Below, piece after piece: positions 1-64,000 of a stretch of 64,000 bases of DNA; within the stretch, counting starts at the first letter, position 1, and every line of letters begins with the position of its first letter. Origin of the DNA: an uncultured Prevotellaceae bacterium. GTDB lineage: Bacteria; Bacteroidota; Bacteroidia; Bacteroidales; Bacteroidaceae. Below the pieces are notes generated by a model. It saw nothing but the letters and a program-made list of their open reading frames with translations. It had not been told where the DNA came from and did not search any database. The position numbers were made by a program, and so were the translations under genes. The DNA lies in contig ONMR01000001.1 in NCBI GenBank assembly GCA_900318995.1, positions 124,001-188,000 on the forward strand. Reading direction: 5' to 3'.

Positions 1-1215
1 TGCAAGATGTGAACTTGCAACCTCATTAAGAGGTCGCCACACTTGTTCTCTTGTCAGTGAATCCAACACCAGAACCTTGCGAGTCAGTCCGGCAATGGCA
101 AACATCTTTTTGATTGCTTGATTGTAATTCTGGTCAGATATGAACGGCAATAGTTTGTTGTCTGGAATGTTTGCATATCTATTTACAATCTCTTTGGCCG
201 TTTCATTAAGAGGAACTCTCACAATCTTGCCGTTTGCGTTCAATGTCTTGACGGGTATATATTCAACCATGTCGCCCACAACACTTTGTTTTGTCAGTCT
301 TGATAGGTCTGACACACGGCATCCAATCAGGCATTGGAAAACGAATATATCTCTTTGTACGGCAAGACTCGGATTGTCAGTGAGGTCAGTATTATAGAGC
401 TGGTTTCGTTCCTCATTGGTGATGTAGTATGGTGTTCCGTAAATGCTTGTTCCTATCTCATATCCATTAAATGGATCATTGGTTGTGAAACCTCTGTCAA
501 TGGCCCAATTTGTGAATGCTCTTAATCTTTTCATGATGTCGATAATTGCATTCTCACCTCTGGGTTGCGGTTCTCTACTTTCCGGCACGGAAAGAAAAGC
601 ATTCTTATACCTTGCATTGGCAAACGTCATGTTGCCATCAGAGTCATGGCCGATAAGGTTGTGTTCATCAGATAAGAAATCGGAGAAATCACGCAACACA
701 TCTGGACTGATGGATTCAAAGGTCAAATCCAATCCTTTGTATATGTCAAATCTTTGAAACACCCTCAATGTGGCTCTTGTTGTGGCTTTGCGGTGTTCCG
801 ACATCTTATGTGTTGTTATATACTGATTGTATCTATCAAAATAACCATTGCTTGTGATTGTTCCCTGATTGGGAAAGTTGTATGATGTCATCAGGTTAAC
901 AAGCCAATCTTTGGGTAATTCGGTTTTGCCAGCACCAGACGCAATGAATGATTGACTTATCAGTTCTTTGATGTCATTGATTCTCTTGTTCTGTTCTGTC
1001 AGTTCTGAAATAACCCTCTTTTGCTCTGCATTCATCAATCGAGTTTTGGGGATGTTATTACACCCATGCTCGTTGTTCCAATAGTCAGGTGAAACAAAGA
1101 TGTTTGTTCTTGCTCTTTGGTTGATGTGATGACCATGAAAGAACCTCACCATCACCTCACTTTTGCCGGATATCTTGTCGGTTTTACTTGACAATGATAA
1201 TTGAATGGTCGCCAT
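1..1215 (-). CDS. Tyrosine recombinase/integrase, 3' end cut by window
   Basis: Reading the minus strand from the ATG at 1213-1215 gives 405 codons without a stop, running off the window start. The protein has an N-terminal arm-binding-like region (starts MATIQLSLSSK), a SAM-like core-binding region at about residues 130-230 and a catalytic domain. The first catalytic Arg is R300 in the motif GCRVSDLSRL, and the HxxR histidine is probably H403 in SSHLA at the very edge of the window. The second Arg and the Tyr nucleophile lie outside. This layout matches the phage/conjugative-transposon integrases of Bacteroidota (Phage_integrase family). The gene points out of the window, so any element it mobilises probably lies to the left. 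Candidate arm sites lie just upstream (1261-1302). Confidence 0.9.
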   Translation of the reverse strand, partial: MATIQLSLSSKTDKISGKSEVMVRFFHGHHINQRARTNIFVSPDYWNNEHGCNNIPKTRLMNAEQKRVISELTEQNKRINDIKELISQSFIASGAGKTELPKDWLVNLMTSYNFPNQGTITSNGYFDRYNQYITTHKMSEHRKATTRATLRVFQRFDIYKGLDLTFESISPDVLRDFSDFLSDEHNLIGHDSDGNMTFANARYKNAFLSVPESREPQPRGENAIIDIMKRLRAFTNWAIDRGFTTNDPFNGYEIGTSIYGTPYYITNEERNQLYNTDLTDNPSLAVQRDIFVFQCLIGCRVSDLSRLTKQSVVGDMVEYIPVKTLNANGKIVRVPLNETAKEIVNRYANIPDNKLLPFISDQNYNQAIKKMFAIAGLTRKVLVLDSLTREQVWRPLNEVASSHLA

Positions 1216-1260
1216 TGCTTTGATATAAATAATGATTCAGTGCATCAAAGATAATACGTT

Positions 1261-1302
1261 TTTGGCGACTTTGGTTATATTTTGGCGACTTTTTGGCGAC
1301 TT
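1261..1302. repeat. Three direct repeats TTTGGCGACTT, candidate integrase/excisionase arm sites
   Basis: The 11-mer TTTGGCGACTT occurs at 1261-1271, 1281-1291 and 1292-1302. A ten-base inverted copy (AAGTCGCCAA) lies at 1418-1427, and a partial copy lies inside the integrase start region (1205-1215). Clustered short direct repeats beside a tyrosine integrase gene are typical of arm-type binding sites or excisionase sites. The assignment is inference from position. Confidence 0.5.
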
Positions 1303-1451
1303 ACATGAAATTATTTGAAAACGGATGCAATCTTTTGAAATGGCAAACAAGTAATTCAAGATATTGCAAATCAAATGTTTTACGTCACAATAGAACTATT
1401 ATCCAACGAATTGCGAAAAGTCGCCAATTTCATACTTTATACCCCCAGCGG

Positions 1452-1494
1452 AGGTACAAATATAGGCGGCATCAAGCCGCCTATATTTGTACCT
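1452..1494. repeat. Perfect 19-bp inverted repeat with 5-nt loop
   Basis: Arms at 1452-1470 and 1476-1494 are exact reverse complements around the loop ATCAA. A short T-run follows at 1500-1506. It could act as a terminator, a recombination or attachment-related structure, or part of a small repeat element. No gene was found in 1216-1712. Confidence 0.7.
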
Positions 1495-1524
1495 GGACCT
1501 TTTTTTAATTTGCTTCGCAAATGG

Positions 1525-1556
1525 CAGTCCTCCGGACTGACGGCTTCGCCGTTTTT
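1525..1556 (+). terminator. Two consecutive small hairpins ending in a T-run
   Basis: CAGTCC/GGACTG (1525-1530/1534-1539) is followed directly by ACGGC/GCCGT (1540-1544/1548-1552), and then T residues to 1556. This looks like a rho-independent terminator or a structured repeat. The surrounding sequence (1505-1552) resembles the interior of the element at 29736-29970. Confidence 0.4.
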
Positions 1557-1676
1557 ATCAGATTTTATTAGAACCCAAATTTAAAGTTCAGGAAACTCCT
1601 GACCTTATTTTCGATGTCTGCCATTCTTAGGCATTAATTAATCGGGCTATAATGGAGAGTTCTTTAGTAAATGATG

Positions 1677-1684
1677 TATCTTTG
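1677..1684 (+). promoter_or_regulatory. Bacteroidota -7 element TATCTTTG
   Basis: The octamer matches the TAnnTTTG consensus and lies 28 nt before the start codon of the small GlsB-like gene. No convincing -33 TTTG was seen at the usual spacing. Confidence 0.55.
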
Positions 1685-1712
1685 GGGATACTAACCTTTT
1701 AAAATATTAATT

Positions 1713-1955
1713 ATGGGTCTTATTATTTCTATTCTTATTGGTTGCTTGGCTGGTTTTCTGGCTGGCAAGATTATGAAAGGTGGCGGTTTTGGTTTCTGGA
1801 TCAATCTGCTGGTTGGTGTAGTAGGTGGTTTTCTGGGCGGTAATATCCTGAGTTGGATTGGCATTAGCTGGGGCGGAACCGTTATCGGCTCTCTTATAAC
1901 AGCAGTTATCGGTGCTGTTGTACTGCTTTGGATTATATCTCTTTTCAAGAAGTGA
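1713..1955 (+). CDS. GlsB/YeaQ/YmgE-family stress-response membrane protein
   Basis: An 80-residue, very hydrophobic, glycine-rich protein with three predicted membrane segments (about 2-22, 26-46 and 52-76). Gly-containing motifs such as GCLAGFLAGKIM and GVVGGFLGG are typical of the transglycosylase-associated family (Transgly_assoc, YeaQ/YmgE). These are small inner-membrane proteins linked to general or acid stress; their biochemical role is not established. It is monocistronic, with its own TATCTTTG -7 element upstream, and is convergent with korB across a perfect palindrome (1962-2034). Confidence 0.85.
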   Translation: MGLIISILIGCLAGFLAGKIMKGGGFGFWINLLVGVVGGFLGGNILSWIGISWGGTVIGSLITAVIGAVVLLWIISLFKK

Positions 1956-1961
1956 TAAAAT

Positions 1962-2034
1962 AGTACAATTGGGGACAGACCCCTTTTGTATCATTTCCGA
2001 AATGATACAAAAGGGGTCTGTCCCCAATTGTACT
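1962..2034. repeat. REP-like perfect palindrome, 35-bp arms, between convergent genes
   Basis: Arms 1962-1996 and 2000-2034 are exact reverse complements around the loop CCG. The core reads GGGGACAGACCCC followed by TTTTGTATCATTT. It sits between the ends of the GlsB-like gene (+) and korB (-), so it can fold into a long hairpin in both transcripts and may end both. Related sequences occur at 34559-34631, 59090-59126 and 60261-60296. Confidence 0.8.
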
Positions 2035-2042
2035 CAATTGTG

Positions 2043-3047
2043 CTATTTTACTTCCCAGATGTCGTTGGTCTCCAGAAGTTCACTGAAGTTGTGGTACTTC
2101 TTGGCGGCCTTGACTTCTTCTATCTGTGCGGTTACGGCGTCATCATAGGTGGGTGCCTCGACATCGCGGATAACGCCCAGGGCTACGGGGAATCCGTCGC
2201 CGTCGCCCATCAGGGCCAGCTTGAGCTGCAGGGTGTTGTCCTGGCAGTGGGCATCGTGTACAAGGATATCCTTGAGTGTGATGCCGTTCTCACCTATCTT
2301 TACAACCTTAAGGCCGAATCCCTCCTGCATGAGTCCGAACTCATTGTTCTCGCCGAATACCAGGGGCTGTCCGTGCTTGACGTAGATGGCGTTCTTGGCG
2401 CGGCCCTCCTTGTTGTATACTGCATCGTGTGTACCGTTATTGAATATGACGCAGTTCTGCAGAATCTCGCAGACCGATGCACCCTTGTGGTTGTATGCGG
2501 CCTTGAGGATATCTACTGTGCCGGGAGCATCGGTGGCAACGGCGCGGGCAAAAAAATGACCGCGTGCGCCAAAGCAGAGCTCTGCCGGACGGAACGGATC
2601 CTCAACGGTGCCGTAGGGGCTTGACTTGCTCACAAAGCCACGGGGTGAAGTAGGTGAGTATTGACCCTTGGTAAGACCGTATATACGGTTGTTGAGCAGA
2701 ATCATATTGAGGTTGATGTTACGGCGGTTGGCGTGAATGAAGTGGTTACCTCCGATGGCCAGACCGTCACCGTCGCCTGATATCTGCCATACGGTCAGGT
2801 CAGGGTTAGCAACCTTGCAGCCGGTTGCTATGGCAGCGGCACGTCCGTGGATGGTGTTCATGCCGTAGGTAGCCATATAGTGAGGCAGACGGCTTGAGCA
2901 ACCTATACCCGATATTACTGCGGTATTGTATGGAGCGACTCCGATTTCGGCCATAGCCTTGTGCAGTGATGCCAGGAAAAAGTGGTCACCGCATCCGGGG
3001 CACCAACGGGGCTGTCCCTTCTTGAAATCTTGTGCTGTATATTCCAT
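2043..3047 (-). CDS. korB: 2-oxoacid:ferredoxin oxidoreductase, beta (TPP) subunit
   Basis: The 334-residue beta subunit binds thiamine pyrophosphate in the oxidative decarboxylation of a 2-oxoacid (probably 2-oxoglutarate) to the acyl-CoA, reducing ferredoxin. Visible features: CPGCGDHFF at residues 16-24, Cys50, the TPP/Mg motif GDGDGLAIGGNHF from residue 91, and the downstream LLNNRIYGLTKGQ. I start at the ATG at 3045-3047 (MEYTAQDF). The longer reading frame to 3113 translates a tandem repeat in the korA-korB gap and lacks family similarity. Partner korA lies 62 nt upstream in the same operon. Exact substrate specificity (2-oxoglutarate versus other 2-oxoacids) cannot be fixed from sequence reading alone. 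Confidence 0.92.
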   Translation of the reverse strand: MEYTAQDFKKGQPRWCPGCGDHFFLASLHKAMAEIGVAPYNTAVISGIGCSSRLPHYMATYGMNTIHGRAAAIATGCKVANPDLTVWQISGDGDGLAIGGNHFIHANRRNINLNMILLNNRIYGLTKGQYSPTSPRGFVSKSSPYGTVEDPFRPAELCFGARGHFFARAVATDAPGTVDILKAAYNHKGASVCEILQNCVIFNNGTHDAVYNKEGRAKNAIYVKHGQPLVFGENNEFGLMQEGFGLKVVKIGENGITLKDILVHDAHCQDNTLQLKLALMGDGDGFPVALGVIRDVEAPTYDDAVTAQIEEVKAAKKYHNFSELLETNDIWEVK

Positions 3048-3062
3048 AATTATTTTACTTTG

Positions 3063-3090
3063 GCTGTTGGCTATTAGCTGTTGGCTATTA
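3063..3090. repeat. Tandem 14-bp repeat in the korA-korB gap
   Basis: GCTGTTGGCTATTA occurs twice head-to-tail at 3063-3076 and 3077-3090. It makes an apparent N-terminal extension of korB (reading ANSQQLIANSQ) that is most likely untranslated. Confidence 0.7.
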
Positions 3091-3109
3091 GCACTTGGAT
3101 TCTGATAAA

Positions 3110-4945
3110 TCAATTTTCAAGAATTTTCTTGAATGCGTTAACTAACTCTTCAACAACGAACGGCTGGCCCTTTACCTGGTTGAACTGATAGGGCACGAAT
3201 CCGTCAACTTTCATGCGCAGGAACGCGGCCAGCTGACCCATGTTTTGCTCGGCTACAACTACCTTCTTGTACTTGGTGAGTACCTGAGCGGCGTTTGCGG
3301 GCAGCGGGTTGATGAACTTGAAGTGAGCGTGAGCTACCTTCCGGCCCTGAGCGCGGAGCTCGTCCATTGCGGCACGCAGGTGTCCGTATGTTCCGCCAAA
3401 GCCCACAATCAGCAGGTCGGCATCATCGACATCGCCGATAACCTCCAGATCGGGAACCTGGATATTGTCAATCTTCTGCTTTCTGAGGCGTGTCATCAGG
3501 TCGTGGTTCTCAGGATTGGTGCTGATGGCACCGGTCTGGCTGTCTTTCTCCAGACCGCCCAGGATATGGGTGAATCCCTCACGACCGGGTATAGCCCAGT
3601 AGCGGGTGCCGTTCTCGGCACGCATATACGGTGTCCATTTGCCCTTGAGTTCCTCAGGGACATAGGGAGGATTGATGGCGGGGTAATCGGCCAGGTTGGG
3701 CAGCTTGAATGCGGCCGAACCGTTGGCTACGAATGCGTCGGTCAGGAGTACTACTGGAGTCATGTGCTCCAGAGCAATCTTACTGGCCTGGAATGCTGCA
3801 TCAAAGCAGTCAACAGGTGATGTGGCTGCTATTACCGGCATGGGACTCTCGCCGTTACGGCCAAAGAGTACCTGCAGCAGGTCAGTCTGCTCTGACTTGG
3901 TGGGAAGTCCTGTGGCGGGACCGCCGCGCTGAACATCAAGTACAACCAGCGGAAGTTCCATGATGACAGCCAGGTTCATGGCCTCGGACTTAAGGCAGAT
4001 ACCGGGACCTGATGTTGAAGTTACGGCTAGAGCGCCGGCAAATGATGCACCTACGGCCGATGAGCAGCCGGCAATCTCATCCTCGCACTGAACGGTGGTT
4101 ACACCCAGTGACTTGTGCTTGGAGAGTTCATGCAGTACATCGGTGGCAGGGGTGATAGGATATGAACCCAGGTAGAGCTTGAGTCCTGCCTTCTCGGCAG
4201 CGGCGATGAAGCCGTATGCGGTAGCCTTGTTACCTGTAATATCCATGTAACGTCCGGGTTCTTTTTGCTTTGACTCGATGCGATAGACATTCATGGCACT
4301 ACTGTGAGTGTTGTGACCGTAGTCATAACCGGCCTGGATTACCTTGATGTTGGCCTGGGCCAGCTCCGGTTTCTTGGCGAACTTGTCACGCAGATAGTTG
4401 AATGCAATCTCCAGGTCACGGCTGAAAAGCCAGCATACAAGACCAAGAGCAAACATATTGCGGCACTTGAGAACGGCTTTGGCATCCATGCCGGTATCGG
4501 CCAGAGCATCCTTTACCATCTGGGTAAGGGGGCATGCTATTACGCGGTCCGGATCAACGCCCAGTTCTGCAAGGGGGTCATCGGTCTGGAATGCGGCTTT
4601 CTCAAGATCTGATTTCCTGAAAGCGTCTGTATCAATGATAATGGTGGCGTCCTTCTTGGCATACTTGAGCTGTGTCTTGAGAGCGGCGGCATTCATTGCC
4701 ACCAGAACATCACACTGATCGCCCGGGGTATAAACCTTGCCGGCGCCTATATGTACCTGGAAGCCTGATACTCCGGTCAGCGAGCCTTGCGGGGCGCGGA
4801 TATCGGCAGGATAATCGGGGAAGGTACTGATACTGTTTCCAACGGTTGCCGAAACAGTGGAGAAGATGTTGCCGGCCAGCTGCATTCCGTCACCGGAATC
4901 GCCCGAGAAGCGGACAACGACCTGATCCAATTCTTTAACTGTCAT
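3110..4945 (-). CDS. korA: 2-oxoacid:ferredoxin oxidoreductase, fused gamma-alpha subunit
   Basis: A 611-residue protein with an N-terminal gamma domain (VVRFSGDSGDGMQLAGNIF from about residue 9, to about 190) fused to the alpha/pyrimidine-binding domain (GNKATAYGFIAAAEKAG at about 238, then YPITPATD). The C-terminal part, about 500-600, resembles transketolase C-like domain II. Gamma-alpha fusions of this length are normal for KorA in Bacteroidota. With KorB it forms the CoA-acylating oxidoreductase feeding or draining the reductive TCA branch. It is first in the operon; a TAATTTTG -7 element lies at 4988-4995. Confidence 0.92.
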   Translation of the reverse strand: MTVKELDQVVVRFSGDSGDGMQLAGNIFSTVSATVGNSISTFPDYPADIRAPQGSLTGVSGFQVHIGAGKVYTPGDQCDVLVAMNAAALKTQLKYAKKDATIIIDTDAFRKSDLEKAAFQTDDPLAELGVDPDRVIACPLTQMVKDALADTGMDAKAVLKCRNMFALGLVCWLFSRDLEIAFNYLRDKFAKKPELAQANIKVIQAGYDYGHNTHSSAMNVYRIESKQKEPGRYMDITGNKATAYGFIAAAEKAGLKLYLGSYPITPATDVLHELSKHKSLGVTTVQCEDEIAGCSSAVGASFAGALAVTSTSGPGICLKSEAMNLAVIMELPLVVLDVQRGGPATGLPTKSEQTDLLQVLFGRNGESPMPVIAATSPVDCFDAAFQASKIALEHMTPVVLLTDAFVANGSAAFKLPNLADYPAINPPYVPEELKGKWTPYMRAENGTRYWAIPGREGFTHILGGLEKDSQTGAISTNPENHDLMTRLRKQKIDNIQVPDLEVIGDVDDADLLIVGFGGTYGHLRAAMDELRAQGRKVAHAHFKFINPLPANAAQVLTKYKKVVVAEQNMGQLAAFLRMKVDGFVPYQFNQVKGQPFVVEELVNAFKKILEN

Positions 4946-4987
4946 AATATTGTAAAGCGTTTATTGATTTTGCATATCAAAGCGTCA

Positions 4988-4995
4988 CAAAATTA
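4988..4995 (-). promoter_or_regulatory. -7 element TAATTTTG for korAB
   Basis: On the minus strand the octamer matches TAnnTTTG and lies 42 nt upstream of the korA start codon. A matching -33 element was not evident. Confidence 0.5.
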
Positions 4996-5108
4996 CAATT
5001 TTATTCCTTTTGATATTTATGTTTAAACCTATTTAGCAGTTATTTTGATGTATATTTATATTCATACCGCATATATGCAATAAAAAATACAGGACATATG
5101 CGGTGGCA

Positions 5109-5161
5109 CAAAAAAGACTGCTCCTTCTGTGTATTTTTAAACCAAAAGCCAGAGGAGCAGT
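5109..5161 (-). terminator. Rho-independent terminator after the TonB-C/Sel1 gene
   Basis: On the minus strand a 9-bp stem (ACTGCTCCT/AGGAGCAGT, plus-strand arms 5117-5125 and 5153-5161) is followed by a T-run (A residues 5109-5115 on the plus strand). It lies 21 nt past the stop codon at 5182. Confidence 0.75.
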
Positions 5162-5181
5162 TCTTTATATCTTATACTCTG

Positions 5182-6399
5182 TCAGAATCTCATTCCACCC
5201 ATTCCACCACCTGAGCCGAAGTTGACTGTGGTTGTCTGCTTGGTCTGGATCGGATTCCCGTTCTCATCTTCGGCAGGTATCCAGTCCGGCATAATCATTA
5301 TGGTACGGAGAGCCTCCTTATCCATAATATATACCTCGGCATTATTGGTAATCACGGGATTGATTATTGAACCGTCCTTATCGATGGTATAGCTTATTGT
5401 AACCCGGCCACTAATTTTCTGATCCTTAAGGTTGTCCGGATAGAATGTGTTGTTGCGGATAAACTGCTGCATAGCTTGATTTCCCCCGACGAAAGTGGCC
5501 TGAGGAGGACGCGGTCCCTGAGGACCTTGAGGGGCTCCGCCGCCTCCCATCATACCGGGAAATCCGCCTCCACCGCCGAATCCGCCCATTCCGCCGAATC
5601 CGCCCATTCCGTTGTTGCTGTTCTTGGAGCTTTCAATAACCTCTGCTGTCGGCATGGGATCTGTTCTCATAGGTACTCCCATACTGAGTACGGTCTGGAG
5701 TGAATCGATGTAAGGAGTGTAGTTGGGGAATTCCAAATCTGATTTGAGTAGTGTCTGATACCATATCTTTGCATTACGCAGTGCTATTGTATCATTGTCC
5801 AAACGCCATTTGCCAAGACAAATATTGCCTAACCATGCCTGCGCATTCAGCACATCCTCATCTTTTTTGCTGACTTCATCAATCTTGGGATAGGTCTCAA
5901 GCATCTTGATACCTCCGTCAACGTACGAAGGTTCTTTCTTGTAAATGCCATAATCACTGTAGAATCTGGCCAGCATTACAATGGCCAGATTATTGCCGCC
6001 CTTGACTGCTTTTTTGAGCCATTTAACGCCTTGTGAGAAATATTTGTCATTAGTGGGCCTGTTTTTCCAGAAAATGAAGAAATAGTTGCCCAGATTGTAC
6101 TGTGATTCCACATAGTCCTGGTTGGCCGCATCTTCAAGCATAGTAAGACCCATCTGGATATCCTGTTTTACATACTTTCCCGAGATGCATTCCAAAGCGA
6201 GTAGGTTCATTGATTCCAGATTGCCTTTGATAACACCTTTCTTATAGTTCTCAATGACCTGTTTCATACCCTGATTGGTAATCTCAATCTTGTCCATTTC
6301 GGCTTTGATTGAGTCTGTGTCGGCTTTTTGGGCTACGGCCGGAAGTGAAATAACTACCGACATGACTACTGAAAATAGAAGTCTTAATCTCATTTGCAT
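5182..6399 (-). CDS. Exported Sel1-repeat protein with TonB C-terminal domain
   Basis: 405 residues. A Sec signal peptide (residues 1-23, ending VISLPAVAQ) is followed by Sel1/TPR-like helical repeats at about 40-240 (SQYNLGNYFF, LAIVMLARFYS, AQAWLGNICLG). Next come a Gly/Met/Pro-rich linker at about 262-300 and a TonB-type C-terminal domain at about 305-400 (GRVTISYTIDKDGSI, then an IMPDWIPAEDENGNPI-type strand). TonB-C domains bind TonB boxes of outer-membrane receptors, but here there is no membrane anchor apart from the signal peptide, so it is probably periplasmic or surface rather than a classical energy transducer. Monocistronic, with its own terminator. Function unknown. Confidence 0.8.
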   Translation of the reverse strand: MQMRLRLLFSVVMSVVISLPAVAQKADTDSIKAEMDKIEITNQGMKQVIENYKKGVIKGNLESMNLLALECISGKYVKQDIQMGLTMLEDAANQDYVESQYNLGNYFFIFWKNRPTNDKYFSQGVKWLKKAVKGGNNLAIVMLARFYSDYGIYKKEPSYVDGGIKMLETYPKIDEVSKKDEDVLNAQAWLGNICLGKWRLDNDTIALRNAKIWYQTLLKSDLEFPNYTPYIDSLQTVLSMGVPMRTDPMPTAEVIESSKNSNNGMGGFGGMGGFGGGGGFPGMMGGGGAPQGPQGPRPPQATFVGGNQAMQQFIRNNTFYPDNLKDQKISGRVTISYTIDKDGSIINPVITNNAEVYIMDKEALRTIMIMPDWIPAEDENGNPIQTKQTTTVNFGSGGGMGGMRF

Positions 6400-6458
6400 T
6401 AATTATTGGTTGGATACAAATATCGTTATTTCATTGAAATGTGAAAAATTTTTAACGA

Positions 6459-6493
6459 AAAAAATAACCGGAGCCTGATTTTTCAGGCCCCGG
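6459..6493 (-). terminator. Rho-independent terminator after secDF
   Basis: The minus-strand transcript folds CCGG plus a GCCTG/CAGGC stem (arms 6468-6477 and 6484-6493, one mismatch) and then runs into a T-rich tract. It lies 20 nt past the secDF stop. Confidence 0.75.
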
Positions 6494-6513
6494 CTATCTG
6501 ATGTAATGAATTA

Positions 6514-9500
6514 TTACGCTTTGGCAGTTATAGCCTCTTCTTTTTCCTTCTTGGTCTTTTTCATAACCAGATAGGCTGTAGGAGCAGCTACAAACAGTGA
6601 TGAGCATGTGCCGAATACAACACCCAGAATCATTGCGAAAGCAAAGCTGCGGATGCTGTCTCCACCCAGGAAGAAGATAGCCAACAGCACGATCAATGTA
6701 CTTACTGATGTGTTGATGGTACGTGCCAGAGTGGTGTTCAGAGCATCGTCGAACAACTGCTTGCGGCCACGCTTGGTGTAGAGACCGGTAAACTCACGGA
6801 TACGGTCAAATATAACCACCTTATCGTTGATGGAGTAACCGATGGCTGTCAGCACGGCACCTATGAATGTCTGGTCAATCTCGAGTGAGAACGGCATCCA
6901 GCCCCAGCATATTGAATACATACCTATTATAATAAGAGTATCAAAGCAGAGGGCAAAGATGGCACCTACTGAGTATGCTACGTTACGGAATCTTATCAGA
7001 ATATACAGGAAGATGGCTATCAGAGCCAGGATCACGGAGATGATAGCTCCGCGTGTAATATCCTCGGCTATTGAAGGACCAACCTTCTGTGAACTGATAA
7101 TTGAGCCGCCGTCACGGTTCTCACGGTCTATGAATCTGGCCAGTGTCAGATCCGGGCTGAGTTTGCCGGCAGCCTTGAGAGATGTGAACAGGAACTGCTC
7201 AATCTCTGAGTCAATGTTCTCTGACTCCTCATTGATGCGGTAGTTGGTAGAGATACGGATGGTCTTGTGGTCAGTTCCAAGTGCGATAGCCTGAACGTTA
7301 TCCTCTGTTATAGCTTGCTGGAGGATGTCGCGAACCTCTTCGGGCTCAACAGGCTGTTCAAACTGAACTACAAAGTTACGGCCACCGGTAAAGTCGATAC
7401 TCTTGCTCAAACCACGGGTAGCAAGGAATGCAATGCAGATTATTGCAGCAGAACCGAAAATAATGAATGATGTCTTGGCAGCCTCCATGAACTTGACAGA
7501 TGTGTTCTGCATCAGGTTCTTTGAGAGAGCTGTCGTGAAAGTAAGGTTCTGCAACTTGCCTTTACCCAGGAAGTGCTCGTAAACGATACGTGTCAGGAAC
7601 ACTGCTGTAAAGAATGAGCAGATGATACCGATAATCAGTGTGGTGGCGAATCCGCGGATAGGACCGGTACCGAAGTTGAACAGGATGATACCTGTTATGA
7701 TTGATGTGAAGTTAGAGTCGAAGATAGCCGAGAAGGCATTCTTGTAACCGTCTGCGAGAGCTGACTGAACGCTCTTGCCACCCTTGAGCTCCTCCTTGGT
7801 GCGCTCATAGATAAGCACGTTGGCATCGACTGCCATACCCAGGGTAAGTACGATACCTGCGATACCGGACATTGTCAGTGCTGCCTGGAATGAAGTAAGG
7901 ATACCCAGAGTGAAGAAGAAGTTGAGCAAAAGGGCTCCGTTTGCAATCATACCCGGAATGAATCCGTATATGCAGCACATATAGATCATCAGGATTATGA
8001 ATGCTATGATGAATGATGTGAATCCTTTCTGGATTGACTCCTGACCGAGAGAAGGACCAACGATGTCCTCCTGTACGATCTTGGCGGGAGCGGGCATCTT
8101 ACCAGACTTGAGTACGTTAGCAAGGTCCTGGGTATCCTCTACGGTAAAGTTTCCGGTTATCTCGGAACGTCCGTTGGGAATCTCACCCATTACATTGGGA
8201 GCACTGTATACATAACCATCCAGAACAATGGCGATACCACGGTTTACATTTTGTTTGGTCAGAGCAGCCCACTTACGTGCGCCCTCGGCATTCATGGTCA
8301 TGCTTACAACAGGATTGCCGCGGTCGTTGAAGTCGGCCTTTGACTCAATGACTACATCTCCGGTCAGGTCAGGCTGGCCGTTCTTGTTGTCACTCTTGAT
8401 GTTGTAAAGCTGAAAATACTGCTCGCTGCCTTCCATCGGTTTTACTCCCCACATGAACACGAGGTCACGCGGCATGATGGCCTTAGCCTCGGGGCTGTTG
8501 AATATACGGTTGATTTCGGCAGTATCGGAATAGTGGGCTACGCCTGAAACCCATTGTGATTCGTAGGGCGAAGAAAGCAGACGTGACAGCAGCGGGTTAC
8601 TCTTACGCAAGGCTTCACGCTGTTCTGCAGTTGTCTTTGACTCCTCATTTGTCTGATCATTGTTGATGAGACTTGCCAGATCATCATCTGAGTTACCATT
8701 GACTGCCTCATTTTGAGCGGCAGGTGTTTCAGCTTTTACCTCTTCAGGGTTCTCATCGGCATATTTCTGAGCCATACGGCTGTCGATGCGTGTCAGGACA
8801 TCCTGAATCTCTGATGTGTAGTAGGTCTCCCAGAATTCAAGGTTGGCAGAACCCTGAAGGAGTTTACGTACACGCTCAGGCTCCTTGATACCGGGAAGCT
8901 CAACCATGATACGGCCCTGCTTGCCGGCCAGCTCCTGGATGTTGGGCTGTGCCACACCGAAGCGGTCTATACGTGTGCGCAGAACGTTGAATGAGTTGGC
9001 AACGGCTGCATTGACCTCTTCTTTGAGCACGGCTATGATTTCTGCGTTGGGAGTCTGTGAATTGATTTTCTCCTTGAGGTTTGATGTGGCGAAGAATGTG
9101 CTCAGCTTGGCATCGGGACCGGCTATCCTGGCATATTCGTCGGCGAATATATCCACGAAATTCTCCTGACTGCTGATGGAACGTTTCTTTGCGGCAGCCA
9201 TAGTCTCGGTGAATACGCGGTCAGTTGTATTACCGGCAAGTGCTTTTACTACATCGGGTATTGATACTTCAAGGATGACGTTCATACCGCCCTTAAGGTC
9301 CAGACCGAGACCGATCTGCATCTCACGGCACTCTTTGTATGAATAGATACCCAGCCAGACCTTTTTGTTCATTACAGAGTCAAGATAGGCCTGTTCATCC
9401 TGGCTCTGGGCAGCTTTGTTCTCAATGCTGCGGGTCTTGAATGTAAAGGAGAGATAGAACAGACAAACCAGTGTCAATGCTATCGCAAAAATCTTTACGA

Positions 9501-9516
9501 ATCCTTTGTTTTGCAT
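6514..9516 (-). CDS. secDF: Protein translocase subunit SecDF (fused)
   Basis: A 1000-residue fusion of SecD and SecF, the proton-driven accessory factor that pulls preproteins through SecYEG. The SecD half has an N-terminal TM helix, GLDLKGGMNVILEV at about residue 70, the P1 periplasmic region (GVAQPNIQELAGKQGRIMVELPG) and a TM bundle with GMAVDANVLIYERTKEE. The SecF half begins with SIDFTGGRNFVVQF at about 700 and carries SINDKVVIFDRIRE. Acidic residues at about 270-300 form a low-complexity insert. The fusion is normal in Bacteroidota. It is divergent from the beta-galactosidase gene, with a TATATTTG -7 element at 9573-9580, and ends in a hairpin terminator. Confidence 0.97.
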   Translation of the reverse strand: MQNKGFVKIFAIALTLVCLFYLSFTFKTRSIENKAAQSQDEQAYLDSVMNKKVWLGIYSYKECREMQIGLGLDLKGGMNVILEVSIPDVVKALAGNTTDRVFTETMAAAKKRSISSQENFVDIFADEYARIAGPDAKLSTFFATSNLKEKINSQTPNAEIIAVLKEEVNAAVANSFNVLRTRIDRFGVAQPNIQELAGKQGRIMVELPGIKEPERVRKLLQGSANLEFWETYYTSEIQDVLTRIDSRMAQKYADENPEEVKAETPAAQNEAVNGNSDDDLASLINNDQTNEESKTTAEQREALRKSNPLLSRLLSSPYESQWVSGVAHYSDTAEINRIFNSPEAKAIMPRDLVFMWGVKPMEGSEQYFQLYNIKSDNKNGQPDLTGDVVIESKADFNDRGNPVVSMTMNAEGARKWAALTKQNVNRGIAIVLDGYVYSAPNVMGEIPNGRSEITGNFTVEDTQDLANVLKSGKMPAPAKIVQEDIVGPSLGQESIQKGFTSFIIAFIILMIYMCCIYGFIPGMIANGALLLNFFFTLGILTSFQAALTMSGIAGIVLTLGMAVDANVLIYERTKEELKGGKSVQSALADGYKNAFSAIFDSNFTSIITGIILFNFGTGPIRGFATTLIIGIICSFFTAVFLTRIVYEHFLGKGKLQNLTFTTALSKNLMQNTSVKFMEAAKTSFIIFGSAAIICIAFLATRGLSKSIDFTGGRNFVVQFEQPVEPEEVRDILQQAITEDNVQAIALGTDHKTIRISTNYRINEESENIDSEIEQFLFTSLKAAGKLSPDLTLARFIDRENRDGGSIISSQKVGPSIAEDITRGAIISVILALIAIFLYILIRFRNVAYSVGAIFALCFDTLIIIGMYSICWGWMPFSLEIDQTFIGAVLTAIGYSINDKVVIFDRIREFTGLYTKRGRKQLFDDALNTTLARTINTSVSTLIVLLAIFFLGGDSIRSFAFAMILGVVFGTCSSLFVAAPTAYLVMKKTKKEKEEAITAKA

Positions 9517-9572
9517 ACTGTTTTATTGTGTTATTAATTATTTGTGCACGTGTGCGTAAAATTTCAAGGGTG

Positions 9573-9580
9573 CAAATATA
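9573..9580 (-). promoter_or_regulatory. -7 element TATATTTG for secDF
   Basis: The minus-strand octamer matches TAnnTTTG, 56 nt upstream of the secDF ATG, in the 139-bp region shared with the divergent beta-galactosidase gene. Confidence 0.55.
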
Positions 9581-9637
9581 GGGATTTTTTCTGGTCTGCA
9601 ACCAATAGTAACTTCTTTTCTGACCACAAAAACATAA

Positions 9638-12841
<3,204 letters not shown>

Positions 12842-12842
12842 G

Positions 12843-13922
12843 TTACTGCAGCCTTAGTTTGCTGATTACGGGATAGTGGTCACTGTCCTTTTGGGTGTGG
12901 TCTATCCGGGTGTGCAGGGGGGTGATGTTGCTGCTGCAGAATATATGGTCTATGCGATAATAAAGTCCATGCTCGTGGTATGTGATGCCCTGTCCAAAGC
13001 CTGATTTGGCGTATGTATTATTCAGGAACCGGTTGAAAACCCGATAGGAATAGGAGAGCGGAGTATCATTGAAATCACCGCACACGATAGTGTACCTGGC
13101 TGTCTCTTTGCAGGCACGGTCTGCAATCATACGGGCTTGTACTGCCCTCTGTGAAGTGGATTCAAGAAGATTCTTGAGTACTTTCCTGGATGCCTTGTAG
13201 TGCGTGCTGTCGGTAGGGTTCTTAATGAACTGATGATATTCAGTAATCTCTTTCTCATTGAGCTTGTTGGACTGAAGATGGCAGTTATATACGGCAAGAG
13301 TGTCACTGCCAACAAGGATTTTCAGATACAGACAGCCGTTTTCGGAGTTCTCAAAATGTATACTCTCCTGACCGACAACAGGAAACCTTGAGAGATAGGC
13401 TATATTGGTTGAGCCTGAATAAATTCCGATATACGGGTATTCGGAATTGATTTTCCTGTCGTTTTTAGCCTTGTCTACAATTTCCCGGTTGGCTTCCTGC
13501 AGGAAAGCCATATCGGCACCAAGTTCCAGAATGTGGCCGAATAGGGGATTATCAAGCGTGTGAACATTGTTGTCATCTATTCCAAAGTTTTCGGTATTGT
13601 AAGAAATTATTGTAACATATGGTTCCTTTGCGTTACTTGACTTGAACATATGTAACGGGAAGTAGCGCAAGGTGGGAGCCAGGCAAAGAAGTATAGTGAC
13701 AAAGGGGACTGAAGCTCCTTTTTTCCATGTAAACAGCCATAGGATCAGGAATAGGAAATTCAGCAGAAACAGAAACGGGAATGCCAGCCCTGAAAGGGAT
13801 GCGAACGGCCATTTTCCGATAGGTGCCAGAACAGATCCGTAACAGCTGAATATCAGCAGCAGGGCTATCAGGATATTGACAGCCAGCAACGGATATGCCA
13901 ACAGTTTCCCTATGAGTTTCAT
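12843..13922 (-). CDS. Membrane-anchored endonuclease/exonuclease/phosphatase-fold protein
   Basis: 359 residues. Three hydrophobic segments (about 8-30, 37-62 and 66-85) precede a full EEP-fold domain: SYNTENFG near 105, FLQEANRE near 140, CGDFNDTPLS near 278, RIDHIFCS near 325 and the final SDHYPVIS. All expected metal-binding and catalytic residues (Asn, Glu, Asp-x-Asn, Asp-His) are visible. Substrate could be a nucleic acid, phospholipid or sugar phosphate; no closer assignment is possible. It overlaps the upstream rhomboid gene by 4 nt (ATGA), so the three genes 12843-15330 form a translationally coupled operon. Confidence 0.85.
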   Translation of the reverse strand: MKLIGKLLAYPLLAVNILIALLLIFSCYGSVLAPIGKWPFASLSGLAFPFLFLLNFLFLILWLFTWKKGASVPFVTILLCLAPTLRYFPLHMFKSSNAKEPYVTIISYNTENFGIDDNNVHTLDNPLFGHILELGADMAFLQEANREIVDKAKNDRKINSEYPYIGIYSGSTNIAYLSRFPVVGQESIHFENSENGCLYLKILVGSDTLAVYNCHLQSNKLNEKEITEYHQFIKNPTDSTHYKASRKVLKNLLESTSQRAVQARMIADRACKETARYTIVCGDFNDTPLSYSYRVFNRFLNNTYAKSGFGQGITYHEHGLYYRIDHIFCSSNITPLHTRIDHTQKDSDHYPVISKLRLQ

Positions 13923-14641
13923 GAACCCTTTTTTCTATGTATGATCTTGTCCAACCATACCGCTACCGTAGTGACAGGCGCAGTCAGGTCCTTACCCCGA
14001 CCGAGCATGTAATTGAATGCCCAACCTGTGAAAGCCGCTCCAAGATGGGCTGCATCGGTGGCGGGATTTACATGCGGCAACAGAGCCACGTCAATGATAG
14101 CCAGTGTGATTACTATGTATTTAAGACTGACGGCACCTATGAGCGGTATCTGCTCGGTGGCGTCGGGAGCCCGGAAAGCCAGAGCCGTACAGAATGCCAA
14201 AATACAGACTGAGCAGAGAGGTATGCTGTCTGTCCAGCCACGCTGCTGTAATGAGGGAAAAACCATGAATATTCCGGTAAACAGAAGCATGCCTGTCATA
14301 CCACCCAGTACGTACAGGCCGCGCAGAGCGTTGGATGTAAAGAATTTTAGAAATACACCTCCAAGCCAGTACAATACAAGCATATTAAACAGAAGATTCC
14401 ACAACCCCCAGCTTGAAAAGAGTGCTGTAACAGGGGCCCATGGCTTATGTGCAAGCATCACAGGGTTCCATGGATAGTTTAAAGCGGTATACGCAAGTCT
14501 GTCAGGACCAATCGAGAAAAGGGTAAATGTTATGTCAAGAAGCAAGGATAATGCAAAAACCCCAAAGTTTACGATTACCAGACGTGTCGTGACATCGCCT
14601 GTACGGAATTTCAGTTTCAGCTCATTCAGAAGATTCATCAC
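13919..14641 (-). CDS. Divergent rhomboid-family membrane protein, possibly inactive
   Basis: 240 residues with about six membrane segments. It has rhomboid hallmarks (NLLFNMLVLYWLGG, GLYVLGGMTGMLLF, AAHLGAAFTG with H199). The GxSG active-site loop is replaced by a segment PLCSVC around S144, and the oxyanion histidine of HxxxN is N82. Serine and histidine may therefore persist, but the usual glycine framework does not, which suggests a pseudoprotease or an altered protease. It is paired by an ATGA overlap with the canonical rhomboid upstream (14638-15330) and overlaps the downstream EEP gene in the same way. Confidence 0.75.
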   Translation of the reverse strand: MMNLLNELKLKFRTGDVTTRLVIVNFGVFALSLLLDITFTLFSIGPDRLAYTALNYPWNPVMLAHKPWAPVTALFSSWGLWNLLFNMLVLYWLGGVFLKFFTSNALRGLYVLGGMTGMLLFTGIFMVFPSLQQRGWTDSIPLCSVCILAFCTALAFRAPDATEQIPLIGAVSLKYIVITLAIIDVALLPHVNPATDAAHLGAAFTGWAFNYMLGRGKDLTAPVTTVAVWLDKIIHRKKGS

Positions 14642-15330
14642 CAGGTAAATTTTATGTGGTTGTCTTTACGTTCCCTATGCTTCCAGTAGAGCAGGATAAG
14701 GAACCCGGTGAGCATTCCTCCCAGATGTGCGAAATGGGCTACATTGTCGGCAGCACTGCCTCTGATGCCAAGTCCCAGTTCCAGAACCACATACCCTATA
14801 ACCAGCCATTTGGCTTTGATGGGTACCGGGATTGGTATTATGAACAACTGGTTGTCGGGGAACGTCATGCCATAGCCCAACAGGATACCGTAAACGGCTC
14901 CTGATGCACCTACTGTCAGGATCTGGTCAAGATATTGCATCATAGGTATTGTTATGCCGTTTCCTACTGCAACGACTTCATAATTGGAATAAACCAGCCA
15001 GTAATGGACATACTGGCAGATCTCCTGCATCAGTCCTGCGCCAATGCCGCAGAGCAGATAGAACAACAGGAATCTTTTAGAGCCCCATTGCTCCTCCATT
15101 ATGCGTCCGAACATCCAGACGGCAAACATGTTGAAGAATATATGCTGGAATCCTTCGTGCAGGAACTGGTATGTGACGAGTTGCCATATATGGAAACTGG
15201 GGGCCAGGAAGAAATGAAGCCCCAGCAGTTTATGCAGGTCTATTCCGTATTTGGCCATCGCCAAAGTACCCATCCAGCAGAGAACGTTGATAATGAGCAG
15301 ATTTTTGGTTATGGGTGGTAGTTTGTTCAT
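14638..15330 (-). CDS. Rhomboid intramembrane serine protease
   Basis: A 230-residue, six-helix rhomboid that cleaves membrane proteins within the bilayer. It has the HxxxN motif FQHIFFNMF (H63, N67), catalytic Ser143 in GASGAVYG, and catalytic His202 in AHLGGMLTG. It is first gene of a coupled operon with a degenerate rhomboid and an EEP-fold protein. Natural substrates are unknown. Confidence 0.92.
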   Translation of the reverse strand: MNKLPPITKNLLIINVLCWMGTLAMAKYGIDLHKLLGLHFFLAPSFHIWQLVTYQFLHEGFQHIFFNMFAVWMFGRIMEEQWGSKRFLLFYLLCGIGAGLMQEICQYVHYWLVYSNYEVVAVGNGITIPMMQYLDQILTVGASGAVYGILLGYGMTFPDNQLFIIPIPVPIKAKWLVIGYVVLELGLGIRGSAADNVAHFAHLGGMLTGFLILLYWKHRERKDNHIKFTW

Positions 15331-15380
15331 AATCTAATCATAATCTATATCATGGGCCACAAAAGTAGCCATTTTTTCAG

Positions 15381-15388
15381 TAACTTTG
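15381..15388 (+). promoter_or_regulatory. -7 element TAACTTTG for argS
   Basis: Exact TAnnTTTG match, 19 nt before the argS ATG, in the 77-bp gap from the divergent rhomboid operon. Confidence 0.55.
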
Positions 15389-15407
15389 CGGACGTTAAAT
15401 CAAATAT

Positions 15408-17237
15408 ATGAAAATAGAAACATTGATAGCTGAAAAGACCGTAATTGCCGTCAAGGAACTATACGGTCAGGAGATTGATCCCGTTACTGTACAGGTCCAG
15501 AAGACCAAACGTGAGTTTGAGGGACATCTTACAATAGTTGTATTCCCGTTTCTTAAAGTGTCCCGTAAAGGACCGGAACAGACTGCGGTGGAGATAGGGA
15601 CCTGGCTCCGGGAAAATGTCGAGGAGGTGAGTTCGTTCAATGTGATAAAGGGATTTCTCAACCTTGTGATATCTGCTTCGGTATGGGTAGATATGCTGAA
15701 CGGCATAAATTCCGAAGAAAACTACGGTTTCCGTAAGCCCGGCGATAAGTCTCCTTTGGTTATGATAGAGTATTCATCCCCCAATACCAACAAACCGCTT
15801 CATCTCGGGCATGTGCGCAACAACCTTCTTGGCGGTGCACTATCCAACATAATGGCTGCCAATGGTTACAAAGTAGTCAAGACGAACATAGTGAATGACC
15901 GTGGAATCCATATCTGCAAGTCAATGCTGGCATGGCTCAAGTGGGGAAACGGTGCCACACCTGAATCAACCGGTAAAAAGGGCGATCATCTTATCGGAGA
16001 TTACTATGTGGAGTTCGATAAGCATTTCCGCGCCGAGGTCAAGAGCCTGCTGCCCGCCAATTACGCTGAACTTGACGAGAAGGCTCAGGAGGAGGCCAAG
16101 GCCAAGGCCGAGAAGGAGTCACCCCTGATGCAGGAGGCACACGCCATGCTGGTCAAGTGGGAGGCCGGAGACCCCGAGGTCCGTGCACTCTGGGAGCGTA
16201 TGAACAGTTGGGTTTATGCAGGGTTCGATGAGACTTACCGCCGTCTTGGCGTAAGCTTTGACAAGATATACTACGAGTCACAGACCTACCTGGAGGGTAA
16301 GAAAACCGTGATGGAGGGTCTTGAGAAGGGCCTGTTCTTCCGCAAGGAGGACGGATCCGTGTGGGCCGACCTGGCAGAGAACGGTCTGGACCAGAAACTG
16401 CTGCTGCGCAGTGACGGCACATCGGTCTACATGACACAGGATATAGGTACCGCACAGCTGCGTTTTAAGGATTACCCCATTGACCGCATGATTTACGTTG
16501 TGGGCAATGAGCAGAACTACCATTTCCAGGTGCTCTCCATACTGCTTGACCGTCTGGGATTCAAGTGGGGCAAGGACCTGGTACATTTCTCTTACGGAAT
16601 GGTTGAGCTGCCCGAGGGCAAGATGAAGAGCCGTGAGGGAACGGTAGTCGATGCCGATGACCTGATGGACGAGATGATTGAAACCGCACGCGCCACATCG
16701 GCCGAGCTTGGCAAGCTGGACGGCCTGACCAGGGAGGAGCAGGACGAGATTATGCGTATTGTGGGCATGGGTGCACTCAAGTACTTCATCCTTAAGGTCG
16801 ATGCACGCAAGAACATGACTTTCAATCCCAAGGAATCAATCGATTTCAACGGCAACACCGGTCCGTTCATCCAATATACCTACGCCCGTATCCGTTCCAT
16901 CATGCGCAAGGCTGCCGAGGAGGGCATCAGACTGGATGGCAGGATTTATGCAGATGACAAATCCCAGATATCCGAGAAGGAGATAGGTCTTATACAACTT
17001 CTCAACGGATTCAGGGAGGTGGTCCGTCAGGCGGCTGATGACTATAACCCGTCAGTCATTGCCAATTACTGCTATGACCTGGCCAAGGAGTTCAACCAGT
17101 TCTATCATGATTTCAGCATAATGCACGAGCCTAGCCGTGAACTTAAGATGTTCCGTCTGGTTCTGGCTCAGAATGTTGGCAAGATCATCAGACTTGGTAT
17201 GGGGTTGCTGGGTATTGAGGTTCCGGAACGAATGTAA
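15408..17237 (+). CDS. argS: Arginyl-tRNA synthetase
   Basis: A 609-residue class I aminoacyl-tRNA synthetase that charges tRNA-Arg. It has the N-terminal Add-1 domain (about 1-100), the HIGH motif as HLGH (132-135, within PNTNKPLHLGHVRNN), a KMSKS-like loop GKMKSREGTVV near 403, and the anticodon-binding DALR domain (about 480-609, ending GLLGIEVPERM). Length is typical. RNase H starts 2 nt after the stop, so the genes are probably cotranscribed. Confidence 0.97.
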   Translation: MKIETLIAEKTVIAVKELYGQEIDPVTVQVQKTKREFEGHLTIVVFPFLKVSRKGPEQTAVEIGTWLRENVEEVSSFNVIKGFLNLVISASVWVDMLNGINSEENYGFRKPGDKSPLVMIEYSSPNTNKPLHLGHVRNNLLGGALSNIMAANGYKVVKTNIVNDRGIHICKSMLAWLKWGNGATPESTGKKGDHLIGDYYVEFDKHFRAEVKSLLPANYAELDEKAQEEAKAKAEKESPLMQEAHAMLVKWEAGDPEVRALWERMNSWVYAGFDETYRRLGVSFDKIYYESQTYLEGKKTVMEGLEKGLFFRKEDGSVWADLAENGLDQKLLLRSDGTSVYMTQDIGTAQLRFKDYPIDRMIYVVGNEQNYHFQVLSILLDRLGFKWGKDLVHFSYGMVELPEGKMKSREGTVVDADDLMDEMIETARATSAELGKLDGLTREEQDEIMRIVGMGALKYFILKVDARKNMTFNPKESIDFNGNTGPFIQYTYARIRSIMRKAAEEGIRLDGRIYADDKSQISEKEIGLIQLLNGFREVVRQAADDYNPSVIANYCYDLAKEFNQFYHDFSIMHEPSRELKMFRLVLAQNVGKIIRLGMGLLGIEVPERM

Positions 17238-17239
17238 CA

Positions 17240-17872
17240 ATGGCACAGAAATTCTACGTTGTCTGGATTGGGCTGAATCCGGGGGTGTATGACTCCTGGG
17301 AGGCCTGCCGACAGCAGGTGGAAGGCTGGAAAGGTGCCGTTTACAAAGGCTTTGCAACACGGGAGGAGGCCGAAGAGGCCATCAATCAGCCCCCGGAGAA
17401 TTACATAGAAAAAAAAGCCCCTGAGCATAAGGGAGGCCGGAAGAAACAGCCAAAACCTCTGCCTCCCGAGGTTATACGTCAGGCGCTTGCAGTGGATGCC
17501 GCCTGCAGCGGGAATCCCGGACAGATGGAGTATCGTGCCGTATATCTGGGCGATATGGAGGAAAAATTCCATTTCGGACCGATGCTGGGGACAAATAACA
17601 TCGGCGAGTTTCTGGCCATTGTACATGCCCTGGCGCTTTACAAGAGCCGTGGGCTGGATTGGCCTCTCTACAGCGACAGCCGTAATGCCATCCTGTGGGT
17701 CAAGGCCGGAAAATGCCGGACCAAACTGGAGCGCACAGCCGGGACAGAAGCCGTATTTGAAAGGATAGAGAGTGCCGAGCGGTGGCTCAAGGAGAACAGT
17801 TTCAGAAATCCTATCCTGAAATGGGAGACTGACAAATGGGGTGAAATCCCTGCTGATTTCGGTAGGAAATGA
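17240..17872 (+). CDS. Ribonuclease H with N-terminal RNase H1_N/viroplasmin domain
   Basis: 210 residues. The N-terminal RNA/DNA-hybrid-binding module is about 4-47 (FYVVWIGLNPGVYDSW). A basic linker with KKAPEHKGGRKKQPK follows, and the RNase HI fold spans about 78-205: VDAACSGNPG, NNIGEFLAIVHAL, YSDSRNAILWV and a C-terminal ETDKWGE. These supply the acidic metal-binding residues. It removes RNA from RNA-DNA hybrids. It lies between argS (2-nt gap) and the LtaS-like gene (4-nt ATGA overlap). Confidence 0.9.
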   Translation: MAQKFYVVWIGLNPGVYDSWEACRQQVEGWKGAVYKGFATREEAEEAINQPPENYIEKKAPEHKGGRKKQPKPLPPEVIRQALAVDAACSGNPGQMEYRAVYLGDMEEKFHFGPMLGTNNIGEFLAIVHALALYKSRGLDWPLYSDSRNAILWVKAGKCRTKLERTAGTEAVFERIESAERWLKENSFRNPILKWETDKWGEIPADFGRK

Positions 17873-19728
17873 GAGTATTCAAGGATAAGTCAAGTCTGCA
17901 AAGGAGCCGTTTGTTCATGCTGCTCCGGCACTATGTTGTCCTGGTGCTTGTCTTCATGGCCGAAAAGCCCCTGTTTATGCTTTATGCAGACGGCCTGCAG
18001 CGTCATTACAGCATAAGGGACTGGATAATGGTCGTGTGGCACGGTCTGCCCATCGATCTGTCGGTTGCCGGATATCTCCTGCTGCTGCCTTTAGTCATAG
18101 TCATCATAGGAATATGGCTGGATTCATTTCCGGTCAAGAGGGTGATTCAGGTCTATGATGCCATATCGGCTCTGGTCCTGTCATCTGTCTTCATTGCAGA
18201 TACCGTTCTCTATCCCTTCTGGGGATTCAAACTGGATGCATCGGTCCTATTCTATCTGAAGACCCCCAAGGAGGCCGTGGCCAGCGTTTCCCCGTGGATG
18301 GTCGTATTGGGAATAGTTGTGATACTGCTTTGGGCAATGTGTATATACGTGTTGCTGATACGCTCGCTTAAACCGGTATCCGTGCCTTTCAACAAGGTCC
18401 TGATGCGGGTTCCGATAACACTGTTCAATCTGGTCCTGCTTGCTCCGCTTTTTCTGGCTATACGCGGCGGAATGAGCGAATCCACCATGAATGTGGGACG
18501 CGCCTATTTTTCATCAGACCAGTTCCTGAATCATTCTGCGGTCAACCCGGGGTTCAGCCTTTTGAGTTCTTTGAGCAAGACAACCCGTTTTGACGAAATG
18601 TACAATTATCTGGACGAGAATCGCAGGGCGGAACTGTTAGAAGGTTTATACAGAACAACTGATGAGGATACGGAGATCCTGCTCAATACGGATAGGCCGA
18701 ATATCCTGATGGTAGTCCTGGAGAGCTTCGGCGGGGACTTTGTGCATGCAATAAGCGGTCGTGAAGATGTCTCACCCCGTCTGGACAGCCTTATAGGGGA
18801 GGGAGTCTTTTTCAGCAACTGTTATGCAGGCAGTTTCCGTACGGACAGGGGCCTGATATGCATCATGAACGGACATCCCGGATTGCCCAAGACATCAATC
18901 ATGAAGCTGCCGACCAAGAGTGCAGCCCTGCCGTCATTGCCGGCCAGCCTGTCTGAGGCAGGATACGAAACTTACTTCATGTATGGCGGAGACATTAATT
19001 TTACCAATATGAAGAGCTGGCTGTTTGGAACGGGGTTCAGGAATATCGTAGCCGACACCGGTTTCACTCTTGCCCAGCGTCACTCCAACGCCTGGGGCGT
19101 GAATGATGACATAACTTTTGACCGACTGCTTAAAGACCTGAGGGAACGGACTGATTCACTCTGGTTTACCGGATTCCTGAGTCTGAGCAGCCATGAGCCT
19201 TTCGATGTTCCTTATCATCGTCTGCCGGACAAAGTAGACAATGCTTTCGCTTACACGGACAGTTGCCTTGGCGATTTTGTGGATTCGCTCAAGCAGACTC
19301 CGGTTTGGGATAATCTTCTGATGGTGATATTGCCTGACCACGGGTTCCGTTACACCAGGAACGGTCTTTCCAGTGATCCTCATGTACATCATATCCCGAT
19401 ACTCTGGATTGGAGGTGCCGTAAGGGAACCAAAGGTTATTGACCGGTTGATTGGCCAGACGGATTTGGCCGCTACCTTACTTGGGCAGTTGGGAATCGGT
19501 CACAGTGAATATCTGTTCAGCAGGAATGTGCTCTCAGGCTCATACTCCTATCCGTTCTCATTCTACACTTACAATAACGGACTATGTTTCATAGACAGCA
19601 CGGGCGTGACTCTCTATGACGACGATGCATCGGAGTGTCTGATTAATGATTCTGATGGCTCGGAGATTCGTCTGGATAGGGGTAAGGCTATCCTGCAGAC
19701 CCTTTATGATGACCTTGAAGAGCGCTGA
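17869..19728 (+). CDS. LtaS-like sulfatase/alkaline-phosphatase-superfamily membrane enzyme
   Basis: 619 residues: five N-terminal membrane segments (to about residue 200) and an extracytoplasmic catalytic domain. Nucleophile candidate T325 lies in GSFRTDRGLICI. Metal ligands are visible in VLESFGGDF and LPDHGFRYT, with a SSHEPFDVP segment. The family contains lipoteichoic acid synthase and phosphoglycerol or phosphoethanolamine transferases. In a diderm without teichoic acid the likely job is transferring a phospholipid head group to an envelope glycan, or hydrolysis; that is inference. The start overlaps the RNase H stop. Its 3' end overlaps the convergent acyltransferase gene by 25 nt. Confidence 0.88.
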   Translation: MRVFKDKSSLQRSRLFMLLRHYVVLVLVFMAEKPLFMLYADGLQRHYSIRDWIMVVWHGLPIDLSVAGYLLLLPLVIVIIGIWLDSFPVKRVIQVYDAISALVLSSVFIADTVLYPFWGFKLDASVLFYLKTPKEAVASVSPWMVVLGIVVILLWAMCIYVLLIRSLKPVSVPFNKVLMRVPITLFNLVLLAPLFLAIRGGMSESTMNVGRAYFSSDQFLNHSAVNPGFSLLSSLSKTTRFDEMYNYLDENRRAELLEGLYRTTDEDTEILLNTDRPNILMVVLESFGGDFVHAISGREDVSPRLDSLIGEGVFFSNCYAGSFRTDRGLICIMNGHPGLPKTSIMKLPTKSAALPSLPASLSEAGYETYFMYGGDINFTNMKSWLFGTGFRNIVADTGFTLAQRHSNAWGVNDDITFDRLLKDLRERTDSLWFTGFLSLSSHEPFDVPYHRLPDKVDNAFAYTDSCLGDFVDSLKQTPVWDNLLMVILPDHGFRYTRNGLSSDPHVHHIPILWIGGAVREPKVIDRLIGQTDLAATLLGQLGIGHSEYLFSRNVLSGSYSYPFSFYTYNNGLCFIDSTGVTLYDDDASECLINDSDGSEIRLDRGKAILQTLYDDLEER

Positions 19729-20648
19729 TTAGGGTGCTTGGCCAGCCATCTCTGATAACCTTCCCAGTCACGCTTCCAACGGTTGTGGGTCCAAAGCCAG
19801 AGCTCAGGGCATTCGCGTATATTATCCTCAAGCAGACGCATGTACTTTTCGGTAACCTCAAAATCAGGCAGGTCTGCGGTATGCTCATACATAAGCTGCA
19901 TATCACAACGGTAATGGCCTCTTCTTATACGGCTCACATGGACGAACCATACTGCCGTATCCAGTTTCCTTGACAGGCGTTCGGCTCCGGTAAATACAGG
20001 CGTCTTGCGGTGCATGAATTCCGTCCAGTAGTGTATGTTCCACCACAAGGGGACCTGATCGGCTATCATACCTATCAGGAATATCTTTCCGTCCCGCCGG
20101 TACTCCAGCAAACGGCGTAACACATGCTCCATGGGTATGCTCTCTGTCCCGAATTTGCTGCGGAGCCTGTACATGAAAAGTTCCATGGTATCATTCTCAA
20201 GCTTGTGGTAGACCTGGCATCCCTGGAGATTCTCTATATCCTCAAAGTTGTAAACCAAAGAAGGAGTCCATTCCCAGTTGCCCATATGTCCCATATAGCA
20301 GATGATTGACTGCCCGTGCCTCATAATCCCGGCTGCTTTCTCGTAACCGGTCCAGACCAGGTGGCGCTCAATCCAGCGTCTGCTGGCCGATACGGTCTTG
20401 AGACTCTCCATGAGCTGGCAGGCAAACTGGTAGTAGAAACGTCGTTCGGTGCGGCGCAGCCATTTGCGGTCCCTGTCCGGGAATGAGAGGGCCAGATTCT
20501 TCTGCACGATTGATTTGCGGTATCTTAGCGGAGGGCAGATGAACATGACGAGCCATGCTATGTCAGAGAACAGATAGAGTACCGGCATGGGCAGGAGTGA
20601 TATTACCCAGACGATAGCATACAGAACTGTTGACAGGATTTTTGCCAT
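19704..20648 (-). CDS. Lipid A biosynthesis (LpxL/HtrB-type) acyltransferase
   Basis: A 314-residue inner-membrane acyltransferase. It has an N-terminal membrane anchor (MAKILSTVLYAIVWVISLLP), an HX4D/E-type catalytic motif in HMGNWEW and a conserved RKTPVFTGAERL segment. It would add secondary acyl chains to lipid A precursors, or acylate other lipids. I use the ATG at 20646-20648 (MAKILS), 2 nt after the PAP2 stop; the longer frame to 20696 begins inside the PAP2 gene. Last gene of a three-gene envelope operon. Confidence 0.88.
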   Translation of the reverse strand: MAKILSTVLYAIVWVISLLPMPVLYLFSDIAWLVMFICPPLRYRKSIVQKNLALSFPDRDRKWLRRTERRFYYQFACQLMESLKTVSASRRWIERHLVWTGYEKAAGIMRHGQSIICYMGHMGNWEWTPSLVYNFEDIENLQGCQVYHKLENDTMELFMYRLRSKFGTESIPMEHVLRRLLEYRRDGKIFLIGMIADQVPLWWNIHYWTEFMHRKTPVFTGAERLSRKLDTAVWFVHVSRIRRGHYRCDMQLMYEHTADLPDFEVTEKYMRLLEDNIRECPELWLWTHNRWKRDWEGYQRWLAKHPNQRSSRSS

Positions 20649-20650
20649 AA

Positions 20651-21925
20651 TCAGAAACAGAAATTGAAACGGGCTCCCAACACGAATGAGCGCCAAACTT
20701 TATCATAATAGTCAAGGCCGCCATGAACTGATACGCTGGAGAACGATGATGTCCTGACTGTAAGACCAAGGTTTCCGTAGCAGTGCACGCCTGCCGGTAT
20801 GGTCCATTCCAGCGGATTGCCCTGCGCCGGGTCAGCAAAGAAGCTGTAGCTGTTGGCCCTGGGAGAATAACCCGCCAAGGCCTGGCCGTTGACCATAATC
20901 CTTTCAAATACAGGAATGTCTATGTCCATACCGGCAGCTAACGTATAAACATCGGCAACGCTTCCTTCCGGGGCCAGGTATATGTCATCACTGCCGGTCC
21001 ATTTCATCTGGGTGAGCCCGGCACGCAGCGTGGGCCCTATATACCATGGCATCCATGATGCGTCAATGCCGATAGAACAGGCGGGTTTGGCATCTGGATT
21101 CCCGTATCCGCCCGATGTAAACACATCGGCCCCCATGCTGTAGTCCGAGTAGAGCGAGAATTTCCATTCCGGCATCTCACCGGTATCGGGAGCAACGACC
21201 GGTTTGCGCAGGCCATGCTCACCAAACAGGATGTCCGTCAGCCCATAGGCAACCTCTGTCGAGAATATACCTACTGCTGCACCGGCCATCACATCCGAGC
21301 ACCAGTGCCTGTTGGCTATGACGCGGAATATCCCGGTGGTTGCGGCTATGCCGTATCCGCCCACGCTTATCCAGGGACTCATCGTCTCGCCATACTCCTT
21401 ATGGAGCATATGGGCGCACATGAACGCGGTGGCGGTGTGTCCCGACGGGTAAGAGTTGTTGGCTCTGCCGTCCGGACGCTCCCTTCTGAGAGTGTATTTC
21501 AACGCATTGGTGATACCGGCCTGAATGGCCACTGCAGCGCCGTCGGCCGTAATCATACGGGGCCAGTCGCTGCGTCCTTTTACTCCGGCAGCCTTGAGCA
21601 GAAGCATTATCCCTGCCGGTGAATATTGAAGTATATTGGCCGATTGTAATGCCGGCTGTGTTATTCCGCCCAGTTTAATGATGCGTTTGTCCAGATAGTT
21701 GTCATTATAGAGTATGCTGGTTGAGAGCAGTCCCAGCGGCAAAAGTGTCCGCTCAATGAACCGGTCGGGCCTGTATGCCATGCTGGCAGTGTCGCGCCCC
21801 AGCGAAAGGTTGAGCTGATAATCAATCTCATTAAGCGGCTTATAAGGCTTGAAGGGGTTGATGGAGGCTCTGATCCCCGTAAAGGTGAACAGTATGACGG
21901 CTGATATGAGCAGTGATTTGTTCAT
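20651..21925 (-). CDS. PAP2 phosphatase with C-terminal beta-barrel-like region
   Basis: 424 residues. A signal or anchor sequence is followed by a PAP2 domain with all three phosphatase motifs: K143-x6-RP (KYTLRRERP), PSGH at 160-163, and R201-x5-H207-x3-D211. The C-terminal 170 residues alternate polar and aromatic residues and end in NFCF, as outer-membrane barrels do. Candidate substrates are lipid A phosphates (LpxE/F-like) or isoprenyl diphosphates. The position between a putative outer-membrane protein and a lipid A acyltransferase favours lipid A or phospholipid modification, by inference. It overlaps the upstream gene by 4 nt. Confidence 0.85.
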   Translation of the reverse strand: MNKSLLISAVILFTFTGIRASINPFKPYKPLNEIDYQLNLSLGRDTASMAYRPDRFIERTLLPLGLLSTSILYNDNYLDKRIIKLGGITQPALQSANILQYSPAGIMLLLKAAGVKGRSDWPRMITADGAAVAIQAGITNALKYTLRRERPDGRANNSYPSGHTATAFMCAHMLHKEYGETMSPWISVGGYGIAATTGIFRVIANRHWCSDVMAGAAVGIFSTEVAYGLTDILFGEHGLRKPVVAPDTGEMPEWKFSLYSDYSMGADVFTSGGYGNPDAKPACSIGIDASWMPWYIGPTLRAGLTQMKWTGSDDIYLAPEGSVADVYTLAAGMDIDIPVFERIMVNGQALAGYSPRANSYSFFADPAQGNPLEWTIPAGVHCYGNLGLTVRTSSFSSVSVHGGLDYYDKVWRSFVLGARFNFCF

Positions 21926-22968
21926 CGGCGGTTATAGAAGTGCTTTCTTGCGCCCAGAGTGCACCTGACCGTTATGAGCTGCTGGTTATGGACCGGGGTA
22001 TCGGGCGTAAAATGGAGATTCCAGCGGAATCCCAACTGCACGTTCTTATCGGCTACGAACATTACACCCAGCTCTGTCTTGTTGTAGAAGGTATGATTGT
22101 AGAAAGGATCGCTGCGATGGAAAGTGAGTCCCGCCTCCGGGTCATCCAGGAAAGGTTGCTGGCTCTCTCCCGTGTATACAGTGCTTTTGATGTCAAACAT
22201 ACGCCAGCCCAGTTGTATGTCACCCAGAAATCCGGTGGGGCTGTGCCAGCGGCCGTCCTTACGGCAACGTACAAGCGAACAGAGTACGCCTGCATCTGTC
22301 TTCAGCCATAAGCCTGCTCCGGGATTGAGCCTGAGGGTGAGATACGGGTTCAGTTGGAACTTTTCATAGATATAGTGGCCTGGTTCTTTAGGCTTGGCAA
22401 AATGCGTCATGGCCGTAAACCAGCCTGCTCCCAACAACCTGTTACCTACATATCCGTCCCATACTATGCGGAAAGCCTCCCTGTCGGTCTCAGTCTGCCG
22501 GCTGAACCAGTTGCAGTAGAGCTCGGTCTGCCATCTCTCTCCATAATACTGTATCAGTGTGCCGCCTATGGTAGGCTCAAAGAATGCGATTGAATCATAC
22601 AGGAAAGCATCGGGCAACTGACGCTGAAGGTTGTGCCGCGGTATGGAGCCGAAGTATGTAACCCAGTTATCACCGCCATATCTGTAGTAAAGGATAATAT
22701 CCGGGGCTATAGTGTCCCTGGAGCCGAATTCCCATATCTTGGAGAAACCCGCCACGAGTGTATGGTCACAATTCCCGATAGGGTAATCAATGCCCATCTC
22801 CGGCATGACGCGCATTCCGTATATGGTCTGGGGCTGCATGTCGTTCTTGTACTCGCGGTTGTCAAACAGACCGTCAAAGTTGATGTCTGCGCGCAGCCGC
22901 TGTCCGAAAGCGGGCAGACACAATACGGAAAACGCAAGTACAGCTGTAAATACGGCCTTACGGTTCAT
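21922..22968 (-). CDS. Predicted outer-membrane beta-barrel protein of unknown function
   Basis: 348 residues. A clear Sec signal peptide (1-22, ending LPAFGQ) is followed by many short amphipathic beta-strand-like segments rich in Tyr, Trp and Phe. No enzymatic motif was recognised. It starts an operon with PAP2 and the acyltransferase (4-nt overlap, then 2-nt gap) and has a TAACTTTG -7 element at 22998-23005. A role in outer-membrane lipid or LPS homeostasis is suggested only by context. Confidence 0.7.
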   Translation of the reverse strand: MNRKAVFTAVLAFSVLCLPAFGQRLRADINFDGLFDNREYKNDMQPQTIYGMRVMPEMGIDYPIGNCDHTLVAGFSKIWEFGSRDTIAPDIILYYRYGGDNWVTYFGSIPRHNLQRQLPDAFLYDSIAFFEPTIGGTLIQYYGERWQTELYCNWFSRQTETDREAFRIVWDGYVGNRLLGAGWFTAMTHFAKPKEPGHYIYEKFQLNPYLTLRLNPGAGLWLKTDAGVLCSLVRCRKDGRWHSPTGFLGDIQLGWRMFDIKSTVYTGESQQPFLDDPEAGLTFHRSDPFYNHTFYNKTELGVMFVADKNVQLGFRWNLHFTPDTPVHNQQLITVRCTLGARKHFYNRR

Positions 22969-22997
22969 CAGTCTAAAAAACTTATCAACATATTGCG

Positions 22998-23058
22998 CAA
23001 AGTTACCTATTTATAACACATTTCCCGTTTTTTGGGCCGTATAAAATTCATACCTTTG
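22998..23058. promoter_or_regulatory. Divergent -7 elements for the PAP2 operon and the ABC exporter
   Basis: The minus-strand TAACTTTG occupies 22998-23005 and the plus-strand TACCTTTG occupies 23051-23058. They serve the envelope operon (ATG at 22968) and the MsbA-like gene (ATG at 23084). Confidence 0.55.
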
Positions 23059-23083
23059 CATATCAATCGTTTGTAAGGGCCGG

Positions 23084-24925
23084 ATGAAAGAACTGTTTGC
23101 TTTCCTGAGACGCTTTGTCAAGCCATATCGCCGCAATCTTGCCGGCAGTGTGGCCTATAATCTGCTTTCGGCTCTGCTCAACGTATTCTCTTTTGCGCTT
23201 ATAGTGCCCATCCTGAGGATACTGTTCAAGATCAATACCGACGTGTATGAGTATACGCCGCTCTCCCAGACCGATAACCTTAAGGATGCGGTATCGGCGC
23301 TGAAGGACGATTTCTTCTATAAAGTATCGGAGTTTGTCGATACATACGGTGAGTCCAAGACCTTGCTCATACTGGGTATCGTACTGATTGTCATGACATT
23401 CTTCAAGACTGCCTGCTATTTCGGGTCATCGGCCGTGATGGTCCCGTTAAGGAACGGAATAGTGCGTGACATAAGGATTCAGATTTATGACAAGATACTG
23501 AGCCTGCCCATGAGTTTCTTCTCAAAGGAGCGCAAGGGCGATATCATAACCCGCATGAGCGGCGATGTGTCGGAGATAGAGAATTCAATTGCCCAATCGC
23601 TGGACATGCTCATCAAGAATCCTATCCTGATAATCGTCTACGTGGGCACCCTGATAGCCATAAGCTGGCAGATGACTATCTTCACCATCGTGGTAGGGCC
23701 GCTCATTATCTGGATAATCGGCAGCATAGGCCGTAAGCTCAAGGCCCGCTCGCTTGTGGCACAGTCATTTTGGAGCGAGACCATGTCAGAACTTGAGGAG
23801 ACGCTGGGAGGACTGCGTGTAATCAAGGCTTTCCTGGCAGAGAAAAAGATGTCCGACCGGTTTGGCCGCAGCAGCGAACAACTGCGCAGGGCATCCAACA
23901 GGGTGCATCTTCGCCAGGCCCTGGCCCATCCCGTAAGCGAGTTCCTGGGTACCGCGCTTATCGTACTGGTACTCTGGTACGGCGGTAAGCTTATTCTCAA
24001 CAATAACGCCACCATCGATGCGTCGGCATTCATCTATTATCTGACCATACTTTACAGCGTTATCAATCCTATCAAGGACCTGTCAAAGGCAGGATATGCA
24101 ATTCCCAAGGGTATGGCATCCGTAGAGCGTATAGACAAGATACTGCTTGCCGACAACAATATAACAGACGCTCAGAACCCAGTTGAGATTACTGAATTCA
24201 AGGATGAGATAAGGTACAGCGGAGTCACTTTCTCCTATGAAGAGGGACGTGAGGTGCTGCATGACATAGACTTGACCATTCCGCGCGGCAAGACCATTGC
24301 GCTGGTAGGCCAGTCTGGCTCCGGCAAATCCACTATGGTGGACCTGCTGCCCCGTTTCTACGATGTGTCAAGCGGTTCTATCACCATAGACGGGACCGAT
24401 ATCCGCAACATATCGCTAAAGTCCCTGCGCAGCCTGATGGGCAATGTCAACCAGGAGGCCATCCTGTTCAACGATACGTTCTACAATAACATAACCTTCG
24501 GCGTAAAGAACGCCACCCGTGAGCAGGTCATTGCGGCAGCCAGGATAGCCAATGCCCATGATTTCATCATGGAGTCCGAGAACGGCTACGATACCAACAT
24601 CGGAGACCGCGGATGTCTGCTTTCAGGCGGCCAGCGCCAGCGAATCAGCATTGCCCGTGCCATACTCAAGAACCCGCCCATACTTATTCTGGATGAGGCC
24701 ACCAGCGCTCTTGATACTGAGTCCGAGCGTCTGGTGCAGGAGGCTCTTGAGCGTCTTATGAAAGACCGCACCACAATAGCCATTGCACACAGACTCTCAA
24801 CCATCAAAAATGCCGATGAGATATGTGTCCTGCATGAGGGAAAGATTGTGGAACGCGGCACTCATGAGGAACTTATAGCCTTAGACGGCTATTACAAGAG
24901 GCTTCATGACATGCAGCAATTGTAA
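23084..24925 (+). CDS. MsbA-like ABC transporter, fused permease and ATPase
   Basis: A 613-residue half-transporter. The six-helix exporter domain covers about 1-340 (QSLDMLIKNPILIIVYVGTL) and the nucleotide-binding domain about 365-610: Walker A GQSGSGKST near 410, signature LSGGQRQR near 512, Walker B ILILDEATSALD near 540, and H-loop AHRLST. Size and layout match the lipid/multidrug exporters (MsbA type). Divergence from a lipid A modification operon fits a lipid flippase role, but specificity is not proven by sequence. Confidence 0.9.
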   Translation: MKELFAFLRRFVKPYRRNLAGSVAYNLLSALLNVFSFALIVPILRILFKINTDVYEYTPLSQTDNLKDAVSALKDDFFYKVSEFVDTYGESKTLLILGIVLIVMTFFKTACYFGSSAVMVPLRNGIVRDIRIQIYDKILSLPMSFFSKERKGDIITRMSGDVSEIENSIAQSLDMLIKNPILIIVYVGTLIAISWQMTIFTIVVGPLIIWIIGSIGRKLKARSLVAQSFWSETMSELEETLGGLRVIKAFLAEKKMSDRFGRSSEQLRRASNRVHLRQALAHPVSEFLGTALIVLVLWYGGKLILNNNATIDASAFIYYLTILYSVINPIKDLSKAGYAIPKGMASVERIDKILLADNNITDAQNPVEITEFKDEIRYSGVTFSYEEGREVLHDIDLTIPRGKTIALVGQSGSGKSTMVDLLPRFYDVSSGSITIDGTDIRNISLKSLRSLMGNVNQEAILFNDTFYNNITFGVKNATREQVIAAARIANAHDFIMESENGYDTNIGDRGCLLSGGQRQRISIARAILKNPPILILDEATSALDTESERLVQEALERLMKDRTTIAIAHRLSTIKNADEICVLHEGKIVERGTHEELIALDGYYKRLHDMQQL

Positions 24926-24947
24926 GTATTTTTAATCAATATAGAAA

Positions 24948-26132
24948 ATGGTAAAGATAGGTACTCCGCTCACCAAGGTAGCCAAGAAGGCCCTTCTGTG
25001 CGGCTCAGGAGAACTGGGAAAGGAGGTTGCAATCGAGTTGCAGCGTTATGGCGTCGAGGTTGTGGCACTCGACAGGTATGAAAACGCTCCTGCCATGCAG
25101 GTGGCTCACCGCAGTTATGTTCTGTCAATGCTTGACGGAGCGCGTCTGCGTGAAATTATTGAAAAGGAGAAACCGGATATGATCATTCCGGAGGTTGAGG
25201 CTATTGCTACACCTGAACTGGTAAAGCTGGAGAAGGAAGGTTATAATGTTATTCCTACCGCCAATGCCACATTCCTTACTATGAACCGCAAGGGTATACG
25301 CCAGCTGGCTCACGAGACACTGGGCCTGCCCACCTCAAACTATCGCTTTGCAGCTACACGCGATGAGTTTGATGCAGCCATAAAGGAGATTGGCACTCCC
25401 TGCGTGGTTAAGCCTATCATGAGTTCATCAGGTCACGGACAGAGCGTCTGCAAGCGCCATGAGGATGCCGACAACTCATGGAAGATTGCCCAGGAGGGAG
25501 GCCGTGCCGGAGGCGGTGAGGTTATAGTAGAGGGATTTGTCAAGTTTGATTATGAGATAACACTCCTTACCGTACGTCACAGCGGCGGCACCACATTCCT
25601 CAACCCCATCGGCCACCATCAGGTGGACGGCGATTACCGTGAGTCATGGCAGGCACAGCCCATGAGCGACAAGGCTCTGGCTCAGGCTCAGGATATTGCC
25701 AAGAAGATTACCGACGCCCTGGGCGGTTACGGTATTTTCGGTGTAGAGATGTTTGTCTGCGGAGACAACGTGCTGTTCAGCGAGGTTTCGCCCCGTCCGC
25801 ATGATACCGGCATGGTCACAATGATATCCCAGGACCTGTCAGAGTTTGCACTGCATGCACGTGCAGTGCTCGGCCTGCCTATCCCCAAGATCAACTTCTT
25901 TGGCCCCAGCGCATCAAAGGCTATCGTGGTTGAGGGCGATACCACCATGGTTGAGTTTGAGAATCTGGATGAGATACTCTCAGAACCCGATGTACAGATT
26001 CGTCTGTTCGGAAAGCCTTTCATCAAGGGACACCGCCGTATGGGTGTTATCCTGGCCCGTGCAGAGAGTGTGGAGAAAGCTCTGGAGAAAGTGGAGCGCG
26101 CCTACGCCAAGCTGAAGGTCAAGGTTTACTGA
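24948..26132 (+). CDS. purT: Formate-dependent phosphoribosylglycinamide formyltransferase
   Basis: A 394-residue ATP-grasp enzyme for the third step of purine synthesis: GAR plus formate plus ATP gives FGAR. Visible features are the N-terminal preATP-grasp fold with [20 protein letters not shown], the ATP-grasp region with [15 protein letters not shown], and metal-binding VEMFV...[15 protein letters not shown]. Length is typical of PurT. The tail overlaps the convergent LtaS-like gene by 14 nt. Confidence 0.96.
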
Positions 26133-28083
26133 TAACCAGATCTTTGACAGTCATGTGCTCAAGGTACTGTTGGATCAGTGCCTTGAGTTCTTTTATCATC
26201 TCTTCTTCGACAGCCGGCTCTGAACCTTTAAGGTTCTGTTTGAGGGCAGGGTCATTTTTGTAGGCATAAAGACCGGATTGCTGCTCCCCGTCAAATTTTA
26301 TCATCCAGTCACCTTTGTAGTACATATACATGCCGTTCAGGTAATTGGCGTTCCACGTATCTTCATCGGCAGTGGCAAACAGGTTCTGGCCAAAACTGAT
26401 GAACGGGCGGTCATATCCCAGATAACCCATTATGGTGGGCAGGATATCTGACTGTTGAGCCAGGCAATCCCTATGTCCGGCAATCTGCCCGGAAGGGTCA
26501 TAGAATATTATGGGTATCCTGAACTTGCCGTATTCTGACTGATAATCGGGATGCTCCGACTGGTTGGTATGGTCGGCGGTCAGGACAAACAGGGTATTGT
26601 TGAACCAGGGTTCCTTGCTGGCCTTCTCAAAGAACAGGCGCAGGGCGTTGTCCGAGTAGCGGATGCAGCGGTACATATCCAGATCAGGCTCTTCGGGATA
26701 GATATCCTTGTACCTGTCGGGTATATTGAAAGGATGGTGTGATGAAGCTGTAAAGACTGTCGATACGAACGGCTGGCTGAATGTTCCCAGCTTGGCGCAC
26801 ATGAACTGCAGGAACTCCTCATCCCAGATGGCCCAGACACCGTCAAACATGGCGTGGCCGCCAAACCGGGGATCGGCATCAAACTCATCCATCCCGAAAT
26901 AGTCCTTGTAGCCGATGGCCCTGGAGTAGGACTGGAAACCCATTGACTGGTTGTCGGCTCCGTGGAAGAAAGCGGAGTAATAACCCTTGCTGTCCAGCTC
27001 TTCGGCCAGTCCGGAGACCTGTTTTGACATCATCGTTGTGGTAAGCACAAAGTGATCCTTGAGCATGGGGATTCCTGAGAGAACGGATGGCGGGGCGTCG
27101 ATGCTCTTCCTGCCGTTAGCCATAGAGTACTCGAATGTAAGGCTTTTTTCCATCAGTGAGTCCAGGAACGGAGTACAGTCATGAATGCCTTCAAGTCCGC
27201 GGTTCATATAACCGATGTACTCCCCGCCAAAGCTTTCCAGTATCATAACCACAACGTTCTTGGGTTTGAAAACTGCAGTGGTATCAGGGTAGATAACAGG
27301 AGAGTATATCTGTTCAAGTTCCTCCTGGCTGAAATATTTTGGCACCTCAATCTTTACCCTGCCTGCAGTACGAATGGCACAGAACGGGGTGTTCAGTATT
27401 GCAGCGGCATCGGCCGGCCTGTCTGCATACTGATAGGCATTGCTCATGGTTATTGGCCTTATGCTGGTGGATATGCCTCCGCGAATGCCTACCACACTCA
27501 CAAATATGCATAGCAACAGGCAGAAAGACTTGATCAGATAATAGATTCCAAGATTCCTGTACCTTATGATATCAGGCACTCTGATTAGTATGCACAGGCC
27601 CCATATCATAACTATCAGCAAAAGTATCAGATACCAGTTGTCAAGCATGGATTCAAGGAAAATGGACATCAACTGACCTCCGCTCTCGTTCTTGAATTCG
27701 GTAAATACGTTAAGTGTGCTTCGGCATCCTGTAAACGGGAAATAGACTGTGTCAATCAGATTGGCGGCAATACCTGCCGAAACAAAGACCACAAGGATTA
27801 CCTTTACCGTCTTGTAGTATGCGGGATGCTCCTTGAAGTGTAGGGGAAACATTGTGAGAATCATGTAGAGGGCAGTCAGATACATGATTCCGGCTGTATC
27901 GAACTTTAATGCACCGCGCAGCATATTCCATAACAAAGGTGCGTTGAGATAGCCCCGGTACACATCCCAGTTGTACCACATGAATACTATGCGGCAGACC
28001 ATGAACATGACATATATGACCAGTAGATTCAGGATGACGGTCATGAACGGCGTCCTGAGCAGCGAAGGCCTGTCCTGTTTCAT
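26119..28083 (-). CDS. LtaS-like sulfatase-family membrane enzyme, second copy
   Basis: 654 residues: five N-terminal membrane segments and a catalytic domain of the alkaline-phosphatase superfamily. The nucleophile position is S327 ([15 protein letters not shown]) instead of Thr. Metal-binding segments [11 protein letters not shown] and LTADHTNQS are present. Architecture equals that of the 17869-19728 protein, but the sequences are distant, so they are probably different head-group transferases. It is third gene of an operon behind a SIS isomerase and a PfkB kinase (9-nt gap), hinting at a link to sugar-phosphate supply for an envelope glycan. Confidence 0.87.
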
Positions 28084-28092
28084 GGGTGTGTG

Positions 28093-29016
28093 TTATTTGG
28101 ATTTGAGACTCTGCGCATAATCCTTGCTGATGTAGTTCTCAGTGCTCATGCAAGCCTCGGATGCGAATTCTATTCCGTATTCAATGAGTCTGCTCCAATC
28201 ATCCCGGGTCAGCCTGTCCAGATTGTCTCGGCGTATGTTCTCCCTGACAAATCCGTAAATTATTCCGGCATTGAAATTATCGCCGGCACCGATGGTGCTT
28301 ACCGGAACGATGTTGCGTGAGGGGAACGCGTACTGCTGCCCGTGGTCTATTACCGTAACTCCGTCCCGGCCTCTGGTGCAGATAAGGATAGGACAGTATC
28401 CTGATGTCTGGGAATAGGTCTTCCGGCAGTCGTCATACCCGAACACGTTTATGAAATCCTCATGGCTTCCGCGTACAATGTCAGCCAGTGCAAAGTTCTC
28501 TCTGAAAGTCTCTTTAAGGCTCTCAACCTCATGAGCGTGGTTATCCCTGAAGTTGAGGTCATAATATAGCAGCGCGCCCTGATCCTTGGCATACTGAAGG
28601 AAAGGTTTTACCTTGTCCCTGAGCACGGGATTGAGCGCAAAATATGCCCCGAAAGCAACGATATCGTTCTCCCCGATCAGAGGCATCTCAAAGTCCAGGC
28701 GGTTATTGGGATAATCCTTGTAGAAACTGTAACGGGCGTCATTGTTTTCATTCAGATAAGCCAGCGAGATGGCAGTTTTCTTGTCCTTATAGCAGGAGAC
28801 GTAATCAGTGTTGATACCGTTTTCCTGCATGAATTTCAATATATACTGACCTACCTGGTCCGAACCAATCTCAGTTATGAAAGTGCTGTTAATACCGGCT
28901 CGTCCCAAAGAAATCAGTCCGTTGAATACAGAGCCGCCAGGCACTGCCGCAACAGGCTGGTTGTTTCGGAACAGTATATCGTAAATGGTCTCTCCGATGC
29001 CGAAAATGTTTCTCAT
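28093..29016 (-). CDS. PfkB-family carbohydrate kinase
   Basis: 307 residues of the ribokinase/fructokinase fold. The N-terminal GGSVFNGLISLGRAG and the C-terminal signature IGAGDNFNAGIIYG (catalytic Asp) are present. It phosphorylates a sugar or sugar derivative; fructokinase-like by overall pattern, but the substrate is not certain. The start overlaps the stop of the SIS gene (ATGA), and the LtaS-like gene follows 9 nt after the stop. Confidence 0.9.
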   Translation of the reverse strand: MRNIFGIGETIYDILFRNNQPVAAVPGGSVFNGLISLGRAGINSTFITEIGSDQVGQYILKFMQENGINTDYVSCYKDKKTAISLAYLNENNDARYSFYKDYPNNRLDFEMPLIGENDIVAFGAYFALNPVLRDKVKPFLQYAKDQGALLYYDLNFRDNHAHEVESLKETFRENFALADIVRGSHEDFINVFGYDDCRKTYSQTSGYCPILICTRGRDGVTVIDHGQQYAFPSRNIVPVSTIGAGDNFNAGIIYGFVRENIRRDNLDRLTRDDWSRLIEYGIEFASEACMSTENYISKDYAQSLKSK

Positions 29017-29612
29017 AACAGCTTTTTGGAGCGCATTCCAAGATAACCTCCGTGATGACGCTTGTTGTAATCTTCGACTGTGAAACCGATTCTCTTCATT
29101 GTCTCAACCACCAGAGCATCGCCAATGACGTTCATCACTGTTGTGCTTGTGGTGGGGGCCAGACCCAATGCGCAGACCTCATCCGGGTGTCCTGTACACA
29201 GAACCACATCGGCCTGACGTGCCAACTGACTGTCGGCGTTACCTGTAACAACAATGAATTTGAGTGTGGGGTCAAGGGTGCGGCTCAGTTCCATGAGCTC
29301 CAGTATTTCACGTGTCTTGCCGGAGTTGGATACCAGCAGGAACAGGTCGTTTTTCTGCAGGATACCCAAATCACCGTGCTGTGCCTCGCTGGGATGGAGA
29401 AATATTGATGGAGTACCGGTAGAACTGAAAGTTGTAGCCATGTTCATGGCTATCTGCCCGGCTTTACCCATACCGCTGGTAATTAACTTCCCGTTAAGCT
29501 CATGAACGTGATGAACTATCAGATTCACGGCTTTTTCATATTCATCGCCTATAGGAATGTTCAGAATAGCCTGAGATTCCCTGCTGACGATGTCTTTTAC
29601 AGATTCAATCAT
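29013..29612 (-). CDS. SIS-domain sugar-phosphate isomerase (KdsD/KpsF-like, no CBS domains)
   Basis: A 199-residue SIS domain: LITSGMGKAGQIAMNMATTF, the HPSEAQHGDLGIL segment typical of arabinose-5-phosphate isomerases, and LFLLVSNSGKTREILEL. The CBS pair of full-length KdsD is absent. I start at the ATG at 29610-29612 (MIESVKDIV), because the longer frame to 29678 would begin upstream of the TATATTTG -7 element at 29646-29653. It heads the SIS-PfkB-LtaS-like operon. It might make a Kdo precursor or a related sugar phosphate. Confidence 0.88.
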   Translation of the reverse strand: MIESVKDIVSRESQAILNIPIGDEYEKAVNLIVHHVHELNGKLITSGMGKAGQIAMNMATTFSSTGTPSIFLHPSEAQHGDLGILQKNDLFLLVSNSGKTREILELMELSRTLDPTLKFIVVTGNADSQLARQADVVLCTGHPDEVCALGLAPTTSTTVMNVIGDALVVETMKRIGFTVEDYNKRHHGGYLGMRSKKLL

Positions 29613-29645
29613 TGCTTTGTCCAATGAAGATTCATTTTGAATCCG

Positions 29646-29653
29646 CAAATATA
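29646..29653 (-). promoter_or_regulatory. -7 element TATATTTG for the SIS-PfkB operon
   Basis: A minus-strand TAnnTTTG match 33 nt upstream of the chosen ATG at 29612; it decides against the longer start. Confidence 0.55.
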
Positions 29654-29735
29654 CTAAATTTTTATACAAGAGTCCCACAAATCCAAAGGATTCTGTCTGC
29701 CTGGATCTTTTTAGTGCATCTGTATTGGAAGCACC

Positions 29736-29970
29736 GCCGGACTATCCCCTTTGGGGACGCAACGTTCCGTGACTACGCTGCGCGTAGCCCAGCCTTGTTT
29801 TATTTTGCTACGCAAAAGGCCTCCCTTCCGGACCCTAAACGGCAAACTCCTCCATCTTAGCCACCTTACGGTGTCTAATCGTCGTCAGACAAGTGCCGTT
29901 CTTAACGGGATCCTCCGGGGGGCTTCGCTTACGCCACTGCACTGATGGTCCCCAAAGGGGATAGTCCGGC
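29736..29970. mobile_element. 235-bp element bounded by perfect 23-bp inverted repeats (MITE-like)
   Basis: The termini 29736-29758 and 29948-29970 are exact reverse complements beginning GCCGGACTATCCCC. The interior has several small hairpins, for example around 29770-29790 and 29808-29818, and only short ORFs unlike known proteins. The 5' flank to 29613 and the stretch to the pnp promoter hold no gene. It resembles a non-autonomous insertion or a structured intergenic repeat. An interior segment (about 29800-29845) resembles 1505-1552. Confidence 0.6.
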
Positions 29971-30033
29971 TACTGCAAGTGTCAAAGTTTCCTCGAATAA
30001 GGCACAAAAAGTATTTTTATCAATATTATTTCG

Positions 30034-30041
30034 TACATTTG
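30034..30041 (+). promoter_or_regulatory. -7 element TACATTTG for pnp
   Basis: TAnnTTTG match, giving a pnp leader of about 50 nt. Confidence 0.5.
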
Positions 30042-30096
30042 CCGCAATTTACTCTAAAAGAGGTTTATTTTTATTAGATGTTTTAATATTTAAAAG

Positions 30097-32382
30097 ATGA
30101 AAATTGTAACAAAAGAGTTCCAGCTTCCTGATGGAAGAACCATCAAACTGGAGACCGGGAAACTGGCCAAGCAAGCCGATGGAGCCGTGATGCTGACATG
30201 TGGCAAAACTATGCTCCTGGCCACTGTATGCGCCGCAAAAGATGCAGTTCCCGGAACTGATTTCATGCCGCTGCAGGTAGAGTACAGAGAGAAGTATGCG
30301 TCAATAGGACGTTATCCCGGCGGCTTTACCAAACGTGAGGGACGTCCCTCTGATTATGAGATTCTGACCTGCCGTCTTGTGGACCGCGCTCTGCGTCCTT
30401 TGTTTCCTGACAACTACCACGCTGAAGTTTTCGTGAACATCATACTGTTCTCCGCCGACGGAGAGCAGATGCCTGATGCTCTGGCCGGACTGGCAGCATC
30501 AGCAGCACTGGCTGTATCGGACATACCTTTCCAGGGTCCGATATCCGAGGTCCGCGTAGCCCGTATCAACGGAGAGTACGTTATCGACCCCACGTTCAAG
30601 CAGCTTGAGCAGGCCGATATGGATGTAATGGTTGCCGCAACCTATGACAACATCATGATGGTTGAGGGCGAGATGAAGGAGGTTTCCGAGTCTGACCTGC
30701 TGGGTGCCATGAAGGCCGCTCACGATGAGATTAAGAAGCACTGCAAGATCCAGATGGAACTGACCGAGGAGGTTGGCAAGACCGTTAAGCGCGAGTACTG
30801 CCACGAGGTCAACGACGAGGATCTGCGTCAGGCCGTCAAGGATGCCTGCTACCAGAAGTCATATGACCTGGCAGCTCAGGGCAATGCCGACAAGCACTCA
30901 CGCGAGGCCAACTTTGAGGCCGTACGCGATGAGTTCAAGGAGCAGTATCATGCAGCACATCCCGAGATGTCAGAGGATGAGCTGGCCGAAAAGGATGCTC
31001 TGATAGACCGCTACTATCACGATGTAGAGCGCGATGCAATGCGTCGCTGTGTTCTGGATGAGGGTAAGCGTCTGGATGGCCGTAAGACAACCGATATCCG
31101 TCCTATCTGGTGCGAGGTAGGTTACCTGCCCGGACCTCACGGATCATCAATATTCACCCGTGGTGAGACACAGGCTCTGTGCTCTGTAACACTGGGTACC
31201 AAGGACGATGAGAAGATGGTGGATGACGTGCTGGATCAGCACGACGAGCGTTTCCTGCTCCACTACAATTTCCCGCCCTTCTGCACAGGTGAGGCTAAGG
31301 CTCAGCGCAGCCTGGGACGTCGTGAGATTGGTCACGGCCACCTGGCATGGCGCGCTCTCAAGGGCCAGATTCCTGAGGATTATCCCTACTGCGTACGCGT
31401 AGTATCCGATATCCTTGAGTCCAACGGTTCTTCATCAATGGCTACCGTGTGCGCAGGTACACTGGCTCTGATGGATGCCGGCGTAAAGATCAAGAACCCC
31501 GTATCAGGTATTGCAATGGGTCTTATCAAGAACCCGGGCGAGGACAAGTACGCTGTTCTGTCAGATATCCTTGGTGATGAGGATCATCTGGGTGATATGG
31601 ACTTCAAGACCACCGGTACCGTTAAGGGACTTACCGCCACACAGATGGATATCAAGTGTGACGGACTTTCATATGAGATTCTTGAGAAGGCTCTGGCTCA
31701 GGCCAAGGCCGGACGTGAGTATATTCTGAGCAAGATCACCGAGACCATTGCAGAGCCTCGTGCCGATCTCAAGCCCCACGCACCCCGCATCGAGACCCTT
31801 ACCATTCCCAAGGAGTTCATCGGCGCAGTCATTGGCCCGGGCGGAAAGATCATCCAGGGCATGCAGGAGGAGACCGGTGCCAGCATCAGCATTGATGAGG
31901 TTGACGGAGTAGGCAAGATTGAGGTTGCCGCTTCAAACCGCGACAGCATCGAGGCTGCTCTTGCCAAGATCCGCGCAATCGTAGCTATCCCTGAGGTTGG
32001 TGAGGTTTATGACGGTACCGTACGTTCAGTTATGCCTTACGGTCTGTTCGTAGAGTTCCTGCCCGGTAAGGACGGTCTGCTGCACATCAGCGAGATTGAC
32101 TGGAAGCGTTACGAAACCATCGAGGAGACCGGTATTAAGGAGGGTGACAAGATCCAGGTTAAGCTGATTGACATCGATCCCAAAACCGGTAAGTTCAAAC
32201 TGTCACGTCGTGCTCTCATCGAGAAGCCCGAGGGTTACGAGGAGCGTCCGCAGCGTCCGCCGCGTCAGGACCGCGGTGAGCGTCAGGACAGAGGTCCCCG
32301 TCAGGACCGTGGTCCGCGCCATCACCACGATAACCGCCGTAATGACCAGCAGGAGAATACAGAAAGCAATGAGGAGAAGTAA
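30097..32382 (+). CDS. pnp: Polyribonucleotide nucleotidyltransferase
   Basis: 761 residues; degrades RNA 3' to 5' by phosphorolysis in RNA turnover. Domains: first RNase PH core about 10-145, helical linker to about 310, second RNase PH core about 315-550 ([26 protein letters not shown]), KH about 560-620 ([17 protein letters not shown]) and S1 about 630-700 ([19 protein letters not shown]). A basic tail of about 50 residues with repeated RQDRG units is longer than in E. coli and probably helps RNA binding. A thioredoxin-like lipoprotein gene overlaps the 3' end by 14 nt. Confidence 0.97.
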
Positions 32383-33541
32383 TCTCATAGTTGCCGCTCT
32401 GGCCCTATTAACAGTAGCCTGTCAGCCACAAGTTGACAGGTTTACTTTAAACGGCCGGATATCGCAGGCCGACGGCAAGATGCTTTATCTGGACCACTTG
32501 GCTCTTGATAAGATAGAAATAATAGATTCTGTAAAACTGGATGCACAGGGTGAGTTCAGTTTCAATCCAGTTGCTCCTAAGGAGTGCTTTGACTTTTATC
32601 GTCTGCGTATAGACGGTAAGGTGATTAATTTGAGCATAGACTCTACAGAGACTGTAACGGTTACCGCAAACGAGCCGATAATGCAGACTATCTATACCGT
32701 AGAGGGGTCCGAAAACTGTCTACGGCTGAAAGAACTGGTAATGCGCCAGAGGGACCTTAAACAGGATCTGAGGAATCTGGGCATGAATTTTACAGGCAAT
32801 GATATCAAAAAGCTTGAGAGCCAGATCAGTGAGATGGTTGACGTATTCAAGTCTGAGTTGCTCACTGATTTCATCCTGCCTGAGCCGGGTTCTCCCTATG
32901 CCTATTATGCCCTATTCATGAGCCTGAACGGGCAGATGATTTTCAATCCTCAGACAAACCGTCAGGATGCCAAGTGCTATGCAGCCGTCGCTACCCAGAT
33001 GGATATCAAGTATCCCGATGCCATCCGCACCGTCCATCTTCATAACGTTGCTCTAAAAGGAATGTCCAAGACATCGCCCTCCAAAAACAACAGCGTATCG
33101 GATGAAATCATACAGAAGTTTGAGAGTCTGATAGTGGAGACCGGTTTGATAGAGATAGAACTCCCTGACTGTAACGGTAAGATACGTCGTCTGAGTGATG
33201 AAAAGGGAAAGGTAGTGTTGCTGGATTTTACGGCATACAAGACAAACTACTCACCTAATTATAACATGTTGCTCCGGAATCTCTACAATAAATTTGCGGA
33301 TCAGGGTTTCACTATTTATCAGGTATCTGTTGACAGCGATGAGAGCTATTGGCTCAACTCGGTCCGGAATCTGCCCTGGGTATGCGTGTATGATGAGGAG
33401 AGTGCAAATTCATCGTATCTCAGTTCATATAATGTTCAGCAGATTCCTACTGCGTTTCTGATAGACCGTAACGGCAGTATCGTAGACCGTCCGGACAATA
33501 CGGATGAGTTGGAGAGTAAGATAGCAGAGCTGCTCAAGTAG
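32369..33541 (+). CDS. DUF4369/thioredoxin-like lipoprotein lacking the CxxC motif
   Basis: 390 residues from the ATG at 32369 ([20 protein letters not shown]), which supplies a lipoprotein signal with Cys at 18; the longer frame runs inside pnp. The N-terminal DUF4369-like beta domain is about 20-115 ([20 protein letters not shown]) and the C-terminal AhpC/TlpA-like fold about 265-390 ([28 protein letters not shown]). Where TlpA has WCxxC this protein reads [10 protein letters not shown], so it is probably redox-inactive. It overlaps pnp by 14 nt and may be cotranscribed. Function unknown; compare the CxxC-containing relative at 38131-39189. Confidence 0.82.
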
Positions 33542-33586
33542 CACTTTATTTTTTGCGTTTTTGTTGGGATAGTCTGAAAATAAGAC

Positions 33587-33594
33587 TATCTTTG
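33587..33594 (+). promoter_or_regulatory. -7 element TATCTTTG for greA
   Basis: TAnnTTTG match 112 nt before the greA ATG; the leader contains a terminator-like hairpin. Confidence 0.5.
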
Positions 33595-33623
33595 CCATAA
33601 GAACGTGAGACATAAGGATTGGG

Positions 33624-33660
33624 TTCCAACATCTGGGAGAGGATTGTTGGAATTCTTTTT
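33624..33660 (+). terminator. Terminator-like hairpin in the greA leader
   Basis: An 8-bp stem TTCCAACA/TGTTGGAA (33624-33631 and 33645-33652) is followed by a T-rich tract (33653-33660), lying between the -7 element and the greA start. It could release short leader RNAs (attenuation). The alternative is a plain terminator for the preceding lipoprotein gene. Confidence 0.6.
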
Positions 33661-33706
33661 TGCTCATGTCAAAAGCAGATTGTATAACTGATAAAATATT
33701 GATATT

Positions 33707-34171
33707 ATGGCATATATGTCAGAAGAGGGCTACAAGAAACTGGTAGCCGAACTACAGTACCTGGAGGGTGTACGCCGTCCGGAGATCATACAGCAGATAG
33801 CCGAGGCCCGTGATAAGGGTGATCTTTCAGAGAACGCAGAGTATGATGCAGCCAAGGAGGCTCAGGGTATGCTTGAGGCCAAGATAGCCCAGCTTAAGGC
33901 TCAGATTGCCGATGCCAAGATTATCGACGAAAAGAAGATAGACACTTCGGCTGTTCAGATACTTACTAAGGTTAAACTCCGCAACACCAAGAATAACGCC
34001 ACTATGGTGTATTCTATCGTACCGGAGAGTGAGGCAGACCTCAAGGCCGGCAAGATTTCAAGCAGCACTCCCATTGCCAAGGGCCTGTTGGGGCACAAGG
34101 TGGGTGAGACCGTAGAGATAACAATCCCCAGCGGCAAGATTGGTTTTGAGATATTGGAGATTTCATTATGA
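33707..34171 (+). CDS. greA: Transcription elongation factor GreA
   Basis: 154 residues; rescues backtracked RNA polymerase by stimulating transcript cleavage. The N-terminal coiled coil is about 1-75 (EARDKGDLSENAEYDAAKE carries the acidic tip) and the C-terminal FKBP-like domain about 80-154, ending with the PIAKGLLGHKVGE and IEIL-type strands. Translationally coupled to the HIT gene by a 4-nt ATGA overlap. The leader has a terminator-like hairpin. Confidence 0.96.
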   Translation: MAYMSEEGYKKLVAELQYLEGVRRPEIIQQIAEARDKGDLSENAEYDAAKEAQGMLEAKIAQLKAQIADAKIIDEKKIDTSAVQILTKVKLRNTKNNATMVYSIVPESEADLKAGKISSSTPIAKGLLGHKVGETVEITIPSGKIGFEILEISL

Positions 34172-34557
34172 CAATATTCAGCAGAATAATTGCAGGTGAG
34201 ATTCCCTGCTACAAGATAGCTGAGACTGAGAATTGCTTTGCTTTCCTGGATATCAACCCGCTTGTTAAGGGTCACGTGCTTTGCATACCTAAGCGTGAGG
34301 TTGACTATCTGTTTGACTTGACAGACCAGGAGCTCTGTGACCTGCAGCTCTTTGCTAAGAAGATTGCCGCAGCCCAGAAGAAAGTATTCAACTGCATCAA
34401 GGTAGGTGAGGCCGTGCTGGGTCTTGAGGTGCCCCACGCCCACATTCACCTTATCCCCATGCAGAGTGAGAAAGACATGCTTTTCAGCAATCCCAAACTC
34501 AAACTCACTCCCCAGGAATTCGAACAGATTGCAGCCGATATCCGCGCCGCACTCTAA
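34168..34557 (+). CDS. HIT-family (histidine triad) nucleotide hydrolase
   Basis: 129 residues; the histidine triad HAHIHLIPM lies near residue 90, with N-terminal IFSRIIAGEIPCYKI and FLDINPLVKGHVLCIPK typical of HinT/HIT proteins that hydrolyse purine nucleoside phosphoramidates or dinucleoside polyphosphates. The start overlaps the greA stop. A perfect 29-bp inverted repeat follows. Confidence 0.93.
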   Translation: MTIFSRIIAGEIPCYKIAETENCFAFLDINPLVKGHVLCIPKREVDYLFDLTDQELCDLQLFAKKIAAAQKKVFNCIKVGEAVLGLEVPHAHIHLIPMQSEKDMLFSNPKLKLTPQEFEQIAADIRAAL

Positions 34558-34558
34558 A

Positions 34559-34631
34559 TAACACAATAGTGACAGTCCCCTCTGTGTGCTTTTTGAAAAA
34601 GAACACAGAGGGGACTGTCACTATTGTGTTA
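34559..34631. repeat. REP-like palindrome, perfect 29-bp arms, between convergent genes
   Basis: Arms 34559-34587 and 34603-34631 are exact complements around a 15-nt loop. The core GACAGTCCCCTCTGTG is reminiscent of the GACAGACCCCTTTTGT core at 1962-2034. It begins 2 nt after the HIT stop and includes the higA stop codon, so it can terminate both transcripts. Confidence 0.8.
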
Positions 34632-35021
34632 GGCGTATTTGAGTATCAGATCTGCATTTATGCCTAACTTTGAGTGTAGTCTTTTGGCAATAGGCATAGT
34701 GATACGTCTTTTGCCACTCAGTATTTGGCTGAATACGGACTCATTGATGCCTAAATATTTAGCACCTTCTTTCTGTTTCATATTGCGGGCATAGAAGTAA
34801 TCCTCAATAGACCTTATCAAAGGCGTCTTCTCTCTAAGAGGTAGAATGTCCATGTATTCATCCTCATACTGAGCCATTAGCTTGCTCAAATCTGAGATTT
34901 GGCGTGTATATTCATTATCCATCTCAGGCTCAAGCATTCCTTTATCAGTTGCCTCGGCAATTAAAGTTTCAACTTTAGCCTTTATTTCATCATATTCCTT
35001 TCTTGTAGTCACTTTGTTCAT
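34629..35021 (-). CDS. higA: HigA-type antitoxin
   Basis: 130 residues from MNKVTTRKEYDE (ATG at 35019-35021), 14 nt after the toxin stop. The C-terminal Xre-like helix-turn-helix is about 75-128 (QKEGAKYLGINESVFSQILSGKRRITMPIAKRL). The N-terminal half is helical and probably neutralises the toxin. The order toxin then antitoxin is that of higBA loci. It likely represses its own promoter through the palindromes at 35363-35399. Confidence 0.88.
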   Translation of the reverse strand: MNKVTTRKEYDEIKAKVETLIAEATDKGMLEPEMDNEYTRQISDLSKLMAQYEDEYMDILPLREKTPLIRSIEDYFYARNMKQKEGAKYLGINESVFSQILSGKRRITMPIAKRLHSKLGINADLILKYA

Positions 35022-35035
35022 AGCAAGCCCTTTCT

Positions 35036-35329
35036 TTAAATTGTTGAACAATCTATTTTGTCATATTCCTGATGCGTACCCACAAATCGGATATTAATCA
35101 CCCCTCCAATAAAGATTACTACAGCAACAATCCGATAGTTATTTCCTCCTATGTTGAAAACATAGCGTCCATTCTTAACATAGTCCGCCGATGGAAACTG
35201 CGCTTTCAGTTCAGAATGACTGTGCCAAGTTGCGCGTTTTATTTTATCAACCCAATTGTTCATTGGAGCTGCTGATTGCGCATGGCTTTGTACAAAAACA
35301 TCAAGGAGTTCTTTATTTGCAATAATCAT
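35036..35329 (-). CDS. higB: HigB-type mRNA interferase toxin
   Basis: 97 residues of the HigB_toxin (RelE-like) family: MNNWVDKIKRATWHSHSEL, the typical NGRYVFNIGGNNYRIVAVV core and C-terminal IRFVGTHQEYDKID. Expected to cut mRNA at the ribosome. First gene of the higBA operon, directly downstream of a promoter with the consensus TTTG-N20-TATTTTTG arrangement. Confidence 0.9.
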   Translation of the reverse strand: MIIANKELLDVFVQSHAQSAAPMNNWVDKIKRATWHSHSELKAQFPSADYVKNGRYVFNIGGNNYRIVAVVIFIGGVINIRFVGTHQEYDKIDCSTI

Positions 35330-35347
35330 CTTTATGGTATTTGCCTA

Positions 35348-35399
35348 CAAAAATAGAAATTAATTTGCATATTGGCAAATTTATTTGCAGAACTGCAAA
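35348..35399 (-). promoter_or_regulatory. higBA promoter with overlapping palindromic operators
   Basis: The minus-strand -33 TTTG (35376-35379) and -7 TATTTTTG (35348-35355) are separated by exactly 20 nt, the Bacteroidota consensus. Three overlapping palindromes, ATTTGC-N6-GCAAAT (35363-35380), GCAAAT-N2-ATTTGC (35375-35388) and TTTGCA-N4-TGCAAA (35384-35399), cover the -33 region and are probable HigA sites. Confidence 0.7.
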
Positions 35400-35463
35400 G
35401 ATTCTCAATATGATTCTATTTAAGCCAGAAAGAAGGACTGTTGTTCTTTGGGATAATTAAGTG

Positions 35464-36609
35464 TTACATATCAGTGTTTTTCTGTCCGGCGTATCCTTGT
35501 AGGATTGTAAGAAGGAATCCGCATGCCGAAGATTCATCATCAAAGGATATGGGATATATGTTATCAAAACTACCTATTGAGAAAAACCACCATAATTCGT
35601 CGGATGCAATTATATTATATGTGCTGGCAGATTTCATTTCACGTATTGATAAATTGACATTAAAACCATCAGAGTCATCCTTTGCAATTGAAACCGTATA
35701 ATTGTTAAGCCCCTTGAACAAATCCTTTGTCCTCTTTGCCATATCCTTTAAGAAAAGAGAAGGCTTACATTTGTTATGTGAGGCGGCATTGTATAGCTCC
35801 TGGTATTCATCTTCATTCAGAGATGTATCAATATCTTGAGTCCAGTTATTATAAAACTGTTTGTAGTTCAGATATAGTTTATCAAAGTTATGCTTTAAAA
35901 GAACTGCGCTTTGAAGCATATTACCTTTGTGGAATCGATACTCCTTTCCAATTGAAGTATAGTTACAAACGATCCAGGAATAATCCTGAAGATTGTATTT
36001 GCCGATAATATCAATTATGTTTTTCTGTAACTCAATCAATAATGAAGGTGTAGCTTTCTTGAAGAGAAACTCCAACGCAAACGGCTGTCCTCTCCATGTT
36101 ATTGGTTCCTCATCCTTGTTTTCTTTATTATCACGTTCATTGCAGTCTTTGACTATAGGATTGAATTGTGTCAGCAATCCGTCTTTCTGTAAACGGTCAA
36201 TAATATCCTGTAAATCTCTTTTTATATCTTCCTTGACCATAGAATCACGATCAACATCATATCCTGATGGAAAAGGTATACCAACCTCCATAGTAATGTA
36301 TGTCTTGTTTATATGATCATTGGTGTTCCCCTTATCATATACTCTGTATATAAAACGGTAGTATCCTATATCTATAGCAGCAATATGTTGTGTAATGAGT
36401 TTGCTATCCGCAGGTAGTGAGTCCATCAGTTTTTTGAAGTCACGTGACCATTTTGATAAAGCATAACCTATTATTATAAGCAATAAGAGAAATCCTAGAA
36501 TATATAATCCACTTGCGTCATGTTCATGAACAAAGGAAATAATTGCCATAACAAGGAAAAATAGAAGCCCTGCACTAAAAATGAGCCTGCTTTTGGTGTT
36601 TTGTCTCAT
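35464..36609 (-). CDS. Uncharacterised membrane protein with large C-terminal domain
   Basis: 381 residues with two N-terminal membrane helices (about 9-27 and 33-51, separated by HEHDASG), then about 330 residues of mixed alpha/beta soluble domain with a charged stretch at about 158-170 (NERDNKENKDEE). No catalytic motif or known family was recognised. It sits between higBA (divergent side of its 3' end) and a flippase gene 10 nt upstream in the same orientation, and is somewhat AT-richer than neighbouring core genes, which suggests accessory origin. Confidence 0.65.
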   Translation of the reverse strand: MRQNTKSRLIFSAGLLFFLVMAIISFVHEHDASGLYILGFLLLLIIIGYALSKWSRDFKKLMDSLPADSKLITQHIAAIDIGYYRFIYRVYDKGNTNDHINKTYITMEVGIPFPSGYDVDRDSMVKEDIKRDLQDIIDRLQKDGLLTQFNPIVKDCNERDNKENKDEEPITWRGQPFALEFLFKKATPSLLIELQKNIIDIIGKYNLQDYSWIVCNYTSIGKEYRFHKGNMLQSAVLLKHNFDKLYLNYKQFYNNWTQDIDTSLNEDEYQELYNAASHNKCKPSLFLKDMAKRTKDLFKGLNNYTVSIAKDDSDGFNVNLSIREMKSASTYNIIASDELWWFFSIGSFDNIYPISFDDESSACGFLLTILQGYAGQKNTDM

Positions 36610-36619
36610 ATCTTATTTC

Positions 36620-38122
36620 TTATTTGCGGAAATACTTGCCGATGACAGGGAGGCTGGAGAGTGGCAGGTCTTTCCTAACGAGGTATATCAGGTAGATGCC
36701 GATGAGAACAGTGTTGATTATCAGCGCCAACCAGGTAGGAAGAGGCTGGGCTCCCAGATATATGACGTACAACACTACTGCCAGCAGTACGTACTTGAAT
36801 ATGTCCATGAGCGGATAGTTAATGGGACTCTTTTTCTGACCGATGAAATAGGACAGCAGCATGCAGGTTCCGTAGCCGGCAAACCCGCCCCATGCGCAGG
36901 CCATATAACCGTACTTAGGCACAAACACTATGTTGATGGTAATCATTACGGCTGCTCCTATGCCGCTCATCACGGCACCCCACCAGGTCTTGTCTATCAG
37001 CTTGTACCAGAATGACAGGTTAAAGTATATGCCCATGAACAGCTCGGCCAGCATGACAATGGGAACCACCTTGAGCCCTACCCAGTAATCATGGTTGGTT
37101 ACAAGATAACGGAATATGGGCAAATAGAACATCACGCCCAGGAAAGCCAGGATGCCAAAGATTATGAAAAACTTCATTCCTTGAGCCAGCGTATCGGCAC
37201 TGTCCTTACCCTTGCTGCCTCCAAATACAAACGGCTCGTATGCGTATCGGAAGGCCTGGGTAAGCAGAGCCAGTAGCATGGCAATCTTGCAGCATGCGCC
37301 GTATATACCCAGCTGTACCTGTCCTAACTCCTTATCGGCCACAATATGCTTGAAAGCAATCTTGTCAAACACCTGGTTGAGGATACCCACCAGGCCAAGC
37401 AGCAGAATGGGCCATGCATACGCCAGCATACGGCGTGCCAGCTGTTTGTCAAATCCGTAGCCTATACCCTTAAGTTCCTTTATGAACCCGAACGTGACGC
37501 AGAATGTGCACAGCAGGTTGACAAAGAATATCAGGCCTACACCATAATTGAACTTTATATATAAGGTCTCAAGAGTGGGAATGAACCCGAACATCTTGGG
37601 CATGAGCCAGAACACAAACACATTGAGCAGCACATTGGGGATGATGAACGCCATCTTGAGAGCCATGAACTTGATGGGACGGTGCTGCTGGCGCAGGCGG
37701 CTGAAGAGTATGGCCTGGAAAGCGTCCATTCCGGCTATGATGGCAAAACAACCCACATACTCGGGGTGTTCAGAGTAATGCAGATAATCCGATATGGGGT
37801 TAATGAATATAAGCACCAGAGCGATGAACAGCACCGCCACCGTTCCCACCAGACGCAGTGCGGTGCTATAGACCATCTGTTCGTTCTCCCCCTCCTTGCT
37901 GGCAAACCTGAAGAACGTGGTCTCCATGCCGAATGTAAGCAGCACAAACAGCAGGGCGGCCCAGGCATACATCTCGGTTACTATGCCGTAACCGCCGCTG
38001 GCAGGATTTATGAACCTGGTGTGCAGCGGTACCAGCAGGTAGTTAAGGAACCTGCCTACTATGCTGCTTACTCCGTAAATGGCCGTATCCTTGGCCAGCG
38101 ATGCCATCTTGCTGCCTGCCAT
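36620..38122 (-). CDS. Polysaccharide/lipid-linked oligosaccharide flippase (MOP superfamily)
   Basis: 500 residues with about 14 membrane helices. N-terminal KDTAIYGVSSIVGRFLNYLLVP and FGMETTFFRFAS are typical of Wzx-like proteins of the MOP superfamily (Polysacc_synt). It would move undecaprenyl-linked sugars across the inner membrane. It lies 8 nt after the TlpA lipoprotein gene and 10 nt before the uncharacterised membrane protein. No glycosyltransferases are adjacent, so the lipid-linked substrate is unknown. Confidence 0.88.
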   Translation of the reverse strand: MAGSKMASLAKDTAIYGVSSIVGRFLNYLLVPLHTRFINPASGGYGIVTEMYAWAALLFVLLTFGMETTFFRFASKEGENEQMVYSTALRLVGTVAVLFIALVLIFINPISDYLHYSEHPEYVGCFAIIAGMDAFQAILFSRLRQQHRPIKFMALKMAFIIPNVLLNVFVFWLMPKMFGFIPTLETLYIKFNYGVGLIFFVNLLCTFCVTFGFIKELKGIGYGFDKQLARRMLAYAWPILLLGLVGILNQVFDKIAFKHIVADKELGQVQLGIYGACCKIAMLLALLTQAFRYAYEPFVFGGSKGKDSADTLAQGMKFFIIFGILAFLGVMFYLPIFRYLVTNHDYWVGLKVVPIVMLAELFMGIYFNLSFWYKLIDKTWWGAVMSGIGAAVMITINIVFVPKYGYMACAWGGFAGYGTCMLLSYFIGQKKSPINYPLMDIFKYVLLAVVLYVIYLGAQPLPTWLALIINTVLIGIYLIYLVRKDLPLSSLPVIGKYFRK

Positions 38123-38130
38123 AAATGCTC

Positions 38131-39189
38131 CTATTTATCCAGTAGTTGTGATATTTTCTGCTGCAGTTTTTCTCCGCGTAGTCCGGAGGCGATTATCTTT
38201 CCGGTGGCACAGTCAATAAGGAAGTTGGCGGGAATGGAGTTGACTCCGTACATCTTGGCTACCTCATTATCCCAATACTTAAGGTCGCTCACATGAATCC
38301 AGTTCATCTGGTTGACCACAATGGCATTCTCCCACGCATCGCGGGTATGGTCAAGTGATACTCCCAGAATCTGAAATCCTTTTCCCATGTATTTGGCGTA
38401 TGTCTCCTTAAGGAACGGAACCTCGCGCATGCAGGGGCCGCACCATGATGCCCAGAAATCTATCAGGACGTACTTATTTGCGGGATCGGATATTACATCC
38501 TTGGCCGATACCATCACTCCGTCACGTCTGGCCTGACTGAAATTGATATACGGCTGTCCCGTTGCCGTTTTAAGCTGCTTGCTGTTGCTCTCATTAATTG
38601 TTTGCCACAGTTTGCTCTTCTGGATTTTGGCATCAAAGCTGTCCAGCATGCTGCGTGTTGTGGCGGGGTCCTGCTCATAGGCCAGCTCACGCAGGCATAC
38701 CATCCCGAACATATTGTCTGTATTCTCTTTTACTCCCTTAATCAACAGGTCATTGTATTTGGTTTGCACCTCATCAATTATTCCTTCTTTGCCCTCATTC
38801 TGCTCATAATATTGGGTCAACTTGGCCGACTGGTCCGATAGCCCGGCCATCAGGTTGTTGGCGCGGCTGCCCTTGACTATATACTCTCCAAAGTCTGGGA
38901 GCGGCTCCATCACCAGTTTTCCGGGCTCCAGGATAAACTGGCAGTCCAGCGATGCCTGTCTTATGGCACGGTTGTTGGCTATGTATGCAAACTCGGGGGT
39001 ATCAACTGTACCTTCAAAACTGAAACTGCCGTCGGCCGAATAGACTGAGTCCAGTACGTTACCCGAGCACAGCAGGTATATGGTCTGGTCTGCGCAATCC
39101 TTAAACTGACCGGTCAGGCTATACTTGTTTTGTCCCTGACAGCTGGCCAGCATTGCCATAACTGTCATAATCATTGCATTTTTTTTCAT
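38131..39189 (-). CDS. TlpA-type thiol-disulfide oxidoreductase lipoprotein with DUF4369 domain
   Basis: 352 residues from the ATG at 39187-39189 (MKKNAMIMTVMAMLASCQGQ, lipobox LASC). The N-terminal DUF4369-like domain is about 22-110 (YSLTGQFKDCADQTIYLL), followed by a helical middle and a thioredoxin fold about 225-352 with the redox motif WASWCGPCMRE and cis-Pro loop SIPANFLID. It acts in the periplasm as a disulfide reductase or isomerase. First gene of an operon with the flippase. Confidence 0.92.
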   Translation of the reverse strand: MKKNAMIMTVMAMLASCQGQNKYSLTGQFKDCADQTIYLLCSGNVLDSVYSADGSFSFEGTVDTPEFAYIANNRAIRQASLDCQFILEPGKLVMEPLPDFGEYIVKGSRANNLMAGLSDQSAKLTQYYEQNEGKEGIIDEVQTKYNDLLIKGVKENTDNMFGMVCLRELAYEQDPATTRSMLDSFDAKIQKSKLWQTINESNSKQLKTATGQPYINFSQARRDGVMVSAKDVISDPANKYVLIDFWASWCGPCMREVPFLKETYAKYMGKGFQILGVSLDHTRDAWENAIVVNQMNWIHVSDLKYWDNEVAKMYGVNSIPANFLIDCATGKIIASGLRGEKLQQKISQLLDK

Positions 39190-39381
39190 ATCTGAGTATT
39201 TGGAATGTTTTGTTTGCAATTATTGTGTAAAGATATGCAGTAATTGTTCTACAACACTCCTAATATTGATTTTTTTTATCTTTATTATACATGATTGTTG
39301 CATGATATGTTATTACTCAATAATTTTGTTCTTAAATGTGGAAGTTGTGGTTATGCATAACTATAACTTTATATATTCCAT

Positions 39382-41223
39382 TTGTTATATAGTGTGCTAA
39401 TAATAGTCCTTATTCTTGCTAATATGTTATTTTATTCAACTAAAAATCATAATTATCAATTAAGTTATGTATTTATTTTTTTATTGGTACTAAGCACCTT
39501 GGGATGTCGTCATTTGGATAATATAGCATTACAAAATATTACAAGTACTATGAATGAAGCCGAAAGTTTTATGATTGATAATCCGCAGTTGGCATATAAC
39601 CTTTTAGATAAAATTGATTACACATCTATTAAGAGAAATAAGGATAAAGCAAAATACGCATTGCTTTTTACTGAAGCACAATACAAAAACTACTATTATA
39701 TAGAAAACGACTCTTTGATAAAGGTTGCTGTATTGTATTATTCAAAACATAAGAAATGGGATTATTTGTTTCGCTCTTATTATAGTTTGGGTTGTGTCTA
39801 TTCCCTTTTAAAGTTATATCCAGATGCTGCAGTTGCATTTGCACAAGCAAATGAACTCATAGATTATGTAAAAAGTGATTTTCAAAAGGGTTTACTTTTT
39901 TCAAGAATGGGAGATATTTTCTATGATTGTTACGATTATAATAGAGCTGAGTATTATTACATAAATGCAACGTTTTTTTTTGATAAAGCTGGCAAAGATT
40001 ATTATACTGCGTGCGCAAAAGGGTCCATTGCCAATTGTAGAGTACAAACGGGTGATTATTACGGCTCCATTGATATATATAATGAATTAATAGATTGGAC
40101 AGATAGTGTTGATAGTTTAAACTTGAAACGTCAATATATGTCAAACAAGTACTTATGTTTAGTTATTTGTGGCGAAGAAGAACCTCAGACATCTCTAGAA
40201 AGTAATATTATGGACTATGAGTATTCTGAAAAATCATTCAGTATACTTAATATTTTAGCAAGATATCATATATCTAAGCATGATTTTATTCATGCTAGAG
40301 AACTGATTGATAAGGCTTGGACTGCCGAACCAGTAGATTCTGTTAATATATTGTTCACTGAATCACTTTATTACGAACAAGAAGGAGATTATAATAAAGC
40401 TCTATATTATTATCGCGAATCAATGTCTTTCAACAAACAAAAGGCACTCAAGGTGTTGAGTCAACCAATGATAGGAGCACAAAGTCAGTATTATCGTGCG
40501 GTGTCAGAGTTAGAGTCGCTTAAAGCTCGCCATAGATTGATATTGTTCTTTACTACTTTAATTCTTTTATTATTAATAATGGTTGCAACTACTTTGTTTA
40601 TAATTAATCGAAAGAGGAAGACTAATGAACAAATACGTCAGAATCTTTATGCAATAGATGAACTAACCGCTCGAGACTCAATCAGTCAAAATACAATACA
40701 TAATCTCAATGAATTACTTAAAGAGAAGAGCGAATCCATAGAAAATCTGAATGAACGTATTATTGATTTGTCGGCCAGTGAATCTTTAAGCAGCACAAAG
40801 ATACAACAATTAAATTTAAAAGTAAGAAAAATGCTACGTCAGCAATATGAGTTGCCTGATTATCTTTATACTAGGTATTATGAGCAGATTGATGACAACA
40901 AAAAAGCGGAACGCCTATATAAAATTGTAAAAAATCAGATAGCTGAGTTTACTAATTCAAAGAATATTGAAAGACTGGACAAAATGCTAAACGACACTTT
41001 TGGAGATTTGATGAACAAATTATCATCTCCAATATTGGAACTAAAACAAAAAGAAAAACTATTATTACGTTTAGTGTTAACAGATATATCTGCTAAATCT
41101 ATGGCTGCTATTCTAAATGATACTAATCAGAATATAAATCAGCGTAAGAAACGACTACTTGAAAAAATAGGTCGTAAAGATCCTCAACTACTGGTTGAAC
41201 TCATAGAGGCCCTAAATTCATAG
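39382..41223 (+). CDS. TPR transmembrane regulator with C-terminal HTH-like region
   Basis: 613 residues. An N-terminal hydrophobic/lipoprotein-like signal (a cysteine follows VLSTLG; Met15 at 39424 is an equally good start) precedes TPR repeats at about 60-370 (SYYSLGCVYSLLKLYPDAAVAFAQA). A transmembrane helix lies at about 392-412 (ILFFTTLILLLLIMVATTLF), then a coiled coil about 425-490, and a C-terminal region about 560-613 (DISAKSMAAILNDTNQNINQ, KKRLLEKIG) resembling the LuxR-like helix-turn-helix of Bacteroidota TPR regulators. It probably senses a periplasmic signal and controls nearby genes. First gene of the AT-rich island; a double hairpin terminator follows. Confidence 0.75.
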   Translation: MLYSVLIIVLILANMLFYSTKNHNYQLSYVFIFLLVLSTLGCRHLDNIALQNITSTMNEAESFMIDNPQLAYNLLDKIDYTSIKRNKDKAKYALLFTEAQYKNYYYIENDSLIKVAVLYYSKHKKWDYLFRSYYSLGCVYSLLKLYPDAAVAFAQANELIDYVKSDFQKGLLFSRMGDIFYDCYDYNRAEYYYINATFFFDKAGKDYYTACAKGSIANCRVQTGDYYGSIDIYNELIDWTDSVDSLNLKRQYMSNKYLCLVICGEEEPQTSLESNIMDYEYSEKSFSILNILARYHISKHDFIHARELIDKAWTAEPVDSVNILFTESLYYEQEGDYNKALYYYRESMSFNKQKALKVLSQPMIGAQSQYYRAVSELESLKARHRLILFFTTLILLLLIMVATTLFIINRKRKTNEQIRQNLYAIDELTARDSISQNTIHNLNELLKEKSESIENLNERIIDLSASESLSSTKIQQLNLKVRKMLRQQYELPDYLYTRYYEQIDDNKKAERLYKIVKNQIAEFTNSKNIERLDKMLNDTFGDLMNKLSSPILELKQKEKLLLRLVLTDISAKSMAAILNDTNQNINQRKKRLLEKIGRKDPQLLVELIEALNS

Positions 41224-41314
41224 TTTTACCATTTGACATCCATTAATAATGCAATTATATACAGAGATCATACCAATGTCACATTGTTCATAGTTGTAAT
41301 CGATGTAATGTGCT

Positions 41315-41384
41315 GATATGACAGCTGTTACAACAGCAATATGTCATATCATAAAACGGCTTTTTTTTTGGCCGTTTTTTTTGT
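41315..41384 (+). terminator. Tandem hairpins with T-run after the regulator gene
   Basis: GATATGACA (41315-41323) pairs with TGTCATATC (41342-41350) around an inner GCTGTT/AACAGC stem. Next, AAAACGGC (41353-41360) pairs with GCCGTTTT (41371-41378), followed by T residues. A strong rho-independent terminator. Confidence 0.75.
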
Positions 41385-41390
41385 CGCTAA

Positions 41391-41398
41391 TAACTTTG
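41391..41398 (+). promoter_or_regulatory. -7 element TAACTTTG, start of a long leader before the transglutaminase-like genes
   Basis: TAnnTTTG match immediately after the terminator. The next convincing gene starts at 41764, so the leader would be about 360 nt. It contains a possible 76-codon ORF (41483-41713) without family features and no obvious riboswitch. Confidence 0.45.
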
Positions 41399-41763
41399 CC
41401 ATAAAACAATAACCAATTAATTCAATGTCCTTTTAATGAGAAGAACGCATAAAAGAAATTGTTATTTACAATTGTTTTAATTATGGAAATAAATAGTCAA
41501 TTCCAGATTTGCTATATTCTAACAAGAACAAAGAACTATAGCCGTGAAATAAGAGAAGGAAGCTCTTCTCTTCTTAGAGGAATCGTTCATTCAACATGTC
41601 GCACATTATATATAAGCATGACTGAGATAACCGATTGTTATAATTATCATGCTACCGGAATGAGTATTTTATGGCTGCCGAATTCGTCAGATTCGAGTAT
41701 AAACAATAGTTGACTATGATGTTTATTTAATCCAAATGCATTAATAAAATCTTGTACTATTAG

Positions 41764-43164
41764 ATGTTCCATTATTATATTCATTTTTTCTTCATTTGTT
41801 TTGGGGTGTTAGCCTCTTGCTGTAAAAATTCTTCTTTTTACCAAGATACTATGAAAAGAGCTGATGGCAATCGTGCGGAATTGGATGGTGTGCTATATCA
41901 TTATCGTGAAGTTGATCCAAATCCCGAAAAACTAAGTGCGGCTAAATATCTTATAAAGAATCTTGCGGCTCATTACTCATATATGGGAAACGAAATCCAA
42001 GATTATTATGACTATGCTGCTCTTATTCTGAAGGATACATCTCTAAAGCCAGAACAGCAGCGTGACAGTTTGCTGGAAAAAACGGATTTAAAGTATTCAA
42101 GTTTGGCAGACAAAACAATATATGATGCTCAAATCATTAAAGCAAAATATCTGATAGATAATATCGACAAGTCTTATAATGCATGGAAAAACTATCCCTG
42201 GGCAAATCATCTGTCATTTGATGATTATTTAGAGTGGCTTTTACCATACAAAGGTGTAGAACTACAAGAATTAGACAGTTGGCGTGACACTCTTTATTCT
42301 CATTTTGGAGAAAAAATGAATAGTCAATTTAAGAATGATGTTGAATATGAAACGACTGTTGGTATGGCTGAAAAGATTAGAAATAACATATTTCAAAACA
42401 TTGGTCGTTATGGATTATACACCCGTTCAGGGTTGCCATTGTTGAATTCATATCTTTTACCGCGACAAACCTTTGGTGACATACAAGATTATGCTTTATT
42501 GGCACATCTTTCATTCAGGGCTTCTGGAATCCCATCCGTAATTGATGAAACTCCGGTGGGTGCTCGTGATATAGCGGCATCAAGATGGTTCGTGATATTG
42601 TCTGACCGTGGTCAAGAACTAGCTTCAGAATGGGATGTATCAACTCTCATAGGTGGCAGTTTCTTTCCATATGAACGTGGTCCGAAAGTATATAGGCGTA
42701 CATATGAAATTAATTCTGAAAGGAAGAAATACTATAATAATGCTAGATGGATTTATCCGTTTGATCTATTTCATAAAGATGTTACTTCACAATATTATTT
42801 AGACTCCGATGTATATCTAAACCTAAAGAAATGCACCCGTAGCAAGTTGAAAGACAAATATGTTTACATTGCTTCGGCAATCAGGATAAATCAGGAATCC
42901 CAGGCTGTGATAGCTGGACTTCCTGATTATCCAGGTTGGAAAATAGTTGATTTTGGGGTAATAAAGGGTAAAAAAGCTTTATTTAAGAATATGGGTCGTG
43001 AGGTCCTTTATTTGGCATTAGGTTATGACGGAAATTCATTAATACCATTGGACAATCCATTTATTCTGCATAAAGACGGATCTTTAGAGTTCATATTATA
43101 TGATACAGTAAAGTCAACTAGTCTCGATATGTGGAAAAATAACAATAACACTATAAGACCATGA
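41764..43164 (+). CDS. Transglutaminase-like lipoprotein, catalytic Cys and His apparently lost
   Basis: 466 residues. Lipoprotein signal (lipobox LASC near residue 19), helical N-terminal half, and a transglutaminase-like core about 225-295. Aligned with the downstream paralog, the nucleophile Cys is I240 (FGDIQDY versus YGSCKDY) and the His is S273 (AASRWFV versus DGHSWYV), while the SDRG Asp remains. The C-terminal beta domain about 350-450 (DKYVYIASAIRINQ) is also shared. It is thus a probable pseudoenzyme or binding protein. It overlaps the paralog by 4 nt (ATGA). Confidence 0.78.
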   Translation: MFHYYIHFFFICFGVLASCCKNSSFYQDTMKRADGNRAELDGVLYHYREVDPNPEKLSAAKYLIKNLAAHYSYMGNEIQDYYDYAALILKDTSLKPEQQRDSLLEKTDLKYSSLADKTIYDAQIIKAKYLIDNIDKSYNAWKNYPWANHLSFDDYLEWLLPYKGVELQELDSWRDTLYSHFGEKMNSQFKNDVEYETTVGMAEKIRNNIFQNIGRYGLYTRSGLPLLNSYLLPRQTFGDIQDYALLAHLSFRASGIPSVIDETPVGARDIAASRWFVILSDRGQELASEWDVSTLIGGSFFPYERGPKVYRRTYEINSERKKYYNNARWIYPFDLFHKDVTSQYYLDSDVYLNLKKCTRSKLKDKYVYIASAIRINQESQAVIAGLPDYPGWKIVDFGVIKGKKALFKNMGREVLYLALGYDGNSLIPLDNPFILHKDGSLEFILYDTVKSTSLDMWKNNNNTIRP

Positions 43165-45137
43165 AAAATATATTAGTTTTATTCTTATCTATTGTTGTTT
43201 GTCAGTCGGTCTTCAGTGGATGTAGTAAGGATTCTTTGTATCTGCGCTACTCCCTGAAGTCTGCTGGCAAAAATCGTTCTGAGCTGCGTAAAGTGATTTA
43301 TCATTATCGCACTGAAGATAATGATGCTCAGAAACTAGAGGCCGCAAAGTTCCTTATTACGAATATGATGGCTCATTACTCATATCGTGATACTTCTTCC
43401 ATCAATAGTTATTATAGGACTGCTATTGGCATACTAGGAAAAGGGCCAAGTCCTGATTGGGAACGTGATACTCTTAGGCAAATAAGCGACACTTATTACA
43501 ATGGTATAACAGAAGATGTCATTTCAGACGTTGAAGTTATGACTGCGAAATATCTAATATATAGTATTGATCATGCATTTCATCAGTGGAGAACCCGACC
43601 ATGGGCAAAGCACATTCCATTTGATATATTTCGAGAATGGATTCTACCTTATAAAGTAACAGAGCTGCAGAGTCTTGATGCATGGCGTGATACTTTGAGT
43701 CAACAATACAGCGATAGCATTAGTTCTGTCAGAGATCAATATGATAATCGAAACACTATTTATGGAGCTATAGAGATAATACGTAATGAAATAAACTCCA
43801 AACAATCGAGTATAGGCCATCGTGTGATTTGGGAAGAGCGTGGTAGTTTGCCAATGCGTAGTGCATCTACCATGATACGTATGACATATGGTAGTTGCAA
43901 GGACTATGTTACGATGGGGACAGCCGTATTTCGAAGTGTAGGATTACCAGCTACGGTAGATCAAGTACCTGTTTGGGGACGTAATAATGATGGGCATAGC
44001 TGGTATGTTTTTATTTCAGATCGTGGACGTGAGGAACCCACCATAAATTCTCTTATTGTGCCAGCTGGATTTCTGTTTTTTCCTTATGAGCGAATCCCTA
44101 AAGTATGGCGTAATACATATGCCATCAACCATGATGTTGTTAGATATAGAAATACAGCAAAGTTCGTATATCCTTTTGAGTTGTGTCAACAGGATGTGAC
44201 GGATCATTATAATCTTACATCCGATTTAAAAATTGAACTTTTTAAGGACATAAAACTAAAAGATAAATATGCATATATAGCTATGGCGGTTAATTCTAAA
44301 GGCCCTCAATGGAAAGTGTTAGATTTTGGGGATATTAGAAATGGTTTTGCATATTTTAAAAAAATAGGACGAAATATATTATATATTGTTTTAGGATATG
44401 ATGGAAAGAATCTTGTTCCTATTAGTTTTCCTTTTATTCTTCATAAAAATGGTAGTATTGATTATGTTAAAGGCAATCCGGATGAAATCATCAGTCTAGA
44501 TTTTCGCAGGAAATATTATGAATCTAGTACTGTGGTCGAGATGCGTAGAAGATTACTAGGCGGTAAACTCCAATGCGCCACAAAGGCAGACTTTAGTGAT
44601 TCAATTACTTTATATGTCATTGATAATGCGGAAATCCCCGGGCATATTGTATTAAATACATCTACCCCCTGTCGCTATTGGCGCTATTTAAGTCCGAATG
44701 ATTCTTGGGGCAGTATTTCAGAATTGTCATTTTATGATTATTATGGTAAAAAACTGATTGGAAATGGCGTTGCGAATCCTGAAGCGGGACAGGATGCTAT
44801 AGAGCGTGCTTTTGATGGCGATTTGCTGAGTAATTTTGAGATAAATCAGCCTAATGGTAATTGGGTCGGGATGGCGTTTAACGAGCCTACTATGGTTAAG
44901 TATGTAAGTATTTATCCTCGAGGTGATGATAATGATATATGTCCAGGTAATGAATATGAGTTGTTGTGTTTTCGGGGAGATGATTGGTATTCATTGGGGT
45001 GTCAAATAGCAAAAGATAATTATTTGCATTATGATAATATTCCTACTAATACATTATTATGGATTCGTAATCATACACGAGGAAATGACGAACGTCCATT
45101 TATTGTTACATCTGACTATTCAATACAATGGTGGTAA
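43161..45137 (+). CDS. Transglutaminase-like lipoprotein with C-terminal discoidin-type domain
   Basis: 658 residues. Lipoprotein signal (VFSGCSKD), helical N-terminal region about 25-215, transglutaminase-like core with candidate triad C246 (YGSCKDY), H279 (DGHSWYV) and D287 (ISDRG), a beta domain about 370-430, and an F5/8C-like carbohydrate-binding region about 500-658 (ISELSFYDYYGKKL, AFDGDLLSNFE). The family includes cysteine peptidases and cross-linking enzymes acting on peptides or glycan-linked peptides; here probably on the cell surface. It is 192 residues longer than its upstream partner, the difference being the C-terminal domain. Followed by a terminator. Confidence 0.82.
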   Translation: MKNILVLFLSIVVCQSVFSGCSKDSLYLRYSLKSAGKNRSELRKVIYHYRTEDNDAQKLEAAKFLITNMMAHYSYRDTSSINSYYRTAIGILGKGPSPDWERDTLRQISDTYYNGITEDVISDVEVMTAKYLIYSIDHAFHQWRTRPWAKHIPFDIFREWILPYKVTELQSLDAWRDTLSQQYSDSISSVRDQYDNRNTIYGAIEIIRNEINSKQSSIGHRVIWEERGSLPMRSASTMIRMTYGSCKDYVTMGTAVFRSVGLPATVDQVPVWGRNNDGHSWYVFISDRGREEPTINSLIVPAGFLFFPYERIPKVWRNTYAINHDVVRYRNTAKFVYPFELCQQDVTDHYNLTSDLKIELFKDIKLKDKYAYIAMAVNSKGPQWKVLDFGDIRNGFAYFKKIGRNILYIVLGYDGKNLVPISFPFILHKNGSIDYVKGNPDEIISLDFRRKYYESSTVVEMRRRLLGGKLQCATKADFSDSITLYVIDNAEIPGHIVLNTSTPCRYWRYLSPNDSWGSISELSFYDYYGKKLIGNGVANPEAGQDAIERAFDGDLLSNFEINQPNGNWVGMAFNEPTMVKYVSIYPRGDDNDICPGNEYELLCFRGDDWYSLGCQIAKDNYLHYDNIPTNTLLWIRNHTRGNDERPFIVTSDYSIQWW

Positions 45138-45171
45138 TAGAGAGTGTTTTTATGATTTGGAAAAGAAAGAG

Positions 45172-45221
45172 GGGATAGAAACGCCAATCCTCTTGCAAAG
45201 AATATGTTTCTATCCCTTTTT
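45172..45221 (+). terminator. Rho-independent terminator after the transglutaminase-like pair
   Basis: An 11-bp stem GGGATAGAAAC/GTTTCTATCCC (45172-45182 and 45206-45216) is followed by TTTTT. Confidence 0.8.
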
Positions 45222-45369
45222 CCCAAATTATTAGTATTAATCTAAAATTTGAATACCGCAAAGATAATATAAGTAAATGAATTGAATTATTGGAATATAG
45301 TAATTATTACCTATTCAAAGCTCGCTAGAGGCATTTATCTGGCAATTAACATATTTAATTGTATATTTT

Positions 45370-45927
45370 ATGAAACACAAATTATTAATGGCAATATCGG
45401 CCTCAGTTGTACTTGTAGGAGCAAATTTGTTTGTAATTTCTGCAAAACAAGGAAATGTAAATTGTAAAGAGTTGCTCGTTAAGGCTTTTACGCTTAATCA
45501 CTTTGCTTATGCAGATGATCCAGGCGAAATTCCCGGTTCAATTAAGTCTCGTGGGGTTGATTATAGCAATGAAATTGCAGATTGTTCAATCATGGAAACG
45601 GAAGCAATAAGTGTGGATGTATCCATTAGTTCTACAGCAGGTCAAAAATTATCGAAATATATAAACGGATCTGGTAATGGAGGTTATAATGCAGGTCCAA
45701 TTTCAGCTTCTCTTTCAATCAGTGGTGGTGCTGACTCAAACAATTCTTCAAACAACCAAAATGGCGGAAGAATAAAAGGAACGATATACATTAATGTAAA
45801 GACGGCTAAGCCAGAATATGTTTATTGTGATCGCTCCAATTATAATGATTGTTGGTCAATACCAGATCCATGTAATACAATGAAGATGTTGCTGCGTAGA
45901 GACATACGAAAAGAGTTTGGGATTTAG
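45370..45927 (+). CDS. Secreted Cys-containing protein with NVEALA-like leader
   Basis: 185 residues. A hydrophobic segment (5-25) is followed by a 23-residue spacer ending NHFAYA-DD (43-50), which parallels the NVEALA leader end of Bacteroidota peptides and gives a likely cleavage after A48. The mature part has a Gly/Ser/Asn-rich middle (about 95-130, SGNGGYNAGPIS) and a C-terminal C-x7-C-x6-C cluster. Together with C32 and C72 the precursor has five Cys. No known enzymatic domain. It is the likely product handled by the genes that follow: a CxxC protein and a signal peptidase lie in the same run. Confidence 0.68.
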   Translation: MKHKLLMAISASVVLVGANLFVISAKQGNVNCKELLVKAFTLNHFAYADDPGEIPGSIKSRGVDYSNEIADCSIMETEAISVDVSISSTAGQKLSKYINGSGNGGYNAGPISASLSISGGADSNNSSNNQNGGRIKGTIYINVKTAKPEYVYCDRSNYNDCWSIPDPCNTMKMLLRRDIRKEFGI

Positions 45928-45938
45928 CAATCAGTTTT

Positions 45939-47153
45939 ATGAGAAGAATACTTAATACTATGGCCTGTTTGAGTCTGTCATTAAGTATATCGTGTAATCA
46001 TTTGAGTAATTCTGCTATGGCAGATTACTCAAATGTTACTCAAATACAGTATGACAAAGACGCTGAAGATGTGATTGTAATTGATAGGGTCGTTGATAGT
46101 TGTAAATATGTAAGATTGAGAACGGATAAGTCTTATTTGATAGGCAAAATAGATCAGTTATTGTTATGTGATTCTTTTATTGTTGTTATAGATAAGCATA
46201 TTGCACAATCCATTTTAGTTTTTGATTATGATGGTAATTTTTTAAACCGCATCTCAAGACTAGGAAATGGTCCAGGAGAATATTTAATTATTAATCATGT
46301 TGCTATAAATGATAGAAAGGAAGTATGTATTTTAGATAATGCCAAAGAGCGTATAACGATATTTGATATAAAAGGTAAGATGATTGAATCCAAACATTTG
46401 CCTTTTAGAGGAAAGAGTCTTGAATATCTTGGCAATAATAATTTACTATTTAGAGTTGAAAACTGTTATGCCGAAGTTGGTTATAAAGAAATAGAAAAAT
46501 CAAGTTTCGTATTAACAGAAATGAATGGAAATATTATCTATACTTTCGGTGATGACCATTCATACAGGAATCCATCTTATCAGAGTTATTCAGATAACAT
46601 ATATAAATATGACGGGAGACTTTATGGGCGTTTAGATCATGGAAATTTAGTATATGAATTTGATAAAGATTCGGTTATAGGACGGTTTGAACTATCATTA
46701 AAGAATGATAAGTTATATTCACCAACAATAGAAGATATGTCAACCCCAGGTTTATATAAAGAAAAAAGGTTACAACAACCATCATTCTCTGGCACCTTTT
46801 TCATTTGTGCGGATTATTCATGTTTTAGAATGATGTTTCCGGAAAGAACAAATTTGTATACATGGTTTTTCAGAATCAATAATACAGGAAGGATACTTAC
46901 ATTATCAACTGAGTCAAATGATCCTTTGTTAGCATGTTTCAATAATCCACTATCTAGATGGCGTGACAATACATTAGTTCAAGAAATCTCTCCTACAGTG
47001 TTATTATCTAGAAAAAATGAGATTCTTGAGAACAGCAAAATCGAAAAAAAGGAAGCGTTGTTTGACGGTCTTTCTTTAGAGGATAATCCTGTTCTGTTTT
47101 TCTATTCTTTTAATTCAACCGTCCTTATAAATGGAGATGTGTCGCAGCAATAG
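45939..47153 (+). CDS. 6-bladed beta-propeller lipoprotein
   Basis: 404 residues. Lipoprotein signal (LSLSISCNH, Cys at about 19) and a repetitive beta pattern typical of the Bacteroidota 6-bladed propeller family (NHL-like): ILVFDYDGNFLNRISRLGNGPGEY is the diagnostic blade, then ICILDNAKERITIFDIKGK-type blades. Such proteins sit on the cell surface or in the periplasm and bind ligands; functions are mostly unknown. It starts 11 nt after the NVEALA-like gene, and its 3' end overlaps the thioredoxin-like gene by 23 nt, so the genes are coupled. Confidence 0.82.
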   Translation: MRRILNTMACLSLSLSISCNHLSNSAMADYSNVTQIQYDKDAEDVIVIDRVVDSCKYVRLRTDKSYLIGKIDQLLLCDSFIVVIDKHIAQSILVFDYDGNFLNRISRLGNGPGEYLIINHVAINDRKEVCILDNAKERITIFDIKGKMIESKHLPFRGKSLEYLGNNNLLFRVENCYAEVGYKEIEKSSFVLTEMNGNIIYTFGDDHSYRNPSYQSYSDNIYKYDGRLYGRLDHGNLVYEFDKDSVIGRFELSLKNDKLYSPTIEDMSTPGLYKEKRLQQPSFSGTFFICADYSCFRMMFPERTNLYTWFFRINNTGRILTLSTESNDPLLACFNNPLSRWRDNTLVQEISPTVLLSRKNEILENSKIEKKEALFDGLSLEDNPVLFFYSFNSTVLINGDVSQQ

Positions 47154-47736
47154 TTATTTGAAAACTTGTTGTCTGTTGTTATTGGTGTTAAATTTTCTTT
47201 TATTGGGGATAAGTAGCAATGACGTAGTAAAAACTCCCAATAATAATGAATCTACAGCTATAGACAGATATCAATCATCTTATATAGATTTATTGGAAAA
47301 TGATGGGCTAGTTATGCCTAATTTGGAGTTACTAGATGTCTCTGCTAAATCTAAGAAGTTGTTAACAGAGCTATGTGATGATGATTCCATTCTGTTTATA
47401 TGCAGAGTATCACAATTTCATTGCCAAGATTGTTCTAGTTATGTATTAGAGAAAGCGATAAAAATGTTTGAAGGAAATTCAACAAATATGAAATTAGTTT
47501 TTTTTTGTGACTATGAATACCGATCATTAAAAATCTTTTTGGACAAACATCCAAACTTAATTGGTTTTGAAGTTTATCAAGTTCCTATTGTTAATTTGCC
47601 TATTGAGGCAAGAACATATCCATATTTTTTTACTCTATCAAATAATATGGTTGTACATGATATTTTTCTTCCAGATATAGATGATCCTATTAGAACAGAC
47701 ATTTATTGGAATAGTATTTCTCAAAAATGGAGATAA
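47131..47736 (+). CDS. Membrane-anchored thioredoxin-like protein with CQDC motif
   Basis: 201 residues. N-terminal hydrophobic anchor (about 12-27), then a compact alpha/beta domain with FICRVSQFHCQDCSSYVLE near residue 100. The CQDC motif sits after the first core strand, as in thioredoxin folds, followed by MKLVFFCDYEY and a TYPYFF segment in the cis-Pro position. It probably makes or isomerises disulfides, for example in the Cys-rich protein encoded two genes upstream; that link is inferred. Met3 (47137) is an alternative start. It overlaps both neighbours. Confidence 0.65.
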   Translation: MEMCRSNSYLKTCCLLLLVLNFLLLGISSNDVVKTPNNNESTAIDRYQSSYIDLLENDGLVMPNLELLDVSAKSKKLLTELCDDDSILFICRVSQFHCQDCSSYVLEKAIKMFEGNSTNMKLVFFCDYEYRSLKIFLDKHPNLIGFEVYQVPIVNLPIEARTYPYFFTLSNNMVVHDIFLPDIDDPIRTDIYWNSISQKWR

Positions 47737-49397
47737 GCCATAATATCCGGAGGATGGTTACTTCTTTTGTGTCAATGGTAGACATATTAATTGTAATTCT
47801 GTTCATGTTTATGAAAATATCGAACAAGAATAATGGAGACGATATATCTGTAATGTTGTTCTCTTTTGTCGACCTGTTGTTTGTTGGTTATTTCTTACTA
47901 AGGATAATATTTCAGTTTGGGAAAAGAATTTCGCATGATTTAGTAATAATTGTAATAGAAATAGTTGCTCTTTATGAATCTATATTGGGAATATTACAGA
48001 TAATTGGTGTGATAAAGTCAAATAATTATTTATTCTTATGTACTGGAACATTTGATAATCCCGGCCCTTTGGGCGGTTTTTTAGCGATATGTATAAGTAT
48101 TTCAATTGCAGTGGTACATGAAAAAACTGTGAATAGAGGCAAAAAGCCTTGTTCAACATTTGATAAAATGATTCTTATGATGTCTTATTTGTCAATAACA
48201 TTTTGTACTATACTCATACCATCCACTCAAAGCCGCGCAGCATTATTGTCAATCATATTTACATCTTTTATATATCTATCAAAAGAATCAATAATTCGTT
48301 CTTGGATAATAGATCACTTATTTTTTTTCATTATTACCATTATTTTTTTAATGTCTTTAGTTTTAATTTTTAAGAGGCCATCATTAAACGGGCGGCTAAT
48401 AACTTATAAGATGGAACTGATGACAATTATAAGGAATGAATACAAAGGAGTTGGGCTTGGCCATTTTTCAAATGCATATGGAAAAACGCAAAGAGAATAT
48501 TTCTCAAAATCAATTTATATTAATGAAGGAGATCTTATTTACTCCGAATCAGATAAGGAACGAATCTTTGCGGATAATCCTAAGGTCGGTTTCAATGATT
48601 ATTTACAATTTGGAATTGAGTTTGGTGTCGGTCCTTTGATACTATTATTATTATTCATTATGCTGATAGGATTTCGACTATTCAAATACGATTCTCCTTT
48701 ATGCCAAGGACTGATTAGTTTAATTGTTTTTGCTTTTTTTTCTTATCCGTTTTCAATATGGGCGTTTCGTTTATTATTTATTGTATTTGCAGCATATGCC
48801 GGAAGTGAAATAAAGGTAAACAATTCACCTAGGGGGTGCAATCTGTTTTTTGCATTAATATATATAGTTCCGCTTGCAATCTTCTTTGGAAGCATTGAAG
48901 TTATAAGGACCATACATCAGTATGAAACAAAGTGGGAAAGTCAGAGGTTTATTTTTGGCAATGGTGATTATTTATCATATGAATACTGTTGTTCTCAATT
49001 GTACCCTAATATGAAACACAATTGTGCTTTTTTATACGAATACGCTTATTCACTATATATGAATAGAGATCTAGTTGGAAGTGAAACAATTGTAAACCAG
49101 AGTCTTACATTGAGCGGAAATGCGCTGTTATTCATATTGTTGGGTGACATTCATAAAGAGATGGGACTAATCAAAGAAGCTGAAAAAGATTATCTTGATT
49201 CTTTTTTTGCCATACCAGACAGATTGTATCCAATGTATAAACTCGCAGTCTTGTATCATGATAGTAATCAAATAACGAATTATCATAATACGGTTCGTAG
49301 CATCGATAATTTTCATCCTAGAATAGAGTCCCAGGCAACTAATGACATACGTGATATGTTGAATGAACTAAATGATCCAAATGATGAATCAATGTGA
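47727..49397 (+). CDS. O-antigen-ligase-like (Wzy_C) membrane protein with C-terminal TPR tail
   Basis: 556 residues with about 11-12 membrane helices to residue 385. The O-antigen ligase hallmarks STQSRAALLSI, a periplasmic loop with VGLGHFSNAYGKTQ, and FNDYLQFGIEFGVGP are present. The C-terminal about 400-550 is TPR-like (LLGDIHKEMGLIKEAEKDYLDSF). The family transfers or polymerises lipid-linked sugars, but relatives also occur as glycosyl-to-protein ligases. No glycosyltransferase is nearby, which makes protein glycosylation or a different acceptor worth considering. Overlaps the preceding and following genes (10 and 26 nt). Confidence 0.78.
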   Translation: MEISHNIRRMVTSFVSMVDILIVILFMFMKISNKNNGDDISVMLFSFVDLLFVGYFLLRIIFQFGKRISHDLVIIVIEIVALYESILGILQIIGVIKSNNYLFLCTGTFDNPGPLGGFLAICISISIAVVHEKTVNRGKKPCSTFDKMILMMSYLSITFCTILIPSTQSRAALLSIIFTSFIYLSKESIIRSWIIDHLFFFIITIIFLMSLVLIFKRPSLNGRLITYKMELMTIIRNEYKGVGLGHFSNAYGKTQREYFSKSIYINEGDLIYSESDKERIFADNPKVGFNDYLQFGIEFGVGPLILLLLFIMLIGFRLFKYDSPLCQGLISLIVFAFFSYPFSIWAFRLLFIVFAAYAGSEIKVNNSPRGCNLFFALIYIVPLAIFFGSIEVIRTIHQYETKWESQRFIFGNGDYLSYEYCCSQLYPNMKHNCAFLYEYAYSLYMNRDLVGSETIVNQSLTLSGNALLFILLGDIHKEMGLIKEAEKDYLDSFFAIPDRLYPMYKLAVLYHDSNQITNYHNTVRSIDNFHPRIESQATNDIRDMLNELNDPNDESM

Positions 49398-50229
49398 AGA
49401 TAAAGATAGTAAGTTTTCCTTCTATGAGAAGCATAGAGAATGTATTATAAGAATCCGGAACTTGGTATACATAATATGTGTATTACCAGTCGTGTTTTTA
49501 TTTCTGTTGCGTTCATTTTTTTTTGTGAAATATACAATACTATCAGGCTCCATGCTTCCGACTATACAGGTTGGTGAATCAGTTTTCATTAGCAAATTGT
49601 TGTACGGATGGAGGATTAAAGCATTATGGTCAGATAGACCTGATTATTTCTATAGGATACATGGAACAAGAGATATTGTACCAGGTGATATTATTGTTTT
49701 CAACGCTCCTTTCGGTGAATATGATTTAGGAACAATTAGATTCAACTCCGATATTAAATACTGTAAAAGGGTATTAGGTTCTCCTGGAGATAGGATAGGA
49801 ACGGTGGATGGTCATTGCTGGAATGACAAGGTGCTACAACCAATTGGTGTCTTGGATGAACAAAAAAAGTTGCGTTGGATGTTTGATAGCATATTTGTAT
49901 GGAGACAGACATATAATGTTATACCTATGGAAGAAAAGTCTTGGAACATAAAGAATTGGGGACCTCTTATTGTTCCCCAAAAAGGGTTGACTATAGAACT
50001 TGATTCTTTTTTGTTAAATATATATAGGCCAATTATTGAATATGAAACGGGTGAAGAGTTGTCAAATAAAGTGTTAGAATACACCTTTGATAATAATTAT
50101 TATTTTGTGATAGGTGACAATGTTATTGATTCATTCGATAGCCGTTATTGGGGATTTCTACCTGAAGATTTCGTAATAGGAATAGTTAATCGAAAGGATA
50201 ATAGAAACAAAAAGAAACATACACATTAA
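49372..50229 (+). CDS. Signal peptidase I (S26 family), cluster-associated
   Basis: 285 residues. One N-terminal membrane helix (about 33-52), catalytic Ser in SGSMLPTIQVGE, general-base Lys in YCKRVLGSPGD, box E-like GDNVIDSFDSRYWGF. All catalytic parts of a LepB peptidase are present. It overlaps the O-antigen-ligase-like gene by 26 nt. Because the cluster encodes a secreted protein with an unusual long leader ending AYA, a dedicated maturation peptidase is a reasonable inference; the housekeeping LepB is presumably elsewhere. Confidence 0.88.
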   Translation: MIQMMNQCEDKDSKFSFYEKHRECIIRIRNLVYIICVLPVVFLFLLRSFFFVKYTILSGSMLPTIQVGESVFISKLLYGWRIKALWSDRPDYFYRIHGTRDIVPGDIIVFNAPFGEYDLGTIRFNSDIKYCKRVLGSPGDRIGTVDGHCWNDKVLQPIGVLDEQKKLRWMFDSIFVWRQTYNVIPMEEKSWNIKNWGPLIVPQKGLTIELDSFLLNIYRPIIEYETGEELSNKVLEYTFDNNYYFVIGDNVIDSFDSRYWGFLPEDFVIGIVNRKDNRNKKKHTH

Positions 50230-50303
50230 TAATCTAATAATCTTTGAATATTGTTTTTTTCAAGACCCTTATTATTAACAAAGACTTTGTTTGTAGAATA
50301 AAT

Positions 50304-51803
50304 ATGAGAAAGTCCTTTTATTGGAGAGCGGTATTGCCCTTTATGATGTGTTTTGGAGTTGGTAGTCCTTGCGGTGCTCAAGTAATTGTGCCAAGGACTC
50401 TTGATATGCGCCAGGTGGTGGAGCTGGCTCATAAGCACTCTATTGCGTCTATGAGTAACCGTAACAATTTTGCGGCTTCTTACTGGAGCTACAGGTCTTA
50501 CAGGGCTCAACTATTGCCATCGCTCAGTCTTAATGCCAATCTGGTCAATTTTAACCGGTCTCTTGTTCAGTTGCAGGATTATAATAGCGGTGCTATCAGT
50601 TATAGGGCTAATTATAACATGAAGAATGATGTATCGCTGAATTTCAGACAGAATATTCCTTGGACGGGTGGATCGTTGTCTCTGTCTACGCAGCTGTCCA
50701 GGCTGGATCAGTACAGTCCAGCCAGGCTTACCACATATTATGCCCAGCCTGTCTATCTTACTTATGCGCAGACTCTGTGTGGGTATAATCAGTTTAAGTG
50801 GCGTAAGGAGACTGAGCCTAAGCAATATGAGATTGCCAAAAGGCAGTACATTGAAAGTATGGAGCAGCTTAGCCAGACTACGGTGGCTCTGTTTTGGAAC
50901 TGTGTCAGTACCAAGGAGAGCTATGAGAGGGCTGTTAAGAGTTTTGATGAGGGTAAACGTCTGTTTGAGGCAGGGCGGACGCGTTTTGAGATGGGTACCA
51001 TTACGCGTGACCAGCTAATGCAAATCGAGGTACGTATTCTTAATGATTCTCTAAGCGTGAGCAACAGCATGGTCAACTTACGTACTACCATGAATCGTCT
51101 CTGTTCTTACATAGGGTATCAAGAGGATACCGACCTTATCCTTATCATTGATTATAACATTCCTGATATTACGCTTGATTATAATGATGTTGTGGAGCGC
51201 GCTCTGCAGAACTCATCGTTCAGTCTAAGGCAGGATATGCAGTATATTCAGGCGGATGAGAGTGTAGCTAGGGCTAAGGCCGGCAGGAGCCTGTCGGCAA
51301 GTGTTAATGCTCGTTTTGGTATGTCGGGATCGGCCGACAGGTTTGATGATACGTTTATTCAGCTTAAGGACCAGGAGGTGATAGGGGTACAGTTTACCAT
51401 TCCTATCCTTGACTGGGGGCAGGGCCGGGGCAATGTGCGTATGGCCGAGGCCAGAGCCCAGACTACACGTTATGAACTGGAGCAGTCTCTTATTGATTAC
51501 CGTCAGGAACTATATACACAGGTGATGCAGTTTAATGACCAGCGTAGCCAGTGTGAGATTGCACGGCGCGTGGCCCTCTTGGCTGAAGAGAGCTATGAGT
51601 CGGCTTTCCATAATTTTGGCAGCGGTAGCATGTCTATGACGCAGTTGGATCAACTAAAGGAAAAGCGCGATCAGGCTGTCAGTTTATATCTTGATAAGGT
51701 GGCCGGTTTCTGGAAGTACTACTTTGGCATACGCAGGGCTACGCTTTTTGACTATGAGTCTGGGGTGGACATTAGCGCTCATTTTGATAAACTTGTAAAA
51801 TAA
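50304..51803 (+). CDS. TolC-family outer-membrane channel protein
   Basis: 499 residues from the ATG at 50304 (MRKSFYWRAVLPFMMCFGVG, signal peptide ending CGAQ). Two OEP repeats with long helices: about 35-240 and 260-490 (AEARAQTTRYELEQSLIDYR). It forms the outer-membrane exit duct for the adjacent HlyD/RND pumps. The longer frame to 50244 adds residues without signal features. It lies 74 nt after the signal peptidase gene with no clear terminator between, so cotranscription with the AT-rich cluster is possible. Confidence 0.88.
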   Translation: MRKSFYWRAVLPFMMCFGVGSPCGAQVIVPRTLDMRQVVELAHKHSIASMSNRNNFAASYWSYRSYRAQLLPSLSLNANLVNFNRSLVQLQDYNSGAISYRANYNMKNDVSLNFRQNIPWTGGSLSLSTQLSRLDQYSPARLTTYYAQPVYLTYAQTLCGYNQFKWRKETEPKQYEIAKRQYIESMEQLSQTTVALFWNCVSTKESYERAVKSFDEGKRLFEAGRTRFEMGTITRDQLMQIEVRILNDSLSVSNSMVNLRTTMNRLCSYIGYQEDTDLILIIDYNIPDITLDYNDVVERALQNSSFSLRQDMQYIQADESVARAKAGRSLSASVNARFGMSGSADRFDDTFIQLKDQEVIGVQFTIPILDWGQGRGNVRMAEARAQTTRYELEQSLIDYRQELYTQVMQFNDQRSQCEIARRVALLAEESYESAFHNFGSGSMSMTQLDQLKEKRDQAVSLYLDKVAGFWKYYFGIRRATLFDYESGVDISAHFDKLVK

Positions 51804-51809
51804 CTGTTG

Positions 51810-52895
51810 ATGAAAGCATATAGTATTATTGTTATTTGGGCAGTCGCGGCTGTTGCTTGTTGCTTCAAGGATAAGAGTGATAAGTATCATACCGAAGATA
51901 CCACCCGTATGATACACGGCACTTACAATAAGGAGAAGAATGTGGTTGTCGTGATGCCTTTGGAGCGTAAGGTGTTTAAGAAGCAATTGGTATGTAATGG
52001 TAAACTGGAAGCTCAGAGCAAGATTGCCCTACAGTTTGAGGCTCAGGGTAAGATTGAACAGATAAATGTACGTGACGGACAAAAAGTGCAGAAGGGGCAA
52101 GTGCTGGCATCGCTTGAAAAGGAGCAGTCGCGCCGTCATCTTGAACAAGCACGCCTGCAGTTTGACAAAGCAGAGATGAGCCTGGCTGACCGTCTGCTGG
52201 ACTATGGTTATACTCTGGCTGATACTGCGCGTATACCAGCTGACCAGAAGCGCGTAATATATATCAATACTGGTTTTATTGATGCGCAAATGTCACTTGA
52301 CAATGCCCAGCGTACCTATAGGCTGTGTGATATTGAGGCTCCGTTTGCAGGCAAGGTGGCCAGCCTTAAAGGTCGAGTATATGAGCAGGGCGGTCAGTTG
52401 TGTACTCTAATTGACGATAGCCGATATCTGGTGCGTTTCTGTGTCCTGGAGACTGAATACGGGTTTGTGCATGTGGGCCAGGATGTTCTGGTATCTCCGT
52501 TTGTAAACAGAGATGTCGTTCTTAAGGGTACTATACTATCTATTAATCCTACTGTAGACCAGAATGGCCAGATTGCCGTAACGGCGCAGGTACCGGGATC
52601 GGATCGGCTGATGGACGGTATGAATGTGCGTATTACTGTGGAGAACAGTATCCCGGACCAGTTGGTGGTGCCTAAGAGCGCCGTTGTGATACGTGATAAT
52701 ATGGAGGTGCTTTTCAGAATAGATCCCAATACTGGTCATAGCCTATGGACTTACGTAAATGTGATTATGTCCAACACCACGGAGCATGTGGTGGAGGCCA
52801 ACAAGGAACGTGGTGCAGACCTTAATGTGGGTGATAGGATAATTATAAGAGGCAACCTTAACTTGGGGGATGACGCGGAGGTGGTAATTGAGTAG
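51810..52895 (+). CDS. HlyD/MFP-type periplasmic adaptor lipoprotein
   Basis: 361 residues. Lipoprotein signal (AVAAVACC), barrel-sandwich/lipoyl halves around a helical hairpin (GKIEQINVRDGQKVQKGQVLASLE, then helices about 100-140), beta-barrel and membrane-proximal domains (VDQNGQIAVTAQVPG). It joins the RND pumps to the TolC protein. The ATG at 51810 is preferred over the TTG at 51807. Starts 6 nt after the TolC stop. Confidence 0.9.
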   Translation: MKAYSIIVIWAVAAVACCFKDKSDKYHTEDTTRMIHGTYNKEKNVVVVMPLERKVFKKQLVCNGKLEAQSKIALQFEAQGKIEQINVRDGQKVQKGQVLASLEKEQSRRHLEQARLQFDKAEMSLADRLLDYGYTLADTARIPADQKRVIYINTGFIDAQMSLDNAQRTYRLCDIEAPFAGKVASLKGRVYEQGGQLCTLIDDSRYLVRFCVLETEYGFVHVGQDVLVSPFVNRDVVLKGTILSINPTVDQNGQIAVTAQVPGSDRLMDGMNVRITVENSIPDQLVVPKSAVVIRDNMEVLFRIDPNTGHSLWTYVNVIMSNTTEHVVEANKERGADLNVGDRIIIRGNLNLGDDAEVVIE

Positions 52896-52900
52896 AGGTC

Positions 52901-55900
52901 ATGTTCAAGGGATTAATTAAGCGGCCCATAGCGGTGCTGATGGTGTTGATTGCGGTTATGGTGTTGGGTATAACGGCCATACGCAAACTGCCGGTATCGC
53001 TGGTGCCGGATATAGATGTTCCGCAAATAACTGTTCAGGTTACATCCTCCGACCGCAGTGCTCGCGAACTGAATGATGTGCTGCTGGCTCCGTTAAGGTC
53101 TCAGTTGGTGCAAGTAGATAACCTCAAGGATATAGTATGTACGGCACGCGACGGAAAAGGTCTGATAGAGATGACTTTTGACTACGGAGCCGATGCCGAT
53201 TACATTTTTATTGATGTGAATGAGCGTGTGGACCGCGCTACCAGCGGCTGGGATGTCAGGGAGGAGAGACCGATGATTGCGCGTGCCAGCGCTACGGACA
53301 TTCCGGTTTTTTTTATTAATGTATCACTTAAAGACGGAAAGCAAGCGGGGGTTTCCCAGATGCTTAAGATGAGTGATTTTTGTCGTCAGGTAATAGTACG
53401 AAGGCTGGAGCAGCTGCCGCAGGTGGCGATGGTGGATATATCCGGGTTGATGTTTCCACAGTTGCTTATTATTCCTGATATGGAGAAACTGCGTGCCATA
53501 GGAGTTGATGAGAGTGCTCTAAGCGGTGCCATAAGGAGTGCTAACGTTAGTCTTGGCAGCCTGTCGATTTGTGACGGCGAGTATCGTTTTGACGTGCGTT
53601 TTGAGTCCAGCGTGGTTACTCGCGATGATGTGGAGAACGTGTGGCTCAAGTTGGGCGACAGGACTTATCAGATAAAGGATTTGGCCAAGGTGCGTGAGGA
53701 GCCGCAGCGTCTGAAGGGTATGGTGACAGCCGATGGAGTCCAGTGTATTACAATGGCAGTGATTAAACGGACCGATGCCCGCATGGCCGACCTTAGGGAA
53801 GGCATTCAAAACCTGATGAGAGTGTTTGAGGATGATTATCCTGACCTGCAGTTCCAGATTACACGTGACCAGACGGAGTTGCTGGATTATTCTATCAATA
53901 ATATGGTGCTTAACCTTCTGTTCGGCGCATTGTTTGCCTGCATAATTATTTTCTTTTTCATGCAGGATTTGCGAAGCCCTCTGCTGGTGGTCCTAACCAT
54001 ACCCACAGTGCTTATATTGTCGTTCCTGTTATTCTATGTGCTGCATATATCCATAAACATCATATCGCTGTCCGGTCTGGTGCTTGGCCTGGGTATGATG
54101 GTGGACAACTCCATTATAACAATAGACAACATTACACAGCGCTGGCTTAAGGGAGAACTGCTGGCCGATGCATGCGTTTACGGCACGCAGGAGATTTTTG
54201 CACCTATGCTCAGCTCAGTGCTGACCACTTGCGCAATTTTTATTCCGCTGATTTTTTTGAGCGGAATTGCCGGCGCTCTGTTCTATGATGAGGCGATGGC
54301 GATTACAATCACTCTGCTGTCAGCCCTGATTATGTCCGTACTGGTGATACCAGTGTTCTACTACAGGTTCTACAAAAATAAGCCCTGTTTTACGCCTAAC
54401 GGATTAATAAGCCACAAAAGCGTGGGTGTCATGACTAACGGCTATAAGCGCTTGATGAGTTGGTTTTTCCGCCGTAGAGGTGTGATGTGGGGAATACTGG
54501 CCGCCTCTATGCTACTTATAGGTGTGTTGTTTGTCAGTCTTGACAAGCAAAAACTGCCTACTCTGTCCCACACTGATATGCTGCTTAATATTGAATGGAA
54601 CGAGCGCATATCAATAGACGTGAATAACCAGCGCTGTGAGCAGATACTCTCCCGCTTCCCAGATATGGTAGAGCAATATACGTCTATGGTGGGGGTGCAA
54701 CAGTTTGCGCTGTCGCATACCCGTGAGATGGGGCCGTCCGAATCAACCATATATATCAAGGCCGATGGTGCTGACCGGATTGATTCCATTGAGTCTATGG
54801 CAAAAGATTACATTAGCCGTAACTGGCCAGATGCTGTATGCGGCATTCAGGCATCGGGCAATATATTTGATATGCTGTTCTCTGATATTGAGGCACCTCT
54901 AGTGGCGCGTATCAAGTTGACCAACGGTCTTATCCCTGATCCGGACCAGATCACATCACTTATTTACTCGTTGCGTTATGCGCTGCCGGGTTATTATATC
55001 CAGTTGCCCGAGTGGAATGAGTACATTGAGTTAATTACGGACCCGGAGCGTTTGGCTATGTATGATGTAAGTTATGGACAGATACTCTCTTATTTGCAGA
55101 ACTCGATGAATGCCGGTCAGGTTCTGCGTATATCAAAGGGCGATTTTTCTATGCCTGTGGCGATCGGAATGGGCGAAAAGCAGGCGTGTGATCTGATTCA
55201 GGGCAGTTACATTGATACCCGTGGAGGTCGCGTTCCGCTGGAGATACTGCTCAAGGAGACACGCAACCGTGACCTTAAGCAGATTACAAGCGGTGTGGAC
55301 GGTGAGTTCTATCCGTTGGTGCTTGATGTCAAGGGACGCAATGCCCGCCATGTAATGGATGTTATCAAGAGTGTAGTCCGGCAGGATGGAAGGTTTGTAG
55401 TTAGTTTCTGCGGTACATATTTCAGTAACCGAGATATGATAAAAGAGTTGACAGGGGTTCTGGTGATATCGATTCTGCTGCTTTTCTTTATATTGGCGGC
55501 ACAGTTTGAGAGCCTAGTGCAGCCGTTCATAATACTAAGTGAGTTGATTATTGACATTTTTGCTGCGATGGGCGTGCTGTGGATATTTGGTGAGAGCCTT
55601 AATCTGATGTCCATGATAGGAATGGTGGTTATGTGCGGTATAGTTATCAATGACTCTATTCTTAAGGTGGATACCATTAACCGTCTGCGTGAACAGGGGA
55701 AGGGTCTTAAGCATGCCATCCTTGAGGCTGGGTCCCGCAGGTTGAAAGCCATACTTATGACATCGCTTACCACAATTCTGGCAATTGCTCCGTTCCTGGT
55801 GCGTGGTGATATGGGTAGTGACCTGCAATATCCTCTGTCACTATCTTTAATATCGGGTATGATAGCTGGTACGTTTGTCAGTATTTTCTTTGTGCCTCTG

Positions 55901-55936
55901 TCTTATTACGTAATCTATAAAAGGACTGAAAGATGA
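52901..55936 (+). CDS. RND efflux permease, first of a pair
   Basis: A 1011-residue AcrB/MdtB-like proton-driven pump with 12 membrane helices and two large periplasmic loops. TM4 has LGLGMMVDNSIITIDNITQ, with Asp retained at the first relay position and Asn at the second. Second-half motif GMVVMCGIVINDSILKVD. With the second RND gene (ATGA overlap) it probably forms a heterotrimer, as MdtBC does. Substrate unknown. Confidence 0.92.
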   Translation: MFKGLIKRPIAVLMVLIAVMVLGITAIRKLPVSLVPDIDVPQITVQVTSSDRSARELNDVLLAPLRSQLVQVDNLKDIVCTARDGKGLIEMTFDYGADADYIFIDVNERVDRATSGWDVREERPMIARASATDIPVFFINVSLKDGKQAGVSQMLKMSDFCRQVIVRRLEQLPQVAMVDISGLMFPQLLIIPDMEKLRAIGVDESALSGAIRSANVSLGSLSICDGEYRFDVRFESSVVTRDDVENVWLKLGDRTYQIKDLAKVREEPQRLKGMVTADGVQCITMAVIKRTDARMADLREGIQNLMRVFEDDYPDLQFQITRDQTELLDYSINNMVLNLLFGALFACIIIFFFMQDLRSPLLVVLTIPTVLILSFLLFYVLHISINIISLSGLVLGLGMMVDNSIITIDNITQRWLKGELLADACVYGTQEIFAPMLSSVLTTCAIFIPLIFLSGIAGALFYDEAMAITITLLSALIMSVLVIPVFYYRFYKNKPCFTPNGLISHKSVGVMTNGYKRLMSWFFRRRGVMWGILAASMLLIGVLFVSLDKQKLPTLSHTDMLLNIEWNERISIDVNNQRCEQILSRFPDMVEQYTSMVGVQQFALSHTREMGPSESTIYIKADGADRIDSIESMAKDYISRNWPDAVCGIQASGNIFDMLFSDIEAPLVARIKLTNGLIPDPDQITSLIYSLRYALPGYYIQLPEWNEYIELITDPERLAMYDVSYGQILSYLQNSMNAGQVLRISKGDFSMPVAIGMGEKQACDLIQGSYIDTRGGRVPLEILLKETRNRDLKQITSGVDGEFYPLVLDVKGRNARHVMDVIKSVVRQDGRFVVSFCGTYFSNRDMIKELTGVLVISILLLFFILAAQFESLVQPFIILSELIIDIFAAMGVLWIFGESLNLMSMIGMVVMCGIVINDSILKVDTINRLREQGKGLKHAILEAGSRRLKAILMTSLTTILAIAPFLVRGDMGSDLQYPLSLSLISGMIAGTFVSIFFVPLSYYVIYKRTER

Positions 55937-58900
55937 GAAGAGGCAGTCACTCTTTTTCCATCATCCTGGTTATGATAGTGCTGATGCTGATGGGTGGAGC
56001 TATCATCTGGTCCGGTGGCTTGAATGTACAGTATGATCCGGTTAGGGATGAACTCAGCCTGACCGTAAGTTTCAAAGGCAGCGGTTCGGCTAGGGTATTG
56101 GAGACCGAGGTTACATCGGTCATTGAAGGCGCGTTGAATACCGTGGGTGGTGTAACATCAATTACAGCAAACACATATCAGGGATACGGTTATGTCATGC
56201 TCAACTTCAAAAAGGGTACTAACATGGAGACTACCAGGTTTGATGTATCCACACGTATGAGGCAGATTGCAACCAAACTGCCGGAGGGTATTAGTTGGGA
56301 CGTTAGCGGATCGGTACGAGGCGGCGGACGCAGTAGTGAGCTGTTATTGTATTACACCATAAATGCTGATCTGCCATCCATAGAGATAGTGCGTAATGCC
56401 GAAAAGTATTTGGTTACGCCATTGTCCAGGATTGAAGGAGTGGAGAGTGTCAGTACATCGGGCGCCAAGGATTTTGAGTGGGTTTTGACCTTTGATCCGG
56501 ATGCATTGCGTGCTGTGGGTATGAGTCCCGCCAATCTGAGTGAGGCATTGAACAGTTTCTTTCAGAACAGCATTGTGGGTACGAAGGTTATGGAGGACCG
56601 TCTGATACTGGTGCGACTTAAGTCTCGGGATTTGACCGGTAACCTGGAGCAGATTCCTCTTGGCAATGTAAACGGTAGGATGTATTATATGGGTGATTTT
56701 GCAAATGTTCAGTACCGTGAGCAGATCCCCGGCTCATACAACAGGATAAACGGACTCAGTACGATAACGCTTTATGTCATGGGGCAGGAGGATATTAACA
56801 CCATATCAGTTACCACTGCCGTCAAGGAACGTATGGAACAGCTTAAGGCGTTCTTGCCTGACAACTATGCCGTCAAACTGAACTATGATGCGTCTGAATA
56901 TCTGGATAATGAGATGCAGAAGATACTGTTCCGCACTCTAATATCACTGGGTGTCTTGCTCTTGTTCGTGCTTATTGTGAGCCGCAGTATGCGCTATCTT
57001 ACGGTGATAGGACTTACCATTATTGTCAATTTGCTCAGTGCGGTTATATTCTACAAACTATTTGGAGTTAATATAGAGATATATTCTATGGCTGGAATAA
57101 CGGTGTCATTGGGAATTATCATAGATACCGCAATTGTTATAGCCGACCACTTTACGTATTATGGCGACCGCAAGGTGATATTTTCCATAACAGGTGCTCT
57201 GCTTACTACGATAGCAGCTCTGATGATGGTGTTCTTCCTGCCTGAGGAAACAAGAGTCAACCTGACCGATTTTATTTGGGTGATTGTGATAAACCTGACT
57301 CTATCCATCCTGATTGCGTTCTTATTTGTGCCGTCTCTGTTGGAGTATATGCCGTTAAGGAATAGGGGCGTAGTTAACAACACCATGAGAAGGCGCCGCC
57401 GTTTGGTGCGTCATTCAGACCGTTATTTGAGTATTATAGTTTGGAGCCGTCGTCACAGGTGGATTTTTGTTATGGCTCTAATCCTAGTGTTTGGTATTCC
57501 GATACAAATGCTTCCAGTCCAAGTACGGCATAAGATAGTAGAGGATGGGGAGGATAGCACCAAGGGAGGTCTGGTGGGCTTTTACAACAAGACTATCGGA
57601 AGCCAGTGGTACCAGCGCAACAAGGCTTGGTTTGAGTATCCTTTAGGTGGTACGCTCAACATATTCCAGAAACACTCCATAGGGAGGATTTCTTTTTATC
57701 GCGGGGATGAAGGTAAGTATGAGACCGTGATCCGCGTGACAGCCGAACTGGCCGAGGGTCAGACGGTACAGCAGCTTAATGAGATTGTCAGGGAGATGGA
57801 GAACTGGTTGCAGCAGTTTAGCGAGATCAGTGATTTCTATACCAACTTGTCGGGTACATCGGGCACATTGGAGATTCATTTCAAGGACGAATATCAGCGG
57901 ACACGTTTCCCGTATGAACTTAAGGAGCGCCTGTGGGCAAAGGCTTTACGTTACGGAGGCGCCACATGGACTATTCCGTCCATAGGCGACGATGATCAGT
58001 ATCTTACCAACAACGTTAACAGGACAAGCTGGTCAAATATAATAACGTTGTATGGTTATAACTATGATATACTGTACCGTTATGCAGAGGAACTGATAGA
58101 TTCGCTCAAGATTAACCACCGTGTCAATGGTCAGGCGGGTTTTTCAGGAACCGGCTGGAACTCTTATGTGGCAAGTGAATTCTTTATGGATCTCGACCGC
58201 GAAAAGATAATTCGGACGGGTACTAATCTAAACCGTTATCTCTCTTTTTTACGTGAGCAACTTTATGACAGCCAAGCCGGTAAAGTGCGGGAGGATCATG
58301 GTGAGACTCCAATACGTCTAGTATCGGCCGATAAGGACTATTATGATCTGTGGCATATACGTAACGATATGATCATAATAGACAGCATGAATACTCGGCT
58401 GAGTGATTTGGGGTCTATCATCAAAAGGAGTACCGGGCTATCCATTCAGCGTGACAATCAGGAGTATACGTTGAGTGTGGGATATGAGTTCATCGGGTCA
58501 CCCGAACTCCGCTATCGGATGGAGAATGATCTTATCAAACGTTTTAATGAGAGATTCCCGATGGGGTTTCGCATAGGCAGTAACGGATACGGATGGTGGA
58601 ATGAGCAGACTCAGAAAACTGTTCTAATTTTTGTGGTGGTACTGGTCATTTTTATGATATGTGCATCGTTGTTTGAGTCTTTTAGAATTCCGATGATGAT
58701 AGTGGTGCTAATTCCTATCAGCTTTGTGGGGCTTTTCCTGGCTTATCCATTGTTTGGTGTGAGTTTTGGACAGGGCGGATTTGCGGCCATGATTATGCTG
58801 TGCGGTATCACTGTTAACGCAGGCATATATCTTACATCTGAGTATCAGACCATCTGTGCGGCTAAAGGCAGGACGGGTATGGGGATGTATATCAAGGCTT

Positions 58901-59094
58901 TCAACCGCAAGATTGTACCCACTATGCTTACCATCCTGAGTACGGTACTGGGCCTCATTCCATTCCTCCTGGACGGCCGCCAGAGCCAGTTCTGGTTCAG
59001 TTTCGCGATTGGAGTAATGAGTGGAATGCTATTCTCCGTAATTGCCATCGTCCTCATCATACCAGTCTTCTTCCCGCTAAACACTCAAAAATGA
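55933..59094 (+). CDS. RND efflux permease, second of a pair
   Basis: 1053 residues with the same 12-helix RND architecture. TM4 reads VSLGIIIDTAIVIADHF and the second half has MLCGITVNAGIYLTSEYQ. The long N-terminal periplasmic porter domain starts near residue 35. Overlaps the first permease by 4 nt. Its stop codon lies within the REP-like hairpin 59090-59126. Heteromeric RND pairs are common in Bacteroidota; here the pair closes the TolC-HlyD-RND-RND set. Confidence 0.92.
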   Translation: MRRGSHSFSIILVMIVLMLMGGAIIWSGGLNVQYDPVRDELSLTVSFKGSGSARVLETEVTSVIEGALNTVGGVTSITANTYQGYGYVMLNFKKGTNMETTRFDVSTRMRQIATKLPEGISWDVSGSVRGGGRSSELLLYYTINADLPSIEIVRNAEKYLVTPLSRIEGVESVSTSGAKDFEWVLTFDPDALRAVGMSPANLSEALNSFFQNSIVGTKVMEDRLILVRLKSRDLTGNLEQIPLGNVNGRMYYMGDFANVQYREQIPGSYNRINGLSTITLYVMGQEDINTISVTTAVKERMEQLKAFLPDNYAVKLNYDASEYLDNEMQKILFRTLISLGVLLLFVLIVSRSMRYLTVIGLTIIVNLLSAVIFYKLFGVNIEIYSMAGITVSLGIIIDTAIVIADHFTYYGDRKVIFSITGALLTTIAALMMVFFLPEETRVNLTDFIWVIVINLTLSILIAFLFVPSLLEYMPLRNRGVVNNTMRRRRRLVRHSDRYLSIIVWSRRHRWIFVMALILVFGIPIQMLPVQVRHKIVEDGEDSTKGGLVGFYNKTIGSQWYQRNKAWFEYPLGGTLNIFQKHSIGRISFYRGDEGKYETVIRVTAELAEGQTVQQLNEIVREMENWLQQFSEISDFYTNLSGTSGTLEIHFKDEYQRTRFPYELKERLWAKALRYGGATWTIPSIGDDDQYLTNNVNRTSWSNIITLYGYNYDILYRYAEELIDSLKINHRVNGQAGFSGTGWNSYVASEFFMDLDREKIIRTGTNLNRYLSFLREQLYDSQAGKVREDHGETPIRLVSADKDYYDLWHIRNDMIIIDSMNTRLSDLGSIIKRSTGLSIQRDNQEYTLSVGYEFIGSPELRYRMENDLIKRFNERFPMGFRIGSNGYGWWNEQTQKTVLIFVVVLVIFMICASLFESFRIPMMIVVLIPISFVGLFLAYPLFGVSFGQGGFAAMIMLCGITVNAGIYLTSEYQTICAAKGRTGMGMYIKAFNRKIVPTMLTILSTVLGLIPFLLDGRQSQFWFSFAIGVMSGMLFSVIAIVLIIPVFFPLNTQK

Positions 59095-59126
59095 TACAAA
59101 AGGGGACTCTCCCCAATTGTATCATT
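59090..59126. repeat. REP-like palindrome at the end of the RND operon
   Basis: AATGATACAA/TTGTATCATT (59090-59099 and 59117-59126) with an AAGGGGA/TCCCCAA interior. Shares the GATACAAAAGGGG core with 1962-2034 and 60261-60296. Lies between the convergent RND2 and Rpn genes. Confidence 0.7.
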
Positions 59127-59132
59127 AATATT

Positions 59133-60137
59133 TTATAGCATTGCTATCTGGTCTTGGGTCAGTCCGGTGCAGCGTGCTATTACTTCAATCGGCAGCCCTT
59201 CGGCTTTCATAGCGCGGGCGGTATCAGCACGACCTTCAGCACGACCTTCAGCACGACCTTCAGCATGTCCTTCAGCACGGCCTTCAGCACGGCCTTCAGC
59301 ACGACCACGGGCTTCACCTTCAGCTAGCCCTTCGGCTTTACCTTCGGCAATGCCGTCCTCACGGGCCGTGCGCATACGGCTCTTCTGGTCCATCTCGTAC
59401 ATGAACTCGCGGAAATACCGGTCTTGCTGTTCTTGTGTCATGTTTGCAAACATAGTGGTTTCAAATAACTTGTCCAAATTTTTGTCTTTGAAATAAGCGG
59501 GAATCTCTTTCATCTTGCCAAGATTGCAGAACAGATAGAGCATGTTGTCAAGCGGGCCGTCCAGCTCGTCAAGCTGTTTGTTGAACTTGGGCAGCTCTAT
59601 GGTTACGTAGTGCAGCGTGTCGGTAAGCATGATCCCGTCATCGCGGTCATTCCTGAGGCTGTAGTGGTTTACCACCTCGGGGTTCTCCCTGACGCCGGGC
59701 AACAGGAAATCAAGGATACCTATCACATACAGTTCCGGGTACTCAAAACCCTCCTCGCCGCGTTTAAGGGTGTTGCGCAGCGTGTAGCTGGAATAATAGA
59801 CCATACGGTTGTTGAAATCGCTCTGCTTGGCGCACTGCATCTCGACAGTGATGTGGGTACCGCTTTCGGTTGTACAGTTGATGTCGTAGATGGAGCGGCG
59901 CTTATCCGGGTTGTCTGGCATCTGCTCCTGCGGCCCCAGGGTGACACTCACTATGTGCTTGTCTGGCAGGATGCAGTCAATCAGCATCAGCAACAGATCC
60001 TCCTTGCCATGCGTTCCAAATACAAACTTGAAGGCAAAGTCAATCTTAAGGTCAATGTACTTGATCCCGTAGCGGCGGGCCTTCTCCATGTTCTCTTCGT
60101 GAGTGGCCTCACGGTCTTTTGTGTTTTTTGGTTTCAT
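59133..60137 (-). CDS. Rpn/PD-(D/E)XK nuclease family protein with tandem-repeat tail
   Basis: 334 residues. N-terminal PD-(D/E)XK-type nuclease fold: IDLKIDFAFKFVFG about 26-39, then YDINCTTESGTHITVEMQCA about 85-105 supplying Asp, Glu and Gln. A helical region follows, with a C-terminal low-complexity stretch about 270-312 of repeated AEGR/AEGH units (12-nt DNA repeats at about 59226-59325). The end (PIEVIARCTGLTQDQI) is a small helix-turn-helix-like cap typical of these Rpn/transposase-like proteins. They are linked to recombination or phage defence in other bacteria. Length and repeats can vary by slippage. Confidence 0.85.
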   Translation of the reverse strand: MKPKNTKDREATHEENMEKARRYGIKYIDLKIDFAFKFVFGTHGKEDLLLMLIDCILPDKHIVSVTLGPQEQMPDNPDKRRSIYDINCTTESGTHITVEMQCAKQSDFNNRMVYYSSYTLRNTLKRGEEGFEYPELYVIGILDFLLPGVRENPEVVNHYSLRNDRDDGIMLTDTLHYVTIELPKFNKQLDELDGPLDNMLYLFCNLGKMKEIPAYFKDKNLDKLFETTMFANMTQEQQDRYFREFMYEMDQKSRMRTAREDGIAEGKAEGLAEGEARGRAEGRAEGRAEGHAEGRAEGRAEGRADTARAMKAEGLPIEVIARCTGLTQDQIAML

Positions 60138-60260
60138 TTCTGAAAGTATTAATTGTTAATAAAAAAGGTGGACTGAACCCAAATACGAGAAGCACTACGC
60201 TAACAATATTCCTGTACCGATGGAGCGCTTTACGGTATTAGCGCTACAAAGATAGTAAAA

Positions 60261-60296
60261 ATTATACAAAAGGGGACAGGCCCCAATAGTATCATT
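60261..60296. repeat. REP-like palindrome upstream of the Rpn gene
   Basis: ATACAAAAGGGGACAGGCCCC followed by an imperfect inverted ATAGTATCATT. Same core as the 59090-59126 and 1962-2034 palindromes, more degenerate. The remaining 60138-60396 stretch holds no gene. Confidence 0.6.
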
Positions 60297-60335
60297 TTAT
60301 AACAAGAGGGAGGTCCGAAAACCTCCCTTTTCTTG

Positions 60336-60411
60336 TACCCAGAAGGATACCTGTTTTCGAACCAGACTCATAGAGGAGCTGGATGTGCTGTGCAAATTAG
60401 CAGCGAAGTAT
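60336..60411. repeat. Duplicated 76-bp block, copy 1
   Basis: Matches 62701-62776 at 70 of 76 positions. In one frame (from 60337) it reads a 25-residue coding-like stretch, RLIEELDVLCKLAAKY, with two synonymous Leu codon swaps relative to copy 2. Its right edge runs into the 3' end of the RhuM-like gene, so it marks a rearrangement junction. Confidence 0.75.
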
Positions 60412-61074
60412 ATTCTCATTACCGAATAGGGTGGAGCCACCAAACCGGTTGCGTAGCTTTACGATCTCTTCCATAGCGTTTTCATAGGTAGTATGGAAAC
60501 GTTCCTCTTGGGTGGTTTGGCTTATTGTCAAACGCTGATAGTCGTAGTTATCAAGCGTATCCAGTGCGTATGTGTAGTCAGTTACTACTTCGAACAGGGC
60601 GTTGGTCTCATCGGTTGAAATCAGGGGCTGATTCTGGATTGTACGTCCAAGCATACCAACCAATTGGCGTAGTTCGGCAATCTGCTCACGGCGCATGTGC
60701 TCGTTAACGGCATAACCCTTGATGAGATATTGTTTCAATACTTCATTGGCCCACTGGCGGAATCTTACTCCTCGTTTGGAGTTGACTTTATAACCAACCG
60801 AAATGATCATATCGAGATTAAACATTGTAATCTCACGGTTAACAGTACGTTTACCTTCTTGTCGAACCTGTCGGATTTTCCGACATGTTGATTTTTCATT
60901 CAATTCTCCATCCTTATAGATATTTTGAATGTGTTCAATGATGTTTGTTCTAGAGGACTTGAATAGATCGGCCATTTGAGTTTGTGTAAGCCATACGGTA
61001 TCATTCTCAAGACGTACATCAATTTGTGTGTGTCCATCGTCTGTCTGGTAAATTAAGATTTTACCCTGTTCCAT
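60397..61074 (-). pseudogene. RhuM-family protein truncated before its Fic domain
   Basis: 225 residues. N-terminal RhuM region (VRLENDTVWLTQTQMADLFK, helix-turn-helix-like, and ITMFNLDMIISVGYKVNSKRG, FRQWANEVLKQYLIKGYAVN). The frame ends after RFGGSTLFGNE with five foreign codons (NILRC, stop). Full-length relatives continue from this point into a Fic/DOC AMPylase-like domain, which is absent. The truncation point coincides with the duplicated 76-bp block, so the Fic part seems to have been deleted or replaced. It may still make a DNA-binding stub. Confidence 0.75.
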
Positions 61075-61154
61075 ATTGTTATCTCATAATTAAAAATGGT
61101 TTCTACAAAGATAATCAAAGAAATCAACCTTGTCAAGGCTTAGCAAGCTTGTAA

Positions 61155-61213
61155 TTGCAACAGTTTTGCAGCGCCTTTTTGTTGGTTTGATATACTGCCA
61201 ATGTTTACATTTG
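61155..61213 (+). promoter_or_regulatory. Promoter with TTGCAA-N5-TTGCA(G) box, copy A
   Basis: Two TTGCA-type palindromes 5 nt apart (61155-61160 and 61166-61171) lie 35 nt upstream of a TACATTTG -7 element (61206-61213). A 30-bp block here (61154-61183) recurs at 62791-62820 with one mismatch. Confidence 0.55.
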
Positions 61214-61233
61214 CCGCAGAAACAACAAAGGAT

Positions 61234-61683
61234 ATGAAAAAACATTTGGTTTTACTTTCTGCGGTGTTGCTTGTACAAGCTGTTGCCATATCCGTATTTG
61301 CACAGCAAAAGCCCAATGCAGGTGATATTATCTCCGGGATTGTTACTGATAGCATCAGTCCTTTAATGGCGGTATATATCACAGAACTGGATTCGGCAGA
61401 CCGTGTTGTAGCATACGCATATACTGATCTGAAGGGTGAATTTTCATTCCCTCTGGTCAATCCTAAGAACAGGATTCAATTCAGTTTTTATCGGAAAGAA
61501 CGGATCATTCTCCCCATAGATAAGGCCTTCTTTGAAATCAGGATGGAGGATGATAAGAACTTGCCGCCCGTAAGTTGGGAGGATTTTAAACCGTTAGGTC
61601 CAGGTCCCGTTATAAATGAGGCTCCTTCAATATCAGGTGATTTCCCTGATACAGTCCAGCCCGTTCTCCCCGTCCGCCTCTAA
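61234..61683 (+). CDS. Small exported carboxypeptidase-regulatory-like protein, copy 1
   Basis: 149 residues from the ATG at 61234 (MKKHLVLLSAVLLVQAVAIS, signal ending VFAQ); the longer frame to 61201 starts upstream of the -7 element. One CarboxypepD_reg-like beta-sandwich about 25-105 (GDIISGIVTDSISPLMAVYI, AYTDLKGEFSFPLVNPK), with a Pro-rich tail. Such domains are found at the N-terminus of SusC-type receptors; as stand-alone periplasmic proteins they have no known role. First of a tandem family with the 61702, 62867 and 63403 genes. Confidence 0.75.
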   Translation: MKKHLVLLSAVLLVQAVAISVFAQQKPNAGDIISGIVTDSISPLMAVYITELDSADRVVAYAYTDLKGEFSFPLVNPKNRIQFSFYRKERIILPIDKAFFEIRMEDDKNLPPVSWEDFKPLGPGPVINEAPSISGDFPDTVQPVLPVRL

Positions 61684-61701
61684 TCTGCCATATACACTGT
61701 T

Positions 61702-62388
61702 ATGAAAATAAGTAAGATAAGAGTCTTGATTGCCAAAGGGTGGTACGTGGCGGTATGGTGCGTATCTTATTCTTTGTTTACATTAATGAGCGGTTTTGCA
61801 TCGGCTCAGGTACAGACCGTTACGGCTGTGTCTGGTCAAGATACGATCAAGGCAGGAGATATAATTACGGGCACGGTTTCAGACAGCGAGGGGCCTATTA
61901 TGATGGTAGGCGTTGCAGAGAGGGATTTGGCCAACCGAATTGTTGCTAATTCCGTAACAGATAAAGAGGGTAATTTTTCTATCCGTATTGTCAATCCGTC
62001 AGACAGGTTGCAGATTATATATCCGGGTTATGAGGTGGTTGATACAGAGATTAACAGTACCCACTATATCATCAGGATGAAGGAGGATGAGTTTTTTCCT
62101 CCTGTTGAAATTGTTGCTGAGCGTATCACGGAACAAACTATGTATGGTCCGATACCGCTTAAGTCTAAACCTCTGCTTGTATTGAATGGCAGAATCATAA
62201 CCAGGGGAGACCTTGCATGGATAGGCATAGACGCTACAAAAACAGTATTTACCAAGAGAGAGTTGGCACGTATTTTTGGAATCAAAGCCCGAAAGATAAA
62301 GGAATATAGAGTCCTGCATGATATCACGGCAATTCATAAGTGGGGGACTAATGCATGGTATGGAGCGATTGAAGTGGATACCAAATAA
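61702..62388 (+). CDS. Exported protein with regulatory-like domain plus TonB-plug-like tail
   Basis: 228 residues. Long signal region (about 1-37, ending GFASAQ), CarboxypepD_reg-like domain about 50-130 (GDIITGTVSDSEGPIMMVGV, NSVTDKEGNFSIRIVNPSD), and a C-terminal 80 residues resembling the start of a TonB-dependent receptor plug (KPLLVLNGRIITRGDL ... VLHDITAIHKWGTNAWYGA), ending EVDTK where receptors go on to the barrel. So it looks like a SusC-type N-terminus without the barrel, either a natural stand-alone module or a remnant. It lies 18 nt after the previous paralog. Confidence 0.7.
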   Translation: MKISKIRVLIAKGWYVAVWCVSYSLFTLMSGFASAQVQTVTAVSGQDTIKAGDIITGTVSDSEGPIMMVGVAERDLANRIVANSVTDKEGNFSIRIVNPSDRLQIIYPGYEVVDTEINSTHYIIRMKEDEFFPPVEIVAERITEQTMYGPIPLKSKPLLVLNGRIITRGDLAWIGIDATKTVFTKRELARIFGIKARKIKEYRVLHDITAIHKWGTNAWYGAIEVDTK

Positions 62389-62393
62389 TAATC

Positions 62394-62536
62394 CGCCAAA
62401 GTGTCCCACGCGCATCGGCCCAGTGGGGTTTGTGAGCGGGGTTGGTGTGGGACACACCCCCTTGGAAGGGGGTATGTAACACACGCACCTGCGTCAGAGG
62501 GTGCTCACGGTTAGGTGACTGCGGGACACTTTGGCG
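62394..62536. repeat. 143-bp GC-rich element with perfect 14-bp terminal inverted repeats
   Basis: CGCCAAAGTGTCCC (62394-62407) and its exact complement (62523-62536) enclose a GC-rich stretch with internal hairpins such as GGTGTGGGACACACC (about 62444-62458). No gene is visible in 62389-62866 apart from repeats; it is unlike the neighbouring AT-richer DNA. Confidence 0.5.
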
Positions 62537-62659
62537 AGTTCTTCCGCAGGTACAAATGTATTGGTGCGAGCGAATGCCTGGAGCGAGACCGCGGTCCCGG
62601 AGGGCCGCCAAGCGACCAAAGGGAGCACATTTGACGGAGTCAAATTAAAATAAGGTCCC

Positions 62660-62705
62660 GGGTACGACAAGAGGGAGGCTGAAAACCTCCCTCTTGTTCG
62701 TACCC
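62660..62705. terminator. Long imperfect hairpin ahead of duplicated block copy 2
   Basis: Arms 62660-62678 and 62686-62705 pair with one bulge (GGGTACGA...AGGGAGG). A similar but shorter hairpin precedes copy 1 (about 60302-60335). Confidence 0.5.
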
Positions 62706-62776
62706 AGAAGGATCCCTGTTTTCGAACCAGACTCATAGAGGAGTTAGATGTGCTGTGCAGACTGGCAGCGAAGTAT
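62701..62776. repeat. Duplicated 76-bp block, copy 2
   Basis: 70 of 76 positions match 60336-60411. Its open frame continues KAVK and stops at 62790. The protein family of this C-terminal-looking fragment was not recognised. Confidence 0.75.
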
Positions 62777-62791
62777 AAGGCCGTAAAGTGA

Positions 62792-62847
62792 TTGCAACAG
62801 TTTTGCAACGCCTTTTTGTTTTGATGATTAGTGCATGATTACATTTG
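62792..62847 (+). promoter_or_regulatory. Promoter with TTGCAA-N5-TTGCAA box, copy B
   Basis: TTGCAA at 62792-62797 and 62803-62808, then a TACATTTG -7 element at 62840-62847, 19 nt before the ATG at 62867. Same arrangement as copy A. Confidence 0.55.
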
Positions 62848-62866
62848 TCACAAAAAACAGTGAATT

Positions 62867-63286
62867 ATGAAAAAGCATTTGGTTCTTCTTGTAATTCTGT
62901 TGTTACAGACAGCAACGGTTTTCCTGTCTGCTCAGAGTAAGCCTAAAGCAGGTGATACAATCTCCGGTATTGTTATTACTGACCGTGGAGGATTGACTAT
63001 GGTCACTCTCACTGAAAGAGATGCGTCTGACCGTATTGTGGCTCATGCTGTCACCGATTTTGAGGGTAAATTCTCTTTCAAGTTGGTCAACCCAAAAGAC
63101 AGGATAGTTATTGATTCTGTAAAATATGAGACTGTAGATATACCTATTGATAAAACATATTTAAGGATAAAGATGAAAGAAAAGGTGACACCTCACCCGG
63201 AGGGCCCGGCTATTCCATTTCCTCTGCGTGAAGCGGCAGATGTGGTAGATTCAATAGATATGTCTGAATTTGAAAATCTTATGTAA
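62867..63286 (+). CDS. Small exported carboxypeptidase-regulatory-like protein, copy 2
   Basis: 139 residues, closest in this window to the 61234 gene: MKKHLVLLVILLLQTATVFL signal (ending LSAQ), then GDTISGIVITDRGGLTMVTL and HAVTDFEGKFSFKLVNPKD, with an acidic C-terminal tail. It has its own promoter copy, so the gene plus upstream region was duplicated. Function unknown. Confidence 0.75.
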   Translation: MKKHLVLLVILLLQTATVFLSAQSKPKAGDTISGIVITDRGGLTMVTLTERDASDRIVAHAVTDFEGKFSFKLVNPKDRIVIDSVKYETVDIPIDKTYLRIKMKEKVTPHPEGPAIPFPLREAADVVDSIDMSEFENLM

Positions 63287-63402
63287 ATATCATATGGCGT
63301 ACGGCATTCAGATGCCGCACTATGAAAACAAATAACCGGAAAGACGTATTTTCATTATAATTCCGTTTATAGAACAGACGACCAAAATAATTATATAGCT
63401 AT

Positions 63403-63897
63403 ATGAGAAAGATCATACTGTATTTGTTGTTTGCTGTTGTTTCTATGCTGGCTAGCTTTCCTGTGAATGCCCAACAGACGGACGCAGCAAAAGACAATGC
63501 GGAACTGCAGGCTAAACTGGATTCTACACTTGAAAGGGTTAGTAAATTGAGCCAGTTGAGCAGTGAGCAGCTGGATTCCTTGTATCGTAAGAATCTTGAA
63601 GAGGCGCACAAGCCAATAGCGTTAGCTCCAAAAGCGGGCGGCAGTATAAACGGGCATGTACTTGATGTTGACGGTAATGTTATCAAAGGTAAGGCGAGGG
63701 TATGTGAACGCGATATTGTGGACCGTGCGGTTACCATTTACAATTGTGACTTTAATGACGGTTTCTTTATGCTGTTTGGAATAAAAAGTACAGAGAACTA
63801 TCTGACGTTTGAAGCCGAAGGGTATGAGACTCAGAGATATCCGATTGACCGAAGCACCTATGAGGTCAGGCTGAAACCTTTATCCGATAATAAATAA
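63403..63897 (+). CDS. Small exported protein with regulatory-like domain, divergent copy
   Basis: 164 residues. Signal peptide (1-23, ending FPVNAQ), a helical/coiled-coil stretch about 28-68 (LDSTLERVSKLSQLSSEQLD), then a divergent CarboxypepD_reg-like domain about 78-160 (GGSINGHVLDVDGNVIKGKA, FEAEGYETQRYPI). It continues the array, 116 nt after the previous gene. No function known. Confidence 0.7.
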   Translation: MRKIILYLLFAVVSMLASFPVNAQQTDAAKDNAELQAKLDSTLERVSKLSQLSSEQLDSLYRKNLEEAHKPIALAPKAGGSINGHVLDVDGNVIKGKARVCERDIVDRAVTIYNCDFNDGFFMLFGIKSTENYLTFEAEGYETQRYPIDRSTYEVRLKPLSDNK

Positions 63898-63904
63898 TGA
63901 AACT

Positions 63905-64000
63905 ATGAATAAAAAAGTATTTAAATTGGCCATATCCAGCCTGATGCTGACATTTGCTATGCCGGCTATGTCACAGGGGACAGATGAGTATTTACAACCC
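63905..64000 (+). CDS. Exported protein, N-terminal fragment cut by window end
   Basis: 32 codons from the ATG at 63905 (MNKKVFKLAISSLMLTFAMP, signal ending AMSQ) to the window end. It starts 7 nt after the previous stop, so it is probably the next member of the same run. Nothing can be said of its mature part. Confidence 0.6.
   Translation, partial: MNKKVFKLAISSLMLTFAMPAMSQGTDEYLQP

Follow-up and report, generated by a model that had tools for sequence, protein, structure and literature searches.

What holds together an AT-rich run of envelope genes in an uncultured Prevotellaceae bacterium, and what might these genes make? Bacteroidales dominate the mammalian gut, and to our knowledge few of their secreted peptides have been described. 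In the window analyzed here (the whole stretch of 64,000 nt), the sequence-only reading had noted eight such genes and suggested that they process, fold, glycosylate or display one secreted cysteine-rich protein. This interpretation as a whole is partly supported. The cluster is real, conserved and larger than first noted, with 12 genes at 39382-59094. Gene content, conservation and linkage, the leader pattern, the evolution in two modules, the array and the plasmid copies lead us, with a probability of about 0.65, to place the locus in a conserved Bacteroidales system, loaded by cassettes, through which small secreted peptides with Cys would be matured and exported.

All eight genes lie on the forward strand where they had been placed, and they are AT-richer than their surroundings: their GC content is 0.294–0.366, versus 0.485 for positions 1-39000 of the window and 0.451 for 56000-64000, in a table based on greedy ORF calls, which drop overlapping genes. 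Five of them (45370-50229) are tightly packed as described, with spacings of 11, -23, -10 and -26 nt, but the run does not end at 50229, since four further genes with spacings of 14, 3, 5 and -4 nt continue it to 59094. They encode a TolC-family outer-membrane channel (50244..51803, +; OEP 102.4 bits, cut-off 22), an RND periplasmic adaptor (MFP; 51807..52895, +; TIGR01730 128.4 bits, cut-off 94.9) and two RND inner-membrane pumps, RND1 (52901..55936, +; NF033617 E 3e-119, under the curated cut-off) and RND2 (55933..59094, +), which overlap by 4 nt. TolC, MFP and RND1 have a host-like GC content (0.455–0.474). With pump, adaptor and TolC genes together, the tripartite set is complete in the window, and paired RND genes recur in relatives. 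This adjoining exporter had been missed, and with it the interpretation shifts towards export and away from display. Among the matches of 12 scanned proteins there was no ABC ATPase or permease family and no C39 peptidase, and the 64,000-nt window has no Rfam family or tRNA. A defence-system reading was dropped, as PADLOC gave no match for 8 proteins.

The first gene (TPRreg; 39382..41223, +) encodes a membrane protein with an N-terminal TPR-like region, one TM segment, a coiled coil and a weak C-terminal GerE-like HTH, and is likely a regulator. Of the TPR/HTH architecture claimed for it, the TPR-like region scores just under the cut-off (TPR_2 26.6 bits, cut-off 27), and the HTH match is weak (GerE E 0.083). 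Downstream, a terminator-like hairpin (41353-41378) overlaps a promoter-like site (41367-41398), together spanning 41353..41398 (+) and recognized by consensus only. The motif of this site, TTTG-N-TAnnTTTG, is a Bacteroidales-type promoter motif with 4 matches in the window versus 1.27 expected, a count not beyond chance because 6 of 100 shuffles reach it.

The presumed cargo is a precursor of 185 aa. Its presumed leader of 48 codons (45370..45513, +) ends in NHFAYA (residues 43-48), with a cut predicted after Ala48 from position and the NVEALA-like AxA pattern, and the presumed mature region (45514..45924, +) contains four cysteines (C72, C153, C161 and C168), which are invariant in all seven aligned large-form sequences. 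The earlier description as an NVEALA-like precursor fits the leader layout, the AxA-like site near residue 40 and the propeller gene 11 nt downstream, but PF14055 gives no match; likewise, "Cys-rich" turns out to be merely moderate, at 4 Cys in ~137 residues past the presumed leader. The Pfam name NVEALA implies no function. The AF2 model of the precursor is unreliable (pLDDT 44).

In relatives, the place of the window precursor is taken by NVEALA-leader peptides. PF14055 matches 23 of 31 leaders from relatives, and most relatives carry NVEALA, from which the NHFAYA of the window diverges. The leaders (35 rows) are 35-45 residues long and end in an AxA/S-like site at a median of 21 residues past the hydrophobic core; Ala occupies position -3 in 30 of 35, although the -3/-1 pattern is partly inherent in the motif used for picking leaders. 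Cysteine makes up 5.65% of the mature regions versus 1.36% in the background, and 34 of 35 peptides have at least two. Because PF14055 has matches in only 4 of 295 class genomes (3 above cut-off), we built our own leader profile, which found 18 of 148 genomes at E 0.001. Seven were counted, with a match reaching at least position 45 of 50; the other 11 were rejected, as their matches stop between positions 29 and 42 and resemble ordinary signal peptides.

The gene after the precursor encodes a 6-bladed beta-propeller lipoprotein (BP, DUF5128; 45939..47153, +), the presumed peptide partner, and its claimed fold was confirmed by PF17170 (114 bits, cut-off 22.9). Of 28 leader places found by PF14055 and our own profile, 25 were checked, and all 25 have a BP within 2.7 kb downstream. 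Within 2.5 kb, BP follows 16 of 16 called peptides versus 21 of 122 other ORFs (p 4e-11). In a larger set the propeller is downstream of 58 of 60 distinct peptides, many of which were picked near such genes, so that the 25 of 25 is the fairer figure. Next comes a secreted or membrane CxxC protein (TRX; 47131..47736, +; C98, C101), thioredoxin-like by weak evidence (AhpC-TSA in 1 of 18; ResA E 0.07). Its CxxC is kept in 18 of 18 aligned proteins, and together with the invariant precursor cysteines this makes the proposed disulfide formation plausible. Searching with only the CxxC protein returned no relatives, hence the TG2 alignment (see below) was used instead. The Pfam scan gave no supporting family for the precursor, the CxxC protein or TG1.

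The signal peptidase claimed at the end of the five-gene run was also confirmed (SPase; 49372..50229, +; PF10502 102 bits, cut-off 22.9). This S26 enzyme carries Ser60/Lys132 and is not the housekeeping LepB. The Ser/Lys dyad is present in 49 of 49 cluster-type SPases, which form a clade separate from 6 LepB, and a long LepB (~480-520 residues) also occurs in 24 of 25 genomes of the genus.

Two transglutaminase-like proteins precede the precursor, and the pair claimed earlier proves to be unequal. TG1 (41764..43164, +) lacks the active-site Cys and His and is a pseudoenzyme: among 14 sequences, 13 have I and one has A in the Cys column, and H never occurs in the His column. TG2 (43161..45137, +) is a lipoprotein that keeps its catalytic residues (Cys246/His279; C in 20 of 20 and H in 20 of 21 ungapped sequences), with Transglut_core at 21.1 bits, just below the Pfam cut-off of 23. 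Its C-terminal region is carbohydrate-binding-like, and a profile of 17 TG2 matches the carbohydrate-binding module 2yb7 at E 4e-20.

The protein between TRX and SPase is a Wzy/O-antigen-ligase-like membrane protein with a C-terminal TPR (OAL; 47727..49397, +). Wzy_C matches 16 of 19 members of the family, though not the window OAL. Two arginines, R170 and R223, are kept. In a search with the predicted structure (pLDDT 86.6), TPR matches dominate and none reaches E 0.001; the ligase WaaL (7tpg) appears at TM 0.35/0.47, E 0.014. In O-antigen ligases of the WaaL/PglL type, the His of an H-[NSD] motif is the presumed catalytic residue. At its position 79 of 87 OALs have F or Y and one has H, the window residue being F289; among other Wzy_C proteins it is H in 7 of 13, so this His is not universal there either. 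The replacement weakens the glycan attachment proposed earlier. General O-glycosylation of the peptide was also considered, and is weakened by the Bacteroidota O-glycosylation sequon, which occurs in 2 of 35 peptides versus 5.4 expected. Glycan attachment is thus unsupported.

Do these families travel together? In the genus (25 genomes), OAL is found in 23 and a non-housekeeping SPase in the same 23, at a distance of up to 1.5 kb in 15 of 23. In an order sample of 148 genomes, 13 have a strong OAL, 19 a strong TG and 11 both (Fisher p 4e-10). Within 8 kb of 44 OALs (those of 89 distinct ones flanked by 5 kb or more; all ORFs used), we found TG in 36, BP in 29, TRX in 26, SPase in 25, peptide in 23, MFP in 20 and RND in 18, where the OAL and TG2 counts are biased upwards because loci were gathered by OAL or TG2 searches. 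Proteins or C-termini that were identical contributed a single count, the peptide list includes ten window-type precursors entered manually, and the HMM labels were built iteratively on the same loci. Co-occurrence of the neighbours in other genomes, whose absence the sequence-only reading had named as a refutation, was found: relatives share the TG pair, leader peptide, 6-bladed propeller, CxxC protein, OAL, S26 SPase and usually an RND exporter. Gene co-occurrence gives good support to the idea that these genes jointly process a secreted product with cysteines.

Of 25 SPase-bearing loci, 7 (L031, L040, L048, L059, L103, L253 and L254) lack RND or MFP within 8 kb, and none is labelled in the plasmid stretch of P. 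vulgatus CL10T00C06 (L298), which carries the cluster set. RND might therefore work in trans, or be no part of the system. TG-TolC-MFP-RND-RND also occurs in two loci (L071 and L087) whose stretches contain none of OAL, SPase and peptide.

The cluster falls into two modules: BP and TRX track the peptide, while OAL, SPase and TG evolve separately. After redundancy removal (n=17), correlations are r 0.52–0.59 within peptide-BP-TRX, 0.68–0.83 within OAL-SPase-TG2 and -0.11 to 0.13 for the four cross-module pairs computed, based on greedy ORF calls that drop overlapping genes; for example, locus L090 carries an OAL in the all-ORF calls. When all 20 loci are included, cassette and OAL correlate as well (r 0.51–0.61); with redundancy removed, BP-OAL, the one of these pairs recomputed, drops to 0.09, and peptide-BP is 0.27 at the strictest cut (n=16). 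Such co-variation may be joint inheritance alone. OALs without a cassette occur in L032 and L033, and G426 has two NVEALA peptides with propellers and no OAL or TG match, both near contig ends.

The cassette pattern is seen in an array on a Phocaeicola massiliensis replicon (L299), where five peptides lie beside the machinery. Their leaders are 93-98% identical, their cores are unrelated and no more alike than shuffled sequences, each peptide is followed by its own divergent propeller, and a TPRreg homologue stands at the end of the array. Copies of the cluster occur on plasmids from the human gut, and plasmid copies are 99.9% identical between two species. None of the phage records scanned for OAL carries one. 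According to PMC13114119, a transposon library exists for P. vulgatus CL10T00C06.

Putting these parts in order, the precursor would enter the inner membrane via its N-terminal hydrophobic segment, and the dedicated SPase would cut the AxA/S-type site ~20 residues past the hydrophobic core. The CxxC protein may set or proofread disulfides. The Wzy-like TPR protein and the two TG proteins, of which one is active and the other a pseudoenzyme, may either work on the peptide or keep it at the membrane. Judged from their frequent linkage, TolC, the adaptor and both RND pumps would take the product across the outer membrane. The propeller lipoprotein would be the specific partner of each peptide, for self-protection, as receptor or as carrier. 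Peptide, propeller and CxxC protein would then form an exchangeable cassette, and the stable machinery would consist of SPase, OAL and TG, in most cases together with the RND set.

The peptides are probably messages or weapons between bacteria. The weapon version, in which peptides are bacteriocins, propellers are matched immunity proteins and the locus carries exchangeable toxin-immunity cassettes, is a serious possibility that we put somewhat short of even odds. It draws on the array with its shared leaders and divergent propellers, the variation of the cassette apart from the machinery, the low GC of cassette genes, the near-identical plasmid copies and the NCBIfam name "fulvocin C-related" (NF033852), matched by 2 of 9 tested cargo candidates of related TG-OAL loci. 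Against this, an immunity protein of 350-400 residues, the length of the propellers, would be large, the name is given by homology and 7 of the 9 candidates are unmatched. If the peptides were instead extracellular messages, sensed by the propeller or by the periplasmic TPR of TPRreg, which would adjust transcription, the TPR-TM-HTH-like protein adjoining the window cluster and ending the L299 array would find its place; its homologues lie within 8 kb of only 14 of the 44 OALs with enough flank, leaving 30 without, and its HTH is weak, so we think signalling unlikely.

Closest to the sequence-only reading is a surface structure, in which TG2 and OAL cross-link or glycan-attach peptides to the envelope for display with the propeller. 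The intact TG2 site, its carbohydrate-binding-like C-terminus and the Wzy-like OAL agree with this, but the replaced OAL histidine and the scarce sequon speak against it, and we hold it to be slightly more doubtful than signalling. That the low-GC block is a mere island of unrelated envelope genes with no joint function is very improbable, as the families recur together across relatives and on plasmids.

Maturation and export of a cassette-encoded peptide remains our preferred reading. Its most specific form is more tentative, with chances a little under one half: an undescribed peptide export of gut Bacteroidales, in which NVEALA-type leaders would be cut by the dedicated SPase, cores folded by the CxxC protein, handled by the TG pair and the His-less Wzy-like protein and exported by two RND pumps, with exchangeable weapon-immunity (or message-receptor) cassettes on human-gut plasmids. 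Among the matches listed, titles and abstract openings in the open-licence literature gave no description of the cluster and nothing for "NVEALA", and the "PF14055" matches appear to concern names of malaria genes or enzyme profiles. If the reading is true, this peptide maturation-export system is widespread, with machinery unlike known bacteriocin exporters; leader plus propeller becomes a search rule for many unknown peptides; and the NVEALA family and annotations such as "hypothetical", "O-antigen ligase" and "transglutaminase" gain a joint role, testable in culture.

Several parts resemble a known family and also depart from it. Like NVEALA proteins (PF14055), the window precursor has a Lys-rich start, a hydrophobic core, an AxA-like site near residue 40, a Cys-containing core after it and the same neighbour genes, but it is long and unmatched by the Pfam model. 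The SPase shares the Ser/Lys dyad and boxes with LepB, from which its separate clade and a median identity of 26% to the window SPase set it apart. OAL resembles WaaL/PglL/Wzy (PF04932) in the Wzy_C of 16 of 19 family members, the two arginines and the presence of WaaL among the structure matches, and differs in the F/Y residue, the C-terminal TPR and the linkage to a peptide cassette. Genes for fulvocin C-related proteins adjoin TG and OAL in sister loci (L300 and L128), whereas none is in the window, and that cargo is different and longer. Bacteriocin/RiPP-type loci, bacteroidetocins included, have a leader peptide, a dedicated protease and C39-peptidase ABC exporters. The cluster shares with them a conserved leader, variable core, dedicated protease, linked exporter and matched partner gene, but has an S26 SPase in place of the C39 protease and RND-TolC in place of ABC.

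All eight ORFs that the sequence-only reading had placed in one cluster are present in the window, and the AT-richness it ascribed to them is confirmed (GC 0.294–0.366 vs 0.485 and 0.451 in the surroundings). From the precursor gene (45370) onward, the spacing is 11, -23, -10, -26, 14, 3, 5 and -4 nt, and this tight run includes the beta-propeller lipoprotein (BP), the CxxC protein (TRX), the O-antigen-ligase-like protein (OAL), the S26 signal peptidase (SPase), TolC, the RND adaptor (MFP) and the pump RND1, with RND2 as its last gene (end at 59094). The transglutaminase-like genes TG1 and TG2 share 4 nt, the gap between TG2 and the precursor is 232 nt, and 540 nt lie between the putative regulator TPRreg and TG1. 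This last gap contains a hairpin resembling a terminator and a promoter-like site of the Bacteroidales type (consensus matches, not beyond chance), so TPRreg may be transcribed separately and the remaining genes as one transcript.

Just upstream of the cluster, a thioredoxin/ResA-like protein is encoded on the opposite strand (38131–39219; ResA model E 5e-20, below cut-off), which as far as seen is outside the conserved cluster. The window also contains a minus-strand gene (59133–60137) for a presumably Rpn/transposase-like protein whose tail is a long stretch of AEGRAEGR repeats, and four small secreted paralogues in succession (61201–63897) whose N-terminal motifs resemble each other and read KAGD-ISG-V in three of the four.

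We compared 40 stretches from OAL matches and 78 named loci from a TG2-alignment search, the latter mainly from gut Bacteroidales assemblies, many of them herbivore-derived; remoter loci carry the labels Rikenellaceae, Dysgonamonadaceae, Marinilabiliaceae and Salinivirgaceae. Many loci share the order TPRreg, (DUF3244-like), TG1, TG2, peptide, BP, TRX, (DUF1573-like), OAL, SPase, TolC, MFP, RND, RND, and in a second order the peptide-to-SPase block stands ahead of TG1. We take the optional gene after TPRreg to be DUF3244-like, and the DUF1573-like label comes from the annotation of one such gene. For the 44 OALs that have 5 kb or more of flank on each side, we counted, within 8 kb, TG at 36, BP at 29, TRX at 26, SPase at 25, peptide at 23, MFP at 20, RND and TolC at 18 each and TPRreg at 14, and MFP or RND is near 18 of the 25 SPase-bearing loci. 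A second locus type (12 of 44) has TG and OAL without SPase, BP, TRX and peptide; some of its cargo proteins are fulvocin C-related by name, and 2 of 9 cargo candidates tested gave such a match. These two matches, to NCBIfam 'bacteriocin fulvocin C-related', are proteins of sister TG-OAL loci (L300 8063–8767 and L128 16054–16755). At two further loci (L032, L033), OALs about 41% identical to that of the window have no labelled cassette, and the genes ahead of them are presumably ribosomal-protein and EF-Ts genes.

OAL is present in 24 of 41 sampled genomes, 23 of them within the genus's 25 genomes (window genome counted). S26 peptidases occur in 25 of 25 genus genomes and the long LepB-type enzyme in 24 (none was seen in G001), while the shorter cluster-type enzyme is found in exactly the same 23 as OAL; the odds of sharing the same two absences by chance are 1 in 300. 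OAL and SPase are within 1.5 kb in 15 of the 23; for 4 of the remaining 8 (G003, G018, G023, G024), OAL sits on a short contig or close to a contig end. Across 148 genomes of the order, all at least 90% complete except the window's, strong matches were found for OAL (E <1e-30) in 13, for TG (E <1e-20) in 19 and for both in 11 (p 4e-10). By the places read off, about 6 kb or less separates the two in 9 of these 11; the distance is 18 kb in G444, and in G385 they are on different contigs. At the looser cut (E 0.001) OAL is matched in 69 and TG in 51 of the 148, many matches being partial. Leader matches extending to position 45 or beyond occur in 7 of the 148 genomes, with strong TG in 6 and strong OAL in 5. 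One genome without an OAL or TG match (G426; L250, L251) has propeller-gene arrays and two NVEALA peptides.

The window OAL is matched by five plasmid records, four of which were examined. Phocaeicola vulgatus plasmid NZ_CP096966.1 contains NVEALA, BP, redoxin, SPase and OAL genes, a TG2 and a short ORF similar to TG1, as well as two further NVEALA genes, both followed by a gene for a propeller or a BF3164-type lipoprotein; no RND gene is labelled in the 31 kb read. A 7.8 kb segment (L298 11400–19200) is 99.9% identical in P. dorei plasmid NZ_CP072250.1, where the alignment falls into two parts and the match covers an IS1380-type transposase. P. massiliensis OY726023.1 (L299 1315–27486), deposited as a plasmid, contains, all in one direction, a row of six NVEALA peptides and six BPs followed by SPase, TG2, OAL, MFP, RND, TolC, RND and TPRreg. 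A BP directly follows five of the six peptides and a CxxC-type gene the sixth; the five leaders are 93–98% identical, the five cores 15–33% (shuffled 23%, sd 6) and the BPs behind them 19–25%. Inside the array is another SPase-like ORF, short at 155 aa. The B. finegoldii plasmid record is of the second type (TG and OAL, without cassette or SPase).

That the system exists and is built of two modules, a cassette (peptide, BP, TRX) and a machinery (OAL, SPase, TG), is well supported. In all 20 complete loci, similarities of peptide, BP and TRX correlate at 0.90–0.92 and those of OAL, SPase and TG2 at 0.68–0.85, while peptide against SPase or TG2 gives 0.22–0.28, yet cassette against OAL 0.51–0.61. 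With similar peptides removed (n=17), the values are 0.52–0.59 within the cassette, 0.68–0.83 within the machinery and -0.11 to 0.13 for the cross pairs computed (peptide-SPase, peptide-TG2, BP-TG2, BP-OAL); at the strictest redundancy cut (n=16) peptide-BP drops to 0.27. Median GC over all loci is 0.33–0.38 for cassette genes, 0.41–0.43 for OAL and SPase and 0.46–0.50 for TG, TolC, MFP and RND. Correlations and GC, which are no proof of physical contact, fit an exchange of cassettes between stable machineries. Of the candidate biological roles, we place antagonism ahead of signalling. The word 'propeller' is absent from the main text of PMC13114119 and PMC9308784; 'signal peptidase' is absent from that of the former and appears in that of the latter as signal peptidase II alone.

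For the machinery, SPase has Ser60 and Lys132 in 49 of 49 sequences, and the cluster SPases form a group distinct from 6 LepB. Catalytic Cys and His are present in TG2 and absent from TG1, and the RND pumps match RND families with scores below the curated cut-offs. The predicted OAL structure is a good model (pLDDT 86.6) with WaaL among its structural matches, and R170 and R223 are kept in 84 and 86 of 87 OALs. At the His position that presumably has a role in ligases, 79 of 87 OALs have F or Y; among other Wzy_C proteins, 7 of 13 have H there. This His may be dispensable in Wzy polymerases, so OAL might act in a polymerase-like way.

We infer cutting, disulfide and export steps for the peptide. 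The peptide set comprises 35 small ORFs with an NVEALA-like motif, gathered near cluster-type genes, and PF14055 (Pfam) matched 23 of 31 leaders submitted. BP lies at most 2.7 kb downstream in 25 of 25 leader places inside fetched stretches (28 places in total). Mature parts contain 136 Cys in 2409 residues, vs 32.7 expected. The window precursor is a longer form with a presumed 48-residue leader ending NHFAYA; four Cys are invariant in all 7 long-form sequences, and in two of these an NVEA motif can still be recognised. Leaders in the set are 35–45 residues long (n=35), and the putative cut site has Ala at -3 in 30 of 35 and A, S or T at -1 in 32. An ordinary Sec signal peptide is cut a few residues past its hydrophobic core, whereas here the putative site is 14–27 residues beyond it (median 21, n=35), which makes a dedicated peptidase attractive.
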